From the NCBI RefSeq assembly GCF_026017845.1, contig NZ_CP100416.1, forward strand, positions 9,426,366-9,490,365: a DNA stretch of 64,000 nt. The letters are read 5' to 3'. The notes under the pieces were generated by a model, which saw only the letters and a list, made by a program, of their open reading frames with translations, was not told the DNA's origin and did no database searches. Position 1 is the stretch's first letter. Each line of letters starts with the position of its first letter. Position numbers and translations under genes: made by a program. The stretch comes from Amycolatopsis mediterranei. GTDB taxonomy: Bacteria > Actinomycetota > Actinomycetes > Mycobacteriales > Pseudonocardiaceae. This document shows positions 1 through 64,000 of the stretch, piece by piece.

Positions 1-1
1 G

Positions 2-733
2 CGGTTCACCGGCACGTTCGCCGGCTCGCCGCCGGCGTTGTTCGCGGCCGGAGTGCGTTCGCTGGCACCCCGCCGCGCGGCCTTCCTGTCCGGCCCGTGG
101 GGATCGGTGGTTTCGTTCTCGCCGGAGCTGTTCCTCGCGCGCCGCGGACGTTCGGTGCGGTCGACGCCGATCAAGGGAACCCTCCCCCGCCGCGGGCCGG
201 AGGACGACGGGAACGCCGCGCTGCTGCGTCAGTCCGCGAAGGACGTCGCGGAGAACGTGATGATCACGGACCTGGTGCGCAACGACCTCGGCCGGGTGTG
301 CGAGGTCGGGTCGGTGACGGTGCCTTCGCTGCTGGAAGTCCGCCCGGCGCCGGGGGTCTGGCACCTGGACTCGACGGTGACCGGGGTGCTGCGGCCCTCG
401 GTGCCGGATGCGGACTTGCTTTCCGCCACCTTCCCGCCGGGGTCGGTGACGGGCGCGCCGAAGATCCGCGCGCTGGACCTGATCGCCTCGCTGGAGAGCT
501 GCGGCCGCGGCGTCTACACGGGCGCGATCGGGCTGGTGTCACCGGTGGCGGGACTGGAGCTGAACGTCGCGATCCGGACGTTCGAGATCGCCGGGGATTC
601 GATCGCGCTCGGGGTCGGCGGCGGCATCACCGCGGATTCGGACCCGGAGGCGGAGTGGCAGGAGTGCCTCCACAAGGCGGCACCCCTGGAACACCTCCTG
701 GCGAACCCGCTACTTGCCGGGGTCGAGCAGTAG
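2..733 (+). CDS. pabB: aminodeoxychorismate synthase component I (PabB), 3' part
   Basis: Chorismate-binding enzyme that makes 4-amino-4-deoxychorismate for folate. The gene enters from the left edge; the frame is open from base 2, so the start lies outside the window. The visible part is the C-terminal catalytic half of the family. It contains PIKGT, whose Lys is typical of PabB where anthranilate synthase has PIAGT, then ENVMITDLVRNDLGR, GSVTGAPK and GVYTGAIG, which form the chorismate/Mg site. Confidence in the family is high. Other chorismate enzymes such as salicylate synthase are less likely because of the Lys in PIKGT. It overlaps the convergent quinone reductase gene by 24 bp at the 3' ends, so the two transcripts run into each other. 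Confidence 0.9.
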   Translation, partial: RFTGTFAGSPPALFAAGVRSLAPRRAAFLSGPWGSVVSFSPELFLARRGRSVRSTPIKGTLPRRGPEDDGNAALLRQSAKDVAENVMITDLVRNDLGRVCEVGSVTVPSLLEVRPAPGVWHLDSTVTGVLRPSVPDADLLSATFPPGSVTGAPKIRALDLIASLESCGRGVYTGAIGLVSPVAGLELNVAIRTFEIAGDSIALGVGGGITADSDPEAEWQECLHKAAPLEHLLANPLLAGVEQ

Positions 734-1666
734 CTTGCCGACGGTCTTGCGGGAGCGCAGGGCCTCGTGCGCGCCCCGGGCGTCCGAGAGCGCGTACTCG
801 CCGCCCGGGATCGCCTTGAGCCGGCCTTCCCGGACGAGGCCGAACAGGTCGGCCAAGGCGGTCCCGAAGATGTTGCCGGGCACCCGGAAGACGTGCGGCA
901 GCCACATCCCGCTGATCGTGGTGCTGTGGCCGAGGATGTTGCGCAGCTCGACCGGCTTCGGGCTCTCGCGCCCGGCCATGCCGTAGAAAGCGAGGCGACC
1001 GAACGGCGCGAGCGCGGCGATGCTCTGGTCGGTCGTCGTGCCACCGACCATGTCGAGCACGACGTCGACGCGGCGGCCGTTGTTCGCCTCGATCAACGCG
1101 GCGGTCATGTCCTCGGCGCGGGAGTCGATGGCGACGTCCGCACCGAGCTCGAGGGCGAGCGCGCGTTTCTCGTCGCTGCTCGCGGTGGCGATGACCCGTC
1201 CGGCGCCCCAGGCCTTGGCGAGCTGCACGGCAACGGTCCCGACGCCGCCGGCCGCGGCGTGCACCACGACCGATTCGCCCTTTTCGAGGTGGGCGTTCTT
1301 GCGGAGCAGGATCCAGGCGGTCGTGCCCTGGACCAGCATGGACAGCGCGGTCAGGTCGTCGATGCCGTCGGGCACGGGGAAGGTCGTGGCCTGGGGAGCG
1401 ACGGCCTTCTCGGCGTACCCGCCACCGCCGTTGAGCAGGGCGACGACCCGCTTGCCGTCGTGGGTGCCCACGACCTCACCGCCGGGAACGAGCGGCAGCT
1501 GGGACGGCGCGAGGTAGGAGTTCTCGGCCTGGTGGGTGTCGGCGTAGTTGACCCCGATGCTCTCGACGTCGATGAGCACCTCGCCGGGGCCGGCCACCGG
1601 GTCGGGCAGCTCGACGGGGGTGAGCACCTCGGGTCCGCCGAACTCGGTCACCTGCACTGCGCGCAT
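710..1666 (-). CDS. quinone oxidoreductase-like MDR family dehydrogenase
   Basis: NADPH-dependent medium-chain reductase of the quinone-reductase/crotonyl-reductase type, about 318 aa, cytoplasmic. The N-terminal GroES-like domain starts MRAVQVTEFGGPEVL. The Rossmann domain has HAAAGGVGTVAVQLAKAWGA, the usual NADP-binding AxGGVGxxAxQ motif. The structural and catalytic zinc ligands of alcohol dehydrogenases are not evident, which fits QOR members. A much longer frame runs upstream, but it crosses the promoter and the divergent regulator gene; the ATG at 1666 gives the canonical N-terminus. The gene is divergent from a TetR-type regulator with an inverted repeat between them, so it is probably the regulator's target, for example for electrophile or quinone detoxification. 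The substrate is unknown. Confidence 0.88.
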   Translation of the reverse strand: MRAVQVTEFGGPEVLTPVELPDPVAGPGEVLIDVESIGVNYADTHQAENSYLAPSQLPLVPGGEVVGTHDGKRVVALLNGGGGYAEKAVAPQATTFPVPDGIDDLTALSMLVQGTTAWILLRKNAHLEKGESVVVHAAAGGVGTVAVQLAKAWGAGRVIATASSDEKRALALELGADVAIDSRAEDMTAALIEANNGRRVDVVLDMVGGTTTDQSIAALAPFGRLAFYGMAGRESPKPVELRNILGHSTTISGMWLPHVFRVPGNIFGTALADLFGLVREGRLKAIPGGEYALSDARGAHEALRSRKTVGKLLLDPGK

Positions 1667-1691
1667 GTCGCGTTCCCTCTCCGTCGTGGTT

Positions 1692-1717
1692 GTGAGACAT
1701 TCTGGCATATGTCTCAC
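1692..1717. promoter_or_regulatory. perfect inverted repeat, probable TetR operator
   Basis: GTGAGACAT (1692-1700) and ATGTCTCAC (1709-1717) are exact reverse complements separated by 8 bp. The site lies between the divergent quinone reductase and TetR genes, and the ATG of the regulator (1709) is inside the right arm. This arrangement suits an operator that represses both genes. The regulator mRNA would have little or no leader. Binding is inferred, not shown. Confidence 0.7.
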
Positions 1718-2248
1718 TCGGACGCGTTCACCCTCGCCCGCGACTGGTTCCTCGCCGGCCGCCGGGTCGACATGGGCGAACTGGCCCAGGAGCTGTCGAT
1801 CAGCCGGGCGACCCTGCACCGCCGGGTGGGGTCCCGCGATCTTTTGCTGGGCGAAATCCTGTGGTCGCTTTCGTCCGCGTCGATCGCTCGGTTGTGGCCT
1901 TCGTGCGCCGGGCGTGGGGCGGCGGGGATCGCGGACTTCGTCAGCGGGTACGTCCGCATCGCGAACGACGCACCCCCGTTCAGGGACTTCCTGCGCCGCG
2001 AGCCGGAGCGCGCGTTGCGCCTGCTGACCACCCGCGCAAGCGTTTGCCAGCAGCGGACGACGGAGAAGCTGGAGGCGCTGCTGGCCGGCGAGGTCGCGGC
2101 CGGGCGGCTGGTGCCGCCGCTGCCGGTGCCGGACCTGGCCTACCTGCTGGTCCGGATCGGCGAGTCGTTCGTGTACACGGACGTGATCACCGGAGACGCC
2201 CCGGACGCGGCGAAGGCCCACGCCGCGGTGACGGCGCTGCTCACTTGA
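1709..2248 (+). CDS. TetR family regulator, QsdR-like
   Basis: One-component repressor of about 179 aa. The N-terminal helix-turn-helix is in RRVDMGELAQELSISRATLHRRVGSRDLLLGEIL (about residues 17-50). The rest is helical, with a C-terminal region resembling QsdR-type TetR proteins (RIGESFVYTDVITGD). The ATG at 1709 was chosen because it sits in the palindromic operator and gives the normal short N-terminus; a frame extending further upstream is antisense to the reductase. It most likely controls itself and the divergent quinone reductase. The ligand is unknown. Its 3' end overlaps rsmI by 8 bp in convergent orientation. Confidence 0.85.
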   Translation: MSHSDAFTLARDWFLAGRRVDMGELAQELSISRATLHRRVGSRDLLLGEILWSLSSASIARLWPSCAGRGAAGIADFVSGYVRIANDAPPFRDFLRREPERALRLLTTRASVCQQRTTEKLEALLAGEVAAGRLVPPLPVPDLAYLLVRIGESFVYTDVITGDAPDAAKAHAAVTALLT

Positions 2249-3077
2249 CCCGGGCCGCCAGCACGGCGTCGTAAAGCTCCTTTTTGGACACTCCGGTCGC
2301 CTCGGCGACCTCCGCCGCCGCGGACTTCAGGCGCTCGCCGGCGGCCACCCGGGCCGCGACCTCGTCCACCAGGTCCGCCACCGAAACCGCCCGCGGCTCG
2401 GCGCCCGAGAGCACCACCGTGATCTCGCCGCGGACGCCCTCCTCGGCCCACGAAGCCAGCTCCGCGAGCGTCCCCCGCTTCACCTCTTCGTACGTCTTCG
2501 TCAGCTCGCGGCACACCGCGGCGGGGCGGTCCGGGCCCAGCACCGCGGCCGCATCGGACAACAGGGAGGCCAGCCGGTGCGGGGACTCGAAGAACACCGC
2601 GGTCCGGGGCTCGGCGCGCAACGCCGTCAGCCACTTCGTCCGCTCGCCCGGCTTGCGCGGGGCGAACCCCTCGAAGCAGAACCGGTCGCACGGCAACCCG
2701 GACAGCGCGAGCGCCGTCGTCACCGCCGACGGGCCCGGCAGGCACGTCACCGGCAGGTCTTCCGCCACGCAGGCCGCCACCAGCCGGAAGCCCGGATCGG
2801 ACACGCTCGGCATGCCGGCGTCCGTCACCAGGACCACCGTCTCGCCCGCGTGCAGCGCTTCCAGCAGCTTGGGCAGGCGCGCCGTCTCCACGTCCTCGTA
2901 GAAGCTGACCACCCGGCCGCGCGGGGTCACCTCCAGCGCCGAAGCCAGCGATCGCAGCCGCCGGGTGTCCTCGGCCGCGATCACGTCGGCGTCCGCCAGG
3001 GCCGAAACCAGGCGCGGTGAAGCGTCGCGGACGTCGCCGAGCGGGGTGGCGGCGAGGATGAGGCGGCCCGAAGTCAC
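2241..3077 (-). CDS. rsmI: 16S rRNA (cytidine(1402)-2'-O)-methyltransferase RsmI
   Basis: SAM-dependent enzyme that 2'-O-methylates C1402 in the decoding centre of 16S rRNA. It is about 278 aa, the normal family length, with GTG start at 3077. The N-terminus LILAATPLGDVRDASPRLVSAL and the segment AAEDTRRLRSL are RsmI signatures. The TP-methylase core has VTDAGMPSVSDPGFRLV and FFESPHRL, and the C-terminal helical tail has GVSKKELYDAVL. rsmI lies head-to-head with pmt, a common actinobacterial arrangement. Confidence 0.95.
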   Translation of the reverse strand: MTSGRLILAATPLGDVRDASPRLVSALADADVIAAEDTRRLRSLASALEVTPRGRVVSFYEDVETARLPKLLEALHAGETVVLVTDAGMPSVSDPGFRLVAACVAEDLPVTCLPGPSAVTTALALSGLPCDRFCFEGFAPRKPGERTKWLTALRAEPRTAVFFESPHRLASLLSDAAAVLGPDRPAAVCRELTKTYEEVKRGTLAELASWAEEGVRGEITVVLSGAEPRAVSVADLVDEVAARVAAGERLKSAAAEVAEATGVSKKELYDAVLAARVK

Positions 3078-3144
3078 CCGGCCAGCCTAGGCTGATCAGC
3101 GGATCCGGACGACGGACGCCCCGCCCCGCCCGTAGGATCGCCCC

Positions 3145-4713
3145 GTGACCGCCGTGCTGACCCGTCCCGACGACGAAAGCGTCCGGCCGGACCCGGTCGA
3201 GGCGCTCCGGCCGCCCACCGACCGCGAGCTGACCCTGCTCGGCCGAGGCATGCCGGCCGACCGGCTGCGCGGCTGGGTCGTCACCCTCGTGCTGACCGTG
3301 ATCGGTGGCATCGTCCGGCTGCAGAACCTCGGCGTGCCGACCGACAAGGGCAGCCCCGTCTTCGACGAGAAGCACTACGTGCCGCAGGCGTGGCAGGTGC
3401 TGCGCAACGGCGGTTACGAGGACAACTACGGCTACGAGCTGGTCGTCCACCCGCCGCTGGCGAAGCAGCTGATCGCGATCGGCGAATGGCTGTTCGGCTA
3501 CAACGGCTGGGGCTGGCGCATCATGCCCGCGCTGGCCGGCACGCTGATGGTGCTGCTGGTCGTCCGCGTCGCCCGCCGCCTGACGCGCTCGACGCTGCTC
3601 GGCGCCATCGCCGGCATCCTGGTGATCAGCGACGGCGTCCTGCACCTGCAGTCGCGCATGGGCATGCTCGACATCTTCATCGCGCTGTTCGTGCTCGCCG
3701 CGTTCGCCTGCCTGCTCGTCGACCGCGACCAGGTGCGCGGGCGGCTCGCCACGGCGGTCCGCGAAGGCTGGGTCAACGAATCCGTCTGGGGCCCCAAGCT
3801 CGGGTTCCGCTGGTGGCGGTTCGCGACCGGCCTGATGATCGGGCTCACCTTCGGCGTCAAGTGGTCGGCGCTGTACTACATCGTCGCGTTCGGGCTGCTC
3901 TGCGTCGGTTTCGACGTCGCGGCCCGGCGCGCGGCCGGCGTCGAACGGCCCTGGCTGGGCACGATCCGCCGGGACGTGCTGCCCGCGCTGTGGGCGATCC
4001 TGCTCATCCCGTTCCTGATGTACTTCGCCGCGTACTGGGCGTGGTTCGCCAGCGAGACCGCCACCGACCGGCACTACACCGAGATCAAGGACATCGCGCC
4101 GGGCGTCTGGGGGTGGGTGCCGCCGGCGCTGCGCTCGCTCGGCGACTACACGGGCAACGTCCTGCACTTCCACGAAACGCTGGTCACGCCCAAGGACAAC
4201 CCGCACCCGTGGGAGTCGAAGCCGTGGACGTGGCCGATGGGGCTGCGCCCGATGCTCTACAGCTACAACGGCGAAGTCACCGGCTGCGGCGAGGCCCGCT
4301 GCATCAGCGCGACGATGCTGATCGGCACGCCGGCGATGTGGTGGCTGGCGATCCCGATGCTCGGCTGGGCGGCGTGGCGCTCGATCTTCCGCGCGGACTG
4401 GCGCTACGCGGCCGTGCTGGTCGGCTACCTCGGCGGGTACGTCTTCTGGTTCACCAACATCGACCGCCAGATGTACTTCTTCTACGCGACACCGCTGGCG
4501 GCGTTCCTGGTGCTGGGGCTGACGTTGTGCCTGGGCCAGATCCTCGGCAGCGCCCGGCGCGGCTTCGAGAGACGCGGCACGGGCCTGCTGGTGGTGTCGC
4601 TGTACGTCGGCCTGGTGGTGGCGAATTTCGCCTGGCTGTGGCCGATCCTGAACGGCATCGCGATCACGAACGGCCAGTGGGAGGCCGAGCGCTGGCTGCC
4701 GTCCTGGCGGTAG
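3145..4713 (+). CDS. pmt: protein O-mannosyltransferase (GT39 family)
   Basis: Integral membrane glycosyltransferase that transfers mannose from polyprenyl-phosphate-mannose to Ser/Thr of secreted proteins. It is about 522 aa with GTG start. The first extracytoplasmic loop has SPVFDEKHYVPQAW, whose Asp-Glu pair is the catalytic signature, followed by VVHPPLAKQLIAIGEWLFGYNGWGWR. About ten hydrophobic segments follow, and the late loop with DRQMYFFYATPLAAF matches bacterial Pmt. It is divergent from rsmI with a 67-bp shared promoter gap and appears monocistronic. Confidence 0.93.
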   Translation: MTAVLTRPDDESVRPDPVEALRPPTDRELTLLGRGMPADRLRGWVVTLVLTVIGGIVRLQNLGVPTDKGSPVFDEKHYVPQAWQVLRNGGYEDNYGYELVVHPPLAKQLIAIGEWLFGYNGWGWRIMPALAGTLMVLLVVRVARRLTRSTLLGAIAGILVISDGVLHLQSRMGMLDIFIALFVLAAFACLLVDRDQVRGRLATAVREGWVNESVWGPKLGFRWWRFATGLMIGLTFGVKWSALYYIVAFGLLCVGFDVAARRAAGVERPWLGTIRRDVLPALWAILLIPFLMYFAAYWAWFASETATDRHYTEIKDIAPGVWGWVPPALRSLGDYTGNVLHFHETLVTPKDNPHPWESKPWTWPMGLRPMLYSYNGEVTGCGEARCISATMLIGTPAMWWLAIPMLGWAAWRSIFRADWRYAAVLVGYLGGYVFWFTNIDRQMYFFYATPLAAFLVLGLTLCLGQILGSARRGFERRGTGLLVVSLYVGLVVANFAWLWPILNGIAITNGQWEAERWLPSWR

Positions 4714-4817
4714 TGACCAATCCGGCCAAAAGCAGGCCGACCCCCGCGCGGCACGTAACCGTCGCTAGGAAGTCATTCGGCCGTGACTGCGGTCGGACTG
4801 GTAACCGATCGGCACCG

Positions 4818-5552
4818 TCAGTCCGCGAAGTAGGCGCCCGGCGTGACCCCGATCGCCCGCCGGAAGGCGGCGACGAACGCGCTCGCCGAGCTGTACCCGA
4901 CGCGGTGCGCCACCGTCTCCAGCGGGGTGGCCTGGGCCAGCAGCGGCAGCGCCGCCCGCAGCCGCGCCTGGGTGCGCCACGTCCCGAACGGCATCCGGCA
5001 CTCGCGGACGAAGATCCGCGCCAGCGTCCGTTCCGCGGCCCCGACGTCGCGGCCGAACTCGGCGAGGGTCCGCGGGTCGGCCGGGTTCGCGAGCACGGCC
5101 GCCGCCACGTCGAGCGCACGCGGGTCCGCCGGTGACGGCACCACGATCGGCACCACGTCCAGGGGCTCCAGCAGGTCGAAGGCCACGGCTTCGGCCCGCA
5201 GCCGGGCCGCGGGGGCGACGCCGTCGCCGGTCAGGTACTCCAGCAGCTCCCGCAGCAGCGGCCGGACGACGACCAGCCGCGGCCGCGGCCACGCCACCGG
5301 CGACCGCGCCGGGTCGGCGTAGATGCCGCGCAGCGCCGCCCGCCCGAGCGCGCCGGTGCGGTGCCGGACGCCGGCGGGCATCCAGAGGGCCCGCGTCGGC
5401 GGCAGCACCCAGCCGGCGTCGCCCGCCTTGACCGCGACGACGCCGCGGGCCGACCAGACCAGCTGGTGCGCCGGGTGCTCGTGCCACGGGAACCAGGTGC
5501 CGGCGGGCAGGTCGACCGTGCCGAGCAGCATGGCTTGTCCGGTTCGCGACAT
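4818..5552 (-). CDS. AraC family transcriptional regulator with N-terminal cupin
   Basis: About 244 aa. The N-terminal cupin-like sensor contains WFPWHEHPAHQLVW (residues ~20-33) and the C-terminal half has two HTH motifs of the AraC/XylS type (FGRDVGAAERTLARIF, then ETVAHRVGYSSASAFVAAFRRAIGVTPGAYF). The organisation matches cupin-AraC activators that regulate a neighbouring gene. It is divergent from a methyltransferase gene with only 55 bp between the starts, so that gene is the likely target. The inducer is unknown. Confidence 0.88.
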   Translation of the reverse strand: MSRTGQAMLLGTVDLPAGTWFPWHEHPAHQLVWSARGVVAVKAGDAGWVLPPTRALWMPAGVRHRTGALGRAALRGIYADPARSPVAWPRPRLVVVRPLLRELLEYLTGDGVAPAARLRAEAVAFDLLEPLDVVPIVVPSPADPRALDVAAAVLANPADPRTLAEFGRDVGAAERTLARIFVRECRMPFGTWRTQARLRAALPLLAQATPLETVAHRVGYSSASAFVAAFRRAIGVTPGAYFAD

Positions 5553-5607
5553 CGGTTGGCAGCCTATCGGCTACCGGTCACCGGCGCGCCTCCCTAACGT
5601 CGGTGCC

Positions 5608-6177
5608 ATGCCGATGAACCTCATCCACCGCAGGATCTGCAGCTCGGAGAAGTGGGCCGCGACGGTCGAAGAGCGACTGACGCCCTGGCTGGAGAAACGC
5701 GACCTCGGCGACGACGTCCTCGAGATCGGCCCCGGCTTCGGCGCCACCACGGCCGTGCTGCTCAAGGCGGTCCCGAAGCTGACCGTCCTGGAGATCGACC
5801 ACGCGTCGAGCGAGCTGCTGCGGGCGAAGTACGGCGACCGCGCGGCGGTCGTCGAGGGCAGCGGCGCGCAAATGCCGTTCGAGGCGAACAGGTTCTCGGC
5901 CGTCGTGTGCTTCACGATGCTGCACCACGTCCCGACGAAGGAGCTTCAGGACGCGATCTTCGCCGAGGCCGCGCGGGTCCTGCGCCCGGGCGGCACGTAC
6001 TGCGGCAGCGACGGCCAGCTCAACCTCAGGTTCCGCCTGCTGCACATCGGCGACACGATGAACGTCGTCGACCCGGCGACGTTCCCCGCGCGACTCGGGA
6101 AGGCCGGGTTCGCGCAGGTCGACGTCCAGGTGGAACCGAAGCAGCTGGTGATCTTCTCGGCCGCGAAACCCGGCTAG
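5608..6177 (+). CDS. class I SAM-dependent methyltransferase
   Basis: About 189 aa. Motif I is VLEIGPGFGATTAVLL; motif II ends in the acidic LEIDHAS, which binds SAM ribose. The post-motif CFTMLHHVP and VLRPGGTYCGSDG complete a UbiE/Methyltransf_11-like fold. ATG at 5608 was chosen; the frame extends upstream only as an antisense shadow of the AraC gene. The substrate cannot be read from the sequence. It is divergent from the AraC regulator, and its stop overlaps the convergent kinase gene by 4 bp. Confidence 0.85.
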   Translation: MPMNLIHRRICSSEKWAATVEERLTPWLEKRDLGDDVLEIGPGFGATTAVLLKAVPKLTVLEIDHASSELLRAKYGDRAAVVEGSGAQMPFEANRFSAVVCFTMLHHVPTKELQDAIFAEAARVLRPGGTYCGSDGQLNLRFRLLHIGDTMNVVDPATFPARLGKAGFAQVDVQVEPKQLVIFSAAKPG

Positions 6178-7973
6178 CGGCGGGGCAGCCCGGTCCCCGG
6201 CTGCCGCGGCACCACCCGCGTCACCGGGCCGTCCGCGGACTTGCCCGCCCGCGACAGCCAGCCCTCGACCTCGCGCCGCACCGCGTTCAGCGTCGGGCGG
6301 CGGCGCGGCTCCGGGTCCAGCGACGCCGCCAGCAGCCGCGCGTGCGCGCTCCGCTGGGGCAGCCGCGACACCGGCTCGGCCCGGGCCGCCGCCATCAGGG
6401 CCGCCATCGGTGTCTCCCGCGTTCCGCGCGGCGGCTGGCCCGACAGCGCGTAGCTGATCGTCGCCGCCAGCTGCCACGCGTCGGACGCCGGGGACGCCGT
6501 CGCCCCCATGGCCTGCTCCGGGGCGACGAAGTCGGGCGTGCCGATCATCATCCCGGTGGCCGTCATCTTGGAATCGCCCTGGCTGCGGGCGATGCCGAAG
6601 TCGATCAGGTGGGCCAGGCCGCTGCGGTCGAGGACGATGTTCGACGGCTTGATGTCGCGGTGCAGGACGCCCTTCTCGTGCGCGGCCGCCAGTGCCCCCG
6701 CCATCGTCGCCCACAGGCGGCCGGCCGCGACGTCGTCGAGCGGGCCCTGGCCGTCGACCAGCTCGGCCAGCGGACGGCCTTCGAGGTACTCCATCACCAG
6801 CGCGAGGCCGTCCGGCTCCTCGGCCAGGTCGTACACCTTGACGCAGTTCGGGTGGCTGACCACGGCCAGCGCGCGGGCCTCGCGCTGCATGCGCTCGGCC
6901 GTGTCGCGGTCCGGCGCGTGCGCGATCTTCAGCGCGACCGTGCGGTTCAGCTGGGTGTCGACGGCCTGCCAGACCGTGCCGAACCCACCCGCGCCGAGCT
7001 GCTTGACGCGGCGGTAGCGGCTGCCGCCGGCGCTGCGGGAGCCGGGCGGCGGCGGGATCGGGCCGGGGGCCGCGGCCAGCGCGCCGAGCGGCGGGGACGG
7101 CGGCTCCATCGCGGACGCCAGCGCCGTCTTCGGGTACGGCCGGTTGACCGGCAGCGGCGGCGGAGGCGGCGGGGTGGGCCGCGGCTGGACCTGCGACGGC
7201 GGCGGCCCCTGCGGCTCCGGCTCGCGGCGCGGCGGCGTGTCCGGCCGGTCCGACCGGTTGATCACCGACCACGGCGGCGGGCCGACCATCGCGACCGGGA
7301 TCAGGCCCAGCACGCTGAACGGCAGGAAGCCCAGCAAGAAGTGCAGCGCGGTGTTCGCCTCCATGCCGACGCTGAACACGAGCATCGCGGCGAACGGGAT
7401 CCAGAAGAACCGCGACGGCCACTTCGGCCCGCGGCGGAAGGCCGTGCGGCCCTGCAGCATGACGAAGAACAGCGAACCGGCGCCCAGCACGGCGAAGGCC
7501 AGCAGGTAGACGAAGAACGGGAGGTCACTGCCGTTCTTCGAGAACAGCACGTCGTAGACGGTCTGGCCGCCGCCGAGGTACTTCGTCTGGTTGCCCACCC
7601 AGCAGCCGCCGTCGCGGCCGAGCGAGGCCAGTTCCGCCCGGCTCAGGCCGGTCTTGTCGCCGCCGAACGCCGCCCGGTAGACCCCCGACACGCCGTTCGA
7701 CAGCAGCCACGGCAGCACCAGCGCGCTGACCAGGCCGATCCCTCCGAAGACACCCAGCGTCGTCGCGTCGTAGCGGTTGCCGGTGCCCTTCCGGATGATC
7801 GACACGGCGACCGCGCCGATCGGCGGCAGCAGCGCGACGAGCGCGCCGGCCGCACTCGTGGCCCAGACCCATTCGCCGGGGCAGAAACCCGGGCCGAACA
7901 AGGAATGGGCTAGCGAGAGCAACGCGCTCGCGAGTCCGTTCACCGCCGGGCTCCCCTCACTGTCCGTGTTCAC
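6174..7973 (-). CDS. membrane-anchored Ser/Thr protein kinase (C-terminal kinase domain)
   Basis: About 599 aa. The N-terminal ~230 residues contain four or five hydrophobic segments (for example ATSAAGALVALLPPIGAVAV and FFVYLLAFAVLGAGSLFFVML). A Pro-rich linker (~235-310) follows, then a Hanks-type kinase domain at about 318-580 with LGAGGFGTVW, VALKIA, HRDIKPSN and DFGIA. This is the reverse of the common PknB layout, where the kinase comes first, and there are no PASTA repeats. The kinase appears active on the motifs present. The signal sensed is unknown. It is divergent from the acyl-CoA synthetase gene with about 155 bp between. Confidence 0.88.
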   Translation of the reverse strand: MNTDSEGSPAVNGLASALLSLAHSLFGPGFCPGEWVWATSAAGALVALLPPIGAVAVSIIRKGTGNRYDATTLGVFGGIGLVSALVLPWLLSNGVSGVYRAAFGGDKTGLSRAELASLGRDGGCWVGNQTKYLGGGQTVYDVLFSKNGSDLPFFVYLLAFAVLGAGSLFFVMLQGRTAFRRGPKWPSRFFWIPFAAMLVFSVGMEANTALHFLLGFLPFSVLGLIPVAMVGPPPWSVINRSDRPDTPPRREPEPQGPPPSQVQPRPTPPPPPPLPVNRPYPKTALASAMEPPSPPLGALAAAPGPIPPPPGSRSAGGSRYRRVKQLGAGGFGTVWQAVDTQLNRTVALKIAHAPDRDTAERMQREARALAVVSHPNCVKVYDLAEEPDGLALVMEYLEGRPLAELVDGQGPLDDVAAGRLWATMAGALAAAHEKGVLHRDIKPSNIVLDRSGLAHLIDFGIARSQGDSKMTATGMMIGTPDFVAPEQAMGATASPASDAWQLAATISYALSGQPPRGTRETPMAALMAAARAEPVSRLPQRSAHARLLAASLDPEPRRRPTLNAVRREVEGWLSRAGKSADGPVTRVVPRQPGTGLPRR

Positions 7974-8128
7974 TTCGTGGCCGTCACGCGGCGTTTCCCC
8001 GCGGTCCAGCTTAGGACGCTCCCGGGCTCCGTGAGGTTGCCGGGTCTTTCGGCGGCGGAATCCGGCGCGGCCGCCGCTCCCGCGCCATGATGGGGATCGG
8101 CGGAACGTCCGACCCGAAGGAGCGGAGC

Positions 8129-10000
8129 ATGGGCGCGTACTCCGAAGCCTACCGGCGCAGCCTGGCCGAGCCGGACGCGTTCTGGCTGGCCGCGGCGGAG
8201 TCGATCAGCTGGACCAGGCCGCCGGAGCGGGCGCTGGACGCCTCGAACCCGCCCTTTTTCCGGTGGTTCCCGGACGCCGAGCTGAACACCTCGTACAACG
8301 CGCTGGACCGGCACGTCGAGGCCGGCCGCGGCAGCCAGGCCGCGCTGATCTGGGACTCTCCCGTGACCGGACGGAAACGCACTTACTCGTACGAGGAGCT
8401 GCGGGACACGGTCGCGCGCTTCGCCGGCGCGCTCAGCTCGCTGGGGGTCACGAAGGGTGACCGGGTGATCGTGTACCTGCCGATGGTGCCGGAGGCCGCG
8501 ATCGCGATGCTGGCCTGCGCGCGGATCGGCGCCGTGCACTCGGTGGTCTTCGGCGGGTTCGCGCCGAAGGAGCTGGCCGCGCGGATCGAGGACGCGAAAC
8601 CGAAGGTCGTCCTGGCGGCGTCCTGCGGCATCGAGCCGACGCGGGTGGTCGAGTACCAGCCGATCATCGAAGCCGCGCTGGGGATGACCGAGCACCAGCC
8701 CGACCACGTCGTCGTGCTGCAGCGCGAGCAGGCGCCTGCCGTGCTGACCGGGCGCGACCTCGACTGGCGCGAACTGGCGGTGAGCGCCGACCCGGCCGAC
8801 CCGGTGCCGGTGGCGGCGACCGATCCGCTGTACATCCTCTACACGTCCGGGACGACCGGGAAGCCGAAGGGCGTCGTGCGCGACACCGGCGGCCACGCGG
8901 TCGCGCTCGCCTACTCGATGGAAGCCGTCTACGACGTCCACGCCGGTGACGTCTGGTGGACGGCGTCCGACGTCGGCTGGGTCGTCGGGCACTCCTACAT
9001 CGTGTACGCGCCGCTGCTCGTCGGAGCGACGACGGTGATGTACGAGGGCAAGCCCGTCGGCACGCCCGACGCGGGCGCGTTCTGGCGGGTCATCGCCGAG
9101 CACGGCGTCCAGGCGCTGTTCACCGCGCCGACTGCGCTGCGGGCCGTCAAGAAGGTCGACCCGGACGCCCGTGAGCTGGAGAAGCACGAGCTGAAGCAGT
9201 TCCGGACGCTGTTCATGGCCGGCGAGCGGCTCGACCCGGAGACCTACCACTGGGCGCACGAGAAGCTCGGGGTGCCGGTCGTCGACCACTGGTGGCAGAC
9301 CGAGACCGGCTGGCCGATCGCCGCCAACCCGCGCGGCCTGGAGCCGATGGAGGTCAAGGCGGGGTCGGCGACCAAGCCCGTCCCCGGCTGGGACGTCCGG
9401 ATCCTCGACCAGGCGGGCGAAGAGCTGCCGGCCGGGCGCGAAGGCGCCATCACGGTCAAGCTGCCGCTGCCGCCCGGCTCGCTGCCGACGCTGTGGGGCG
9501 ACGACGAGCGATACCGCGAGGCCTACCTCTCGCGCTACGAAGGCCATTACCTGACCGGCGACTCCGGCTACTTCGACGAAGACGGCTACCTGTTCGTCAT
9601 GGGCCGGACCGACGACGTCATCAACGTCGCCGGGCACCGGCTGTCCACCGGGTCGATGGAGGCCGTGCTGGCTTCGCACCCGGCGGTCGCCGAGTGCGCG
9701 GTGATCGGCGTGGCCGACCAGCTCAAGGGCCAGCTGCCGCGCGGGCTCGTGGTGCTCAAGGCGGGGGTGGACGTCCCGGCGGAGCAGCTGCGGGACGAAC
9801 TCGTGGCGCTGGTCCGGCGGGACATCGGCCCGGTCGCCGCGTTCCGCGATGTGTCCATTGTGGACGCCCTGCCGAAGACCCGGTCGGGGAAGATCCTGCG
9901 CAAGACGATGCGGGCGATCGCCGACGGCCGCGACGAGGCGGTGCCCTCGACGATCGAGGACCCGAGCGTCCTGGACGCGATCCGGAAAGCCCTTCGTTAA
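8129..10000 (+). CDS. prpE: propionyl-/acetyl-CoA synthetase (PrpE-like)
   Basis: AMP-forming enzyme that activates a short carboxylic acid to its acyl-CoA, about 623 aa, cytoplasmic. Motif A3 is LYILYTSGTTGKPKG (about 237-249). Downstream are TDDVINVAGHRLSTGSME, typical of acetyl/propionyl-CoA synthetases, and TRSGKILRKTMRAI, whose Lys is the usual regulatory acetylation target. The ATG at 8129 is preceded by a GAAGGAG ribosome-binding site, better than an ATG at 8087. SGYFDEDGYLFVMGR also fits. Propionate rather than acetate preference is inferred from overall resemblance to PrpE. Confidence 0.88.
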   Translation: MGAYSEAYRRSLAEPDAFWLAAAESISWTRPPERALDASNPPFFRWFPDAELNTSYNALDRHVEAGRGSQAALIWDSPVTGRKRTYSYEELRDTVARFAGALSSLGVTKGDRVIVYLPMVPEAAIAMLACARIGAVHSVVFGGFAPKELAARIEDAKPKVVLAASCGIEPTRVVEYQPIIEAALGMTEHQPDHVVVLQREQAPAVLTGRDLDWRELAVSADPADPVPVAATDPLYILYTSGTTGKPKGVVRDTGGHAVALAYSMEAVYDVHAGDVWWTASDVGWVVGHSYIVYAPLLVGATTVMYEGKPVGTPDAGAFWRVIAEHGVQALFTAPTALRAVKKVDPDARELEKHELKQFRTLFMAGERLDPETYHWAHEKLGVPVVDHWWQTETGWPIAANPRGLEPMEVKAGSATKPVPGWDVRILDQAGEELPAGREGAITVKLPLPPGSLPTLWGDDERYREAYLSRYEGHYLTGDSGYFDEDGYLFVMGRTDDVINVAGHRLSTGSMEAVLASHPAVAECAVIGVADQLKGQLPRGLVVLKAGVDVPAEQLRDELVALVRRDIGPVAAFRDVSIVDALPKTRSGKILRKTMRAIADGRDEAVPSTIEDPSVLDAIRKALR

Positions 10001-10020
10001 GAACTGTTCCAAATGCTCCG

Positions 10021-10036
10021 GCTGGTCTGTACCTTT
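10021..10036 (+). promoter_or_regulatory. candidate DasR (dre-like) operator
   Basis: The sequence contains TGGTCTGTACCT, matching 9 of 12 core positions of the dre consensus TGGTCTAGACCA bound by the GntR regulator DasR in streptomycetes. It lies about 30-45 bp before the start of a GH20 beta-N-acetylhexosaminidase, a class of gene known to be in the DasR regulon. Assignment rests on consensus similarity and the target's function. Confidence 0.5.
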
Positions 10037-10066
10037 GCAGGGAGTCCCCGGACCGGAGGTGCTTCG

Positions 10067-11632
10067 ATGCGCTTGTCCAGAGCCGTCCTGACCGCGGCCG
10101 TCGTGAGTCTCACGGCCGCCGGCCTGCCCGCTTCCGCGGTGGCCGCCGCGGCCGCTCCCGAACGGAGCGTGACCGACGTCGTCCCGGCGCCCGTCTCCGC
10201 GAAGGCCGATCCTCGCGGTGAATTCCGGCTCACGCCGTCCACCGTGATCACCGCCGACCACGGCGCCGGCCAGGTCGCGGACTACCTGCGCGGCCTGCTG
10301 CGCCCGGCTACCGGCTTCCCGCTGCCGGTCGTGCCGAACGCCGCCGGCCTGCCCGCGCTCTCGCTGAAGCTGGGCCACGACGCGCGGATCGGCACCGAGG
10401 GTTACGAGCTGAAGGTCGCACGCGACGGCGTCACGGTGAAAGCCAACACCGCCGACGGGCTCTTCGAAGGCGTCCAGTCGCTGCGGCAGCTGCTGCCGTC
10501 GGCGATCGACGCGAAGCGCGTGCAGCACCGGACGTGGACCGTCGCCGGCGGCACGATCCTCGACTACCCGCGCTTCGCCGAGCGCGGCGCGATGCTCGAC
10601 GTCGCCCGGCACTTCTTCCGGCCCGACCAGGTGAAGCTGTACCTCGACCAGATCGCCCAGTACAAGGTCAACACGCTGCACCTGCACCTGGCCGACGACC
10701 AGGGCTGGCGGATCGAGATCAAGAGCTGGCCGAAGCTGGCCACGGTCGGCGGCAAGACCGCGGTCGACGGCGACCCGGGTGGCTACTACACGCAGGCGCA
10801 ATACCAGGACATCGTCGCGTACGCGGCTTCGCGGCACATCACGGTGATCCCGGAGATCGACATGCCGGGCCACACCAACGCGGCGCAGTCGACGTACGCC
10901 GAGCTGAACTGCGACGGGAAGGCCGTGCCGGTGCGCACGGACACCGAGGTCGGCTACAGCTCGCTGTGCATCTCCTCGCCGATCACCTACAAGTTCGTCG
11001 AGGACGTCGTGCGCGAGCTGGCGGCCCTCACGCCCGGCCCGTACCTGCACATCGGCGGCGACGAGGCGCACTCGACACCGCCCGCGGACTACCTGACCTT
11101 CGAGCGGAAGGTGCAGCCGATCGTCGCCAAGTACGGCAAGAAGGTCACCGGCTGGCACGAGATCGCCAAGTCGGTCCCGCCGGTGTCGGCGGTGCCGCAG
11201 TACTGGGACTTCGGCGGCGACAACCCGGACGTCGCGGCGGCCGCGGCGCGCGGCAACAAGATCCTGATGTCGCCGGCGAACTACGCCTACCTCGACATGA
11301 AGTACAACGCGCAGACGCCGCTCGGCCAGGACTGGGCCGCGCTGATCGAGGTGAAGGACGGGTACAACTGGGATCCGGCGTCGCTGGTGAACGGCGTCGG
11401 CGAGAGCCAGGTCGCGGGCGTCGAAGCGCCGCTGTGGACCGAGACGATCCGGACCAGCGACGACATCGAGTACATGGCGTTCCCGCGGCTCCCGGGCATC
11501 GCGGAGATCGGCTGGTCCCCGAAGTCGACGCACAACTGGAACGCCTACCGCGCGCGGCTGGCGAAGCAGGCCCCGCGCTGGGTGGCGCAGGGCATCGACT
11601 TCTACCGCTCCCCGCAGGTCGACTGGAAGTGA
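10067..11632 (+). CDS. secreted beta-N-acetylhexosaminidase (GH20)
   Basis: Glycoside hydrolase that removes terminal GlcNAc/GalNAc from chitin oligosaccharides or glycans. It is about 521 aa with a strong GGAGGT ribosome-binding site before ATG 10067. The first ~30 residues form a signal peptide (basic MRLSR, hydrophobic core, ASAVAAAAA), so it is exported. Residues ~45-165 are the GH20b domain and the TIM barrel follows. HIGGDEAH places the catalytic Asp-Glu pair at about D332/E333. The substrate loop region WRIEIKSWPKL and the C-terminal WTETIRTSDDIEYMAFPRLPGIAEIGW are typical. It is followed by a strong palindromic terminator. Confidence 0.94.
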   Translation: MRLSRAVLTAAVVSLTAAGLPASAVAAAAAPERSVTDVVPAPVSAKADPRGEFRLTPSTVITADHGAGQVADYLRGLLRPATGFPLPVVPNAAGLPALSLKLGHDARIGTEGYELKVARDGVTVKANTADGLFEGVQSLRQLLPSAIDAKRVQHRTWTVAGGTILDYPRFAERGAMLDVARHFFRPDQVKLYLDQIAQYKVNTLHLHLADDQGWRIEIKSWPKLATVGGKTAVDGDPGGYYTQAQYQDIVAYAASRHITVIPEIDMPGHTNAAQSTYAELNCDGKAVPVRTDTEVGYSSLCISSPITYKFVEDVVRELAALTPGPYLHIGGDEAHSTPPADYLTFERKVQPIVAKYGKKVTGWHEIAKSVPPVSAVPQYWDFGGDNPDVAAAAARGNKILMSPANYAYLDMKYNAQTPLGQDWAALIEVKDGYNWDPASLVNGVGESQVAGVEAPLWTETIRTSDDIEYMAFPRLPGIAEIGWSPKSTHNWNAYRARLAKQAPRWVAQGIDFYRSPQVDWK

Positions 11633-11638
11633 GAGCCG

Positions 11639-11670
11639 GTGAAGGCCACCTCCGCGGAGGTGGCCTTCAC
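11639..11670. terminator. perfect 32-bp palindromic bidirectional terminator
   Basis: Two 16-nt arms (GTGAAGGCCACCTCCG and its exact reverse complement) meet without a loop, so the RNA hairpin would open a small loop at CCGCGG. It sits 6 bp after the hexosaminidase stop and 5 bp before the end of the convergent TetR gene, so it probably ends transcription from both sides. There is no U-tract, as is common in actinobacteria. Confidence 0.8.
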
Positions 11671-11675
11671 CGTGG

Positions 11676-12278
11676 TCAACGCGCCGAAGCGGCCAGCCTC
11701 GCCCGGATCGCCCGCCTGGCCAGGTCGTACGGTTTCGCGTCGCCGCCGAGGACGGCGTCCGCGTTGGCCGCGCGGCCCAGCGCGTGGAGTTCGAACGCCA
11801 GCACCTCGGCGTCGGTGTCGACGTGCCCGAGCGCGACCGCCTCGGCCGCGGATTCCCGCAGGAAGGCGGCGAACGAGCCGCTCGCCGCCGCCACGGCGTC
11901 GTGCACCCGGCCCGGGCGCGCGTCGAACTCCGCGCCGACGTTGCAGAAGAAGCACCCGCCCGGGAAGACCCGCCGTTCCGAGTAGTCCAGCCACCTTTCG
12001 CACACCGCGCGCAGCCGGGGCAGGCCGGGCGCCTCCGCCCGCGCCGGCGTCACGACGTGCGAGCGGAAGATCGCCAGCGCGGCGTCGATCGTCGCGAGCT
12101 GCAGCTCCTCCTTGGAGCCGAACAGCGCGAACACCCCGCTCTTGCTCAGCTCCAGCTCGGTGGCCAGCCGGCCGAGGGACAGCCCGGCGAGGCCGTCGAC
12201 CGAAGCGACGTCCACGGCCCGGCGCAGCACCAGGCGCCGGGTCGCGTCGCCGCGCGCGATCCGGCCGTCACCCGGCAC
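11676..12278 (-). CDS. TetR/AcrR family transcriptional regulator
   Basis: About 200 aa. The N-terminal HTH lies in residues ~17-62: GLAGLSLGRLATELELSKSGVFALFGSKEELQLATIDAAL. The C-terminal ligand domain contains VFPGGCFFCNVGAEFDARPG, resembling the YxaF/TetR_C_16-like group that responds to small organic compounds. Its start overlaps the end of the upstream MOSC gene by 11 bp, so the two are translationally coupled; the regulator may control that operon. Confidence 0.86.
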   Translation of the reverse strand: MPGDGRIARGDATRRLVLRRAVDVASVDGLAGLSLGRLATELELSKSGVFALFGSKEELQLATIDAALAIFRSHVVTPARAEAPGLPRLRAVCERWLDYSERRVFPGGCFFCNVGAEFDARPGRVHDAVAAASGSFAAFLRESAAEAVALGHVDTDAEVLAFELHALGRAANADAVLGGDAKPYDLARRAIRARLAASAR

Positions 12279-12951
12279 GCCGCGCCCGCCAGCGGTCCAC
12301 AGTGGACTGGACGCCGTCGCGGTAGGACACCGAAAGCGCGGGGGTGGCCAGCACGCGGTCGGCGAGGTCCAGCGCCGCCTCGGCCTTGTCCTCCGGCAGC
12401 TGCCCGTAGTTGGCGAAGGAAACCAGGTACACCTCGGTGATCGTCGGGCCGTCCGCCCGCTCGACCGGCTCGATCGGCCCGGACGTCGGCACCGTGCCGG
12501 GCCGCAGCACGCGCAGGTACCAGCCGCAGCGCCCGCTGTCGATCATCAGCGGCGTGACGTCCTTGCGGCCGGTCTTCATGGCCAGCTTGAAGCACGGCTG
12601 CCGCGGCTGGGACACCTGGACCAGCGCGTCACCCCAGGCCCAGACGTCCCCGATCCGGACGTCGTCCTCGGTGACGCCGGTCAGCGAGACGTTCTCGCCG
12701 AAGCCGCCCGGCTCGGCCTCGAAGCCCTCGGCCGCCCAGGCCGGGTAGTGCTCGGCCGGGTAGACGTACACCGCTTTGTCGACCCCGCCGTGCACGGTCA
12801 GGTCGGCTTGCCGGTCACCGTCGAGGTTCAGCTCGGTCAGGTGCAGCTCGGGCGCCGCGACCCGCGCCTTCGTGATCGCGCTCAGTACCGGCCGGTCCCG
12901 CCGGTACCCCAGCACGCCCAGCTCCCCGACAAACACCCCGTCGACGTTCAT
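12268..12951 (-). CDS. MOSC domain protein (YiiM-like)
   Basis: About 227 aa. MOSC domains are molybdenum-cofactor-linked folds; YiiM-type proteins act on N-hydroxylated compounds. Visible signatures are HGGVDKAVYVYPAEHYPAW (residues ~45-63), GGFGENVSLTG and VSQPRQPCFKLAMK, where the Cys corresponds to the conserved MOSC cysteine. The ATG at 12951 gives MNVDGVFVGELGV, the family N-terminus; an upstream extension is possible but atypical. First gene of a two-gene operon with the downstream TetR regulator. Confidence 0.85.
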   Translation of the reverse strand: MNVDGVFVGELGVLGYRRDRPVLSAITKARVAAPELHLTELNLDGDRQADLTVHGGVDKAVYVYPAEHYPAWAAEGFEAEPGGFGENVSLTGVTEDDVRIGDVWAWGDALVQVSQPRQPCFKLAMKTGRKDVTPLMIDSGRCGWYLRVLRPGTVPTSGPIEPVERADGPTITEVYLVSFANYGQLPEDKAEAALDLADRVLATPALSVSYRDGVQSTVDRWRARRAG

Positions 12952-13006
12952 GGGCCCGAAGGTAGCACGATCGTTCGTGCAGTTCGGCGCCTTTAGGCTG
13001 GCGGTC

Positions 13007-14380
13007 ATGAATCTGCCCGGCAAGGCCCGCGCCCACGTCGACTCCGGCGCCCTCTTCGCCGAACTGGCCGGGCTGGTCACCTACCGCACGGTCAGCGACG
13101 CCCCGGAAGGCCGCGCCGCGATCCGGGCTTACCTGGACGAGATCCTGACGCCGGCGCTGACCGCACTCGGCTGCGACGTCACGCAGCACGCGAACCCCGA
13201 CCCGGCGGGCGGGCCGTTCCTCGTCGGCGTCCGCACCGAGTCGGCCGAGCTGCCGACACTGCTCTGCTACGGCCACGCCGACGTCGTCGGGGAAGCCGGC
13301 CGGTGGGGCGGTGGCCGGGACCCGTGGACGCTGACCGCGGAGGGCGATCGCTGGTACGGCCGCGGGACCGCAGACAACAAGGGCCAGCACCTGATCAACC
13401 TGACCGCGTTGCGGCTGGTGCTGGCCGAGCGCGGACGGCTGGGCTTCAACCTCAAGTTCCTGTTCGAGACCGGCGAGGAGATCGGGTCACCGGGGCTCGC
13501 GGAGTTCGCCGCGCAGGAGCGGACGCTGCTGCGCGCGGACGTCCTGATCGCCTCCGACGGCCCGCGCCTCGACGCGGCGACGCCGACGTTGTTCCTCGGC
13601 GCGCGCGGCAGCGTCCGGATCGACCTGGACGCCGACCTCCGTCCGGGCGGCCACCACTCCGGCAACTGGGGCGGCATCCTGCGCAACCCGGCCACGACGC
13701 TGGCCGGCGCGATCGCGAGCCTGGTCGACGGCCACGGCCGCATCCAGGTCCCGGAACTGCTGCCGCCGGAGCTGCCGTCGTCCGTGCGCGCGGCGCTGGC
13801 GGACGTCGTCGTCGGGACCACACCGGGCGACCCGGACCTCGACGAGACCTGGGGCGACCCGCGGCTGACGCCCGCCGAGCGGCTCTACGGCTGGAACACC
13901 CTGGAGGTCCTCTCCCTCGGCGCGGGGGACGTCGACCGCCCGGTCAACGCGATCCCCGGCCGCGCGCGGGCGGTGCTGCAGCTGCGGTACGTGGCGGGCA
14001 CGGACGTCGACGACGTCGCACCCGCGATCCGCCGGCACCTTGACGCACAAGGGTTTCCGATGGTTTCGGTGCGCACCGAAGCCGGCTTCCGTGCCAGCCG
14101 CACGCCGGTCGGCGACCCGTGGGTCAGCTGGGCGCGGGCGGTGCTGACCGAGGTCGCGGACCGCCCGGTGGCGTTGCTGCCGAACTTCGGCGGCGGCCTG
14201 CCGAACCACGTGTTCACCGACGTCCTCGGGCTGGCGACGCTGTGGCTGCCGCACTCGTACCCGGGTTGCCACCAGCACGCGCCGGACGAGCACCTGCTCG
14301 CCCCGGTCGCCCGGGAAGGGCTGGTGCTCGCCACGGCGCTGTTCGACGCACTCGGCTCGACGCCACCATCAGCTCGCTGA
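13007..14380 (+). CDS. M20 family metallopeptidase
   Basis: About 457 aa, a dinuclear-zinc amidohydrolase/peptidase of the ArgE/DapE/CPDG2 group. The metal ligands are visible in LLCYGHADVV, in RGTADNKGQH and in LFETGEEIGSPGL (general-base Glu-Glu), with a late His in LPHSYPGCHQHAPDEH. The middle dimerisation lobe carries LRPGGHHSGNWGG. No signal peptide, so it is probably cytoplasmic. The true substrate (dipeptide or N-acyl amino acid) is not evident. It is divergent from the MOSC gene with 55 bp between starts. Confidence 0.87.
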   Translation: MNLPGKARAHVDSGALFAELAGLVTYRTVSDAPEGRAAIRAYLDEILTPALTALGCDVTQHANPDPAGGPFLVGVRTESAELPTLLCYGHADVVGEAGRWGGGRDPWTLTAEGDRWYGRGTADNKGQHLINLTALRLVLAERGRLGFNLKFLFETGEEIGSPGLAEFAAQERTLLRADVLIASDGPRLDAATPTLFLGARGSVRIDLDADLRPGGHHSGNWGGILRNPATTLAGAIASLVDGHGRIQVPELLPPELPSSVRAALADVVVGTTPGDPDLDETWGDPRLTPAERLYGWNTLEVLSLGAGDVDRPVNAIPGRARAVLQLRYVAGTDVDDVAPAIRRHLDAQGFPMVSVRTEAGFRASRTPVGDPWVSWARAVLTEVADRPVALLPNFGGGLPNHVFTDVLGLATLWLPHSYPGCHQHAPDEHLLAPVAREGLVLATALFDALGSTPPSAR

Positions 14381-14390
14381 CCGGGTGCGC

Positions 14391-15368
14391 TCAGGGTTCG
14401 AGGTCGGTGACACCCCGGCCGCTCACCACGTCGAACGGCACGGAGGCCTGGTCGTGGCCGATCAGCCAGCCGTCGCCGGTCTTCCGGAAGACGAAGGTGG
14501 CCCGGACCCACATGCCTGCCACGGCTTCCCCGGTCGGCAGCGTGCCGCTGATCCGCCCGAAGCCGTGGCCGACGGCCAACCCGGCGCTGACGGTGATGGT
14601 CAGGTCGCGCAGCTCGTAGTCCACCTTTTCGAAGATCGTGAACACCTTCGCCCAGTTCTTCAGCTTCGCTTCGACCCCGGCGTGCTGCAGCGGCGGTTCG
14701 ACGTCGAAGGACACCACGTCCGGCGCGTAGATCCCGCGCAGCGCCTGGAGATCCTTGGCCCGCAGCGCCTCGATTACCTCGTCGAGCCGGCGCCTGATGA
14801 CGGCCTCCGCGTCCCCGCCCCGCAACGGCGCCAGCGCAGTGCTCCAGGCGACGACGTGGTCGAGCAGGGTGCCCAGCGCGGCGAGCTGGTGGTCACCCGG
14901 CGCGAACACGGTGTGGTTCGCGAACTCCGTCGCCAAGGGCAGTGTCACCTGCGGGGCCACGTCGGCCAGCTGCAGTGCCCCGCAGACCAGCCGCAGCTGC
15001 TCGACCGAGCGGGCGCCGCCGACGCCGCCGTACGAGACGAACCCGGCCGCCTTGCTGTTCCACTCGACGTGGATGTGGTCCATGGCGTTCTTGAGCACCC
15101 CGGGAAGGGAGTGGTTGTACTCCGGCGTGACGAAGACGAACCCGTCGCACGACGCGACGACGGCCGCGAAGGCCCGGGTGCGCTCGTCCCGGTACTGGCC
15201 CGAGAAGCCCGGCGGCTCCTCGAGGTGGGGCAGCGGGTGGTCACGCAGGTCGATCACGGTGAACTCCGCGTCACCCCGGCTCGCGGCCCGCTCGTGCACC
15301 CAGCGGGCGACCTGGTCCCCCTTGCGGCCCGGACGGGTGCTGCCCAGCACGATCCCGATCTTGATCAT
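14391..15368 (-). CDS. NADPH-dependent FMN reductase fused to a SnoaL-like domain
   Basis: About 325 aa. Residues 1-~185 are a flavodoxin-like NAD(P)H:FMN reductase with IGIVLGSTRPGRKGDQVARW (FMN phosphate loop), FVTPEYNHSLPGVLKNAMDH and GFVSYGGVGGARS. A linker leads to residues ~205-325, which form an NTF2/SnoaL-like cone (EVIEALRAKDLQALRGIYAPDVVSFDVEPPL, then FVFRKTGDGWLIGHDQASVPFD). Most relatives have only the reductase domain. ATG at 15368 was chosen because longer versions run through the promoter. It is divergent from a SigJ-type sigma factor, which also ends in a SnoaL-like domain, and is a likely target of it. Confidence 0.85.
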   Translation of the reverse strand: MIKIGIVLGSTRPGRKGDQVARWVHERAASRGDAEFTVIDLRDHPLPHLEEPPGFSGQYRDERTRAFAAVVASCDGFVFVTPEYNHSLPGVLKNAMDHIHVEWNSKAAGFVSYGGVGGARSVEQLRLVCGALQLADVAPQVTLPLATEFANHTVFAPGDHQLAALGTLLDHVVAWSTALAPLRGGDAEAVIRRRLDEVIEALRAKDLQALRGIYAPDVVSFDVEPPLQHAGVEAKLKNWAKVFTIFEKVDYELRDLTITVSAGLAVGHGFGRISGTLPTGEAVAGMWVRATFVFRKTGDGWLIGHDQASVPFDVVSGRGVTDLEP

Positions 15369-15426
15369 CGTTCTCCCCTGTTCGGTCGGTGGTTCCGACC
15401 GGTACGACGAAGCAGCCCGCGGGAAT

Positions 15427-15438
15427 GTCAGGCCTGAC
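15427..15438. promoter_or_regulatory. 12-bp perfect palindrome between divergent FMN reductase and sigma factor
   Basis: GTCAGGCCTGAC is a perfect palindrome about 30 bp before the sigma gene and 59 bp before the reductase gene. It begins with TGTCA, like the -35 element described for ECF41/SigJ promoters, and a CGTC lies downstream at 15453. The spacing differs from the published 16 bp, so it may be an operator rather than the promoter itself. Confidence 0.4.
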
Positions 15439-15468
15439 GTTCGGGCAGGCTGCGTCGTCGGAGGAGTC

Positions 15469-16485
15469 ATGACAACGCCATCGGAACCCGTCCTCGCCGA
15501 ACGACGTCACCTGGTCAACCTCGCCTACCGGCTGCTCGGGTCGCTGACCGAGGCCGAGGACGCCGTCCAGGAGACCTACGCCCGCTGGTACGCCCTGTCC
15601 CCGGCGCAGCAGGCGGCGATCTCCTCGCCCGGCGCCTGGCTGACCACCGTGGCCGGCCGCATCTGCCTGGACGTCCTCGGCTCGGCGCGGGTGCGGCGCG
15701 AGCGGTACGTGGGCGAGTGGCTGCCCGAGCCGCTGCCCGACCAGACCGACCCGGCCGACCGGATCACCCTGGACGACTCGGTGAGCACGGCCTTCCTCGT
15801 CGCGCTCGAGGCGATGACCCCGGCGCAGCGCGTCGCACTCGTCCTGCACGACGTCTTCGGATACTCCTTCGCGGAGGTCGCCGACGTGACCGGCCGGACG
15901 ACGGGGGCGTGCCGGGAACTGGCGTCCACGGCCCGCCGCCGGCTCCGCGCCGCCCGGCCCGCGGCGCCGGTCGCCCGGCAGGCCGGCCTGGTGCGGGACT
16001 TCAAGGAGGCCTGGGCCGCCGGGGACATCGGCACCCTGATCGGGCTGCTCGACCCCGCCGCCACCTTGACCGCCGACGGCGGCGGCCGGGTCCGCGCCGC
16101 GATCGCCCCGATCGAAGGGGACGAACTCGTCGCGCGGTACGTGGCCGAACTCGCCGCCTTCGGTGGGCTGACGCTCGAAGAGCGCACCGTCAACGGCCGT
16201 CCCGGCCTGGTCCTGCGCCGCGGCGACGAGCTGGCCGCCGTCTACGCCTTCGCCGTCGCGGACGACCGGATCACGCACATCTGGGCCGTCCGGAACCCCG
16301 ACAAGCTCGGTCCCTGGCTCCGCACCGGCGAGACGGTCCGCATCCCCGCAAGTAACCGTGTCGACTCCCCGATCACGCGAGTTGACTCCCCGATCACGCG
16401 AACCGACCCTCCAGGCACGCGAGCCGACCGTCCGGGTACGCGAGCCGACCCTCCAGGTACGGGACCCGACCGTCCGGACGCGTGA
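15469..16485 (+). CDS. sigJ: SigJ/ECF41-type RNA polymerase sigma factor with SnoaL-like C-terminal domain
   Basis: About 338 aa. Region sigma2 is LAERRHLVNLAYRLLGSLTEAEDAVQETYARW (residues ~8-40). Sigma4 is MTPAQRVALVLHDVFGYSFAEVADVTGRTTGACRELASTARRRL (~118-160). Residues ~180-295 form the SnoaL-like fold that tunes activity in this group. The normal domain ends near PDKLGPWLRTGETVRI. The remaining ~43 residues are a run of heptapeptides (RVDSPIT, RVDSPIT, RTDPPGT, RADRPGT...), the translation of a 21-nt tandem repeat into which the frame runs until TGA 16483. A GGAGGAG ribosome-binding site precedes ATG 15469. Confidence 0.87.
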   Translation: MTTPSEPVLAERRHLVNLAYRLLGSLTEAEDAVQETYARWYALSPAQQAAISSPGAWLTTVAGRICLDVLGSARVRRERYVGEWLPEPLPDQTDPADRITLDDSVSTAFLVALEAMTPAQRVALVLHDVFGYSFAEVADVTGRTTGACRELASTARRRLRAARPAAPVARQAGLVRDFKEAWAAGDIGTLIGLLDPAATLTADGGGRVRAAIAPIEGDELVARYVAELAAFGGLTLEERTVNGRPGLVLRRGDELAAVYAFAVADDRITHIWAVRNPDKLGPWLRTGETVRIPASNRVDSPITRVDSPITRTDPPGTRADRPGTRADPPGTGPDRPDA

Positions 16486-16542
16486 TCCGGCCGACATCAC
16501 CCGTGCTGGAGGGGTCGACACGCGTGATGGGGAGGTCGACAC
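16358..16542. repeat. 21-nt tandem repeat array with inverted units
   Basis: Seven consecutive 21-nt units begin at 16358, 16379, 16400, 16421, 16442, 16463 and 16484. The first two differ at only three positions (GTGTCGACTCCCCGATCACGC-like) and the later ones drift. At least two units in the opposite orientation follow (GTGATGGGGAGGTCGACAC near 16524-16542). Because 21 is a multiple of 3, the array is read in frame by the sigma gene for six units. Function unknown; short GC-rich direct and inverted arrays of this kind suggest an intergenic repeat family. Confidence 0.8.
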
Positions 16543-16589
16543 AGGGTGGCCGTCCGGGAGCTCGGGTGACCCCGAAGCAACCGAAGTAG

Positions 16590-16620
16590 ACACCGTCTAC
16601 AGAAGTTTGATAGACAGTGT
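16590..16620. promoter_or_regulatory. inverted repeat, candidate TetR operator before the hydrolase operon
   Basis: ACACCGTCTA (16590-16599) and TAGACAGTGT (16611-16620) are inverted repeats with one mismatch and an 11-bp spacer. A second overlapping palindrome, GTAGAC-ACC-GTCTAC, spans 16586-16600. The site is 34 bp before the SGNH hydrolase start, and the downstream gene in that operon is a TetR regulator, so autoregulation is plausible. Confidence 0.5.
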
Positions 16621-16653
16621 CCACAAGGTGAACCACGGGTTACGGAGATCGGG

Positions 16654-17451
16654 ATGAGCTACCACCGTTTCGTCGTCGTCGGCGACAGCTGCGCCGAAGG
16701 CCTCGACGACCCGTACCCGGATCAGCGGCACTACCGCGGCTGGGCCGACTTCGTCGCCGCGCGCCTGGCCGAAGGCGAGCCGGGCTTCCGCTACGCCAAC
16801 CTCGCCGTCCGCGGGCGCCGGCTCGACCAGATCGTGCCCGAGCAGCTCCCGGCGGCCACCCGGCTGGCCCCCGACCTGATCGCCCTCTTCGGCGGCGGCA
16901 ACGACGTCATGAGCCGCGGCTGGGACGCCCGGACCGTCGCCCGGCGGGTCGACGCCGCCATCCGCGCCTGCACCGAGATCTCGCCCGTGGTCGTCACCTT
17001 CACCCTCAGCGACGTCTCCCGCCGGATGCCGCTCGGCAGCCGGATGCGGCCGCGGATCGTCGCGCTCAACGAGGCCATCCGCGAAGCCGCCGTCAGCTAC
17101 GGGGCCCAGCTCATCGACCTGTGGCCGGACCAGGCCGTCACCGATTCGCGCTACTTCGGCGCCGACCGGCTGCACCTGTCCGCCCACGGCCACCGCCGGC
17201 TCGCCGCCTACGTCCTCGCCCGGCTCGGCCTCGACCACGACCCCGCCTGGCTCGCGCCGCTGCCCGGTACCGCGGCGCCCGGCAGCCGGCGCGCCGATCT
17301 GCAGTGGCTGCTCCGGGAGGTCCTGCCGGTCGCCGCCACCCGCACGCGCAACCGGCTGATCGGCCGCCAGCCCGGCGACGGCTTCTTCCCCAAGCGCCCG
17401 GACCTGCTCCCGATGGCACTGGACGAGGCGTGGGCACCCGGCAACGCCTGA
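16654..17451 (+). CDS. SGNH/GDSL family hydrolase
   Basis: About 265 aa. Block I is FVVVGDSCAEGLDD (nucleophile Ser in GDS), block III is FGGGNDVMSR (GxND), and the catalytic Asp-His pair is in RYFGADRLHLSAHGHRRLA. These give a complete Ser-Asp-His esterase/lipase set. No signal peptide is seen, so it is probably intracellular. The substrate is unknown. Its 3' end overlaps the next gene, a TetR regulator, by 22 bp, indicating an operon. Confidence 0.88.
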   Translation: MSYHRFVVVGDSCAEGLDDPYPDQRHYRGWADFVAARLAEGEPGFRYANLAVRGRRLDQIVPEQLPAATRLAPDLIALFGGGNDVMSRGWDARTVARRVDAAIRACTEISPVVVTFTLSDVSRRMPLGSRMRPRIVALNEAIREAAVSYGAQLIDLWPDQAVTDSRYFGADRLHLSAHGHRRLAAYVLARLGLDHDPAWLAPLPGTAAPGSRRADLQWLLREVLPVAATRTRNRLIGRQPGDGFFPKRPDLLPMALDEAWAPGNA

Positions 17452-18017
17452 TCACGACGGCGGCGGAACTGCTCGCCGTCGAAGGCGTCGGCGCGGTCAC
17501 GCTGCGCGGGATCGCCAAGGCCGCCGGGGTCTCGCACGGCGCACCGCTGCGGCACTTCTCCGGCCGCGCGGAGCTGCTGTCCGCCGTCGCGACCCGCGGG
17601 TACGCCGACCTGCTCGCCCGCCGGAAGACGCTGCCGGAAACGTCCCCGCGCGAGCGGCTCACCGCGGCCTGCCACAGCTATCTCGACTTCGCACTGACCA
17701 ACCCGGCGATGTTCGAGCTGATGTTCCGCCGCGACCTGGTCGACCCGGACGACCCGGCGCTTTCGGCGGCGGCGAGCGCGGTGTTCGACACCTTCGCCGT
17801 GCTGGTGGCGGCGGTGCCGACGCCGCTCGCACGGTCCGGTGCCGACCTGCGGCTGGTCGCCGCGTCGCTGTGGGCGGCGCTGCACGGCCTCGCCCAGCTG
17901 TGGCTGTGGGGCGGCCTGGCCGGGGCGAGCTTCGCGCCGTCACCCGAAGCGGCGCTGGCCGTCACGCTCGACGCGTACCTCGACACGCCGACCCGGTCCA
18001 CGCGCCCGAACACCTGA
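17430..18017 (+). CDS. TetR/AcrR family transcriptional regulator
   Basis: About 195 aa, GTG start at 17430 inside the end of the hydrolase gene. The HTH is LLAVEGVGAVTLRGIAKAAGVSHGAPLRHFSGRAELLSAVA (residues ~10-50). The C-terminal part (PAMFELMFRRDLVDPDDPAL, then SLWAALHGLAQLWLWGGL) matches the TetR_C_13-like/WHG domain. It probably represses its own operon through the inverted repeat near 16590-16620. Confidence 0.86.
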   Translation: MGTRQRLITTAAELLAVEGVGAVTLRGIAKAAGVSHGAPLRHFSGRAELLSAVATRGYADLLARRKTLPETSPRERLTAACHSYLDFALTNPAMFELMFRRDLVDPDDPALSAAASAVFDTFAVLVAAVPTPLARSGADLRLVAASLWAALHGLAQLWLWGGLAGASFAPSPEAALAVTLDAYLDTPTRSTRPNT

Positions 18018-18034
18018 TCGAATACCCTCTCGGC

Positions 18035-18754
18035 ATGACCGAGTCAGACCCGCAGCTCGAGCGCATCCGCAAGCTGCTGGCCAAGGCCGAAGACCCGGCG
18101 GTCACCGAGGCGGAAGCCGAGGCGTACAACCAGAAGGCCGCCGAACTCGTCGCGCGGTACGGCATCGACCAGGCGATGCTCGCCGCGTCCGGGGCCGGCA
18201 CCGACGAGATCGGCACGCTGAAGATCCCGATCGCCGACCCGTACAGCCGCGACAAGGCGAGCCTGCTCACTTCGGTCGCGTACCCGCTGCGCTGCCGGAC
18301 GCTGCTGCACCGCCTCGGCCAGAAGGTCGAGAGCGTCACGGTGTTCGGGTTCCGCTCCGACCTCGCGCGGGTGGAGCTGCTGTTCACCAGCCTCCTGCTG
18401 CAGGCGAGCACGCAGCTGACCCGCGTCCGGCCGGGCGGGTTCTTCCCCGGCGAATCCCTGGCCGCGTACCGGCGCACGTGGCTGCACGGCTTCGCCCGCG
18501 CGGTCCACGAACGGCTTTCCCGCGCCGAACAGGAAGCCGTCCGCACGGCAGTGCCCGGTGCGCGGTCGGCGGAGCTGGTGGTCCGCGACCGCGCGCAGAT
18601 GGTGCAGCACGCGTTCGACTCGGAGTACGGCGACCTGCGCGCCGCCTCGCCCCGGCGGCTGTCCGGCAGCGGCTACCTCGACGGTCACGACGCCGGCACC
18701 CGGGCGAACCTCGACCCGGCCGCGCTGACCCGGCGCCGGAAAGCCCTGCGCTGA
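18035..18754 (+). CDS. DUF2786 domain protein
   Basis: About 239 aa, function unknown. The N-terminal ~45 residues (QLERIRKLLAKAEDPAVTEAEAEAYNQKAAELVARYGID) are a clear DUF2786 domain, predicted all-helical. The rest (RCRTLLHRLGQKVESVTVFGFRSDLARVELLFTSLLLQA) is the region that usually follows it in actinobacteria. It follows the TetR gene by 17 bp and may share its transcript. No enzymatic motif is visible. Confidence 0.8.
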   Translation: MTESDPQLERIRKLLAKAEDPAVTEAEAEAYNQKAAELVARYGIDQAMLAASGAGTDEIGTLKIPIADPYSRDKASLLTSVAYPLRCRTLLHRLGQKVESVTVFGFRSDLARVELLFTSLLLQASTQLTRVRPGGFFPGESLAAYRRTWLHGFARAVHERLSRAEQEAVRTAVPGARSAELVVRDRAQMVQHAFDSEYGDLRAASPRRLSGSGYLDGHDAGTRANLDPAALTRRRKALR

Positions 18755-18807
18755 GCGTCGCCCGGTTGCCGCTATCCACGGCCCGGGCTTTTCGCTTCAC
18801 TGAGCGC

Positions 18808-19545
18808 ATGCGCGTTGTCGATCTTGCCGGCCACCCCGACCTCCTCGACGCCGCACTGGACCTCGGCGACGTCGGCGGCCAGTTCATCTACCAGGGCGCG
18901 AGCGGCCGGATGATCACCGGCGAGCGGTTCCTGCGTCACTGGGCGCGTTACTTCCTGATCGCGCTGGACGACGACGGCACGCCGATGGCCCGCGCCCTCG
19001 CGGTCCCGCTGGCCTACCCGGCCCCGGACCGCACCGAGCTGCCGGACCACGGCTGGGACCAGGCGATCGAGTGGGCGGCCCAGGAAGTCATGGACGGCCG
19101 CGCGCCGAACGCGTTGTGCGCGCTGGAAGTCGTGATCGCACCGCACCTGCGGGGCACCGGCCTCTCGGCCCCGATGCTGAAGGCGGTGAAGGCGCGGGCG
19201 GCGGAAACGGGCCTGCGCAAGCTGATCGTCTCGGTCCGCCCGATCGGCAAGGAGGCCGAGCCGGCGGTGCCGATGCCGGAGTACGCGGCCCGCCGCCGTC
19301 CCGACGGACTGTCGGCCGACCGCTGGCTGCGCACCCACGAGCGGCTCGGCGCGCGCGTGGTGAAGGTGTGCCCGTTCGCGGTGACACTGGCGGGATCCTT
19401 GGCCGACTGGCACGACTGGACGGGCGTGAAGCTCCAGGACGGCGAGAACTTCGTCCCGGGCGGTATCGCGCCGGTCTACGCGTCGACCGCCTACGACACC
19501 GCGACTTACGTCGAGCCGAACGTCTGGCTGGAACACCCGATGTGA
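18808..19545 (+). CDS. GNAT-like N-acetyltransferase
   Basis: About 245 aa. The acetyl-CoA-binding region reads ALEVVIAPHLRGTGLSAPMLKAVKARAAETGLRKLIVSVRP, a good match to the (R/Q)xxGxG/A loop and following helix of GNAT enzymes. The C-terminal part has WLRTHERLGARVVKVCPFAVTLAG, as in larger GNATs acting on small molecules. ATG at 18808 was chosen; the frame upstream is a shadow. The acceptor is unknown. Confidence 0.75.
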   Translation: MRVVDLAGHPDLLDAALDLGDVGGQFIYQGASGRMITGERFLRHWARYFLIALDDDGTPMARALAVPLAYPAPDRTELPDHGWDQAIEWAAQEVMDGRAPNALCALEVVIAPHLRGTGLSAPMLKAVKARAAETGLRKLIVSVRPIGKEAEPAVPMPEYAARRRPDGLSADRWLRTHERLGARVVKVCPFAVTLAGSLADWHDWTGVKLQDGENFVPGGIAPVYASTAYDTATYVEPNVWLEHPM

Positions 19546-19600
19546 TCTCCGGGATCACCCCGATGGCGCCGCCGGCCGCCACCTGCTAACTTTTGTTTGC

Positions 19601-19942
19601 ATGTGGACGACCGGCGACGAGCTCCTGCGGCAGCTGGGCGCCCTCGGCAACCCGCACCGGCTGCGGATCGTCGCGGCCCTGCACGCGGAACGCACCTACG
19701 TCAGCAAGCTGGCGCGCGAGCTGCGGATCAGCCGCGCGCTGCTGCAGGTCCACTTGCGCAAGCTCGAAGCCGCGGGCCTGGTCACCGCCAGCTCCGAAGT
19801 CGGCGAGGACGGCAAGACGCTGCGGTTCTACGAGCTCACGCCGTTCTCCGTCGTGCTGACGCCGGAGACGATCGCGGCCGCCGCGCCGACGCTGACCACA
19901 CCGGACTCCGTCCAGGGGGCCGGCGAGGAGGGACGGAAATGA
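19601..19942 (+). CDS. ArsR-type winged-helix regulator
   Basis: About 113 aa. The winged helix covers most of the protein: LRQLGALGNPHRLRIVAALHAERTYVSKLARELRISRALLQVHLRKLEAAGLVTASSEV, then wing DGKTLRFYELTP. No metal-binding Cys pair is present, so it is not a classical arsenite sensor. A TAACTT hexamer lies 9 bp before the ATG and there is no ribosome-binding site, which fits a leaderless transcript. Its stop overlaps the next start as ATGA; that pairing with a small membrane protein is typical of PadR/ArsR-DUF operons. Confidence 0.85.
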   Translation: MWTTGDELLRQLGALGNPHRLRIVAALHAERTYVSKLARELRISRALLQVHLRKLEAAGLVTASSEVGEDGKTLRFYELTPFSVVLTPETIAAAAPTLTTPDSVQGAGEEGRK

Positions 19943-20187
19943 ACTGGCACCAGTGGCAGGAGATCATCGGCGTGACCGGGGTCTTCGTCCTGATCACCGT
20001 CGTGCTGTCGATCGCGATCGTGCAGCTGGCCTCGACCTGGCGCGCCAAGGCCGCGCTCGCCCGCGAAAGCGAATACCGGTCGCTGGCCGAGAAAGCCGTC
20101 CGGACGCAGGAGGAAACCGAACGGCAGCTGCGGGACGTCCAGGACCGCCTGCGGTCCATCGAACACGTGCTCAAGGAGGTCGACTGA
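19939..20187 (+). CDS. small membrane protein with coiled-coil tail
   Basis: About 82 aa. Residues ~8-32 are one hydrophobic segment (IIGVTGVFVLITVVLSIAIVQLAST); the remainder is a charged amphipathic helix (EKAVRTQEETERQLRDVQDRLRSIEHVLKEVD) likely to form a coiled coil in the cytoplasm. The start overlaps the ArsR-type gene by 4 bp and has a GGAGGGA ribosome-binding site. It probably works with that regulator. No known function. Confidence 0.8.
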   Translation: MNWHQWQEIIGVTGVFVLITVVLSIAIVQLASTWRAKAALARESEYRSLAEKAVRTQEETERQLRDVQDRLRSIEHVLKEVD

Positions 20188-20196
20188 CCTGAGGCC

Positions 20197-20228
20197 CTGG
20201 ACCGCCGAGCGGCAACTCGGCGGCCCAG
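20197..20228 (+). terminator. hairpin terminator after the regulator/membrane protein operon
   Basis: CTGGACCGCCGAG (20197-20209) pairs with CTCGGCGGCCCAG (20216-20228) over 13 bp with a single mismatch and a 6-nt loop. It begins 9 bp after the stop codon and is followed by an A-rich stretch. Ends transcription before the MMPL gene. Confidence 0.7.
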
Positions 20229-20300
20229 GAAGAAGAAGCAACCACCTCGCCCGAAGGCGAGCTCTCATCGGATCACTCCTTCACGGAAGGACTTTAGTTC

Positions 20301-22439
20301 ATGCTGCCTGCAGGCACCCCGGCTCACCGGCGGGGGCCGGTGGTCGAAACCGTCACGAACTGGTCGCTGCGGCACCGCGCCGCCGCGATCCTCGGCTGGC
20401 TGGCGCTCGTCGCGCTGGCCTGGGCCGTCGGCACGTTCGCCCCCGGCACCGACGCGCGATCGAGCCCCGCCGGCGACGCCGGTACCGGCCAAGCCGTCCT
20501 CGACCGCCAGCACACCCGCGAACCCTTCTGGGAGAACGTCCTCGTCCAGCCCCTGTCCCGGGCGGCCACGGCCGACCTGGTGACCACGCTGACGACGTCG
20601 GGCGCCGCCGCGGACGTCCGCTCCCCGCTCGAGGATCCCGCCCAGGTGTCCGCCGACGGACGCTCGGGCCTGGTCACCTTCCGGATCACCGGCACCGGAG
20701 CGGAAATCCGGGCGCGCCTGGCGAAGGCGACGGCCGCGGTGGACACCGTCGCCGCCCGGCACACCGGCGTCCGGCTGGCCCAAGCCGGCGACCTCACCGT
20801 GTCCGGCGCGGTCGACAAGAGCATCAAGGAGGACATCGGGCGGTCTGAAGCCCGCTCGCTGCCGATCACCGTGCTGATCCTGCTGGTCGTGTTCGGCTCG
20901 CTGGTCGCCGCGGCGGTCCCGGTCCTGCTGGCGGGCACCGCGGTGTTCGCCACCTTCGGCTTCCTGTCCGTTGTGGACAACTGGATCCCGGTCAACAGCG
21001 CGACTTCCGCGATCACCCTGCTGATCGGCATGGCGGTCGGCGTCGACTACTCGCTGTTCTTCCTGCGCCGGGTCCGCGAGGAACGCGCCCACGGCGTCGA
21101 CGAGTCGATCCGGATCGCGGCGCGGACGTCGGGGCACGTGATCGCCGTGTCGGGGCTGACCGTCGTGCTCTGCGTGACCGGCCTGCTGTTCACCGGCCTC
21201 GACAACCTCCGCGGCCTGACCGTGGGCACGATCCTCGTCGTCGGCCTGGCCGTCCTGGCGGCGATGACGGTGCTGCCCGCGACGCTTTCCCTGCTCGGCT
21301 CCCGCCTCGACCGCGGCCGCATCCCGTGGCTGGGCCGCCGCCGGACGCGCTCGGAGTTCTGGGCCACCGTGGCAACCGTCGTCACCCGGCGGCCCGCGCT
21401 CTGGAGCGGGCTCGCCACCGCGTTGCTGGTGCTGCTCACCCTGCCGGCGCTGGGCATGCGGCTGCAGGACCCGGCTCCGACCGAAAGCCTGCCGCGCAGC
21501 ATCCCGGTGATCGATGCGGCCGTGCGCGTCCAGGAAGCGTTTCCCGGCCTCACCATGCCCGCGCACGTCGTCCTCTGGAACACCGGCGGTGGCCCGGTCG
21601 ACACGCCCGCGCTGCGCCGGGCGATCGGCGAACTCACCGCGGAAGTCCCGCGGCCGGCCGTCGTCGTCCCGGTGGACCAGGCGCTCGTCGTCCGGATCCC
21701 GCTCGGCGGCACCGGCAACGACGAAGCGGCGAGCCGCACGCTCACGACGTTGCGCGAAACCCTGCTGCCGCAAACGGTCGGGCGGATCGACGGAGTCGGC
21801 TACGCGGTGGCGGGCCGGACCGCCGAAGCCCACGACTTCACCACCCAAGTGCTCGCCCGGGCGCCGTACACCTTCGGGTTCATCCTGCTGCTCGCGTTCG
21901 TGCTGCTGCTCGTGGTGTTCCGGTCGGTCGCGGTGCCGGTGGTATCGCTCCTGCTCAACCTGCTGTCGGCCGGCGCGGCCTACGGCGTGCTCACCCTGGT
22001 GTTCCAGGACGGCTTTCTGGCCCCACTGATGGGGTTCACGCCCTACGGCGGAGTGCTCGGCTGGTTGCCGATGTTCCTCTTCGTGCTGCTGTTCGGCCTG
22101 AGCACCGACTACCACGTGTTCATCCTCAGCCGGATCCGCGAACGGCGGCGGCCGGGAGTGCCGGCCCGGCAGGCGATCGTCGAGGGCACCGCGAGCAGTT
22201 CCGGCGTGGTGACGAGCGCCGCGCTGATCATGACCGGGGTGTTCAGCGTCTTCCTCAGCCTCGCCGCGATCGAGTACAAGATGCTCGGCCTCGGCATGGC
22301 GTTCGCGATCCTGCTCGACGCGACGATCGTCCGCGGGGTCCTGCTGCCCGCCGCGCTGGCGCTGTTCGGCGACCGGCTTTGGCGCGAAGACACTGTAGGA
22401 AACCTTAAAGATCCGTCCAGAACTCATCGCTTGTCCTGA
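20301..22439 (+). CDS. MMPL family RND transporter
   Basis: About 712 aa integral membrane exporter, proton-driven, of the group that moves lipids or drugs across the actinobacterial envelope. One N-terminal TM segment (HRAAAILGWLALVALAWAVGTF) precedes a periplasmic domain; the first MMPL TM block carries LLIGMAVGVDYSLFFLRRVREE and the second LLFGLSTDYHVFILSRIRERRR, with the Asp-Tyr pairs of the proton relay in both. The overall layout (1+5+1+5 TM) and length are normal. It is the first gene after the terminator at 20.2 kb. The cargo cannot be read from sequence. Confidence 0.92.
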   Translation: MLPAGTPAHRRGPVVETVTNWSLRHRAAAILGWLALVALAWAVGTFAPGTDARSSPAGDAGTGQAVLDRQHTREPFWENVLVQPLSRAATADLVTTLTTSGAAADVRSPLEDPAQVSADGRSGLVTFRITGTGAEIRARLAKATAAVDTVAARHTGVRLAQAGDLTVSGAVDKSIKEDIGRSEARSLPITVLILLVVFGSLVAAAVPVLLAGTAVFATFGFLSVVDNWIPVNSATSAITLLIGMAVGVDYSLFFLRRVREERAHGVDESIRIAARTSGHVIAVSGLTVVLCVTGLLFTGLDNLRGLTVGTILVVGLAVLAAMTVLPATLSLLGSRLDRGRIPWLGRRRTRSEFWATVATVVTRRPALWSGLATALLVLLTLPALGMRLQDPAPTESLPRSIPVIDAAVRVQEAFPGLTMPAHVVLWNTGGGPVDTPALRRAIGELTAEVPRPAVVVPVDQALVVRIPLGGTGNDEAASRTLTTLRETLLPQTVGRIDGVGYAVAGRTAEAHDFTTQVLARAPYTFGFILLLAFVLLLVVFRSVAVPVVSLLLNLLSAGAAYGVLTLVFQDGFLAPLMGFTPYGGVLGWLPMFLFVLLFGLSTDYHVFILSRIRERRRPGVPARQAIVEGTASSSGVVTSAALIMTGVFSVFLSLAAIEYKMLGLGMAFAILLDATIVRGVLLPAALALFGDRLWREDTVGNLKDPSRTHRLS

Positions 22440-22466
22440 CAGATCTTCTTCGGCACCGTTGCTCTC

Positions 22467-23045
22467 ATGAACGGTGGACGGGGCGCCTCGGCGCGCGTAG
22501 TGGTGCTGGCCCTGCTGTGGGGGTCGGGCTTCCTCTGGATCAAGCTGGCCCTGACCGGGCTGAGCCCCGTCCACCTCACCCTCGTCCGGTGCGCCCTCGG
22601 CGCGCTGACGCTCTTGGCCATGGCCTTCGCGGCCCGGCAGCGGCTGCCCCGGGACGGCCGGACCTGGGCCCGGCTGATCGTCGCGGCGTTCTTCTGCAAC
22701 GCCCTGCCGTTCGCGCTGTTCGGCATCGCGGAACGCACCGTCGACTCCGGGGTCGCCGGCGTCGTCGCGGTGACGATCCTCGGTGTGTTCGGGACCGGGA
22801 TCACCTTCTACCTCAACTACCGGATCCTGTCCGACGAAGGCCGGACCGCCGCCGCGACGGTCGGCTACCTGCTGCCCGTCGTGTCGGTCGCGCTCGGCGC
22901 GCTCTTCCTCGGCGAATCGCTGACGCCCCGGGTGATCGGCGGCATGGCGGTCGTCCTGGTCGCCGTCGGCCTGACCCGGTGGCGGCCTCAGGTGCCGGCG
23001 AACTGCCCGGCGAGCTCGGCCGGCGGCCTGGCCACCCCGAAGTAG
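22467..23045 (+). CDS. DMT/EamA family transporter, internally shortened
   Basis: About 192 aa; relatives are about 290-300 aa with two EamA repeats and ten TM segments. Here TM1-3 of the first repeat (VVLALLWGSGFLWIKLALTG, then LFGIAERTVDSGVAGV) run directly into the last part of the second repeat (TILGVFGTGITFYLNYRIL, GYLLPVVSVALGALFLGE). About 100 residues from the middle appear to be missing, in frame, leaving six hydrophobic segments. The last ~18 residues (PQVPANCPASSAGGLATPK) are read over the end of the convergent GGDEF-EAL gene (58 bp overlap). It may be non-functional or a half-size transporter. Confidence 0.72.
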   Translation: MNGGRGASARVVVLALLWGSGFLWIKLALTGLSPVHLTLVRCALGALTLLAMAFAARQRLPRDGRTWARLIVAAFFCNALPFALFGIAERTVDSGVAGVVAVTILGVFGTGITFYLNYRILSDEGRTAAATVGYLLPVVSVALGALFLGESLTPRVIGGMAVVLVAVGLTRWRPQVPANCPASSAGGLATPK

Positions 23046-25162
23046 TCGCCGGTCGCCAGCTCCGCGCCGGCCGTGCGCCACCAGTTCGCCTGGTCCTCGG
23101 TGTGGATCCCGTCGACGACGAGCGTCGCGCCGACCTGCCGGACCAGCGGTACCAGGGCGCCGAGGAACGTCGAATCCGACCACGCCTGCCACTCCACGAG
23201 CCGCCGGTCGACGCGCACGATGTCCACCGGCAGGTCCTCGATCGCCCGCAGGTCGTCGGGCCCCAGCCCGAAGTCGTCGAGCATGACGTGCACGCCGAGG
23301 TCGGCCAGCGCGGTGACGTTCTCGATGACGCCGGACACCGGCAGCGCCCCGGCCGGGACGCCGAGCATCAGCTGCCCGGGCGGGAGGCCGGTGTCGCGCA
23401 GCAGCCGCGTCACGCGGGTGCCGAGCGCGTCGTCCGACACCTGGTGCCCGGTCAGGGCGGCGACCATCGGGAGGCCGAACCCCGCGCGCTGCCGCCACCA
23501 TTCGCCCTGCCGGCCGGCCGCGCGCAGCACCCAGTCGCCGAGCGGCAGCACGAGCCCGGTCGACTCGGCGAGTTCCACGCAGCACTCGTGCGAAAGCGCC
23601 GTGTCGTCCGGCCGGTTCCAGTGCAGGCGGGCTTCGACGCCGGCGGCTTCGCCGTCCGCCAGCCGCGCCATCGGCCGGTACCGCACGCCGATCTCGCCGT
23701 GTTCCCAGGCGCCGGCCATGCCGACGGCCCGCGCCTGCGTCCGCCGGTCGTGGGCGTCGGCCTCCCGGTCGAACATCCGCCACTGACCGCGGCGCCGATC
23801 CTTGGCGCGCCACAGCGTCTGGTCCGCCTGGCGCAGCAGTTCCACCGGGTCGATGCCCTTCGCCGGCCGGTGCACCACCCCGGCGCTGGCCGACAGCGCG
23901 AGCCCGTGCCCGTCGACGAAGAACGGCTCGGCGAGCTCGTCGTTGATCGCGCGCACGATGGCGTCGATGTCCGGCGTCGACTCGGTGTTCTCGACCAGGA
24001 TGCCGAACTCGTCGCTGTGGAACCGCGCGATCATGGCTTTTTCGCGGGCCATCACCGCCCTGAGCCGCTGCGCGAAGTGCACCAGCAGCTGCTCGCCGAC
24101 GCGGCGGCCGAGGCTGTTGCAGACCATGCCGAACGCGTCGAGGTCGACGTGGAACAGCGTGACGCCGTAAGCCGGATCGGCGCGCCGCAGCGCCGTCTCC
24201 AGGTGGGTGCCGAAGTACTGGCGGTTCGGCAGCCCGGTGAGGACGTCGTGCAGCGCCTGGCGGCTGAGCTCGCCCTGCAGCAGCATCAGCTCGGTGCCGT
24301 CCTCGATCACGACGACGAAGTGGGAGGGCCGGTCTTCGGCGTCGCGCAGCAGCGAGGCGGTGAGCGAGATGCGGACGACGTCGCCGTCCCGGCGCAGCAG
24401 CCGCTCCGACTGCCGGATCCGCTCCTTGCCGCCGTCCAGGAGCGCCATCATCGCGTCGCGGAGGACCTCGACGGATTCGGGGTGGACGACGTCGTACAGC
24501 ACCGAGCCGGCCAGCTCGCCGACCGGGTGCCCGAGCATCTCGGCCAGCGCCGCGTTGGCCCGCACGATCCGGCCGTCGAGCGCGACGACGGCGATCCCGC
24601 TCGCCGACGACGTCACCACTTCTTCGAAGCGCGCTTCGCTCTGCTTCAGGTTCCACTGGGCGTCCCGCACCGCCTTGAGCAGCGACAGGTGCATGATCTC
24701 CTGCTGGTCGAGGACACTGCGTTCGTGCGCGAGCAGGAAACCGCAGGACAGCGCGCCCAGCGCCGCGACAACGCGATCGGCGGCACCCTCCACCGCCCGG
24801 AATTCGGGCAGCGCGGGCAGGCCTTTCCCGAGGACCTCGAGCGTGCACCGCAGCCCGGGCTCGCCGACGTAGCCGAGGGCGACCAGCCGCGTGCCGATCC
24901 GCTCGGCCGGGGTCAGGTCCGGGGACGCGCGGTGCGCAGAATCGCTGCGGTGCGGGGAATCGCCGCGGTGCAGCCAATCGCAGAGCACGCCCAGCAGGCC
25001 GCCGAGCTCGACGTCGAGTTCCTCCCGGCTCAGCGACACGACGGTCACGCCGCTGAGCAGGTACGCCCATTTCCGGGCGAGCCGGGTCCGCCCGCGCTCC
25101 GCATCGGATGCGGCGGGCTGATCCGGCTGGGGTTCGATCATCGGCATGGAGGAGGCCCGCAT
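22988..25162 (-). CDS. PAS-GGDEF-EAL protein with degenerate active sites
   Basis: About 724 aa, cytoplasmic. After ~200 residues of unknown sensory sequence comes a PAS domain (~195-310: FEEVVTSSASGIAVVALDGRIVRANAALAEMLGHP). The GGDEF domain (~315-475) begins DVLTGLPNRQYF, but the signature loop reads FHSDEFGIL, with HS in place of GG. The EAL-like domain (~490-720) has VEARLHW instead of EAL, keeps LDDFGLGPDD, and has DGIHTEDQ where a catalytic EGVET is usual. Neither c-di-GMP synthesis nor hydrolysis looks secure; a c-di-GMP- or GTP-binding regulatory role is more likely. Starts at 25162 or 25147 are both possible. Confidence 0.82.
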   Translation of the reverse strand: MRASSMPMIEPQPDQPAASDAERGRTRLARKWAYLLSGVTVVSLSREELDVELGGLLGVLCDWLHRGDSPHRSDSAHRASPDLTPAERIGTRLVALGYVGEPGLRCTLEVLGKGLPALPEFRAVEGAADRVVAALGALSCGFLLAHERSVLDQQEIMHLSLLKAVRDAQWNLKQSEARFEEVVTSSASGIAVVALDGRIVRANAALAEMLGHPVGELAGSVLYDVVHPESVEVLRDAMMALLDGGKERIRQSERLLRRDGDVVRISLTASLLRDAEDRPSHFVVVIEDGTELMLLQGELSRQALHDVLTGLPNRQYFGTHLETALRRADPAYGVTLFHVDLDAFGMVCNSLGRRVGEQLLVHFAQRLRAVMAREKAMIARFHSDEFGILVENTESTPDIDAIVRAINDELAEPFFVDGHGLALSASAGVVHRPAKGIDPVELLRQADQTLWRAKDRRRGQWRMFDREADAHDRRTQARAVGMAGAWEHGEIGVRYRPMARLADGEAAGVEARLHWNRPDDTALSHECCVELAESTGLVLPLGDWVLRAAGRQGEWWRQRAGFGLPMVAALTGHQVSDDALGTRVTRLLRDTGLPPGQLMLGVPAGALPVSGVIENVTALADLGVHVMLDDFGLGPDDLRAIEDLPVDIVRVDRRLVEWQAWSDSTFLGALVPLVRQVGATLVVDGIHTEDQANWWRTAGAELATGDYFGVARPPAELAGQFAGT

Positions 25163-25527
25163 CAGATCTTGCGGCCGATTCCGGCGTTCGTCGCGGCGCG
25201 GCCGGCCGATCCGGCTTCGACGATATCGAATCCGGCGGAAAGCGCGAAAACCTCGAGGCGCGTTCGCGAGATCCCCCGGGCAGCGCACGCGATGGCAGGC
25301 ACGGGGATTTCGATACCCGGTGGAGCCCATTCCGGTGATCGTGTCACGAACAACACCTTCTCAGTTCAGTCGGACCGGAAAGAGCTTAGCGATTCCCCGC
25401 GGCCCGGCTACTGGGCCATCCGCGTGAGCCCACACCACCCGATCGGGCACTGTCCCGTTCGACCGGACGCGCCTACCGTAAGCCGTCTCCTTGGGAAATC
25501 CGCACAATGGCGCAGCGGGGAGTACGC
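25163..25527. other. divergent intergenic region
   Basis: 365 bp between the divergent GGDEF-EAL and P450 genes. Short frames on both strands look like extensions or shadows of the flanking genes. I see no RNA gene or repeat. Promoters for both genes should be here; a GGGGAG ribosome-binding site precedes the P450 start. Confidence 0.5.
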
Positions 25528-26826
25528 ATGAGCGTCCCGGTCGCCCCGGGCCGGTGGCCATTTCTCGGGCACACTCCGGCGCTCCTCCGGCAACGCTTCG
25601 CATTCACCGACGCATTGCCCGCGCACGGCGAGATCGTCAAGCTCTATCTCGGTCCGGCACCCGTCTACTTCGTCGCGAGCCCGCGATTGGTCCACGAAGT
25701 GCTGGTCAACGAGGGTCCGAAGTTCCGCAAGGGCGCCATGTTCGACAAGTTCCGGCCGTTCGTCGGAAATGGCTTGGTGCTTTCGAACGGCGAGTTCCAC
25801 CTGCGGCAGCGCCGGCTGATGCAACCGGCGTTCCACCGCGACCGCCTGACCGCGTACGCGGAGATCATGCGACGCGCGGCGGCGGAGATGAGCGGCTCGT
25901 GGCGAGCCGGCGAGGTGCGGCAGATCGACGACGACCTGCAGAGCCTCGCGGTGACGATCGTCGGCGAAGCGCTGTTTTCCACCGAACTGGGAAAAGCGGC
26001 GATCGCCGAAGCCCGCCGCTCGATTTACGTGATCATCCAGCAGGGAATGATTCGCGCGTTGTCGCCCAAGTTCGTCGAAAAGCTCCCGGTGCCCGGGAAC
26101 CGCCGGTTCGACGAGGCGATCGCCCGGATGCAGGCGATCGTCATCGAGGTGATCCACGACTGGCGGCGCGACGGCACCGACCGCGGCGACCTGCTGTCGA
26201 CGTTGCTGCTGGCCGGCATGACCGACGAGCAGGCGCGGGACGAGGTGCTGACCCTGCTCACCGCCGGCATCGAGACGACGGCGCTGGCCCTGGCCTGGAC
26301 GTTCCACGAACTCGGCCGGCACCCGGACATCGAGGCGCGGGTGCACACCGAGCTCGACGAGGTACTGGACGGCCGCCCGGTCACCATCGACGACCTCCCC
26401 CGGCTGACCTACGTCCGGCAGGTGGTCGACGAGGTGCTGCGGCAGTACCCGCTGTGGATGCTGATGCGCCGCACCCTCACCGAAGTCGATTTAGGCGGTA
26501 CCCGTCTGCCGGAGGGCGCCGAGGTGATCGTCAGCCCGCACGCGCTGCACCACGACCCCACGTCGTTCGCCGACCCGGACCGGTTCGACCCGGACCGCTG
26601 GGCCCCGGACCGGGTGGAAGCGATCCCGAAGGGCGCGTTCGTCCCGTTCGGGGCGGGCAACCGGCAGTGCATCGGGAACCGCTTCGCGCAGAACGAAATC
26701 GTCATCACGGTGGCGACGGTGGCCGCCTGCTGGCGGCTGGTCCCGGTGGCGGGCAAGCCGGTCCGGGTGAAGTTCACTTCTGCCGCTTATCCCGACAGCC
26801 TCCCGATGACGGCGGTTCCCCGCTGA
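25528..26826 (+). CDS. cytochrome P450
   Basis: About 432 aa heme monooxygenase. The I-helix oxygen-binding motif is LTAGIETTALAL (about 250-261), the K-helix ExxR lies in VDEVLRQYP, and the heme loop is FGAGNRQCIGNRFA with the proximal Cys. Sequence style (GRWPFLGHTPALLRQRF, AFHRDRL) resembles the CYP4/CYP102-like group that includes the pentalenene oxygenase type. No redox partner or terpene cyclase is adjacent, so the substrate is open. ATG 25528 is favoured by GGGGAG six bases upstream. A rare TTA leucine codon lies at 26491, a possible sign of bldA control. Confidence 0.92.
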   Translation: MSVPVAPGRWPFLGHTPALLRQRFAFTDALPAHGEIVKLYLGPAPVYFVASPRLVHEVLVNEGPKFRKGAMFDKFRPFVGNGLVLSNGEFHLRQRRLMQPAFHRDRLTAYAEIMRRAAAEMSGSWRAGEVRQIDDDLQSLAVTIVGEALFSTELGKAAIAEARRSIYVIIQQGMIRALSPKFVEKLPVPGNRRFDEAIARMQAIVIEVIHDWRRDGTDRGDLLSTLLLAGMTDEQARDEVLTLLTAGIETTALALAWTFHELGRHPDIEARVHTELDEVLDGRPVTIDDLPRLTYVRQVVDEVLRQYPLWMLMRRTLTEVDLGGTRLPEGAEVIVSPHALHHDPTSFADPDRFDPDRWAPDRVEAIPKGAFVPFGAGNRQCIGNRFAQNEIVITVATVAACWRLVPVAGKPVRVKFTSAAYPDSLPMTAVPR

Positions 26827-26934
26827 CCCGGGCAGATCTTGGACAGTTTCCGGACAGTTGGCGGCGATCCATGCCGGTCCGCCCGCCCGCGTACTACAAA
26901 CAGGCCGCAGGCACGAGACCACCGGGGAGTGCGC

Positions 26935-27876
26935 ATGCGGGTCGTTGCGGTCATGAACTACAAGGGCGGCGTGGGCAAGACGACCCTGACCGCGAACCTC
27001 GGGGCGGTGGCCGCGAGCCGCGGGCTGCGGGTCCTCCTCCTCGACCTCGACCCGCAGACCAACCTGACGTTCTCGTTCTTCTCGATCGACGACTGGCACG
27101 AGCGGCTGGCGGACAACCGCACGATCAAACAGTGGTACGGCGCCGAGATGCCCGGTCGGGACATCCCGCTGCCCCAGCTCGTCGTGTCACCGGAACGAGT
27201 GAACGACGTCCTCTACGGCACCGGCGGCCGGCTCGACCTGATCTCGTCCCACCTCGGCCTCATCGACATCGATCTCGAACTCGCCGCCCTGCTCGGCGGA
27301 ACGACCACCCTCGACGGCTCGAAGCGGCGGTTCCTGGACCTGCACGGTTGCCTGCGCCAGGCCCTGGAAGACAGCTTCTTCGCCGAGTACGACCTGGTCC
27401 TCATCGACTGCGCCCCGAACTTCGGCCTCGTCACCAAGACCGCGATCGTCGCGAGCGAGCGGATCCTCGTCCCGGCCAAGGCCGACTACCTGTCCACCCT
27501 GGGGCTGGACTACCTGGTGGGCAACTGCACCGGACTGGTGCAGCAGTTCAACGACTTCGTCCACCACAAGGGCGGCGGCCGCGAGCACGAGCCGATCGAA
27601 CCGGATTTCCTCGGCGTGGTGTTCACCATGGTGCAGATCTACTCCCAGCAGCTGACGGCCGCCCAGCACCGCTACTTCGAGGAAGTGCAGGCGAACTCCC
27701 AGGTTCCGGTGCTGAAGAGCCACATTCGCAACAGCACCAAGCACTTCGGGGACGCCGGGGAGAGTGGCGTGCCGGCAATGTTGCGCACTACCGGCCGCGA
27801 CGAAGTCGTGCGGGAGTTCGACGAGCTCGCCGACGAGGTCCTCGGCGCCCTTTCACTCTCCGGTAATCGCCGATGA
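26935..27876 (+). CDS. ParA/MinD-type ATPase
   Basis: About 313 aa, SIMIBI-class P-loop ATPase. The deviant Walker A is NYKGGVGKTTLTANL (residues ~8-22), A' is LLLDLDPQTNLT, and Walker B is LVLIDCAPNFGLVT. It resembles chromosomal/plasmid ParA, but there are internal insertions (ALLGGTTTLDGSKRRFLDLHGCL) and no ParB or parS site is evident nearby. It has a GGGGAG ribosome-binding site and overlaps the next gene as ATGA. It is the first gene of a three-gene operon with a Rho_N-like protein and a RAMA-CBS-HEPN protein; a role in positioning or switching that effector rather than in partitioning is inferred. Confidence 0.88.
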   Translation: MRVVAVMNYKGGVGKTTLTANLGAVAASRGLRVLLLDLDPQTNLTFSFFSIDDWHERLADNRTIKQWYGAEMPGRDIPLPQLVVSPERVNDVLYGTGGRLDLISSHLGLIDIDLELAALLGGTTTLDGSKRRFLDLHGCLRQALEDSFFAEYDLVLIDCAPNFGLVTKTAIVASERILVPAKADYLSTLGLDYLVGNCTGLVQQFNDFVHHKGGGREHEPIEPDFLGVVFTMVQIYSQQLTAAQHRYFEEVQANSQVPVLKSHIRNSTKHFGDAGESGVPAMLRTTGRDEVVREFDELADEVLGALSLSGNRR

Positions 27877-28490
27877 ACGACCTCAAGCGGCTCGCTGCCT
27901 TGCAGGCGCGGGTTTACGAGTTCCTGGCAGAGCAGGATGAGGCCACGCTGGAAGCGATCCTCGACGGGACGGCCCAATTGACTGTCGACGGTGCGGCCGA
28001 GCTTCCCCAGACGCGAGAAGGTCTGTGGAAGTTGACGGTGGAGAAACTGAAGGCAATGGCCAAGGACCGCGGGTTGGGCCCGTACAGCAAGCTCACGAAG
28101 CCCAAGCTCATCGACCTCCTCACCGGCCACGGCTCCGAGGCGCCTCCTGCCGAGCCGCCGCCGGCGTCTGCTGATCCACAGCCAGTCGGCACCGCACCGG
28201 CACCTCCTGCTCCGCAGCCGGTCGCCACTCCACCGGCGCCGCCGCCGGTCGTCGCAAGTCCCGGCGTCGACGCGGCCGCCATCGCCACGCGCCTGCGGGA
28301 AATCGAAACCGAAGAGGAAGGCGCTTCCTACCTGGAGGCCCAGCACCTCGATCGGGAGAGCCTGCTCGCCGTCGCCGCCGAGCTGCAGCTCACCCGGGTG
28401 GACCGCCTGAGCCGGACGGAACTGAAGCGACGGGTGCTCAAGCAGGCCATCGGCGCCCGGCGCAAGTTCGCCGGGCTGCGGAAGTGGTGA
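27873..28490 (+). CDS. protein with two Rho_N/SAP-like domains and a Pro/Ala linker
   Basis: About 205 aa. Residues ~48-85 (GLWKLTVEKLKAMAKDRGLGPYSKLTKPKLIDLLTG) fit a Rho N-terminal/SAP-like helix-extension-helix, a nucleic-acid-binding fold. A Pro/Ala-rich linker (~88-130) follows, then a second similar unit (~150-192: LDRESLLAVAAELQLTRVDRLSRTELKRRVLKQAIG). It occupies the position a ParB partner would have after ParA but has no ParB motifs. Start overlaps parA-like stop by 4 bp and its own stop overlaps a GTG start of the next frame. Function unknown; a DNA- or RNA-binding adaptor is the simplest reading. Confidence 0.82.
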   Translation: MNDLKRLAALQARVYEFLAEQDEATLEAILDGTAQLTVDGAAELPQTREGLWKLTVEKLKAMAKDRGLGPYSKLTKPKLIDLLTGHGSEAPPAEPPPASADPQPVGTAPAPPAPQPVATPPAPPPVVASPGVDAAAIATRLREIETEEEGASYLEAQHLDRESLLAVAAELQLTRVDRLSRTELKRRVLKQAIGARRKFAGLRKW

Positions 28491-28507
28491 CCGGCGAGGG
28501 CCGTTCG

Positions 28508-29839
28508 ATGTACCTGATCGGCGGCCGCCGCGTCACGGTGCCGGACCTGCTGGACGCCGGCCTGCTCAAGGCCGGGGCGAAACTCAGGTTCAAGCGCAAG
28601 CGCATCGGTGCGACCTTCGACGCGACCGTCACCGGCACCGGCCGGATCCGGCTCGAACCCGACGGCGAGGAGTTCCGGTCGCCCTCCCGCGCGGCGATGG
28701 TGGCCGCCGGGATGCGCGCGGTCGACGGATGGCGGGCCTGGGTGGTGGTGGACGAGAAGCGCCTGCTGGATTCGGTGCGCCAGGAGTTCCTCGACCAAGC
28801 GATCTCGACCGCGAGCCCGCAGACCGAAGATCGGGCGCCGCAGCGCGTCCACGAGCGCTTGCGCCAGGCCAGGACCCGCGCCGACCAGGGTGATCCGGAG
28901 CGCATCACCGTCCGCGAACTGCTGAAGCTGTGGGGCGTCGCAGATCGCGGCGACCAGATCAGCCAGATCGAAGCGGATCTGGCCAATCACGGGCTGGTGA
29001 CGTCACCCGGCTTCCGCGCGGTCACGCTCGACACCGAGGTCACCTTGACAACGCCCCCCGACGAAACGGAGGGGCCGGCGACACCCGACCCCCTGCCGGC
29101 CGCCGAAGACGACGAGGGTGGCGACGACCTGAACGTCCGCCTGACGGTGGGCAACCTGACGCCGCTCGACGGCGTGACGTTCGTCGGGCCCAACAGCTCG
29201 CTCGAAGCAGCGATCACCGAGATGCTCCTCAACGACTTCTCGCAGCTTGCCGTGCTCAGCGGCCCGCGCAACGTCCGCGGGGCCGTGACGTGGCGCTCGA
29301 TCGCCCAGGCCATGCACCGGAAACCCGGCGCCGCCGTCGCCGACGCGATCGTCCGCGCCGAGGTCGTCGCCTACGACCGCGACCTCTTCGACGTCCTGCC
29401 CACCCTGCAGCAGCGGGAGTTCGTGCTCGTCACGGACGAAAGCAAAGCCGTGATGGGCATCGTCACGACGGCAGACGTCGCGCGGCGCTACGGCGAGATG
29501 GCCACCCCGTTCTTCCAGCTCGGCGAGCTCGACCAGACGCTCCGCTGGATCCTTCGGTGCGCCCTCGACCTCCCGACGATCCAGCCGCTGTGCGGCCGGG
29601 CGGTCACGAGCTTCGACCAGCTGGCCTTCGGCGACTACCAGCGGATCCTGGAGAACAAGGACATCTGGGAACGGCTCGGGTGGCCGCTGGACCGGCAGGC
29701 GTTCGTCGCCCGCCTCGAGAAGATCAGGCGGATCCGCAACAGCGTGATGCACTTTCACCCGGACCCGGTCTCCGAAGACGCCATCGAGAAGCTGCGGAAT
29801 TTCAACACCCTGCTGCACCGGTACCGCGACCCGGCCTAG
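28508..29839 (+). CDS. RAMA-CBS-HEPN-like multidomain protein
   Basis: About 443 aa. Residues ~1-85 match the RAMA domain (YLIGGRRVTVPDLLDAGLL...GTGRIRLEPDGEEFRSPSRAA...VDGWRAWVVV), seen next to DNA methylases and predicted to read modified DNA. After a helical and acidic linker, ~215-350 is a CBS pair (FSQLAVLSGPRNVRGAVTWRSIA, then EFVLVTDESKAVMGIVTTADVA), which usually binds adenine nucleotides. The C-terminal ~90 residues contain IRRIRNSVMHFHPDP, with an RNxxxH motif as in HEPN ribonucleases. ATG 28508 has GCGAGGG seven bases upstream; GTG at 28484 or 28487 is an alternative. Domain names are from pattern recognition; enzyme activity is inferred. Confidence 0.8.
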   Translation: MYLIGGRRVTVPDLLDAGLLKAGAKLRFKRKRIGATFDATVTGTGRIRLEPDGEEFRSPSRAAMVAAGMRAVDGWRAWVVVDEKRLLDSVRQEFLDQAISTASPQTEDRAPQRVHERLRQARTRADQGDPERITVRELLKLWGVADRGDQISQIEADLANHGLVTSPGFRAVTLDTEVTLTTPPDETEGPATPDPLPAAEDDEGGDDLNVRLTVGNLTPLDGVTFVGPNSSLEAAITEMLLNDFSQLAVLSGPRNVRGAVTWRSIAQAMHRKPGAAVADAIVRAEVVAYDRDLFDVLPTLQQREFVLVTDESKAVMGIVTTADVARRYGEMATPFFQLGELDQTLRWILRCALDLPTIQPLCGRAVTSFDQLAFGDYQRILENKDIWERLGWPLDRQAFVARLEKIRRIRNSVMHFHPDPVSEDAIEKLRNFNTLLHRYRDPA

Positions 29840-29915
29840 CCCGAGGCTCGCGCGGCCCACCCCGGGGGATCGTCCGTGCAAGGCAGGCGGGAAGCGGATT
29901 CGGCACCGGCCTCCT

Positions 29916-29940
29916 ATTGCGGAAAGGATCTTGCCGCAAT
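29916..29940. promoter_or_regulatory. inverted repeat, candidate operator
   Basis: ATTGCGG (29916-29922) and CCGCAAT (29934-29940) are exact inverted repeats with an 11-bp spacer. They end 19 bp before the ATG of the NmrA-like gene. The position suits a repressor site; the regulator is not in the immediate neighbourhood. Confidence 0.5.
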
Positions 29941-29959
29941 ACCCGCCACCATCGACGGC

Positions 29960-30805
29960 ATGACCACCACCAAGAAGACCGTCCTCGTCACCGGCGCCAC
30001 CGGCACCGTCGGCCGCCACCTGGTCGGCGAACTGCTCGCCGGCGGCCACCGCGTGCGAGCGCTGACCCGCTCCCCCGAAGCGGCCGGCCTGCCTGCCGAC
30101 GTCGAGCTCGTCGCCGGCGATCTGGCCTCGCCGCCGCCTGACGGCCTGTTCGACGACGTCGACAGCGTGTTCGTCTTCCCGGCCGCGGAGGTGGGCGGCT
30201 TCGCCAAGGCGGCGGCGCCCGCGCACCTGGTGCTGCTCTCCTCGCTCGCCGCCGCTCTCGAACACGAGCGTGACCGCGGTTCGGCCAGCCAGGTGCACCA
30301 TTCCGCGATCGAGGACGCCGTCCGCGACAGCGGGGCGTCCTGGACGATCCTGCGGCCCGGCACGTTCGCCGGCAACCTGCTGTCCTGGGCCCGGCCGATC
30401 CGGTTCACCGGCGGCGTCCGCGGGCCGTACCCGACGTCCGCGCAGGCCCCGATCCACGAAGCCGACATCGCCGCCGTCGCCGCGGTGGCGCTCACCGAGC
30501 CGGGCCACGCCGGCCGGCACTACCCCATGACCGGCCCGCAGGCGCTGACCAGGATCGAGCAGCTCGCCGCGATCGGCGCGGCCATCGGCCGGGAGCTGCA
30601 CTTCACCGAGACCACGCCGGACGAGTTCCGCACCGAAATGCGCTCCTACGGCGTCGGCGACGACATCGTCTCGATGCTTCTGCACTACTGGTCGGACACG
30701 GTCGAGACGCCCGACGTGGTGCGGCCGACCGTGCAAGAGCTGACCGGCCGGCCCGCCCGCACGCTCGCGGAATGGGCGCGTGACCACGCGGCGGACTTCG
30801 CCTGA
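29960..30805 (+). CDS. NAD(P)-binding NmrA-like/atypical SDR oxidoreductase
   Basis: About 281 aa. The N-terminal Rossmann motif is VLVTGATGTVGRHLVGELL, followed by ALTRSPEA at the cofactor 2' position. LVLLSSLAAALEHERD and WTILRPGTFAGNLLSW are characteristic of the NmrA/SDR_a5 group, which often acts as NADPH-dependent quinone reductases or redox sensors. A classic YxxxK catalytic pair is not evident. An inverted-repeat operator lies just upstream. It is separated by 120 bp from the preceding operon, so it is probably independent. Confidence 0.87.
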   Translation: MTTTKKTVLVTGATGTVGRHLVGELLAGGHRVRALTRSPEAAGLPADVELVAGDLASPPPDGLFDDVDSVFVFPAAEVGGFAKAAAPAHLVLLSSLAAALEHERDRGSASQVHHSAIEDAVRDSGASWTILRPGTFAGNLLSWARPIRFTGGVRGPYPTSAQAPIHEADIAAVAAVALTEPGHAGRHYPMTGPQALTRIEQLAAIGAAIGRELHFTETTPDEFRTEMRSYGVGDDIVSMLLHYWSDTVETPDVVRPTVQELTGRPARTLAEWARDHAADFA

Positions 30806-31282
30806 TCACCGCGTCCGCGGGTCCTGCGACGGATCGGCGTACAGGGGCGGGCAACCGTGTTCGACGGCTTCGGGCCGCAGTTCGTAGTGCCACGGTTCGT
30901 TGCGGTAGATCTGGCACAGCCCGTACCGGGCACCGTGTTCGGCCAGCCACTTCCGGGCCGCCGTCGGGCCGACGTCGACCGCCTGTCCCCGCACGTGCGC
31001 GGACTTGTCCGCGGTGGTCACCCAGCGGGCCGCTTCCGCTTCCGAGCCGTACTTCGCGATCCCCTGCCGCCGGAGCTGTTCCTGGTACGCCCAGGACCGC
31101 CAGCCGCCGTTGACGACGAACGCCACCCCGTCGGCCGCGGCGTCCGCCGCGGCCCGGCGCAGGGCGTCGAGCAGCTCGGGATCGAGGTTGGCCACGGCCG
31201 GGGACTCGTCGTCGAAGACCGGCAGGCCGTCCGGCACGGCGCCGTGTCCCCGGCCGAGGGACGTGCGTTGGCTGGAGGTCAT
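30806..31282 (-). CDS. vanY: VanY-type D-Ala-D-Ala carboxypeptidase (M15B)
   Basis: About 158 aa zinc D,D-carboxypeptidase that removes the terminal D-Ala from peptidoglycan precursors, lowering glycopeptide binding. Zn ligands sit in SAHVRGQAVDVG (SxHxxGxxxD) and EPWHYEL. The N-terminal substrate region is FVVNGGWRSWAYQEQL. Unlike VanY of enterococci (about 300 aa, membrane-anchored), no TM or signal segment is visible, so it may act in the cytoplasm, like VanXY. It is divergent from vanR and has the same promoter block as vanH directly before its start. Confidence 0.88.
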   Translation of the reverse strand: MTSSQRTSLGRGHGAVPDGLPVFDDESPAVANLDPELLDALRRAAADAAADGVAFVVNGGWRSWAYQEQLRRQGIAKYGSEAEAARWVTTADKSAHVRGQAVDVGPTAARKWLAEHGARYGLCQIYRNEPWHYELRPEAVEHGCPPLYADPSQDPRTR

Positions 31283-31287
31283 GACGG

Positions 31288-31345
31288 CCAGTCAAGGCGG
31301 CGCGGTGTTGCCGGCACGTACGCGGTTTCCGATATGCGGCCGATA
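31288..31345 (-). promoter_or_regulatory. vanY promoter block, probable VanR-binding site
   Basis: This 58-bp block matches the block before vanH (35726-35783) over its whole length with about 10-12 differences. Shared cores include CCAGTCAAGG and GTTGCCGGCACGTA. It ends at the same distance (6 bp) from the ATG as at vanH. Conservation between two separate starts in a VanRS-controlled locus argues for a VanR operator and promoter. It also covers the upstream side of vanR. Confidence 0.7.
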
Positions 31346-31370
31346 GGCGCCCGCTCGTAGCATCGGGAAG

Positions 31371-32048
31371 GTGCGTGTCTTGATCGTCGAGGACGAGCCC
31401 TACCTGGCCGACGCCATCCGCGACGGCCTCCGGCTGGAGGCCATCGCGGCGGACACCGCCGGAGACGGCGACACCGCGCTGGAACTGCTGAGCGTCAACA
31501 CCTACGACATCGCCGTCCTGGACCGCGACATCCCCGGCCCGTCCGGTGACGAAATCGCCCGGCAGATCGTCGCCTCCGGCAGCGGGATGCCGATCCTCAT
31601 GCTCACCGCCGCCGACCGGCTCGACGACAAGGCCACCGGGTTCGGGCTCGGCGCCGACGACTACCTCACGAAGCCGTTCGAACTCCGGGAACTCGTGCTC
31701 CGGCTCCGGGCGCTGGACCGGCGGCGTGCGCACAACCGGCCCCCGGTGCACGAAATCGCCGGGTTACGTCTGGATCCGTTCCGCCGGGAGGTCTACCGCG
31801 ACGGCCGGTACGTGGCCCTGACGCGCAAGCAGTTCGCCGTGCTCGAAGTCCTCGTGGCGGCCGGAGGCGGGGTGATCAGCGCCGAAGAACTGCTGGAACG
31901 GGCGTGGGACGAGAACGCGGACCCGTTCACCAACGCCGTGCGCATCACGGTTTCCGTGCTGCGCAAACGGCTCGGCGAACCCGGGATCATCGCGACCGTG
32001 CCCGGCGTCGGCTACCGCATCGACACCGGGGGCGAGCACCGTGGATAG
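31371..32048 (+). CDS. vanR: VanR response regulator
   Basis: About 225 aa, OmpR-family activator. The receiver domain has VEDEPYLADAI, the phospho-acceptor Asp51 in AVLDRDIPG, and LTKPFELREL. The C-terminal winged helix ends KRLGEPGIIATVPGVGYRID. It works with VanS, whose gene overlaps it by 8 bp, to switch on vanHAX and vanY. GTG start at 31371 with GGGAAG just before. Codon 132 is TTA (31764-31766), a rare leucine codon that in streptomycetes makes translation depend on the bldA tRNA. Confidence 0.92.
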   Translation: MRVLIVEDEPYLADAIRDGLRLEAIAADTAGDGDTALELLSVNTYDIAVLDRDIPGPSGDEIARQIVASGSGMPILMLTAADRLDDKATGFGLGADDYLTKPFELRELVLRLRALDRRRAHNRPPVHEIAGLRLDPFRREVYRDGRYVALTRKQFAVLEVLVAAGGGVISAEELLERAWDENADPFTNAVRITVSVLRKRLGEPGIIATVPGVGYRIDTGGEHRG

Positions 32049-33156
32049 GGAACGGGGGTTGAGCGCGCGCCTCAAACTCACCCTCAGCTATGCCGGCTTC
32101 GTCATGCTCGCGGGCATCCTGCTGATGGGCGCGGTGCTGGCCTTCTACCTGTACTTCCTGCCCGACGGCTGGATCATCACCGAGGGCAACTTCTGGATCG
32201 ACCGCTCGCGCCTGGTCCGCGCCTTCGTCCCGTTCATGGCCGTCGTGATCGTCTTCCTGCTGGTGTTCGGGCTGCTGGGCGGGTGGGTCCTCGCCGGCCG
32301 GATGCTCGCGCCGCTGACCCGCATCACCGACGCCACCCGGGTCGCGGCCACCGGCTCGCTGTCCCACCGCATCCGGCTGCCCGGCCGCACCGACGAATTC
32401 CGTGAGCTCGCCGACGCCTTCGACACCATGCTCGCGCGGCTCGAGGCGCACGTCACCGAGCAGCGGAGGTTCGCCGCCAACGCGTCCCACGAACTGCGCA
32501 CCCCGCTGGCGATCACCCAAAGCCTCCTCGACGTCGCCCGCAACGATCCCGAGCGCACCACCGGCGAACTCGACGAACGCCTCCGCGTCGTCAACGCCCG
32601 GGCGATCGAACTCACCGAAGCCCTGCTGCTGCTCAGCCGCGCCGAACAACGGGCCTTCAGCCGTGACCGCGTCGACCTGTCCCTGGTCGCGGAAGAAGCC
32701 GCCGAAACGCTCCTGCTCTTCGCCGAGAAGCGGGGTGTCACCGTCGAGACATCCGGCGAGGCCGCGCCCGCCCTCGGCTCGCCGGCCCTCCTGCTGCAGC
32801 TGGCGACGAACCTGGTGCACAACGCGATCGTCCACAACCTGCCCGAGCGGGGCGCGGTGTGGGTGACGACCGGTATCGAGCCCGGGACCGTGGTGCTCAC
32901 CGTCGAGAACACCGGCGAGCACCTCGCCCGGTCCCTGGTCGCCACCCTCGCCGAGCCCTTCCAGCGCGGCACCGAGCGCATCCGCACCGACCAGGCGGGC
33001 GTCGGCCTCGGCCTGGCCATCGTCAAGAGCATCACCCAGGCCCACGACGGGACGCTCACCCTCGCCCCGCGGCCGGCGGGCGGTCTCCGCGTCACCGTCC
33101 GGCTGCCCATCTCCCTCGGCTACGCGACCGGGAAGTCGAAGTACGTGTCCGGGTAG
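32041..33156 (+). CDS. vanS: VanS sensor histidine kinase
   Basis: About 371 aa. Two TM segments flank a short extracytoplasmic loop (LSYAGFVMLAGILLMGAVLAFYLYFL, then FVPFMAVVIVFLLVFGLLGGWVL), which is the actinomycete VanS layout with a ~35-residue sensor loop. HAMP (APLTRITDATRVAATGSLSHRIRLPG), H-box (FAANASHELRTPLAIT), N-box (LATNLVHNAIVHN) and G-box (GVGLGLAIVKSI) are complete. It senses glycopeptide or cell-wall intermediates and phosphorylates VanR. GTG start inside the end of vanR. Confidence 0.9.
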   Translation: MDRERGLSARLKLTLSYAGFVMLAGILLMGAVLAFYLYFLPDGWIITEGNFWIDRSRLVRAFVPFMAVVIVFLLVFGLLGGWVLAGRMLAPLTRITDATRVAATGSLSHRIRLPGRTDEFRELADAFDTMLARLEAHVTEQRRFAANASHELRTPLAITQSLLDVARNDPERTTGELDERLRVVNARAIELTEALLLLSRAEQRAFSRDRVDLSLVAEEAAETLLLFAEKRGVTVETSGEAAPALGSPALLLQLATNLVHNAIVHNLPERGAVWVTTGIEPGTVVLTVENTGEHLARSLVATLAEPFQRGTERIRTDQAGVGLGLAIVKSITQAHDGTLTLAPRPAGGLRVTVRLPISLGYATGKSKYVSG

Positions 33157-33728
33157 GGCTCGTCCTTCAAGCCGTAGTGCCACCATTCCCGCTCGTACGA
33201 AGCGAATCCGCAATCCTCCATGATGGACCGGAGGTAGCGGCGGTTCCCCGCTTCGAGGCGCGAGATCCCCCGTGCGCCGTGGTGCGAGATCTCGTCCATC
33301 AGATCGTGGCCGCCACCCATCGCCGCGAGCTCCCCGGTGACGAGGTGGTAGAGGGTCAGGTCGACGGTGCTGCCCCGGCTGTGGCCCGACTTGGCCGCCA
33401 CGTACCCCTTGGCGAACATCGCGGCCCGGTCGATGTTCGGGTAGTGCCACAGCTTCGTCCGGCCGTCCTCGGGCTGGTCCACCCAGCGCAGGAAGCTGTC
33501 CACGGCGCGCTGCGGCCGGTAGCCGTCCCACAGCACGAGCCCGAAGCCGAGGGACGCGGCCTTCTCCTGCGCTTCGCCCAACGCGGCGCACAAGGTCCTC
33601 GTGCCGACGATCCGGTTGACGAGGTACCCGTCCACCGGTTTGCCGGTGAAGTTGTCCCAGGTGGCGTACTTGGCGTCCCAGCGGATGCCGGGCACCAGCT
33701 GGTCCACGAAGACGAAGTCGTCGTTCAC
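33120..33728 (-). CDS. vanX: VanX D-Ala-D-Ala dipeptidase
   Basis: About 202 aa, the exact usual VanX length. It hydrolyses D-Ala-D-Ala in the cytoplasm so that only D-Ala-D-Lac enters the cell wall. Starts VNDDFVFVDQLVPGIRWDAKYATWDNFTGKPV. Zn site SGHSRGSTVDLTL (SxHxxGxxxD) and EREWWHY (catalytic Glu and third His) are intact, as is LWDGYRPQRAV with the substrate Arg. The GTG start overlaps the vanA stop by 4 bp. Its 3' end overlaps the convergent vanS gene by 37 bp. Confidence 0.93.
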   Translation of the reverse strand: MNDDFVFVDQLVPGIRWDAKYATWDNFTGKPVDGYLVNRIVGTRTLCAALGEAQEKAASLGFGLVLWDGYRPQRAVDSFLRWVDQPEDGRTKLWHYPNIDRAAMFAKGYVAAKSGHSRGSTVDLTLYHLVTGELAAMGGGHDLMDEISHHGARGISRLEAGNRRYLRSIMEDCGFASYEREWWHYGLKDEPYPDTYFDFPVA

Positions 33729-34753
33729 CGGGCGGCCCCGGTCATGGCCAGGGAAACGAGCCGGTCGATCAGCGCGGACAGCGGCACGCCGGCGGCCGCC
33801 ATCATCCGGGGGTAGCGGCTGTACGACGTCAAGCCGGGCAGGGTGTTGACCTCGTTGAGGACCACCGTGCCGTCGTCGGTGAGGAACATGTCGACCCGTG
33901 CCAGCCCTTTGCATCCCAGAGCGCGGTAGATGGCCTTCGCCGTCTGCTGGACTCGCGCCCGGGTCTCTGCCGGAACGTCGGCGGGCACGATGGGCGTCGA
34001 GTTCTCGGAGCCGCTTTCGGGCTGCTCTTCCTGGTGGATCCGGAAAAAGCCGTGGGAGAGGGCGATCCGGTCGACCTCTCCGGCGAACAGCTCGCGGCCG
34101 TTCCCCAGAACGGCGCACCCGACCTCGCTGCCGACGACGGCCTCTTCGATCAGCACCTTCGCGTCGTACTGCGCCGCGGTGCTGATCGCGGCGGCCAGTT
34201 CTTCCCGGCCGGAAACCTTGCTGACGCCGAAGGAAGAACCCGAGCGCGCCGGCTTCACGAAGACGGGATAGGTGAACGCGCCGGCGTCGTCGCCCGCCAG
34301 GACGGTCCGGAATTTCGGCGTCGCGATGCCCGCGCTCGCGGCGACGACGTAAGCGAGGGATTTGTCCATGCACAGCGCGGAACTCGGGACGTCGCAGCCC
34401 GCGTACGGGATCCCGGAAAGCTCCAGCAGGCCCTGCATCGCGCCGTCCTCGCCGAGCTTGCCGTGCAGCACGGGCAGCACCACGTCCAGGCCGATCGTCT
34501 CGTACTTGCCGTCTTCGAGGACCAGCAAGCCCGGCACGCTCCGGTCCGGCGACAGCACGACCGTCCGCCCGGCTTCCCAGCTTTCGCCCGGGCCGTCACC
34601 GAGTTTCCAGGCGCCGTCCTTCGTGATCCCGATCCAGAACGGTTCGTACTTCCCGGTGTCGAGGTGCCGCGCGACCTCTTGCGCGGATTTCACCGAGACG
34701 GGGTGTTCCTCGGAGGCGCCCCCGAAGATGATCCCGACCTTGAGCCTATTCAT
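33725..34753 (-). CDS. vanA: VanA-type D-alanine--D-lactate ligase
   Basis: About 342 aa ATP-grasp ligase that joins D-Ala to D-Lac. N-terminal VGIIFGGASEEHPVSVKSA, LPVLHGKLGEDGAMQGLLELSGIPYAG, VKPARSGSSFGVSKV (ATP site) and NEVNTLPGLTSYSRYP are present. The omega loop reads SHGFFRIHQEEQPESGSENSTPI, with the His and GSEN signature that distinguishes D-Lac ligases from D-Ala-D-Ala ligases (which have a Tyr in the loop). Overlaps vanH at its start by 8 bp and vanX at its end by 4 bp. Confidence 0.93.
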   Translation of the reverse strand: MNRLKVGIIFGGASEEHPVSVKSAQEVARHLDTGKYEPFWIGITKDGAWKLGDGPGESWEAGRTVVLSPDRSVPGLLVLEDGKYETIGLDVVLPVLHGKLGEDGAMQGLLELSGIPYAGCDVPSSALCMDKSLAYVVAASAGIATPKFRTVLAGDDAGAFTYPVFVKPARSGSSFGVSKVSGREELAAAISTAAQYDAKVLIEEAVVGSEVGCAVLGNGRELFAGEVDRIALSHGFFRIHQEEQPESGSENSTPIVPADVPAETRARVQQTAKAIYRALGCKGLARVDMFLTDDGTVVLNEVNTLPGLTSYSRYPRMMAAAGVPLSALIDRLVSLAMTGAAR

Positions 34754-35720
34754 GCCGCTTCCCGCTTTCGAAGTTCAAGCAGTTGATGATGGAGTTTTCG
34801 ACGGTGTCGCCGAGCGCGTGGTCGGTGTAGTACGCGGTGTGCGGGCTGATCAGCACGTTCGGCAGCTTCTGCAGCCGCACCAGCAGGTCGCTGTCGACGG
34901 GCCGATCGCGGCAGTCGGCGTAGAAGACGCCTTCTTCCCCTTCGAGGACGTCCAGCGCGGCGCCGCCCAGCCTGCCGTTTTCCAGTGCCGCGACGAGCGC
35001 CTCGGTGTCGAGAAGGGGGCCTCGCCCGGTGTTGACGACGAACGCTCCGGGCTTCATCCGCTCGAGCCGCCGTCGGTCCAGGAGGTGGTGCGTTCCGGCG
35101 TCGAGTGGCGTGTGGAGCGTGACGATGTCGCTCAGCCGCAGCAGTTCGTCGAGTTCGACGTAGTCGAGGCCGGCCTGGGGACAGCAGTCGTGAGCCACCA
35201 CCCGAGCCCCGAACCCGCGCAACCGGCCGACGACGGCGGAACCGATGCGTCCGGTCCCGACCACCCCGACGGTCAGATCGCGCAGCTCTTTCCCGCGCAC
35301 GTCGTTCAGCCGGTAGTCGTGCTCCTCCGCGCGGCGGATGACGGACTTGGCGTCCCGCACGAGCATCAACATCAGCATCAGCGTGTAGTCGGCCACGCTG
35401 TCCGGCGAATAGGCGACGTTCCCGACGGAAATGCCGACGCTCCGGGCGTATCCGACGTCGATGTGGTCGTAGCCGACGCTCCTCGTGGAGACGTAGGTGA
35501 CGCCGACCCGGCTGAGCGCGAGAAGAGTTCTCCGGGTGAGCGGCGTCTTGTGCCCGACGCTGACGCACCGGTTACCGGCCGCCAGTGCGGCGTTGGCCTC
35601 GGACACCGCCGCACCGGTGATGGTCGGTGTCACCCCGAAGCCCGGCGCCATCTCCCGGAACAGCACGGCTTCGTCGGGTGCACACCCGTAGATCGTCATC
35701 CCGAGTGCCGGTTCGCTCAT
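34746..35720 (-). CDS. vanH: VanH D-lactate dehydrogenase
   Basis: About 324 aa D-2-hydroxyacid dehydrogenase that reduces pyruvate to D-lactate for VanA. The NAD-binding loop is VGVVGTGRIGSAVVGRL; substrate Arg in TRSVGYDHIDV; catalytic Glu and His regions in FYADC and SPHTAYYTD. YSPDSVADYTLMLML is typical of VanH/LdhA. First gene of vanHAX; the ATG lies 6 bp after the conserved promoter block shared with vanY. Confidence 0.93.
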   Translation of the reverse strand: MSEPALGMTIYGCAPDEAVLFREMAPGFGVTPTITGAAVSEANAALAAGNRCVSVGHKTPLTRRTLLALSRVGVTYVSTRSVGYDHIDVGYARSVGISVGNVAYSPDSVADYTLMLMLMLVRDAKSVIRRAEEHDYRLNDVRGKELRDLTVGVVGTGRIGSAVVGRLRGFGARVVAHDCCPQAGLDYVELDELLRLSDIVTLHTPLDAGTHHLLDRRRLERMKPGAFVVNTGRGPLLDTEALVAALENGRLGGAALDVLEGEEGVFYADCRDRPVDSDLLVRLQKLPNVLISPHTAYYTDHALGDTVENSIINCLNFESGKRHE

Positions 35721-35725
35721 GCCAC

Positions 35726-35783
35726 CCAGTCAAGGGAGCGCGGCGTTGCCGGCACGTATGCGCTTTTCGATACGCCGAGGATA
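35726..35783 (-). promoter_or_regulatory. vanH promoter block, probable VanR-binding site
   Basis: Second copy of the 58-bp block found before vanY (31288-31345), in the same orientation and at the same 6-bp distance from the start codon. Shared segments include CCAGTCAAGG and GTTGCCGGCACGTA. The very short gap to the ATG suggests a leaderless or nearly leaderless vanHAX mRNA. Confidence 0.7.
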
Positions 35784-35875
35784 AGTTACCGGCGGGTAGC
35801 AATCACGGTGCAGGCGGGAACCGGCACGGCGTCGGCTCGCGCCCCTGCCGCGTCATTCGTTCGGCGCACGGCGTC

Positions 35876-36865
35876 CTAGGCGCCGACCCGCACCAGCTCG
35901 CTCTCCGGGGACGCGCCGAGGAACTGGTCGCCGTAGAGGTCACCGCGGTCCGGGAAGAACGTCAGGATGTTGCGCGCGCCGGTGGCCTCGACCAGCTTGA
36001 CCGCCCCCTGCAGCGCGATGCCCGACGTGCCGCCCGCGTAGATGCCGCGGCCGGCGAGTTCGCGCACGCCCGCGGCCGCTTCCTCGTCGTCCGAGTAGTA
36101 CACGTCCTCCACCAGGTGCATGGCGGACCCGATCACCTTCGGCACGCAGTTCATGTTGCCGATGCCGCGCAGGACGCTCGGTCCGGGCTCGAGGCCGAAC
36201 GTCGCCGAGCCGACCCGGTCCGCCACGTAGCACGGGATTCCCTTGCTGCGCAGCATTTCCGACAGGCCGACGAAGTGGCCGCCGGTGCCGACGACGAAGA
36301 TCGCCGCGTCGATCCAGTCCAGGTCGAGCTTCGGCGTGACGCTCGGCACCAGCCAGCGGCGGTACACCGCCGGGTTGAGGTCCGAGTTGTTCTGGTCGGT
36401 CCAGTGCATGCCGGGACGCTCCCGCAACAGCGCCTCGAGGAGCTCCACGCGGGACTGCTGGGTGCCGCCGGTGGGGTGCGGGCCGCTGACGATGTGCAGC
36501 TTGGCGCCGAGCAGCTCGATCTTGCGCCGGGTGATCGCCGGGATGTTCGGGTCGGTGACGAGCTCGATCGGGTTGCCGAGGATCTTCCCGGCCAGCGCCA
36601 GGCTGACGCCGAGTGAGCCCGACGTCGACTCGATCACCGTCTGGCCGGGCTCGAGCAGCCCGGCTTCGTAGGCGAGCAGCAGGATCCCGAACCCGAGGAT
36701 CGACTTGAAGCTCGACTCGGTCGTGGTCATGCCGTAGATCGCGCGCAGCCGGCCCCGGCCGCCCGCGATCGGGCCGCAGTCGAGGACCGGGAGATCGGCG
36801 AAGCCCTCGAGCATCCTCTCCGCGACGAGCCGCGGGTCTGCGATGCCGTTCCAGTCCTCGATCAC
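35876..36865 (-). CDS. SbnA/CysK-like PLP-dependent beta-replacement enzyme
   Basis: About 329 aa, fold-type II PLP enzyme. The PLP lysine is in ESSFKSILGFG; the phosphate loop is GTGGHFVG, and VIESTSGSLGVSLALAGKI is the family substrate loop. The end GIYAGGTSGIALQG...FPDRGDLYGDQF is close to SbnA, which makes the 2,3-diaminopropionate precursor from O-phosphoserine and glutamate. A cysteine-synthase-type role is also possible. GTG start 36865 overlaps the upstream HxlR gene stop by 4 bp. The setting beside an NRPS and a C-S lyase suggests a precursor role in that pathway. Confidence 0.8.
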   Translation of the reverse strand: MIEDWNGIADPRLVAERMLEGFADLPVLDCGPIAGGRGRLRAIYGMTTTESSFKSILGFGILLLAYEAGLLEPGQTVIESTSGSLGVSLALAGKILGNPIELVTDPNIPAITRRKIELLGAKLHIVSGPHPTGGTQQSRVELLEALLRERPGMHWTDQNNSDLNPAVYRRWLVPSVTPKLDLDWIDAAIFVVGTGGHFVGLSEMLRSKGIPCYVADRVGSATFGLEPGPSVLRGIGNMNCVPKVIGSAMHLVEDVYYSDDEEAAAGVRELAGRGIYAGGTSGIALQGAVKLVEATGARNILTFFPDRGDLYGDQFLGASPESELVRVGA

Positions 36866-37521
36866 GAGCCGATCCTTTCCGCTGGTGCCTCGGGAGCCGC
36901 CGGGATGTGGAAGAGCCGGACGAACGTCGCGATCATGCCGGGGTCGCCCTTCGCCTCGACCAGGCCGAGCCACAGCGCGTCGGTCGGGCTCAGCTCGCCG
37001 GCCATCAGCTGCCTGAGCAACGGCGTCTCGATGACGAGGTCGGCGCCGGGGAGCTCGCCTTCCTCGACCGTGAGCACACCGTCGTCGACGCGCGCGCCGA
37101 CGACCAGTTCCCCGAAGCGCACCTCGAAGCTCGCCCGGACGCCGCGGGCGCGGTCGGGGCGGAACGTCGAGCGCAGCGCGAGGATGGCGATGTCCAGTGA
37201 GAAGAGGTCGCCGGGGCGAGGATCGCCGAGCGAGCGCGCGCCCCACAGGCCGAGCTCGATCAGGACCGGCTCCAGCGCCCGGCCGTAGTCGGTCAGCTCG
37301 TAGGCGCCGGACGCGCCGAGCCGGACCACGCCGTCCTCGACGAGGTCGCCGAGCCGGCGCTCCAGGATCTCCGCGGTGACCCGCGGCAGCGTCTCGTGCA
37401 GCTCGGCGAAGCGCTTCGGGCCCAGGATCAGGTCCCGGACGACGAGCACCGACCACCGTGAGCCGATGATCTCGAATGCCCGCGCCAGGCCGCAGAACTG
37501 GCCGAGCGGTCGGTCTGTCAT
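36862..37521 (-). CDS. HxlR-type winged-helix regulator with C-terminal SCP2-like domain
   Basis: About 219 aa. Residues ~8-95 are a HxlR winged helix (CGLARAFEIIGSRWSVLVVRDLILGPKRFAELHETLPRVTAEILERRLGDL). The remainder (LDIAILALRSTF, LPGADLVIETPLLRQLMAGELSPTDAL) looks like a sterol-carrier/SCP2 pocket that could bind a small lipophilic ligand. First gene of the operon with the SbnA-like gene, and just downstream (12 bp) of the MalY-like gene in the same direction. Probable cluster regulator. Confidence 0.84.
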   Translation of the reverse strand: MTDRPLGQFCGLARAFEIIGSRWSVLVVRDLILGPKRFAELHETLPRVTAEILERRLGDLVEDGVVRLGASGAYELTDYGRALEPVLIELGLWGARSLGDPRPGDLFSLDIAILALRSTFRPDRARGVRASFEVRFGELVVGARVDDGVLTVEEGELPGADLVIETPLLRQLMAGELSPTDALWLGLVEAKGDPGMIATFVRLFHIPAAPEAPAERIGS

Positions 37522-37533
37522 GCCGGGTTCCCT

Positions 37534-38733
37534 TCAGCTCGCCAGTCGTTGCGGTGTCGCGACCGAGTCGGTCATCCGGTCGAGGATCGCGCGCAGCACC
37601 GGGGTCGGGGTGCCGAAGTTGAGGCGCACGAAGCCGTCGCCGCCGGGGTTGTACTTGGTGCCCGCGGCCAGCTCGACCCGGGCCTGCTCCAGGAAGTACC
37701 CGGCGGGGTTGTCACCGCAGCCGAGTTCCCGGCAGTCCAGCCAGGCCAGGTACGTCCCTTGCGGCACGTGGTAGCGGACTTCCGGCAGCCGGTCGGCGAG
37801 CATGCCGGCGATGAGCCGCCGGTTGTCGTCGAGGTAGCCGACCACGGTGTCCAGCCAGCCGGAGGCCTCGGTCCAGGCGGCGAGGCTCGCGCGCATGCCG
37901 AGCACGTTGACGTTCGGCCCGGCCGGCAGCGCGGCGAGCTTTTCCCGCAGTGCCACCGGTCCCACGTGGCCGACCGCGCAGCGCATGCCGGCGAGGTTGT
38001 AGGCCTTGCTCGCGCCGTACAGCGTCACGGTCCGGGCTTCCAGCGCGGAGCCGATCGACGCGAACGGCACGTGGCGGTGGGGTGCGTAGGTCAGATCGGC
38101 GTGCAGGTCGTCGGAGATCACCGTCAGGTCGTGGCGTTCGGCGACCTCGGCGAGCGCGAGCAGCTCGGCCCGGGTGAACACGCGGCCGGTCGGGTTGTGC
38201 GGGTTGACCAGGATCAGCGCCCGGCACCCTTCGCGCGCGACGCGGCGGGCGAAGTCCTCGGCGTCGAACACCCAGCCCTTCGGGGTGTCGAGCATCGGGA
38301 TCGGGACCATCCGCAGGCCCAGCTGCCTCATCATCGCCGGGAACGGCCCGAACGCCGGGGTGTGGATCGCGACGCCGTCCCCCGGTGCGGTGCTCAGTTC
38401 CAGTGCCGTCCGCACGGCGTGGGTGACGTCGGTGAACTCGCGGACGTGCTCCGCGGCGGGAAACCAGTCGTAGCGGGCCTTCATCCGCTGGGCGAAGGCT
38501 TCGCGCAACGGACTCGCGTTGTCCGTCCAATTCGGATAGCCGAGGTCACCCAGGTCGAGATATCCCCGCAGAGAAGCCAAAATCGGCTCGGCGACCGGGA
38601 AGTCCATGTCCGCGATGGACGCCGGGAGCACGTCCGGCGCCGGCGCGCCCCACTTCACCCCGGGGCGGAACCGCAGGGTGCGTTCGTCGAGCTGGTCGAA
38701 GACGAAATACCGGGCCCCGTGCGATGCGCGCAT
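37534..38733 (-). CDS. MalY/PatB-type C-S beta-lyase (aminotransferase class I fold)
   Basis: About 399 aa PLP enzyme. N-terminal VLPASIADMDFPVAEPI and GYPNWTDNASPLREAF are characteristic of PatB/MalY cystathionine beta-lyases; NPHNPTGRVFTRAEL, SDDLHADLTY and the PLP lysine in LYGASKAYNLAG are intact, as is FVRLNFGTP with the carboxylate Arg. It releases a thiol or H2S from a cysteine conjugate. Divergent from the NRPS gene with about 115-145 bp between, so it belongs to the same cluster and may supply or unmask sulfur. Confidence 0.9.
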   Translation of the reverse strand: MRASHGARYFVFDQLDERTLRFRPGVKWGAPAPDVLPASIADMDFPVAEPILASLRGYLDLGDLGYPNWTDNASPLREAFAQRMKARYDWFPAAEHVREFTDVTHAVRTALELSTAPGDGVAIHTPAFGPFPAMMRQLGLRMVPIPMLDTPKGWVFDAEDFARRVAREGCRALILVNPHNPTGRVFTRAELLALAEVAERHDLTVISDDLHADLTYAPHRHVPFASIGSALEARTVTLYGASKAYNLAGMRCAVGHVGPVALREKLAALPAGPNVNVLGMRASLAAWTEASGWLDTVVGYLDDNRRLIAGMLADRLPEVRYHVPQGTYLAWLDCRELGCGDNPAGYFLEQARVELAAGTKYNPGGDGFVRLNFGTPTPVLRAILDRMTDSVATPQRLAS

Positions 38734-38877
38734 GGTTCAAGAACACCGTGCCGGCAGGGGAACGGCATCTTCGGAGGTGCTCAGCGCATAGCACACCCGG
38801 AGGTGCTTCCCACTGCGTGGGCACACCATGCTGACCAGCAGTGACCTGTGTCGGAGACGGAGAGGAACGCGATCCGG

Positions 38878-41800
38878 ATGGCCGCGCAACAAACGAGCGA
38901 ACCCGCCGAGGGCAACAGCGACAGTCCCTTTCCGCTGACCGAAATCCAGTACGCGTACTGGGTCGGCCGGGGCCCGAACTTCGTGCTCGGCAACGTCGCG
39001 CCGCACGCCTACTTCGAGCTCGAAGGCCGGCGGCTGGACCCCGGCACGCTCACCACGGCGTGGAACCGGCTCATCGACCGGCACCCCATGCTGCGCGCGG
39101 TGGTCGGCACCGACGGCAACCAGCGCATGCTGCCCGAGGTGCCGCGGTTCGTGATCGACGTCGTGGACCTGCGGGACGCGCCGGCGGCCGAGGTGGAGAG
39201 CAAGCTCGAAGAGATCCGGGCCGACATGTCGCACCGCGTGTACGACGCGGCGCAGTGGCCGCTGTTCGACGTGCGCATCACCCGCCTGGCCGACGCGGAC
39301 CGCCTGCACATCAGCCTCGACCTGCTGATGGTGGACCTGGCCAGCGTCACGGTGCTGTTCAGCGAATGGCAGCTGCTCTGCGAGAACCCGGCGCACGAGC
39401 TCCCGCCGATCGACGTGTCCTTCCGGGACTACGTGCTCGCGCTCGAGCGCAACGCGGACTCACCGCGCACCCGGCGGGCCCTCGAGTACTGGACGTCGCG
39501 CGCCGCCACGCTCGCGCCGCCGCCCGACCTGCCGCTGGCCGCGTCGCCGGTCGCGGTGCACAAGCCGCGGTTCACCCACCGCGAGTTCCAGCTCGACCCG
39601 GACGCCTGGAAGCGCCTGCGCGACCGGTCCGAGGAGCGCGGGCTGACCCCGACGACCGTGCTGGCGACCGCGTTCTCCGAGGTGCTCGCCGCGTGGAGCG
39701 GGACGCTGAAGTTCACGCTGAACCTGACGCTGTTCAACCGGCTCCCGCTGCTGCTCGCCGAAGACGGCGAAGGCCACCGGATCCTGCACCCGCACCTGCG
39801 CCGGGTGGTCGGCGACTTCACCTCGATCTGCCTGCTGGAGGTCGACACCGCCGAGGGCACGTTCGAAGAGCGCGTGCGCCGCACCCAGCGCCAGCTCCAG
39901 CAGGACCTGCGGCACCGGCACGTCAGCGCGCTGCACACGCTGCGGGAACGCCGCCGGCTCGGGCTGGACACCGCGTTCGGCACCATGCCGGTCGTGTTCA
40001 CCAGCGGCCTGGGCACGGTCGCCGACGTCACCGGCCCGCGCGACTTCTTCGGCGACATCACCTACCGGATCAGCCAGACCCCGCAGGTCTGGTTCGACCA
40101 CCAGGTCGTCGACTTCACCGGCTCGCTCGACCTGACCTGGGACGTCGTCGAGGAGCTGTTCCCGGGGAACCTGCTCGACGACATGTTCGCCGCCTACACC
40201 GGCCTGGTGGAACGGCTCGCGGCCGAAAGCGCCTGCTGGGACGGCGAACTGCGGGTCACCCCGCCGCAGTACCAGCTCGCCGAGCGCGACGAGGTCAACC
40301 GGACCGCGGGCCCGCTGCCCGACGGCCTGCTGCACGAGCCGTTCCTGACCGCGGCCGCCGAGCGCCCGGACGCCCCCGCCGTCATCACCAGCGCCGGCAC
40401 CGTCACCTACCGCGAGCTGGCCGGCCGGGCCGGCGCGGTCGCCGACGCCATCCGGCGCTCGGGGGACGGCTCCCCGATGCGCGACCGGCTGGTCGGCGTC
40501 AGCCTGGACAAGGGCCCCGACCAGGTCGCGGCCGCGTACGGCGTCCTGCTCGCCGGGGCCGCGTACCTGCCGGCCGGCACCAGGCTGCCGGCGCAGCGGC
40601 GCAACGGGATCCTCACCGACGGCCAGGCGACCACGGTCGTCACCACCTCCCTGCTGGCCGACCAGCTCGACTGGACGGGCTGCGCCACCACGCTGGTGCC
40701 GATCGACAAGCTGGCGGCCGTTGACACCCCGCCGTCGAGCACGGCCGAGCCGTCGGACCTGGCCTACGTGCTGTTCACCTCCGGCTCGACCGGGCGGCCC
40801 AAGGGCGTGATGATCGAGCACCGGTCGGCGCTGAACACCGTCGCCGACATCACCGAGCGGTTCGGCGTGACCGCCGACGACCGGGTGTTCGGGCTGGCGG
40901 AGCTGAGCTTCGACCTGTCCGTGTACGACCTGTTCGGCGCGCTGGGCACGGGCGCGGCGCTCGTGCTGCCCGACCCGGACCAGGCCGGTGAGCCCGCGCA
41001 CTGGGCCGAGCTGATGAGCGAGCACGGCGTGACCGTGTGGAACTCCGTGCCGGCGCAGATGCAGATGCTGGTCGACCACGTGGAAGCCGTCGGCGACGTT
41101 CCCGAGGGCCTGCGGCTGGTCATGCTCAGCGGCGACTGGATCCCGGTCGACCTGCCCGGCCGCATCCACGACATCTGGCCGGACGCCACCGTGATCAGCA
41201 TGGGCGGCGCGACCGAGGCGTCGATCTGGTCCAACTACCACCAGGTCGACGAGGTGCCCGAAGGCACGCGCAGCATCCCCTACGGCGTCCCGCTGCGGAA
41301 CCAGCGCTTCCACGTGCTCGACGCCGGGCTGCGGCCCTGCCCGGACTGGGTGCCGGGCGAGCTGTACATCGAGGGCAGCGGCCTGGCCCGCGGTTACTGG
41401 CGCGACCCGGAGAAGACCGACGCCGGCTTCCTGCGGCACCCGGCGACCGGCGTCCGGCTCTACCGCACCGGCGACTACGGCCGGTACCTGCCCGGCGGCA
41501 TCATCGAGTTCCTCGGCCGCCGGGACGGGCAGGTCAAGATCCGCGGGCACCGGATCGAGCTCGGTGAGATCGAAGCCGTGCTCGGTCAGCACCCCGGCGT
41601 CGACCGCGCGGTGGCGGTCAAGGCGGACGACGACGGCGCCGGCGCCCGGCTGCTCGGTTACGTCATCCCGGGTCGCGACACCACGGACGGGCCGGACTCC
41701 TTGTACCGCAAGGAGATCGCCGACCCGGCCGAGTCGGCACAGACGTGGCGCGCCCTGTGCGACGGCGTGCTGCCGGCCCCCGGCCCGTCGGCCGCGGAGC

Positions 41801-43254
41801 TGCAAGCGGCGTGGGCGCAGCTGAACGACGTGTACGCCCACGCGGCCGCGGTCGCCCTGAGCTCGTTCGGTGTGACCGACGACGTCGACGTCCCGGCGCT
41901 GCTGCGTTCCGCGGGCGTGGCCGCGCGGTACGAGCGGTGGCTGCACCGCGCGGCCGTCAACCTGACCGAGCGCGGCATGCTGCCGGGCTCGCTCCCGACG
42001 GCCATCCCGGACGAGCTGGTCACCGCCACGCACCGCGTGCTCGGCGACAAGCTGGGCGTGCCGGGCGACCTGACCGGCTGGCTGATGACCATCGCGGCGA
42101 ACGTCGACGGTGTGCTCACCCAGAACATGCACTCCGCCGAGCTGTACGCGAACGACCGCACCCCCGCCGTCTACGAGCACCTGTTCGGCCCGGTGCACCA
42201 CGCCGCCGCCGAAGCCATCCGGCGGGTCACCGCGGCCTGGCCCGAGGACAAGCCGCTGCGGATCCTCGAGGTCGGCGCGGGGTACGGCACCTTGACCAAG
42301 CACGTCGTGCCGCTGCTGCCCGAACGGGCCGAGTACACGTTCACCGACATCTCGACCTACTTCACCGAGCGGGCGCGGGAACAGTACGCGGACTACCCCA
42401 ACATCGGCTTCGACCTCTTCGACATCGACAAGCCCGCCGACATCCAGGGGTTCGACGGCAAGGCGTTCGACCTCGTCATCGCCGGCAGCATGCTGCACGA
42501 CGCCAAGCAGATCCGCCGCTCCGTGGGCAACCTGCGGTCGGTGCTGGCGCCGGGCGGGCTGCTGCTGCTGGTCGAGCAGACCGCTTTCCACGACTGGTTC
42601 GACCTGACCATGGGGCTGCAGCAGGGTTTCGACGGTTACGAGGACACCGGCCTGCGGTCGGCGCACCCGCTGCTCGACGCGGCCACGTGGTGCGCCGAGC
42701 TGGCGGAGGCCGGGTTCGCGGACACGGCCGTGCTGACCCCCGAGGGCAGCGGGATGGCCTCGGTCGGCTTCGACGTGATCGTCGGCCAAGCGCCGAACGA
42801 GAGCCGCCGCTTCGACGGCGAACTGCTGCGCGCGTTCCTCGGGCTGCACCTGCCGAAGCACATGGTGCCCAGCACGATCCACGCCATCGACGAGCTCCCG
42901 CTCACCAGCACCGGCAAGGTCGACCGCGCCCTGCTCGCCAAGGCGCGCGGCCGGGCGTCGGCGGCCGGGCGGCCGGCCAAGCCGCCACGCACCGACCGGC
43001 AGCGCAAGCTCGTCGAGATCTGGTGCACCGTGCTCGGCCTGAGCCACGCCGACCTCGGTGACGACTTCCTGGAAGCCGGCGGCGACTCGCTGCTCGCGGC
43101 CCGGCTGGTCGCCACCATCTCCTCGGCGTTCGGCATCACGATCGCGGTCGCCACGGTGCTCGAATACCCGACCGTCGAACTCCTCGACGGCTACCTGGAG
43201 CAGATCCTCGGCGCTTCCGAGCTGCTTCCCGACGTTACGGAGATCGCATCGTGA
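38878..43254 (+). CDS. NRPS module Cy-A(MT)-PCP, cysteine-type
   Basis: About 1458 aa. The heterocyclization domain (~1-430) has FPLTEIQYAYWVGR and DLLMVDLAS, the DxxxxD of Cy domains replacing HHxxxDG. The A domain (~455-950) has FTSGSTGRPKG. Pocket residues in FDLSVYDLFG, WNSVPA, VMLSGDW and GGATEASIWSN give the DLYNLSxIW cysteine pattern of siderophore systems. A methyltransferase with ILEVGAGYGTLTKH lies between A8 and A10 (TSTGKVDRALL), as in pyochelin-type modules. A PCP ends it (EAGGDSLLAARL). ATG 38878 has a GGAGAGGA site upstream; GTG 38848 is the alternative. Expected output is a methylated thiazoline unit. Confidence 0.9.
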   Translation: MAAQQTSEPAEGNSDSPFPLTEIQYAYWVGRGPNFVLGNVAPHAYFELEGRRLDPGTLTTAWNRLIDRHPMLRAVVGTDGNQRMLPEVPRFVIDVVDLRDAPAAEVESKLEEIRADMSHRVYDAAQWPLFDVRITRLADADRLHISLDLLMVDLASVTVLFSEWQLLCENPAHELPPIDVSFRDYVLALERNADSPRTRRALEYWTSRAATLAPPPDLPLAASPVAVHKPRFTHREFQLDPDAWKRLRDRSEERGLTPTTVLATAFSEVLAAWSGTLKFTLNLTLFNRLPLLLAEDGEGHRILHPHLRRVVGDFTSICLLEVDTAEGTFEERVRRTQRQLQQDLRHRHVSALHTLRERRRLGLDTAFGTMPVVFTSGLGTVADVTGPRDFFGDITYRISQTPQVWFDHQVVDFTGSLDLTWDVVEELFPGNLLDDMFAAYTGLVERLAAESACWDGELRVTPPQYQLAERDEVNRTAGPLPDGLLHEPFLTAAAERPDAPAVITSAGTVTYRELAGRAGAVADAIRRSGDGSPMRDRLVGVSLDKGPDQVAAAYGVLLAGAAYLPAGTRLPAQRRNGILTDGQATTVVTTSLLADQLDWTGCATTLVPIDKLAAVDTPPSSTAEPSDLAYVLFTSGSTGRPKGVMIEHRSALNTVADITERFGVTADDRVFGLAELSFDLSVYDLFGALGTGAALVLPDPDQAGEPAHWAELMSEHGVTVWNSVPAQMQMLVDHVEAVGDVPEGLRLVMLSGDWIPVDLPGRIHDIWPDATVISMGGATEASIWSNYHQVDEVPEGTRSIPYGVPLRNQRFHVLDAGLRPCPDWVPGELYIEGSGLARGYWRDPEKTDAGFLRHPATGVRLYRTGDYGRYLPGGIIEFLGRRDGQVKIRGHRIELGEIEAVLGQHPGVDRAVAVKADDDGAGARLLGYVIPGRDTTDGPDSLYRKEIADPAESAQTWRALCDGVLPAPGPSAAELQAAWAQLNDVYAHAAAVALSSFGVTDDVDVPALLRSAGVAARYERWLHRAAVNLTERGMLPGSLPTAIPDELVTATHRVLGDKLGVPGDLTGWLMTIAANVDGVLTQNMHSAELYANDRTPAVYEHLFGPVHHAAAEAIRRVTAAWPEDKPLRILEVGAGYGTLTKHVVPLLPERAEYTFTDISTYFTERAREQYADYPNIGFDLFDIDKPADIQGFDGKAFDLVIAGSMLHDAKQIRRSVGNLRSVLAPGGLLLLVEQTAFHDWFDLTMGLQQGFDGYEDTGLRSAHPLLDAATWCAELAEAGFADTAVLTPEGSGMASVGFDVIVGQAPNESRRFDGELLRAFLGLHLPKHMVPSTIHAIDELPLTSTGKVDRALLAKARGRASAAGRPAKPPRTDRQRKLVEIWCTVLGLSHADLGDDFLEAGGDSLLAARLVATISSAFGITIAVATVLEYPTVELLDGYLEQILGASELLPDVTEIAS

Positions 43255-43514
43255 ACGCGCACGAGGAGGACCTGCGGGCGTGGCTGACGACGTTCGTCGC
43301 CGACGTCCTCGACATCGGCACCGAGGAGGTCGACCCGGGCGCGCCGTGGGAGTCGCTCGGGGTCGACTCGGCGATGACGCTGGTGCTCGTCGCCGACCTG
43401 TCGGTGGTGCTCGGCCGGACCGTGCAGCCGATCGAGGTGCTGAGCAACCCGACGATCGACGCGGTGGTCGAGCACCTGGTGACCGTCGAAGCGGTGGGAG
43501 GCGAACGCTCGTGA
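43251..43514 (+). CDS. free-standing acyl/peptidyl carrier protein
   Basis: About 87 aa carrier protein; phosphopantetheine attaches to the Ser in ESLGVDSAMTLVL. Start (GTG) overlaps the NRPS stop and its own stop overlaps the thioesterase start, each by 4 bp. In an otherwise single-module cluster it probably presents the starter acid to the Cy domain. No loading ligase is seen next to it. Confidence 0.88.
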   Translation: MNAHEEDLRAWLTTFVADVLDIGTEEVDPGAPWESLGVDSAMTLVLVADLSVVLGRTVQPIEVLSNPTIDAVVEHLVTVEAVGGERS

Positions 43515-44272
43515 AACCCCGCCTCACCGGCCGGTGGTTCGTCCAGGGCCAGGCGCGGCCCGGCCGGCCCAAGCTGTTCTGCTTCCCGCACGGCGGCGGG
43601 TCGGCCGCGGAGTTCGTCCGCTGGTCGCGCCAGCTGCCGTCCGTCGAGCTGAGCGCCGTCCAGCTGCCCGGGCGCGGGTCGCGGCTGTCCGAACCGGTCT
43701 TGTCCACAATGGACGAGGTGGTCGCCGCGGTGGTCGACGTCATGCCGACCATGGCCCCGTACTCGGTGTTCGGCCACAGCCTCGGCGCACTGGTCGCCTA
43801 CGAGGTCGTCCGCGAACTGCGCCGCACCGGGCGCCGGCTGCCGGACCGCTTGATCGTCTCCGGCTTCCCGGCGCCGTCCACCCGGCGGACCGAGCCGCCG
43901 GTGCACGGCCTGCCCGACGACGAGCTGATCGCCGAGGTGGCCGCGCGCCACGGCGGCCTGCCCGGTGAAATCCTCACCGATCCGGAGCTGAAGGCGATGG
44001 TCGCCCGGTACCTGCGGGCCGACTACCAGGTGCTGGAGACGTACGAGTGGCGTCCGGAGGAGCCGTTGCCCGTGCCGCTGACCGTGTTCGGCGGCCGGGA
44101 CGACTCAATCGTCGAGGCCGAGCTGCGCGCGTGGCAGGAGCACGTGACGGAGGCGGTCACCGTGCGGCAGTTCCCCGGTGACCACTTCTACTTCCGGGAA
44201 AATCCGGCAGTGGTCCTGCGCGCGCTGGCCGCGGTCGTCCGGACGACCGCCGGCGCGGATCGGGCGGCGTAG
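43511..44272 (+). CDS. type II thioesterase
   Basis: About 253 aa alpha/beta hydrolase. LFCFPHGGGSAAEFVRWSRQLP is the type II TE N-terminus, the nucleophile is in FGHSLGALVAYEV, the Asp in VFGGRDDSIVEAE and the His in FPGDHFYFRENP. These enzymes clear or release carrier-bound acyl groups in NRPS systems. With no TE domain in the NRPS itself, it may also release the product. GTG start overlaps the carrier protein stop. Confidence 0.9.
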   Translation: MKPRLTGRWFVQGQARPGRPKLFCFPHGGGSAAEFVRWSRQLPSVELSAVQLPGRGSRLSEPVLSTMDEVVAAVVDVMPTMAPYSVFGHSLGALVAYEVVRELRRTGRRLPDRLIVSGFPAPSTRRTEPPVHGLPDDELIAEVAARHGGLPGEILTDPELKAMVARYLRADYQVLETYEWRPEEPLPVPLTVFGGRDDSIVEAELRAWQEHVTEAVTVRQFPGDHFYFRENPAVVLRALAAVVRTTAGADRAA

Positions 44273-44274
44273 CC

Positions 44275-44889
44275 ATGTGGGTGTTCATCGCGGCCGCGCT
44301 AGTGATCATCATCATCCCCGGCCCGGACCAGGCCCTGATCACCCGTCAGGCCCTGGTCCGCGGCAAGGGGTCGGGCTTCATGACCACATTGGGCGGCGCC
44401 ACCGGCCTGTCGGTGCACGCCGCGGCGGCGTCGCTCGGGCTGACCGCGATCCTGGTGGCGTCCCCGATCGCGTTCACCGTGCTGAAGATCGTCGGCGCGA
44501 TCTACCTGGTGTGGATGGGTGTACAGACGGTCCGCATCGCCCGCAAGGCGGCGGCCAGCCAGCCGACGGGCGAGCCGACCGACCGGAAGCCGTTGCGCTG
44601 CCTGCGCAAGGGGTTCCTGACCAACGCGCTCAACCCGAAGCTCGCGGTGTTCTTCCTGACGTTCCTGCCGCAGTTCCTGCCCACGGACGGGCCGGTGCTG
44701 GGCAAGGCCCTGACTTATTGTGGAGTGTTCGCGGCGCTGTACCTGACCTGGTTCAGCCTGTACGTGTTCACGGTCGACCGGATCGGCGCGGTGTTGCGTC
44801 GGCCCAAGGTGCGTTCAGGAATCGAATACAGCACCGGCGTGCTGTTGCTCGGTTTCGGAGTGGGGCTGGCCATCCAGGGAATCCCGTAG
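44275..44889 (+). CDS. LysE/RhtB family exporter
   Basis: About 204 aa, six hydrophobic segments. N-terminal IIIIPGPDQALITRQALVRGKGSGF and LTNALNPKLAVFFLTFLPQF are LysE/RhtB signatures. This family exports amino acids and derivatives. It starts 2 bp after the thioesterase, so it is the last gene of the NRPS operon and a likely exporter of the product or a related amino-acid-like compound. Followed by the terminator at 45031-45062. Confidence 0.9.
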   Translation: MWVFIAAALVIIIIPGPDQALITRQALVRGKGSGFMTTLGGATGLSVHAAAASLGLTAILVASPIAFTVLKIVGAIYLVWMGVQTVRIARKAAASQPTGEPTDRKPLRCLRKGFLTNALNPKLAVFFLTFLPQFLPTDGPVLGKALTYCGVFAALYLTWFSLYVFTVDRIGAVLRRPKVRSGIEYSTGVLLLGFGVGLAIQGIP

Positions 44890-45030
44890 GGAGCCGCCGG
44901 CTGCGGTTCCCGGGCGGTTCGGGCAATCCGGGCAGCGAGGGCGTGACCGTCACCGTCGATCCTGCGGGACGCGCTCAAGCGTCTGGACGAGTAGCGCCAC
45001 TGCTGTACTTTGCCGCTATCAGGGCAACGA

Positions 45031-45062
45031 AAAGGCCGTCCACTCCAAAGTGGACGGCCTTT
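45031..45062 (+). terminator. 14-bp perfect hairpin terminator
   Basis: AAAGGCCGTCCACT (45031-45044) and AGTGGACGGCCTTT (45049-45062) form a perfect 14-bp stem with a CCAA loop. It lies 142 bp after the LysE-type exporter gene and 9 bp before the first island gene, so it separates the NRPS operon from the accessory region. Confidence 0.75.
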
Positions 45063-45070
45063 GACCTGCT

Positions 45071-45529
45071 GTGGAGGTTAGGGGACCTTACTCGAACATA
45101 AAAGACCAGGTCAAAGCCCTGGAAGAGCTCCGCGAGAAGCTCCCCCGCCTCGATACACCCGAGCCGACCTTGATCAAGCGCGACCGACCCGGCCGGGCCC
45201 GGCAACTCCGTGCCGATCAAATCGAGCAACTGATCGCCGACTACCAGTCCGGCGCGACGGTGTACGAGCTCGGTGACCGGTTCAGCATCGAACGGCGAAC
45301 GGTCAGCACAATCCTCCGCCGACACGATGTGCCGATGCGCCGCCGCGGACTCTCCCCTGAACAGGTCAACGACGCGATCCACCTCTACAACCTCGGCTGG
45401 TCACTCGCCCGAATCGGCACCCAGATGGACGTCACGGCCGACACCGTACGCAAACGCCTCCTCGAACACGGCGTCACCATGCGTGACACCCACGGGCGTC
45501 CGCGCATCGAAGCAGGCACCCCACGATGA
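45071..45529 (+). CDS. double helix-turn-helix protein, copy A
   Basis: About 152 aa, GTG start. The first HTH ([40 protein letters not shown]) resembles the resolvase/Hin-type HTH, and a second HTH follows ([37 protein letters not shown]). The N-terminal ~35 residues are charged and helical. No recombinase catalytic domain is attached. Its stop overlaps the next start as ATGA. Copies occur at 48.4 kb (intact) and 56.1 kb (decayed), each followed by DUF2637 sequence. Confidence 0.78.
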
Positions 45530-47751
45530 CCCGGCCAGCAACCACACTGCCACCCCGATCAGGCTCGAACAGCACTACCGTCGTTCAAGCCGTCACCGTG
45601 CTCATGGGCACCGTCGTCGGCCTCACCTTCCTCTTCGGCTTCGGCAACGTCCTCAACCTCGCCCTCCGCCTCGACGTGCCCACCTGGGTCGCTCCCCTCG
45701 TCGCACCCGCTGTCGACCTCTCGGTCCTCGGGCTCCTCCTCGGCATCCGACAACTGGCCCTGGCCGTGGCGACACCGCGACAACTGCGACCAGCTCGCCG
45801 CTTGCTGTTCTTCGCCAGTGCGGTCACTTTGGCACTGAACGTGGCCGACCCGATCGTGGCTGGCGAGTACGGCAAGGCTGCGTTCGATGCCGTGGGACCG
45901 TTGCTGCTGATCGGCTGGGCGGAAGTCGGCCCGGGCCTGTTGAGGGCGCTGACCATCACACGTCAGCCGGGCGATGCAATGTTCGACGACGCGAAACCAG
46001 TGCAGGCTGCGTTCGCCGACGAACCGACCGCTGTCAGGCAGGCAGCGCTGGGGTCGTCCGGCGAGGACACCAAGCCCAACAGCGCTCCGACCGATGGGCG
46101 GAGTAGCCGTACTGAATCCACCATGGTTAACGACGAGGCAGCACCGCCAGTCGAAAGACCCCTGCTTGCCGGACGCTACCGAGTGGACGGTTCGCTTGGC
46201 CGCGGCGGCATGAGCGAAGTCTTCCACGGCTACGACGAACGTCTTGATCGACGGGTGGCGATCAAGCTGCTGCGGCCACCCTCTCCAGGGTCTGTCCCGG
46301 TCGCACCGAACAGCCCCGAGGCAGTCGAAATCCTCGACACTCTCAATCGTGATCGCAAGCGTTTCCTGCGCGAGATCCGCACCACCGCCCAACTGGAACA
46401 CCCCGGCACACCGGCCGTCTATGACACCGGCGTCGAGACCGCCCCGGATGGAAGCACTCAGCTGTGGCTGGTCATGCAGCTGCTACGCGGCTCGACGTTG
46501 GAAGCAACGCTCGATCACACCGATTACACGACATCGCCACCGAGTCTCGCCTGGGCGGCAGCGATCGCGACACAGATCGCCGCGGTACTGGCCGACGTAC
46601 ACCGAGTTGACATAGTCCACCGCGATATCAAGCCGGCCAACGTGATGATCGTCGATGGCGGCCTGGTCAAGGTGCTTGACTTTGGCATCGCGATCCTGCG
46701 TGGAGCAGGAGCATTGCCACGACTGACGCAGGTAGACCGAACCGTTGGTACACCCGCCTATATGTCGCCGGAGCAGTGGCTCGGGCAGGCAGTGACGTCC
46801 GCGTCCGACATTTACTCACTCGGTTGCTTGTTCTACGAGCTGTTGGTCGGGGACGTACCGTTCCATGCGACGACCGACATGCCGCTGCGTGCCCGTCACC
46901 AGCTGTCAGCGGTGCCGTCAGTGCGCGCTCGGCGGACCGACATCCCGGTAGCTGTCGATACGCTGGTGACCTCGATGCTGGCCAAGGACGCACAACGGCG
47001 ACCCTCTGCCGAGGCGGTGTACGACGCACTCATGCCCCTGGCGTCGGCGCCAAGCGACACGTCCGTGGAAGGCGAAAATCGAGACCCGACCTCGCCGTTC
47101 CGTCGGCCGTTGTTGGCCCCGGCCAGGCGTGAAAGGCTTGCTGGCGGCCGGGACAAGCTAACGGACACCGAGTTCGAGCAGCTCACGGCCAACGTGCAGG
47201 TGCTGCTGGACAACGACCGGCCGGCTGAGGCGATTAATCTGCTCGAGGACGGCGTTGAACGTGCACGCCACGATCCAGCACTGACACTTCGGCTACGCCA
47301 TTACCTGGCCGCGGCGTTGTTCTACGCCGGGGAGTACACGCGCGCTGCTTCGCTCTTCGACGTCGTCGGGCGAGACTACCGCGAGCATCTACCGTTCGCC
47401 GACCCGTACGTCCTGGACTGCGCGTATCACGCGGGCCACGCATACGCTGAAATCGGCAAGCCGGACAAAGCGCTCCCCCAATTGCGGTTCTACGTGCTGA
47501 ATGCCAAGACATCAGCGGACGAGGACGCGGTGGCGAAGGTCCTTGAATCGCGTTTCGTCATAGCTCAGATGCTCGGCGCCGCCGGACATCCCGACGAAGC
47601 GCTGACCGAACTGGAAGCGGTCCGTCCACTGCTGGCTGAAGCCTTCGGCGCCGACTCGACCCAGGTCCGCAACGTTGACAAGCAAATCGCCCGATTGAGG
47701 TCGGGCTGGGAACACGGGTCGCCTCAGGGCCGCGGCCAGTCGGATCGGTGA
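45526..47751 (+). CDS. DUF2637-Ser/Thr kinase-TPR fusion protein
   Basis: About 741 aa. Residues ~15-150 are a DUF2637-type membrane domain ([53 protein letters not shown]), known from actinomycete mobile elements. A Hanks kinase spans ~215-480: [38 protein letters not shown]. The last ~200 residues contain TPR-like helical repeats ([37 protein letters not shown]). Start overlaps the HTH gene. The DUF2637 part is nearly identical in DNA to copy B, where no kinase is attached, so the kinase looks recombined onto it. Confidence 0.85.
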
Positions 47752-48445
47752 CCACTGCTCAGGCCCGTGGTGGACGCTCAGCGGCATCCTCCAGCGGACG
47801 GTGTGCCGATGCGACCTCACACAACACTGTGACGTCGGCGCTGCTCGCTCAGCGCGCAACGACCGTGCGCCACGCAGGTAGTATCGTCAAAGCCTACGTT
47901 TCTGCTACACAAACCGCGCCATGAGCTGGCTTTACGTATCGACTGACGTCTGGGCACCCATGCCACCGCCGTAACCAACTCCGCGAACGGGTGATACCAC
48001 CCGCCGCAACTCGCGAGGTGGGCCAACCGCGTTCGTTCCCTCCCCGATTCCGTCCCCTGCCTATGCGACACGAGCATGATCGAGAGTCGGTGTACATACC
48101 CGGCCTGGCAGGTCTGAGTGGTAGACCACATGGGCGGTGGTATCGAGCAATAGCAAATATGGGTTCCGTGTGATGGGACCACCCAGCCCGGGACCGGTCA
48201 GCCTTGTCGCAGTCGACAGCTGTTGTGGCGTCAACGCTTGCGGTATCCCAGGCGAGAACGCCGCCAACCCGACCAACTCTGTCACGGAGGCGACATGCCG
48301 CAGCCGACTGCGAGCGTCAGGGTCTGACCCGAGGGCGATGGCGCCCATCTCACGTTTGGCCTGACAAGCCTCTGCTGTACGGTTCCTGATCAGACCCTGA
48401 TAACGAAACCGACTCGATTCGGCTTCGTGTGTCCAAAATACCTCG
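47752..48445. other. intergenic region after the kinase gene
   Basis: About 690 bp with no confident gene. The composition is lower in GC than the chromosomal part. One minus-strand frame (48061-48348) is listed separately as doubtful. No RNA gene, repeat or hairpin of note was seen. Confidence 0.5.
48061..48348 (-). CDS. possible small protein, doubtful
   Basis: About 95 aa if begun at the ATG at 48348. The peptide (VASVTELVGLAAFSPGIPQALTPQQL, GPITRNPYLLLLDTTAHVVYHSD) has normal composition and no low-complexity bias, unlike most shadow frames here. There is no recognisable domain and no clear ribosome-binding site. It could be a remnant or a random frame. Confidence 0.28.
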   Translation of the reverse strand: MGAIALGSDPDARSRLRHVASVTELVGLAAFSPGIPQALTPQQLSTATRLTGPGLGGPITRNPYLLLLDTTAHVVYHSDLPGRVCTPTLDHARVA

Positions 48446-48907
48446 GTGGGCCTGACGTGGCACAACCCGAACTCTTTGCTCCTGGTCGACGGGCCAGAGC
48501 TGACGATCCAGCCACCTACTCCTCGGCACCCAGAGTCAGCAGGAGGTACCGAAAGTAACCACCGCTACCGGCTCGAAGACGCCCAGACCCAGCAGCTCAT
48601 TGCCAGCTACCAGGCCGGCTCGACCGTCTACCAGCTCGCCGACGAGTTCGGCATCGAGCGCCGCACCGTCAGCGCCATCCTTCACCGCCACGACGTACCC
48701 ATGCGGCGGCGCGGCCTCACCGACGACCAGATTGACGACGCCGAGCGCCTCTACCAGCAAGGTTGGTCACTCGCCCGCATCGGCAACCACATGGACGTCA
48801 CCGCCGACACCGTCCGCGCACGGCTCCTCGAACGCGGCGTCGCCATGCGCGACGCCCAGGGACGCCCCCCGACCGAGACGCGCACCGAGGCAGGTGAATC
48901 TCGATGA
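48446..48907 (+). CDS. double helix-turn-helix protein, copy B
   Basis: About 153 aa, GTG start. Close paralogue of the protein at 45071: [43 protein letters not shown], then [40 protein letters not shown]. The N-terminal ~45 residues differ and may be mostly untranslated leader if an internal start is used. The frame is intact, but the following DUF2637 gene is broken. Confidence 0.75.
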
Positions 48908-49710
48908 CCCGATCCATCGTCGAGCCGTCGACCCGACCAGGTCCAGACACTGCCCCCCGTCGTGCAGGCCGTCACCGTGATCATGGGCACCGTCGTCGGC
49001 CTCACCTTCCTCTTCGGCTTCGGCAACGTCCTCAACCTCGCCCTCCGACTCGGCGTCCCCGCTTGGGTCGCACCGCTGGTCGCACCCGCGGTCGACCTGT
49101 CCGTCCTCGGCCGGCTCCTCGGCACGCGGCACCTCGCCCTGCACGACGCCACACCAGAACAACTCCGGCCAGCCCGCCGACTGCTCACCTTCGCCAGCCT
49201 CACCACCCTCGCCCTCAACATCGCCGACCCACTCCTCACCGGCGCCTACGGCAGGGCCGCGTTCGACGCCGTCGGCCCCTCCTGCTTATCGGCTGGGCCG
49301 AAGTCGGACCAAGCCTGCTGCAGGCCATCAGCACCATCAGCCGCCAGTCGAAGGAGACAACCCACGCGAACGTCGGCGGCACCGATACGGACACGGACGT
49401 CACCATCACAAACACCGACACGGCGGCGGCCACGCCGACCGCCATCACCAGACACAGCGAAGGACCTGCCGGTGATGCCGCCAGCAGTCCGGTGGCCATC
49501 GCGCCCGACGACGATCTGATTGACCGCGCCCGGCATGAAGACGCCCGACACTGGGCTACCCATCAGCGCCCCATCTCAGCCGAGGCCCTCCGCAAGAACC
49601 TGCGCATCAGCACGGCCCGCTCGCGGACGCTCGTCTCGATCGTCCGAGCGGAACGGTCCGGCGACCGAAACGCCACAATGGTGACGGCTGGTCAATCACC
49701 GTCGGAATGA
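48904..49710 (+). pseudogene. DUF2637 membrane protein, copy B, two frameshifts
   Basis: Homologue of the N-terminal part of the fusion at 45526. After ATG 48904 the frame is correct for only about 18 codons; the conserved [27 protein letters not shown] is read one frame over (from about 48962). Near 49275-49285 one base is missing relative to copy A, and the frame returns to the first ([16 protein letters not shown] to the end). The tail (LIDRARHEDARHWATHQRPISAEALRKNLRISTARSRTLVSIVRAE) looks like a small DNA-binding domain. Two compensating indels could be real decay or sequencing error. Confidence 0.75.
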
Positions 49711-49898
49711 CCGGATCCCGTCCCGGGTGTCATGCTGTTGTCCCGGCGGCGGCTCGTCGCCCATTCGACAATCAAGGTTGCCAACGCACTGACCGCCTGC
49801 TCGTACTGCTCGGCAGTCATCGGCACGGTTTCGATCTGGTCGACCACGTAGTCCCGCCGACGGCGCTCGACCCGAGAATCGTCACTCACGCTGCCCAT
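49692..49898 (-). CDS. small hypothetical protein
   Basis: About 68 aa from ATG 49898 (an ATG at 49919 is also possible). MGSVSDDSRVERRRRDYVVDQIETVPMTAEQYEQAVSALATLIVEWATSRR is well composed and helical, with no known domain. It is convergent with the DUF2637 pseudogene (19-bp overlap). A deleted remnant of the same sequence follows copy C near 56710-56790, which supports it as part of a repeated gene set. Confidence 0.5.
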   Translation of the reverse strand: MGSVSDDSRVERRRRDYVVDQIETVPMTAEQYEQAVSALATLIVEWATSRRRDNSMTPGTGSGHSDGD

Positions 49899-50277
49899 CA
49901 TCAGCGGCCACCACAGCATCGAGCGGCATTGGCAGTCACTCGTCTGGGCTACTCACCGCTCGAGATCAAGGCCAGATCGGTGATCACCTGACTTGGGCCA
50001 GGATTCCAGCCTGATCGGCACCTCGTCTCGCTGACCTGCAGGTGCGTCGCGGCGGGCGGCCCCCACCGTGCCGAGCAAGCCGATCGCGGCGACCAGGCCA
50101 CTGGCCCTTGCGCAGCACCGCCGTAGGCGCACCGCGTGCCAGCCGAGATACCGGGCGCGCGCCCGAGGTCGTTGTACAACAGGGCACGCGCCACGGTCGC
50201 TAGCGCTAGCGGCGCCGAACACGCCCGACCCCGGTGCCAAAGTCGCACCGGCACCTCAGGCTGGTCGCACCGCGCCC
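49899..50277. other. intergenic region before the AIPR gene
   Basis: About 380 bp. The frames present are short and overlap each other on several strands with no coding bias I can support. A GCTAGCGCTAGC palindrome lies near 50198-50210. Nothing else recognised. Confidence 0.45.
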
Positions 50278-52008
50278 TTAGCGACCGGTGCTGTCCGTCA
50301 GCTCCCTACGGACCAGCTCGGCAAACCGCTCGTTACGCACCGCCTCCCCCAACGGCACCCCGGCGGCCCGTTCGGCGTCGATGGCCCGCTGGATCACCGG
50401 CAGCAACTCGCGGACGACTAGCTTTTCCGCAGCTTCCGCATTCCAGATTACCTTCAGAATTTTGTCGCACTCCTTCTGCGCAGCTCTACCATTGGGCGGC
50501 AGTTTCACCGAACCAACCAGCTTCTGCCGGATCATCGCCATCAAGTGATATTGGGCGGGCCGGTAGCCGCGATTGATACGCTGGTTCCGGATCATCCACT
50601 CCAATCGGTACCAGGTTGCCGCGGCCGTGTAGTAAAGGATCGCCGGCTGGCCAGTGACGAACAGTTCAGTACCGCGTGCCTTGATCAGCTCCTGATAGTG
50701 GCCTACGCGGGATGATTCGTTCAGGAACATGGCCAGGTACGCGCGGCTGAGTTGGGCGCGGCTGATGACCCGGGTCTTCTCCACGTCCTTGCGTTCGCTG
50801 TACTGTTTCGCGCGACGTTCATAGAACAACTGGTGTGGCTTATCCCAGCCGAGGGTGAAAAAGTCCTCCAGCTCCTTGTGGAAGTCCTCCCTCGCAGCCA
50901 GGTCCTCGTCGCTGACAGGGGTCTGCTGGTTGGTTGCGGCCACAATACCCTGGATCACATCCTCGTCCACTGAGTGAACGATGTGGACACTGACGAAAAC
51001 TTGATCGGTGAGCTGATCACGCTCGTGGAACAGCACGTGACAGGTCTGACAGCCGTTCACGATCTGGAAATCGTCCAACACGAAATCGTCGCCGACACGG
51101 TCCAGTTTCCGTGTCACGATGGTGACGCCGTTGTTCATCACGGCGAACCTCTGCCGTTTGTCCGGATCCCGCAGGGTGTCCCGAATACCGCTGTTGACCC
51201 TGTTGTAGCCCTGGAAGGCGCGCACGTTGCTCTCGAACAGGTTCTCACGCAGCTTTCCCGAGCCGTCATCCAATATGATGCAGACCAGCTCCGGCGCGGC
51301 GATCAGCCCGACGAACGACTGTTCAACGCCGGGAGCCGCCGGCACGGCGAACTGTTTCGGCACCGGCAAGGTGACCCGGACGGTGCTGGTCGCCTGCTGG
51401 TACAGCGCACGCAACTCCCGCCAGTTCACGCAGCGCACGTCGGTCGTATCGAATCGGTTGAGCTTGTCCAAATGCTTCTCGGCCGACCGCGCCTTGCGGT
51501 TGATCATATCCGAGATCTGATCGCCGGTGGTCACATAACGGACGTGCAGTTGCGGCAGTTGACCGGCCAACCGGGCTGAGTTCTCGAACACGACGTCCAA
51601 GCAGCCTCGCAGGCTGGCCACGTCGGCGGATACAACGTACGGGATCCCGCCGGACCCACACAGGTGACCAAGATTCTCCGCGAGATCCGAGATCACCTTG
51701 GTCTCGAACTTACTGCTGGTTTTGGCCTGGATGATCACCACCTGCACCTGCGGCCGCTTGCGGCTCATCGCCGCCCGCACTTCCGTTGGGTCCCGATACA
51801 GGTCCCCGTCGATCAGGACCGCGTACGCGTCGATGCCGAGATCGTTGCCGCCGCCGGTACGGTACGCGTCCGGGTTGAAGGGGTCGTTGTAGTACGAACT
51901 GAGCACGCAATAGGCGGCGAACGCCTCGAATGCCTCGGACTCCTGTAGTTCGGTCAGGTCCTGGTCCTGCTGGAAGCCCTTGACCAGGCTCTCGATCACC
52001 TTCTCCAC
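50278..52008 (-). CDS. AIPR-family (abortive infection phage resistance) protein
   Basis: About 576 aa. The N-terminus has GGGNDLGIDAYAVLID (Asp56, Asp60) and VVIIQAKTS (Gln94-Ala-Lys96), matching a PD-(D/E)xK-like nuclease core. The middle has FESNVRAFQGYNRVNSGIRDTLRDPDKRQRFAVMNNGVTIVTRKL and DFQIVNGCQTCHVLF, the hallmark of the AIPR family (Pfam PF10592). It is the last gene of a minus-strand operon, 25 bp after the double ATPase. A DNA- or RNA-cleaving effector controlled by the ATPase is inferred. Confidence 0.88.
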   Translation of the reverse strand: MEKVIESLVKGFQQDQDLTELQESEAFEAFAAYCVLSSYYNDPFNPDAYRTGGGNDLGIDAYAVLIDGDLYRDPTEVRAAMSRKRPQVQVVIIQAKTSSKFETKVISDLAENLGHLCGSGGIPYVVSADVASLRGCLDVVFENSARLAGQLPQLHVRYVTTGDQISDMINRKARSAEKHLDKLNRFDTTDVRCVNWRELRALYQQATSTVRVTLPVPKQFAVPAAPGVEQSFVGLIAAPELVCIILDDGSGKLRENLFESNVRAFQGYNRVNSGIRDTLRDPDKRQRFAVMNNGVTIVTRKLDRVGDDFVLDDFQIVNGCQTCHVLFHERDQLTDQVFVSVHIVHSVDEDVIQGIVAATNQQTPVSDEDLAAREDFHKELEDFFTLGWDKPHQLFYERRAKQYSERKDVEKTRVISRAQLSRAYLAMFLNESSRVGHYQELIKARGTELFVTGQPAILYYTAAATWYRLEWMIRNQRINRGYRPAQYHLMAMIRQKLVGSVKLPPNGRAAQKECDKILKVIWNAEAAEKLVVRELLPVIQRAIDAERAAGVPLGEAVRNERFAELVRRELTDSTGR

Positions 52009-52033
52009 GGCGAGTCCACTCCTTGCACAGGCG

Positions 52034-55000
52034 TCAGTCCTGCCGAGCGCGGGCGATGACTTCTTCGACGGTCAGCGGGCTCGGCGGGTGGTAGCTCAGG
52101 CAGATTGGGGTGCGGATCTTCTGGAACGCCAAACCCTCGGCGACGGCGTAGAACTGGCCTGCGCTCAACCGGGAGATGTCCGGCACTGAACTGGATTTCG
52201 CGGCTGCCATTTCCTTGGCTGCAGCGACCTGCGGCGGGCTGTTGAGGAAGCCGAAGAACTGTGTGGCGGCGTTGCCGGAAATCCGGTTGTGGATACCGCG
52301 TGGCGCCTGCGTGGCGAACACCAGGCCGAGCCCGTACTTGCGGGCCTGCGAGGCCAACGCAAGGGTGCTGTACGTGCTTGCGGTCAGCGAACCGGACGGA
52401 GCGATGGTCTGCGCCTCATCCATGACCAGCAGCCCGCCGAGTGGCCGGTCGCCGGCGGGATGCTGCTTGATCCAGGCGAACAGGGCCATCTGGAGTTGGT
52501 TGACGAAGCTCTGCCGTTGTTCCTCAGCGGGCAAGCCAATCAGGCTGATCACCGAGATCCGGGCGCGTTTGCCAGCCGCCGGGGTGAGCAGCACGCCCGG
52601 GTCCACCGGCTCGCCAACGCCGCCGAACAACGGATCGTTGATCATGGCCGCGCGTAGTGTTTGCGCCATGTCCGCGGCCATTTCATGTGCTTTGGCCAGT
52701 GGTGTTACGTCATCGGGCAGGTCACCGAGCAGGTCCAAGAAATGGCTGAGCCCGCCGCCGGCCTCGTACGCGAAGTACTGCAACGCCTGGTTGAGAACGG
52801 CGCGGGACCGCTCGGCCTTCGCGGTTGCGCCGTCGGCGCGGGCGCGTGGTGCGAGCGCTGCGACAGCCGTGTCGATGGCCTGGCGGAACTCGTCCGGGTC
52901 GTCGGCGACCGCGGCGAAGTCGGGCAGCGGACGGAACGTCAACGGCCGGCCCGTTTCCCGACGGGGCGTCCATAGCACGACGTCGGTGTTGCGAAGGTAG
53001 TCGTCGGCGCGGACCGCGTCGTTGGGCCCCCAGGCATCCGGTGGCTGCGGCCACGAGTCGCCGAGCCGGGCCAGATCGTTGTTGGGGTCGAGCACGATCG
53101 CGGACACGCCACGCAGCGCACATTCCTCGACCAACCGGCGGATCAACACCGTCTTACCCGACCCAGACCCGGCAAAAATCGCCGTGTGCTTCCGCAACGA
53201 TTCCAACGCGATCGTCACCGCCGCGCCGGTGTCCATCCGGTCGCCAACGTGCAGTGTCACCGGGTCCACCGTCACCCCACCTGATATGGCCGTGGCAGGG
53301 TTGGTGGTGTCCGGGTCGGCCATCGGCCAGGACACATCGGACGGTTGCGGCTCAGGGGTCGGTTCGGGTTCGGGACCCGGTGGCTCCGCGTCATCCGGCG
53401 GGTCGCCGAACACCTCGCGCAGCAAGGCGGTGTGGCTGGCCGGGCGGCGACTGAGCAACCATGCGTTGAACTGGGCCGGTGGCTGGGTCGCAGCTAGTCG
53501 CTCCAATGCCGCGAACGTGCGGAAGTCGATCTCCAATGTCTCCCTTGGCAGTCGGATCACGACTCCGCCCGCCGTTTCGAATTCCTGGACCTTCTGTCGG
53601 GTCTTGCGACCGTTCGACCAATCGCCGGTGCGCAATAGGTAGACTTTACGTTTCGGCGCCACCACGTCCAGGCCGGTGGTATTCAGGACTCGGTCAATCC
53701 GGTTGATCACTGCTCGCCCGTCACTCCATGCGATCGCCCGAAACGACCAATAAATCTTGTCCTCGGTGCTCTCGTCCAAGGTCCGTCGCAGTTCGGCGTG
53801 CAGGGCAGGATTGCCGGCGGCCATCGTTTCCGTAGGCACCTCGTACTGGAAGCGTTCTTCGCCCTGTTCGGCAACCCACCGATTCAAGGCGGGACACAAG
53901 AGGTCCGGTATGCGCTGATCCTCCTGGTACGGGTCGAGCGCCTTGTCGATCTCCGCGATCATGTTGACATCGTTCACCAGGGCCGCCAGCTGTCGGTCTA
54001 TCTCGGTGAGTGCGCCATGATCGACCGGAACTATTGCAGGCCCCGGTCGCGGCGCGGCTGCGTCAGCGCGGCTCGACTCGGCGAGGCTGCTCAGTTCGGT
54101 GACCTCATTCGCGTCCAGACACACCTGGACGTGGGTGTCGACCCGGCGAATGAGGCCGCGAGCGGTGAACCGGACTGCGTCGGCGAACGCCTCCAACCTT
54201 ATTGGCCAACTCGGATAGGGCGGAACGAAGCCGACCTTTTCGAATTTGAGCGCGAACCGTCTTTCTATGAGCGCCTGCCCGACCGCCGCCACCGGGATGG
54301 TGTCCAATTGCTCGGCACGGCGGAACCGTTGCTCGACAGAGCCCGGCGCATAGTCCCGGATGCCCTGCCAGACCAAGTCCATACAGGCTACCAGAACCAG
54401 TGACCGGCGGGTGGCTTCGCGCAACTCCATGAGGCCGCTGCCGACATCCTCAAACAGCCGCCGCCTGGGCAATCCCATCGAGTCCGAAGTAGCGTCGGAC
54501 GCGGCTTCAGATGTGGCGCTGTCGGCTCCTCGTTCCGACTGTTTGATCAGGGTATCGATTTGATCCAGCGCGATCACACTTGGCCCGGTGAGCGCGATCA
54601 ACTTGAACAGTTCACCGACCATTTCGTGCGATGTCCTAGCATTGGCGCGAAGGCCCCATTCGGCTCGTTCGCCAACTACCGCTTCGCTTTCCGACGAAAG
54701 GTAGGCGATGCCGACCTCCCTGGTCGTCACCGAATCGCTGGCCAGCAACGCCAAGGCTCGCAGGGTGTGCCCGCATTCGAATGCGAGCCGCCGATCAACC
54801 TGATCCAGCGCCCCTACCATGTCATCAAGTCCGGCCCGGGTTGGTTTGTCCAGTCCCACGAGTTGCCGATGCAAGGATTCGGGCAAATTGAGTTTCCGGG
54901 ACAGCTCCCGCCGCAGGATGACCCCCTGTTCCAAACCGTCACTGCCGAACTGGAGCAGACCGCTGAGCACGTCGAGCACGACCTTCTGCCAGAAAGATCG

Positions 55001-55291
55001 TTCGTGCCGTAGTTCAAGGGCGAAGAAGTAGCCGCCTGCCGCGCTGACTCGCTTCCGCACGGTGGCGACGAGATGGGTCTTGCCCGAACCGGGCCGTCCG
55101 GTGACGACCACGCCGATCGGGCTCTCCGCGTCACTAGCCTTGGCGTCAGCGAAGCCAGCCATGACCGTCCGCAACGCCCGATCGTTGAGACCGTCGACGT
55201 GCGCTTCGGGCTCCGTCCACACGCTTTCCCTGGTGGGCGCCCAGTTGGTCTTGGCCAGTTCCGTCAGTGCGTCGCGTTCGATCGCCTTCAT
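52034..55291 (-). CDS. double ATPase: N-terminal AAA plus C-terminal HerA/FtsK-like
   Basis: About 1085 aa. The first P-loop ATPase has Walker A GRPGSGKT (65-72) and Walker B VIALDQIDT (~245-253). A middle region (~400-680) includes KVYLLRTGDWSNGRKTRQKVQEF and a Pro/Glu-rich linker. The second ATPase (~690-1075) has AGSGSGKTVLIRRLVEE (~705-720), GLLVMDEAQTIAP (~953-965), ATQAPRGIHNRISGNA and an RLSAGQFY arginine-finger region, as in HerA/VirB4 translocases. Start overlaps the winged-helix gene by 4 bp. Likely the motor of the three-gene system, pumping or sensing DNA for the AIPR protein. Confidence 0.86.
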   Translation of the reverse strand: MKAIERDALTELAKTNWAPTRESVWTEPEAHVDGLNDRALRTVMAGFADAKASDAESPIGVVVTGRPGSGKTHLVATVRKRVSAAGGYFFALELRHERSFWQKVVLDVLSGLLQFGSDGLEQGVILRRELSRKLNLPESLHRQLVGLDKPTRAGLDDMVGALDQVDRRLAFECGHTLRALALLASDSVTTREVGIAYLSSESEAVVGERAEWGLRANARTSHEMVGELFKLIALTGPSVIALDQIDTLIKQSERGADSATSEAASDATSDSMGLPRRRLFEDVGSGLMELREATRRSLVLVACMDLVWQGIRDYAPGSVEQRFRRAEQLDTIPVAAVGQALIERRFALKFEKVGFVPPYPSWPIRLEAFADAVRFTARGLIRRVDTHVQVCLDANEVTELSSLAESSRADAAAPRPGPAIVPVDHGALTEIDRQLAALVNDVNMIAEIDKALDPYQEDQRIPDLLCPALNRWVAEQGEERFQYEVPTETMAAGNPALHAELRRTLDESTEDKIYWSFRAIAWSDGRAVINRIDRVLNTTGLDVVAPKRKVYLLRTGDWSNGRKTRQKVQEFETAGGVVIRLPRETLEIDFRTFAALERLAATQPPAQFNAWLLSRRPASHTALLREVFGDPPDDAEPPGPEPEPTPEPQPSDVSWPMADPDTTNPATAISGGVTVDPVTLHVGDRMDTGAAVTIALESLRKHTAIFAGSGSGKTVLIRRLVEECALRGVSAIVLDPNNDLARLGDSWPQPPDAWGPNDAVRADDYLRNTDVVLWTPRRETGRPLTFRPLPDFAAVADDPDEFRQAIDTAVAALAPRARADGATAKAERSRAVLNQALQYFAYEAGGGLSHFLDLLGDLPDDVTPLAKAHEMAADMAQTLRAAMINDPLFGGVGEPVDPGVLLTPAAGKRARISVISLIGLPAEEQRQSFVNQLQMALFAWIKQHPAGDRPLGGLLVMDEAQTIAPSGSLTASTYSTLALASQARKYGLGLVFATQAPRGIHNRISGNAATQFFGFLNSPPQVAAAKEMAAAKSSSVPDISRLSAGQFYAVAEGLAFQKIRTPICLSYHPPSPLTVEEVIARARQD

Positions 55292-55923
55292 GACTGTTCA
55301 ATGGACAGCAGGTGCACGTCCTCTCCGCCGGTGCGCAGCGCGGCGGCCCGGTCGGCCGGGGTGAGGGTTTTCTGATTGAACTCAGGATTGAGCCGCACTG
55401 ACGGTTCCAGGGCTAGCCGCAGAAGGGCGGCGTCCAGGTCGGAACGCGCCACGTCGGCGAAGGCGCGCCGCAGCCGAGTCAGGCTGACACCGGCACTAGG
55501 GGCGGTAGCCAATTCGGTGTACGCGGCGCGGATTCGGTCCGTCATGTCAACGGCCGGGGTCGACTCGTCGTCGAGGACAAAGATGTCCGCGATACGCAGG
55601 TCGGATCGTGCCATGAAAGCGGCGAACCGGCGGGTCAGCGAGTATTGCAGCCGGGTGGCTTTTGGTGCGCCCTTCGGGGTGGGGCTGCCCAGTTCGTCAC
55701 CGCAGCGCCGCCAACCCTCGTCGGTCAGTTCGTGCACCCATGCCCGGTATCGACCGGTCTGCCACGCCTTGATGTAGCCCAATTCGATCAGGTGTTGCCT
55801 CTCCTCTTTTTTGATCTTGATGCCCAGTTCGTCGGTGAGGTTGGCATTCGACGCCTCGCGGATCAGGGTCATCAGCGCGAGCAGCGCGGATCGTTCCGGC
55901 AGGGTGAGGTGCGGGTCCGCCAT
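55288..55923 (-). CDS. winged-helix-like protein of the HerA-AIPR operon
   Basis: About 211 aa from ATG 55923 (MADPHLTLPERSALLALMTLIREASNANLTDELGIKIKKEERQHLIELGYI). The N-terminal ~85 residues look like a winged helix that ends with a RAWVHELTDEGWRRC wing. The C-terminal part (RLQYSLTRRFAAFMARSDLRIADIF, IRAAYTELATAPSAGVSLTRLRRAF) is helical and unassigned. First gene of the operon; ATGA overlap with the ATPase gene. It may recognise DNA or load the ATPase. Confidence 0.78.
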   Translation of the reverse strand: MADPHLTLPERSALLALMTLIREASNANLTDELGIKIKKEERQHLIELGYIKAWQTGRYRAWVHELTDEGWRRCGDELGSPTPKGAPKATRLQYSLTRRFAAFMARSDLRIADIFVLDDESTPAVDMTDRIRAAYTELATAPSAGVSLTRLRRAFADVARSDLDAALLRLALEPSVRLNPEFNQKTLTPADRAAALRTGGEDVHLLSIEQS

Positions 55924-56145
55924 GGGTCCGAACCTACCTGGATACCGACATGACGGGGAGAGTCGTCGCCGGAATGACGCATTGATCCCGATAGGCCTTG
56001 ATGCTGGGCATTGACACGAAAGGAGTAACTGGGGACGGGCCGGCGCACGAGCCAACGCCCGGGAGTACACGAACCTGGTCGGCGTTGTCATCGGTCAAGA
56101 CGGCCTCCCATGCTCCGGGGCCATGCGGGTGGAAGCTCCGTGGCG

Positions 56146-56390
56146 CCGCACCGTCCTCGGTTGGCTCACCACCCTTCACCGCGACGACGAAGGAGGCGCG
56201 GCCTCACCGACGACTAGAGTGACGACGCCGAGCACCTCTACTGCCAAGGCTGGTCACTTGCCCGCATCGGCAACCGCATGCACGTCACCGCCGACACCGT
56301 GCGTACGCGGCTCCTCGAACGCGAGGTCACCATGCGCGACACCCAGGCGCCCCGCACCACGGTGACCACCGAGGCAAGTGATGTCCGATG
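56146..56390 (+). pseudogene. remnant of the double HTH gene, copy C
   Basis: DNA here matches the second half of the HTH gene at 48446, for example GGCTGGTCACTTGCCCGCAT and GTCACCGCCGACACCGT, but has internal stops (GACTAGAGTGACG near 56213) and small deletions, so no frame reads through. The first HTH is missing. Third, most decayed copy. Confidence 0.7.
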
Positions 56391-56712
56391 ACCCGGCCCG
56401 CCGCTGCGCCGCCGACCCTAAAGCCGCCTTCGACACCGTCGCGACCAGGCCGAACGAAGGACCGGCCAGCGATATCGGCAGCCGACCGGTGGCCATCACG
56501 TCCAACGACGACCTGGTTGATCGCACCTGGCAAGAAACCGCCCGCCACTGGACCGCCCACCAGCGACCCACCTCCGCAGAGACCCTCCGCAAGAACCTTG
56601 CATCAGCACAGCACGCTCACGGACGCTCGTCTCGATCATCCGAGCCGGATGGTCCAGCGACCGCACCCCGCGCACGTGGTAGCAGTTGGTCACTCCACGT
56701 CGGAATGACCTG
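56388..56712 (+). pseudogene. remnant of the DUF2637 gene, copy C, core deleted
   Basis: Begins ATGACCCGGCCC as in copies A and B, then jumps to the equivalent of KAAFDAVG, so the whole membrane core is deleted. The tail (DDLVDRTWQETARHWTAHQRPTSAETLRKNL) matches copy B, followed by a frameshift in the final segment. Non-functional. Confidence 0.7.
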
Positions 56713-57420
56713 ACGTCATGCCGGCAGGCCGACGGGGCTCCCGCCGAGGACGGCGCCTGACGCCGGAATCGTCACTCATACCGCAGAGCCAGGGGCGTCA
56801 ACACGAACATCGGGCCAGCGCTAGCAGATCACTCGCGGGGCTACAGGCTGCGACTTGCCGCAGCCGTGATCACGTCGTTGTCGCTTCGGACACCGTCCAA
56901 AACGCCTCCTTGGGCGCGACGTCACCAGTGCAACGGCCAAGGCTGACCCGCCTGCCGATGTAGGTGAGTCTCGACGCTCCCAAATCCACAGTCCAACTGT
57001 CACCTCGCCCCGGAGGTAGTACTACGCCAGCCGGCAAGCCGTCGCCACGGTCAAGGACGTCGTCGGCTGCGCCGTATCGGCTCAGGCAGTTCGACCCACC
57101 ACCGGTGACCATATGACAGCGATTCGGCAACTAATGGTAACGCTGACCGGCGCACGGACGTTGTTCACCGTGACCCCTCCGGCGGACGCAACTAGAACCG
57201 CACTGAGACAAACTCGATCGGCGGGTCACCGACTGTGACATAGGTCGGACGAGCTAGGGAGACGCGTTGATGACAACAGGCGGAGTGGTCCGCGCCGACG
57301 CCGCCCCGACGCCGAGCGGTCACAGTGATGCGTCGATGCCGCAGTACCAATCTCGCGAGCCTGTCGAGCAGGTCCGTAACCATGACTGGTACCACACGGC
57401 AAGACCGGCTGGGGACTGGC
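56713..57420. other. intergenic region before the DruH-like gene
   Basis: About 700 bp. The first ~75 bp are the deleted remnant of the small gene seen at 49692-49898 (shared TCCCGCCGA and CGTCACTCA stretches). The remainder has only short frames on the minus strand (57130-56870 and 57383-57192) without ribosome-binding sites or recognisable domains. The promoter for the downstream two-gene operon should lie here. Confidence 0.45.
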
Positions 57421-60400
57421 ATGACGGGCGTTAGCGCAGGCGGCACAAGGTCCGCGCAGGAGTACCTATCCGATCTTGACCTCAACTGGCGACGACGGCT
57501 GAGCCTCGTGTCGCTGGTCGCCGAGGCGCTTGACTCGATCTCCTCGCGCGACTGCGCGACAGCGCTGGAGCTGATCGGCGGTCGGTACTCGGGCCTGGAC
57601 GGGGCAGACCGACAGCGGCTCCTACGACGGTGGCCGGCCGTGCATGTCGTGACCACCGCGTTCGTCGCTGCCGAACGATATGACCACGCAGGTCTTTGGC
57701 CGCACCTTAGATCGTTCCTCGATCGCGACATTGGCCAAGCGTTCAACCCTGAATGGGGTGGAGCGTTCTTGCGCAACCTCGAGCGACTTGGGATGCCGAC
57801 TTTCGTCGCACAAGGCGATGAAGCGGGGCAACGATACGTGGGCCGGATGCTGTTGCACTGCGGTGTTCCGACCAACTGTCTGGAGAACTACTTCCGGCTG
57901 GTCACCGATCGTCGGACGGCGTCGCCGGGGTTGACAGCGGCGGAGTTGCTGGCATGGGTCGCCTCGCGGGCGACGGATCGTCACCTCCACAACGTGGACA
58001 AGCCTGTCGAACGTTTCCTGCGCTACGGCGGCGAGTTCGCAGCCGATGTCACTGATCGAGTTTTCGATCTGCTTGATGCAGTATCGGCCGGCGGCGACGG
58101 CCTCGATGTGCAACTGCCCGAAAGATTCCGCCTCAAGGCCCTCGAACTCAACGAACGCGGAGAGATTGCACCTGCGGACGTCAGTGTGCCAACGAAGGTA
58201 CCTGAGGTGCAGCCCCACCTCGTGATCGACCCGTTCGGCCGTGGCGTCCTCCTGAGACTGCCACCAGTCGGTGATGCGCCCGACGGAACCGCGGTCTGGA
58301 ACGTCGGGCTTGACGCAGACGTTCAGCGTGTTGCGACGAAAGCTCTGTGGCCTGGCGCGAACGAACCGGCACCACAGACCGATGTCGTCATTCCAAAGCC
58401 CGTTCGATTGGCGACGGCAGCGCTGTTGGGGAAGGAGCATCTCCAGGCGAACCTTTCCGTCGTTGATGACAACGACCCGGCAATTTTCTTCGGGGAAGAT
58501 GGCGCCCGCCTGTCTCCTGTCCGCCCCCTCCCAGCGGGGCTCGTGTGGGTCCTGTTCCCGGGCGATGAACCGGACAAGCTCGAAGTCACCGGTGACTTAT
58601 CCAGACTCTCGGAAAGTCCTCTCTCCCCGGGCTGGTCCGGTTGGTGCCTGCTGCTGGTCGATCTCGCTCGCGCCCAGAGTGTCCGGCTCGCTGGATCCGA
58701 CGCCGTCCACACTGTTCGCAACCACACTGGGGCTCGGGTCGCAGCGATGGAGTTGACGCTCGGCGTCCGCACGACAACGGGAATGCCAGTGTACGCCGAC
58801 GTCCCGTCGATCGAGTTGCCGGACGATCTCCGACACGCTGGTTGGCGAGTTGACATCCGCGACTGCGACGGCGAGACGCTCGCACAGTGGAGCACCGAGG
58901 ACGACAGCTGGAACCCGAACGAGATCTGGGCTCGGCTGCCGCGGCCGCTGTTGGGAACTTTCACCGTGCGTGTTCGAGGCCCATGGGGCCGGGGCGTTAC
59001 CCGTACGCTCGCCATCGCTGAGGGCCTGTCCGTCAAGTTCGACCCGAGCTGGCGTCGACTCACCGCAGCGGGGTTACAACCGGTGGCGGTCACCGTCGAT
59101 GCACCGCCTGACCTAACCGTAAGCAGGTCACGAACCGACCTAGGCGAGCGGCAACGTGGTGCCACGGTCCTACTGTCGGCGGGCACTACTGCATGTCGCG
59201 TTCAGCTCACACCGCCACATATGTCGGTCGCCTATGAATCGAAAGCTGGCGCGTCGATGGCGTCCATCCGGCCGGTGACGCTATTCGGCGAGGATATCCG
59301 CGAATCTCCCGGTACATTCATTGTGAATGTCGGCGTCTCGGCCGACCCGACGCTGCACGTGCTAGGAACGACCGGGCTGCTTCAAACCCTCGCTCCAAGC
59401 GTCGGTCGTAACGGTGTCTACCGGTTCAATCTCGCCCAGCTCGCAGACACGATCGCCGCCCACCCACACGTCCGGCTGTGTCTCAGTGCGGACGGTGCAC
59501 TGCAGGTCGCGGTAATCCGACCGAAGCGGCTCTATCGCGAGATCACCGCCCATGAAGGAACCCTGATCCTGAGCCAATCCGTCGAGTTCGACGGTCTCAT
59601 GGCACTCGTCTACTCCTTGCGTGCCCCGTGGCGCGAGGCCGAGGCTCTTCCCGTCGTCCACGGCCGGGCTGCACTTCCCCGCTGGCTGTGCGACGCGGGC
59701 CCGGTGATCGTCACCGTCCGGATTGACGACGCGTGGGTGCCGGAGTCCGTGCCGGACTGGCCAGCACGAGGAACAGCTTCGTTCGTCGACGCTGACGGTT
59801 GGCTCGCGGAGGACGATCCGGAGGAGAACGCCCTTTCGGCATACCTCGCCGGCGTGCGCCCGTTCCCTGAACGCATCACTGACTTCAGCCGACTGTGGTC
59901 GGTACGCGGACTCATCGGCGCCCTCGCCCTAGGTGATCGCGTGACAGCCGTCAGCAGAGCCATCGATGCGGCCGTCTACTCCTCCCCTCGCGACGCCCTT
60001 CTCTCGCTCACCGCGTCGAAAGCGCCGGGGTCATCAATCTCGTCTCTGCTCATCGAATCCGGCTTGGTGCGGGCAAACCTCATCGCGGCGCATGACGACC
60101 GGGCTCCCGAGTGGTCGGTCCGTGGTGCACTGCCTGCCGCCTTGCTCTCAGCCGCCGACGCAGGGTGGTCTCGAGAAGAAATCGACGCGGCAGCCACCGT
60201 GTGCGGCGCTCAGGTGACCGAGATCCTCGCAGGCAAAGATCCAGTCGCTACCGCGGGACGGCTGGACGCGGCAGCCGATCTGTACGACGAAGCCTCGGCC
60301 ATGCGAGAAGCGTTCGTGCGTCAAGCAGGACTTGTGCCGCACGGCTTGCTCAGCGGCGACTCCCGTGTGATCGGAACGATGGACCTGGTGAGGGAACGCA

Positions 60401-60750
60401 AGGACCCACGGCTGCATTGGCTCATCGCCAACTCGCGAAAAATCTACGAAGAGATGACTCGGCTGCTTCGGATAATCAATGACCCGACCACCACGGCTGC
60501 CTTCGACGCACGCCGCCACGCCACGGCGATCTCGGGATGGCGCGTGGTGCCGTCCCTGTCCTTGGGATGCGCGCTCGCCGCGCGGCACGCCGCCCGGGGC
60601 CACGGAGTTGCTTCAAGTTGGCTTGAGCGGCAACGGCGCTGGTGGAGCGACCTAGGCGAGGTCGTACCCCAGCTAGTGGCAACTGACCTGATCCTTGCCG
60701 AATTGCTCGTCGCCAGCATCTCCGCCCGGAACTCTGAGGTAGCCAAATGA
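57421..60750 (+). CDS. large protein of unknown fold, DruH-like
   Basis: About 1109 aa, no signal peptide or TM. ATG 57421 is favoured by GGGGA five bases upstream; upstream ATGs at 57382 and 57325 are possible. N-terminal LNWRRRLSLVSLVAEALDSI and ERLGMPTFVAQGDEAGQRYVGRMLLHCGVPTNCLENYFRL are helical. The middle (~320-760) looks beta-rich and repetitive (LVIDPFGRGVLLRLPP, GTFTVRVRGPWGRGVTRTLAIAEG). The C-terminal ~250 residues are helical. I recognise no enzyme motif. It overlaps the next gene, a large DEAH helicase, as ATGA. Size and partner fit DruH of type III Druantia; that assignment is inferred. Confidence 0.72.
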   Translation: MTGVSAGGTRSAQEYLSDLDLNWRRRLSLVSLVAEALDSISSRDCATALELIGGRYSGLDGADRQRLLRRWPAVHVVTTAFVAAERYDHAGLWPHLRSFLDRDIGQAFNPEWGGAFLRNLERLGMPTFVAQGDEAGQRYVGRMLLHCGVPTNCLENYFRLVTDRRTASPGLTAAELLAWVASRATDRHLHNVDKPVERFLRYGGEFAADVTDRVFDLLDAVSAGGDGLDVQLPERFRLKALELNERGEIAPADVSVPTKVPEVQPHLVIDPFGRGVLLRLPPVGDAPDGTAVWNVGLDADVQRVATKALWPGANEPAPQTDVVIPKPVRLATAALLGKEHLQANLSVVDDNDPAIFFGEDGARLSPVRPLPAGLVWVLFPGDEPDKLEVTGDLSRLSESPLSPGWSGWCLLLVDLARAQSVRLAGSDAVHTVRNHTGARVAAMELTLGVRTTTGMPVYADVPSIELPDDLRHAGWRVDIRDCDGETLAQWSTEDDSWNPNEIWARLPRPLLGTFTVRVRGPWGRGVTRTLAIAEGLSVKFDPSWRRLTAAGLQPVAVTVDAPPDLTVSRSRTDLGERQRGATVLLSAGTTACRVQLTPPHMSVAYESKAGASMASIRPVTLFGEDIRESPGTFIVNVGVSADPTLHVLGTTGLLQTLAPSVGRNGVYRFNLAQLADTIAAHPHVRLCLSADGALQVAVIRPKRLYREITAHEGTLILSQSVEFDGLMALVYSLRAPWREAEALPVVHGRAALPRWLCDAGPVIVTVRIDDAWVPESVPDWPARGTASFVDADGWLAEDDPEENALSAYLAGVRPFPERITDFSRLWSVRGLIGALALGDRVTAVSRAIDAAVYSSPRDALLSLTASKAPGSSISSLLIESGLVRANLIAAHDDRAPEWSVRGALPAALLSAADAGWSREEIDAAATVCGAQVTEILAGKDPVATAGRLDAAADLYDEASAMREAFVRQAGLVPHGLLSGDSRVIGTMDLVRERKDPRLHWLIANSRKIYEEMTRLLRIINDPTTTAAFDARRHATAISGWRVVPSLSLGCALAARHAARGHGVASSWLERQRRWWSDLGEVVPQLVATDLILAELLVASISARNSEVAK

Positions 60751-63700
60751 CACGAAGCATCGACGCCGTCGCAACATCAGCACAGATCAAGGCGACATAC
60801 CGACGCTATCTGCAGTCACTTCTGGCAGTCCGAGACCCGCTGCTCGACGCAGCGCTACGGCGGGCGATCGACACAACTAGTCTCCTCGACAAGGGCCCCT
60901 ATCTCGAGGCGACCCCGCCGTATGCTCCCGGAGCCACGGCTCACGAGCTGATCGACGAGGGCGTTCTCGCATCCGGCTTCACGCGGCTCGCCAGCAACGC
61001 GATGCCAATGGATCGACCGCTCTACGTGCATCAGGAGCGCGCCATCCGCAAGGTTGCAGCTGGGCGCAATGTGGTCGTCGCAACGGGAACGGGTTCGGGC
61101 AAGACGGAATCGTTCCTGCTCCCCATCCTGGATCGGCTCGTGCGGGAAGACGCAGAGGGAACCTTAGGCCCAGGCGTCCGCGCGCTGCTGCTCTACCCGA
61201 TGAACGCCCTGGCCAATGACCAGCTGAAACGTCTGCGCCAGCTCCTGGCTACCTACCCGGCAATCACGTTCGGGCGCTATACCGGCGACACCGAGCACGA
61301 CCCGGTCAAAGCTCGCGAGCGCTTCGGCGAGCTGAACATCGGTGAGCCGATCCTCCCGAACGAACTCTTGAGCCGTACAGAGATGCGAGCGACGCCGCCA
61401 CACTTGCTGCTGACGAACTATGCGATGTTGGAGTACCTGCTCCTGCGCCCGAGCGACCTGCAGCTGTTCGGCTCCGGGGGCACCTCTACATGGCGCTTCA
61501 TCGTTGTCGACGAAGCGCACGTCTACGACGGTACGCAGGGCGCCGAGATCGCGATGCTTCTGCGCCGCGTCCGAGACCGAGTCGCTCCGGGTTCCGCCCT
61601 TCAATGCATCGCGACATCCGCGACCGTCGGCGGCGATTCCGAGCCGTCAACAGTGACCAAGTTCGCGTCCAGCCTGTTCGACCAACCATTTGAGTCGGTC
61701 GACGGCGACCCGTCGAGGCAAGACTTGATCACCGCCGAGCGGCTCCCAGCTCCGGAAGGCCCATATTGGGGACCGCTCACGGCAGCCGACTACATCCGGC
61801 TCCTCGACGAGCCAGACCACGATGCGGCTATCGGCGCGCTCGCGAGCAAAGCTGGATTCTCTTCGAGCCCCGGTGCGGGTGCCACTATCGCGCTGAGCCA
61901 CGAACAGGCTCTCGCAACGCTCCGGTCGACGCTGGCCAGCGGTCCGAAGAGGTTCGATTCGGTTGTAGAAGCTGTATTCGGCAAAGATCCGCACGGGCCT
62001 GCCGGGCTCGCCGCCGCGGTCAAAGTCGCGAGCAGCCTCAGGAACCAGGACGGCACCGCAGTTCTTTCCGCTCGATATCACCTGTTCCTGCGCGCGACTG
62101 AGGGCGCCTTCACCTGCCTGAGCCCCAATGGCCCTCACGTGCATCTCGCGCGTCACGACCTGTGTCCTGAATGCGACACCCGAGTATTCGAGCTGGGGTC
62201 CTGCAAGCGATGCGGCGCCGTGCACATCGTGGGCTCATCGGAGATCGTCGACGGCGTCATCCGCCTCCGTCCTCGCAAGGCCACCGAAAAGGGCACATGG
62301 CTCGTACTCGGTGATCAGCCTGAGCTGATCGACGAAGACGAAGAAGCAGTAGCTGACGAGGGTAGAGGGGTCACGGGAAACAACGCCAAACTCTGCGCCA
62401 AATGCGGTTCGCTCAACGACTCGCGCGCTACCGCTTGCGCTGACCGAAGCTGTAGAGCCAGCGACCTAAGGCCGGTGCGGCGCCTCAATCAAAAAGGTGA
62501 CGAAATCGCCGGCTGCCTCGTCTGCGGAGCACGGGGTGCTGGCACCGTACGTATCTTCGAGACTGGCGCGGACGCCAGCGGAGCCGTAATCACAACGTCG
62601 CTTTATCAATGCCTTCCACCGGGATCGGACCCAAGGGAAGCGGATCTCCCGGGCGAGGGGCGCAAGCTGCTCGCGTTCAGCGACAGTCGCCAGGCGGCCG
62701 CCTACTTCGCCCCCTACCTCGAAGACTCCTACCTGCGCCTCCAGCGCCGGCGGTTGATCTCGCAGGGATTGATTGCTTCCGGCGCAGATGAAGAACCGGT
62801 CGGCATCGAGGACCTGAGTTTCGAAACGAGGAAGGCAGCCAAGCGCACCCGAGTCTTCCCTGGTCGACTGACCGCCCAGCAGGAACTCCGCCAAGTCGCA
62901 CCATGGGTCATGGCTGAGGTCCTCGCCACCGACGACCGTCAGTCGCTAGAGGGGCTTGGCTTGGCAAGCATCGCCCTGTACCGCGACAGGTCTTGGCAAG
63001 TCCCGAAGCCCCTACTGGATCTTGGTCTTGGGCCCGGTGAGGCATGGGCCTTCCTGCAGGAACTCGTCCGAACACTCCGTCAACAGGGCGCGGTCAGCAT
63101 GCCCGAGGACGTACCGCCCAACCACGAAATATTCGCACCTCGCCTCGGGCCGATCCGCGCCCGCCTGTCTGGACCTGAATCAGTTCGCAAGGTTTTGTCC
63201 TGGCTGCCGGGGAAAGGAACCAACCGTCGCGTTGACTACACCCGCCGAGTTCTCACAGCCTTGAACGTGGACACCGACGCGATCGCTCTCTTGAAGGGCA
63301 TTTGGGCGTTCTTAACCAATCCGAATTCGCCGGTGGACTGGCTTCGGTCATCGACGGAACATGCGCTGGGCATCGCCTACCAGGTAGACCACGAGTTGCT
63401 GAGACTAGTGTGGGTTTCCGAACGAAATCCAGTCCATCAGTGCACCACCTGCCGGCGCATTTCCCCATTCACCGTGCGTGGCGTCTGCCCGGCATTGAGC
63501 TGTGACGGCACGCTGGCGCCGTTCGTTCCACTAGATCTGGACGACGATATCGACCACTATCGATCGATCTACAGGTCGATGAACGCCGTGCCGCTGTCCG
63601 CAAAAGAACACACCGCGCAGTGGTCGAACGTCGAGGCGGCTTCCATCCAGCAAGACTTTATCCGCGGCCGCGTCAACGCACTGTCATGCTCGACGACGTT

Positions 63701-64000
63701 CGAGCTCGGTGTCGACGTAGGCGAGCTTCAGGCAGTGATGCTGAGGAACATGCCGCCGAACACCGCCAACTACATCCAGCGGGCTGGCCGAGCAGGCCGA
63801 CGCTCCGGGTCAGCTGCGCTCGTGGTGACATATGCGAATCGACGTAGCCATGACCTGACGCATTTTGCCGAACCGGAGGTGATGATGTCCGGTGTGATTC
63901 GAGCACCATACGTACCGCTCGTCAACGCCCGGATCAATCGTCGGCACGCACACTCGGTGGCGCTGGCCGAATTCTTCCGCTGGTACTTCGCGTCGACGAA
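60747..64000 (+). CDS. DEAH-box helicase with zinc clusters, DruE-like, cut by the window edge
   Basis: At least 1084 codons, open at the right edge. Helicase domain 1 has Q-like LYVHQERAIRKVAAGRNVVV, Walker A TGTGSGKTES (~112-121), LLYPMNALANDQLKRL, and DEAH in FIVVDEAHVYDGTQGAE (~250-265). Cys clusters follow (CPECDTRVFELGSCKRCG, CAKCGSLNDSRATACADRSC, CLVCG, and later CTTCRRISPFTVRGVCPALSC). Helicase domain 2 motifs V-VI are TFELGVDVGELQAVM and YIQRAGRAGRRSGSAALV (~1010). This is the DUF1998/MrfA-like superfamily 2 layout of DruE, usually 1700-2100 aa. Start overlaps the upstream gene by 4 bp. Confidence 0.85.
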   Translation, partial: MTRSIDAVATSAQIKATYRRYLQSLLAVRDPLLDAALRRAIDTTSLLDKGPYLEATPPYAPGATAHELIDEGVLASGFTRLASNAMPMDRPLYVHQERAIRKVAAGRNVVVATGTGSGKTESFLLPILDRLVREDAEGTLGPGVRALLLYPMNALANDQLKRLRQLLATYPAITFGRYTGDTEHDPVKARERFGELNIGEPILPNELLSRTEMRATPPHLLLTNYAMLEYLLLRPSDLQLFGSGGTSTWRFIVVDEAHVYDGTQGAEIAMLLRRVRDRVAPGSALQCIATSATVGGDSEPSTVTKFASSLFDQPFESVDGDPSRQDLITAERLPAPEGPYWGPLTAADYIRLLDEPDHDAAIGALASKAGFSSSPGAGATIALSHEQALATLRSTLASGPKRFDSVVEAVFGKDPHGPAGLAAAVKVASSLRNQDGTAVLSARYHLFLRATEGAFTCLSPNGPHVHLARHDLCPECDTRVFELGSCKRCGAVHIVGSSEIVDGVIRLRPRKATEKGTWLVLGDQPELIDEDEEAVADEGRGVTGNNAKLCAKCGSLNDSRATACADRSCRASDLRPVRRLNQKGDEIAGCLVCGARGAGTVRIFETGADASGAVITTSLYQCLPPGSDPREADLPGEGRKLLAFSDSRQAAAYFAPYLEDSYLRLQRRRLISQGLIASGADEEPVGIEDLSFETRKAAKRTRVFPGRLTAQQELRQVAPWVMAEVLATDDRQSLEGLGLASIALYRDRSWQVPKPLLDLGLGPGEAWAFLQELVRTLRQQGAVSMPEDVPPNHEIFAPRLGPIRARLSGPESVRKVLSWLPGKGTNRRVDYTRRVLTALNVDTDAIALLKGIWAFLTNPNSPVDWLRSSTEHALGIAYQVDHELLRLVWVSERNPVHQCTTCRRISPFTVRGVCPALSCDGTLAPFVPLDLDDDIDHYRSIYRSMNAVPLSAKEHTAQWSNVEAASIQQDFIRGRVNALSCSTTFELGVDVGELQAVMLRNMPPNTANYIQRAGRAGRRSGSAALVVTYANRRSHDLTHFAEPEVMMSGVIRAPYVPLVNARINRRHAHSVALAEFFRWYFAST

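What the first reader, a model, noticed from the sequence alone, without database searches (positions are those of the whole stretch)
57421..64000. Type III Druantia-like pair (unknown 1109-aa protein + large DEAH helicase) at the right edge
A ~1.1-kaa protein without known motifs is translationally coupled to a DEAH helicase with Cys clusters and a DUF1998/MrfA-like layout. This is the composition of Druantia type III (DruH-DruE). The beta-rich repetitive middle of the first protein is unusual and its function is unknown in the family.
Basis: inference. Interest (0 to 1): 0.65.

Follow-up and report, generated by a model that had tools for sequence, protein, structure and literature searches.

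The report
Divergent Druantia III-B antiphage gene pair
Two adjacent genes in an actinomycete bacterium are a very diverged version of a known anti-virus system (Druantia type III), in which the likely sensor protein has drifted so far that standard search profiles miss it and the helicase partner has no recognisable DNA-cutting tail.

Summary
Window 57421-60750 encodes a 1109-aa protein that overlaps by 4 nt a YprA/DruE helicase; the helicase is complete in the host genome (1567 aa, to window-equivalent 65450). It matches PADLOC DruE (629 bits) and falls in an actinobacterial clade (support 100) apart from canonical III-A and ARMADA rows. The partner matches no PADLOC, Pfam (above cut-off) or NCBIfam family, and 16 relatives match no PADLOC model. 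Profile-profile comparison nevertheless aligns its family collinearly with eight canonical DruH proteins (score 98; highest of 80 shuffled controls 27), though its C-terminal third alone is not above controls. Its predicted layout (helical, chain of Ig-like domains, helical) is the one published for DruH. A DruE gene lies beside it in nearly every relative examined. DruE ends 40 aa after the Zn domain, without PLD nuclease, as described for 'Druantia type III-B' in a 2025 preprint; the antiphage pair MSMEG_1253/1254 of M. smegmatis is probably the same branch (inferred from residue numbers).

The parts
57421..60750 (+). DruH-like protein, 1109 aa (frame open from 57325)
   Evidence: remote DruH homology
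57454..58155 (+). N-terminal helical region of the DruH-like protein (residues 12-245)
   Evidence: AlphaFold2 model; aligns with DruH N-terminus
57856..57882 (+). H-x-G-[IVM]-P-x-x-C-L motif (residues 146-154): H, G, P and L in 41 of 41 aligned rows (38 distinct), C in 40; G148 and P150 line up with G137 and P139 of E. coli DruH
   Evidence: function of G136/G137 in E. coli DruH from PMC13192584
58186..59799 (+). chain of Ig-like / macroglobulin-like beta domains (residues 256-793)
59818..60744 (+). C-terminal helical region (residues 800-1108)
60747..64000 (+). DruE/YprA helicase, first 1084 of 1567 aa in the window; continues to window-equivalent 65450 (L002:10816); MZB domain residues 1450-1527 lie outside the window
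61089..61106 (+). helicase motif I TGSGKT (K119)
61509..61520 (+). helicase motif II DEAH (D255)
63780..63800 (+). helicase motif VI RAGRAGR (A1016)

Best explanation
The pair is a Druantia type III defence system of the actinobacterial III-B branch: a highly diverged DruH plus a DruE helicase without a recognisable nuclease tail. Shown here: two intact overlapping genes, DruE family and clade, remote DruH homology, the predicted helical / Ig-chain / helical layout, recurrence as a pair, and a variable site beside a tRNA gene. Inferred mechanism: (1) the Ig-like chain of DruH recognises a phage structural protein during infection; (2) the N-terminal face around the invariant HxGxP motif switches DruH on; (3) DruE loads on exposed 3' single-stranded phage DNA and translocates; (4) since this DruE has no PLD nuclease, phage DNA is blocked or damaged by activated DruH and/or host nucleases, so the phage genome fails to circularise or replicate and the cell is lost or arrested; (5) without infection DruE keeps DruH harmless. 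Steps 1 to 5 lean on published work on E. coli DruH/DruE and on the M. smegmatis pair; none was tested here. My confidence in the identity is about 0.9 and in the mechanism about 0.45.
For: DruE: PADLOC 629/584 bits, MZB, PDB 9tu7_Y 'DEAD/DEAH box helicase' 281 bits against 74 for YprA 6znp, clade of 15 actinobacterial rows with support 100, apart from 9 III-A and 5 ARMADA rows. DruH: hhalign of 41 rows (38 distinct, window included) with 8 canonical DruH, score 98.3, probability 96.6%, collinear 78-889/74-907; 80 column-shuffled controls at most 26.6; N-terminal segment 31.2, reached by 0 of 120 controls, middle 59.2 against at most 22.9 in 20. L089, one of the eight, matches PDB 9tud_A 'DruH' end to end. 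Layout in the model equals the published DruH description. DruH more divergent than DruE in 14 of 14 comparisons with the window, as reported for III-A. DruE lies beside it in 15 of 15 named loci with room, in 16 of 16 (L067-L082, 53), 8 of 8, 9 of 9 further loci long enough to show it, and 16 of 18 directly in L041-L058. No PLD: helicase stops 40 aa after MZB. M. smegmatis DruE residues K119, A292 and A1016 (PMC13316683) have the same numbers and motif places here and in M. xanthum.
Against: No sequence profile of DruH matches the protein or 16 relatives; HMMER with one family's profile on the other found nothing either way. The C-terminal helical segment (20.1 vs control max 20.6) and the first Ig-like part (19.4 vs 19.5, and not at a collinear place) are not above controls; a narrower N-terminal cut scored 29.6, reached by 1 of 120 controls. 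With L089 as master the probability is 92%, and realignment keeps only 138 columns. A more distant group of relatives (7 rows) shows no similarity to DruH by itself (1.9%, 67). DruH 9tud is not among the 50 fold matches shown, so the layout comparison rests on text. One row of the III-A clade, L085 (1705 aa), also lacks a long tail, so tail loss does not define III-B. The M. smegmatis link is weak for DruH (4 of 11 named residues at one offset for the window, 6 of 11 for M. chubuense) and partial for DruE (3 of 9 in the window, 5 of 9 in M. xanthum; D225 is Y in all six proteins checked). No defence activity was tested.
Confidence: 0.78

Rival explanations
1. The partner is not a DruH homologue: an unrelated Ig-rich protein took the same place next to DruE, making this a separate Druantia type.
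For: No hit to DruH models in PADLOC for the protein and 16 relatives; C-terminal and first Ig-like segments not above controls.
Against: Whole-length profile-profile score 98.3 against 26.6 at most in 80 controls; N-terminal and middle segments above controls and collinear; same size, gene order and layout as DruH.
Confidence: 0.08
2. It is a housekeeping DNA-repair pair of the YprA/MrfAB kind rather than a defence system.
For: DruE shares the MZB domain with MrfA/YprA.
Against: DruE models 629 bits against 142 for the best NCBIfam helicase; PDB DruE-like 9tu7 281 bits against 74 for YprA; patchy presence, 12 of 297 family and 19 of 394 class genomes, host included; lies in a low-GC3 variable stretch beside a tRNA gene and other candidate defence genes; the partner has no Pfam nuclease match.
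Confidence: 0.04
3. A decayed or inactive copy.
For: No nuclease domain found on DruE.
Against: Both frames intact; helicase motifs I, II, VI and the invariant DruH motif are kept. Of the 14 other III-B helicases in the tree, the three scanned have no Pfam nuclease and the other eleven, read by eye, end shortly after the last Cys cluster (75), so the short form is the rule.
Confidence: 0.05
4. Part of an ARMADA or DISARM system.
For: In three Mycolicibacterium-type genomes the same pair is followed by a BrxHII/DrmD-like helicase gene, with PglX-like and second YprA-like genes seen in two of them.
Against: No such helicase in the 73 kb around the window's pair; other matches to DruE in the genome are weak, E 4e-11 or worse.
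Confidence: 0.02

Closest known systems
Druantia type III-B / 'type III-like' branch (PMC12458937; representative helicase GIH50614.1)
   Same: DruE with MZB, distinct branch, most often no nuclease domain (sections, legends and passages read)
   Different: Representative sequence itself not compared; in what I read the paper says little about the partner protein
M. smegmatis MSMEG_1253/MSMEG_1254 type III Druantia (PMC13316683)
   Same: Two overlapping genes, 1132 and 1667 aa; DruE motif residues K119, A292, A1016 have the same numbers; authors note no canonical nuclease domain (sections read)
   Different: Its DruE is 100 aa longer and the overlap is 17 bp; sequence not at hand, branch membership inferred
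Canonical Druantia type III-A of E. coli (DruH 9tud, DruE 9tu7; PMC13192584)
   Same: DruH-DruE order, remote DruH homology, helical/Ig/helical layout, G-x-P motif in the essential N-terminal surface
   Different: E. coli DruE ends in two PLD domains; 13% identity in the DruH profile alignment; separate DruE clade
ARMADA / DISARM
   Same: YprA-family helicase
   Different: BrxHII and PglX (ARMADA) or split DrmA/DrmB (DISARM) not found here

Membership tests
Druantia type III (broad) | DruH then DruE as a two-gene operon | tested here: met
   4-nt overlap; order kept in relatives
Druantia type III (broad) | DruE: YprA SF2 helicase with MrfA Zn-binding domain | tested here: met
Druantia type III (broad) | partner homologous to DruH | tested here: met
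   profile-profile only, not for every segment; sequence-profile search negative
Druantia type III (broad) | helical / Ig-like / helical DruH layout | tested here: met
   predicted model, against the text of PMC13192584; no coordinates compared
Druantia type III (broad) | antiphage activity needing both genes | not testable with these tools
   -
Druantia type III-B | DruE branch distinct from III-A | tested here: met
   tree, support 100 for 15 rows
Druantia type III-B | DruE usually without nuclease domain | tested here: met
Druantia type III-B | clusters with representative GIH50614.1 | not tested
Druantia type III-A (canonical) | match to PADLOC DruH models | tested here: not met
   P0001 at E up to 0.1, 16 relatives at E up to 1; control YjiT matched 11 DruH models
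Druantia type III-A (canonical) | two C-terminal PLD domains on DruE | tested here: not met
   one row of the III-A clade (L085, 1705 aa) also lacks the tail
[quoted passage not shown]
   (BrxHII-like query, 73 kb); no such domains in the neighbours scanned
DISARM | helicase and DUF1998 module in separate genes | tested here: not met
   one 1567-aa protein

The most novel reading that the evidence does not exclude
In this branch DruE has lost its cutting role and the diverged DruH is both phage sensor and toxic effector, held in check by DruE: a sensor-toxin restrained by a DNA-tracking helicase, rather than a helicase-nuclease. This fits the M. smegmatis report that DruH alone is lethal and that DruE, or even the YprA relative SftH, neutralises it.
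Probability: 0.3. Interest if true: 0.62.

Novelty: new member of a known kind. Interest (0 to 1): 0.4.

Why it matters
It indicates that DruH extends well beyond what PADLOC's models detect, so tools that need a DruH hit probably under-count type III Druantia in Actinomycetota. It gives a family of 38 distinct aligned sequences, an invariant motif (HxG[IVM]PxxCL) that lines up with the essential N-terminal surface of E. coli DruH, and a DruE without a recognisable nuclease, which together make the question 'which subunit harms phage DNA in Druantia III?' directly testable.

Tried and rejected
Tried without result: Pfam, NCBIfam and PADLOC on the DruH-like protein (17-19; one sub-threshold HTH_31 match in Pfam ignored); tblastn in plasmids and phages (no match); PDB sequence search with the family profile (four matches at E 0.036 or worse, taken as chance); family PDLC00044 in 296 phylum genomes (no match, but the control rang nowhere, so uninformative); Foldseek and VIA-align (generic Ig-like, filamin and macroglobulin-like domains, VIA Z under 8; 9tud DruH not in the rows shown, which shows nothing as the library stops at April 2026); search for the M. 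smegmatis genome in 396 genomes of its genus (none of the 24 with a match has the 7.0 Mb that I recall for it); a second copy of the tRNA 3' end in the window and flanks (none found at up to 8 mismatches in 30). Integrases were not searched for.

Rejected: canonical III-A (tree, no PLD), DISARM and ARMADA (no partner genes found here), repair pair, decayed copy. The residue fingerprint of MSMEG_1253 (79) is weak: of the 25 best rows shown only L024, L069 and L079 exceed their own 60 shuffles, and slightly. Rows left out of the 41-row alignment: the fragment L025, the short or cut L050 and L052-L058, the near-copies L042, L044, L051 and L067, and L076; L094-L101 came later. Three of the 41 rows duplicate others. 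Of the eight L008-L015 proteins seven were aligned as a separate group (L012 left out). In pair counts, L025 and L036 and L096 and L101 were set aside as cut or tiny fragments without DruE.
Full report
WHAT IS THERE. The window ends inside an operon. The first gene, 57421-60750 (+), encodes 1109 aa; its stop overlaps the start of the second gene at 60747 by 4 nt. The host genome is a single 10.6 Mb contig; taking the next stretch shows that the second gene is complete, 1567 aa, ending at window-equivalent 65450. One same-family genome (G255) carries a DruH-like protein identical to that of Saccharothrix obliqua, so the host family is Pseudonocardiaceae (inference; family name as printed).

THE HELICASE. 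PADLOC gives DruE1 629 bits and DruE3 584 bits; DpdJ (98) and DrmA (53) score far less. Pfam finds DEAD, Helicase_C and MZB. Motifs I (K119), DEAH (D255) and VI (RAGRAGR) are intact. The best PDB match is 9tu7_Y, a 2108-aa DEAD/DEAH helicase, aligned to its residue 1713; [quoted passage not shown] coli DruE (PMC13192584, section read) are missing. In a tree of 32 helicases the window lies with two Mycolicibacterium rows inside a 15-row actinobacterial clade (SH-aLRT 100), apart from 9 III-A rows (100) and 5 ARMADA rows (99); the deepest forks are weak (73) and some long branches meet. The labels III-A, ARMADA and type I/II for the plasmid rows are mine, from their neighbours. One III-A row, L085, is 1705 aa and also lacks a long tail. 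[quoted passage not shown]

THE PARTNER. It matches nothing in PADLOC or NCBIfam and nothing above cut-off in Pfam. Sixteen relatives match no PADLOC model at E up to 1 (8, 8), while the control, E. coli K-12 YjiT, matched 11 DruH models. Matches to it were found in 12 of 297 genomes of the family (4 over nearly the full length, the host included), 19 of 394 of the class and 24 of 396 of the genus of M. chubuense, and in 17 named loci. HMMER with one family's profile on the other found nothing in either direction. Profile-profile alignment of 41 rows (38 distinct) with 8 canonical DruH proteins from plasmid records gave probability 96.6%, score 98.3, collinear over 718 columns; 95.9% with query and template exchanged; 0.1% for reversed DruH; at most score 26.6 in 80 column shuffles. 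In pieces: N-terminal residues 1-250 scored 31.2 (0 of 120 controls reach it); 60-250 scored 29.6 (1 of 120); the middle 250-795 scored 59.2 (20 controls, at most 22.9); the first Ig-like part 19.4 (19.5) and the C-terminal part 20.1 (20.6) are not above controls. The N-terminal, middle and C-terminal pieces land in collinear places, the first Ig-like piece does not. With L089 as master the probability was 92% and realignment kept only 138 columns. A more distant group of relatives, seven rows, shows no similarity to DruH by itself (1.9%) but is clearly kin to the 41 rows (100%). hhalign values are pairwise, not database-calibrated.

STRUCTURE. The model (mean pLDDT 81.8, pTM 0.57) is helical at 12-245, beta at about 266-790 and helical at 800-1108. 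Fold comparison finds Ig-like, filamin-like and macroglobulin-like domains within 256-348, 436-534, 601-702 and 703-793, all at Z under 8, which may mean only a common arrangement. PMC13192584 describes DruH as helical N- and C-terminal regions around a core, with Ig-like domains at 257-464, 465-631 and 632-748. The essential N-terminal surface of E. coli DruH includes T131/L132 and G136/G137; in the profile alignment this stretch (YLHTLACEGGLP in L089) lines up with YVGRMLLHCGVP here, where H146, G148, P150 and L154 are the same in 41 of 41 rows; all 8 canonical proteins keep the second glycine and 7 of 8 the proline. This block is among the better-kept parts of the family, though not always the best: residues 131-165 average 56%, 50% and 27% identity to the window in three groups of relatives, while 256-348 reaches 64% in the first and 703-795 35% in the third.

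CONTEXT IN RELATIVES. The helicase lies beside the DruH-like gene in 15 of 17 named loci; the other two contigs end. In L041-L058 it follows directly in 16 of 18; in L041 three genes lie between (one starting like an Hsp70), and in L052 both genes are truncated, only DruE residues 789-1298 being seen. It is directly beside in 16 of 16 loci L067-L082, in 8 of 8 of the more distant group and in 9 of 11 further loci, the two misses being tiny or cut fragments. The sets overlap in several genomes. Junctions, read by eye, fit 4-nt overlaps in 12 of 15 (window included), 1-nt in two, none in one. DruH is more divergent than DruE in 14 of 14 comparisons with the window, e.g. 48 vs 69% and 34 vs 54%. 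In three Mycolicibacterium-type genomes a helicase gene follows whose best PADLOC match is DrmD (309 bits), with BrxHI/HII at 174; PglX-like and second YprA-like genes come next in two of them (L135/L136, L137), while L023 ends inside the first. In Rhodococcus globerulus the helicase and PglX-like genes are divergent. I read this as ARMADA next to III-B, which would extend the ARMADA-Druantia III association reported for E. coli (PMC12458937, abstract and legends). In the window's genome no such helicase lies within 73 kb and other DruE matches are weak.

CONTEXT IN THIS GENOME. Frames picked by a GC3 heuristic from window 45071 to the end of DruE have GC3 of 0.69-0.83, against mostly 0.84-0.97 in the flanks, and the stretch ends near a tRNA-Ala(CGC) gene at window-equivalent 66740-66813. 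In 13 of 13 other genomes of the genus the best match to this region starts within 5 bases of the 3' end of that tRNA, and in one of them (G1330) genes mostly collinear with window 16576-29836 abut the same tRNA. This is a variable site; no repeat of the tRNA end was found and integrases were not searched for.

HOW IT MOST LIKELY WORKS. Published for E. coli: DruE prefers 3'-tailed DNA and cuts long DNA; DruH is the likely sensor, with dimer-dependent nuclease activity (abstract and sections read). Published for M. smegmatis: both genes are needed, DruH alone is toxic and DruE neutralises it, phage DNA circularisation and replication are blocked, a minor tail protein activates the system, and the authors see no canonical nuclease in either protein (abstract and sections read). 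The two papers differ on stable DruH-DruE contact: none seen by mass photometry in E. coli, an interaction by two-hybrid and mutants in M. smegmatis. The M. smegmatis DruE residues K119, A292 and A1016 fall at the same numbers and in the same motifs in the window and in M. xanthum, so I infer the same branch; D225 does not fit (Y in all six proteins checked) and the other named residues differ in the window. I propose: DruH senses a phage structural protein through its Ig chain, switches through the HxGxP face, and together with a non-cutting DruE on 3' ssDNA stops phage DNA processing. Which subunit does the damage is open.

VERDICT. A new member of a known kind (Druantia type III-B), with a DruH too diverged for the detection profiles tried. 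Literature searches for Druantia with DruE, with DruH and with 'type III-B' listed no paper whose title or abstract start describes this locus.

Noticed in passing
window 50278-56091 (-): Three-gene operon divergent from the Druantia pair: 267-aa unknown, AAA/HerA-like ATPase (1085 aa, weak mad8/HerA matches) and AIPR protein (PADLOC AbiU 377 bits). The HerA-like protein has matches in 156 of 297 family genomes at E up to 0.001, many weak.
   Followed up: partly
window 45071-47751 (+): HTH protein followed by a Ser/Thr kinase with TPR repeats at the left end of the low-GC3 stretch.
   Followed up: no
window-equivalent 66740-66813 (L002:12106-12179): tRNA-Ala(CGC) looks like a variable site in the genus: the frames picked next to its 3' end differ in the five relatives read; homology among them was not tested.
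   Followed up: partly
L023, L135/L136, L137, L037: ARMADA-like genes lie next to the III-B pair in Mycolicibacterium-type genomes and in Rhodococcus globerulus.
   Followed up: partly
L159:5421-17998: DruH and DruE separated by three genes, one beginning like an Hsp70/DnaK protein (read by eye): a possible nested system.
   Followed up: no
L053-L058: Short DruH-like frames (502-661 aa) beside DruE, with no match beyond about residue 735 of the window protein.
   Followed up: no
L008-L015: More distant DruH-like group beside DruE that has a gap at the HxGxP block in the alignment.
   Followed up: no
L039:1-4491 (-): Kinase (PD-T4-6 type) and DruE-like helicase matches in one frame next to a III-B pair; PADLOC also lists MkoA.
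   Followed up: no
window 38848-44272 (+): Single-module NRPS with methyltransferase domain, followed by a thioesterase.
   Followed up: no
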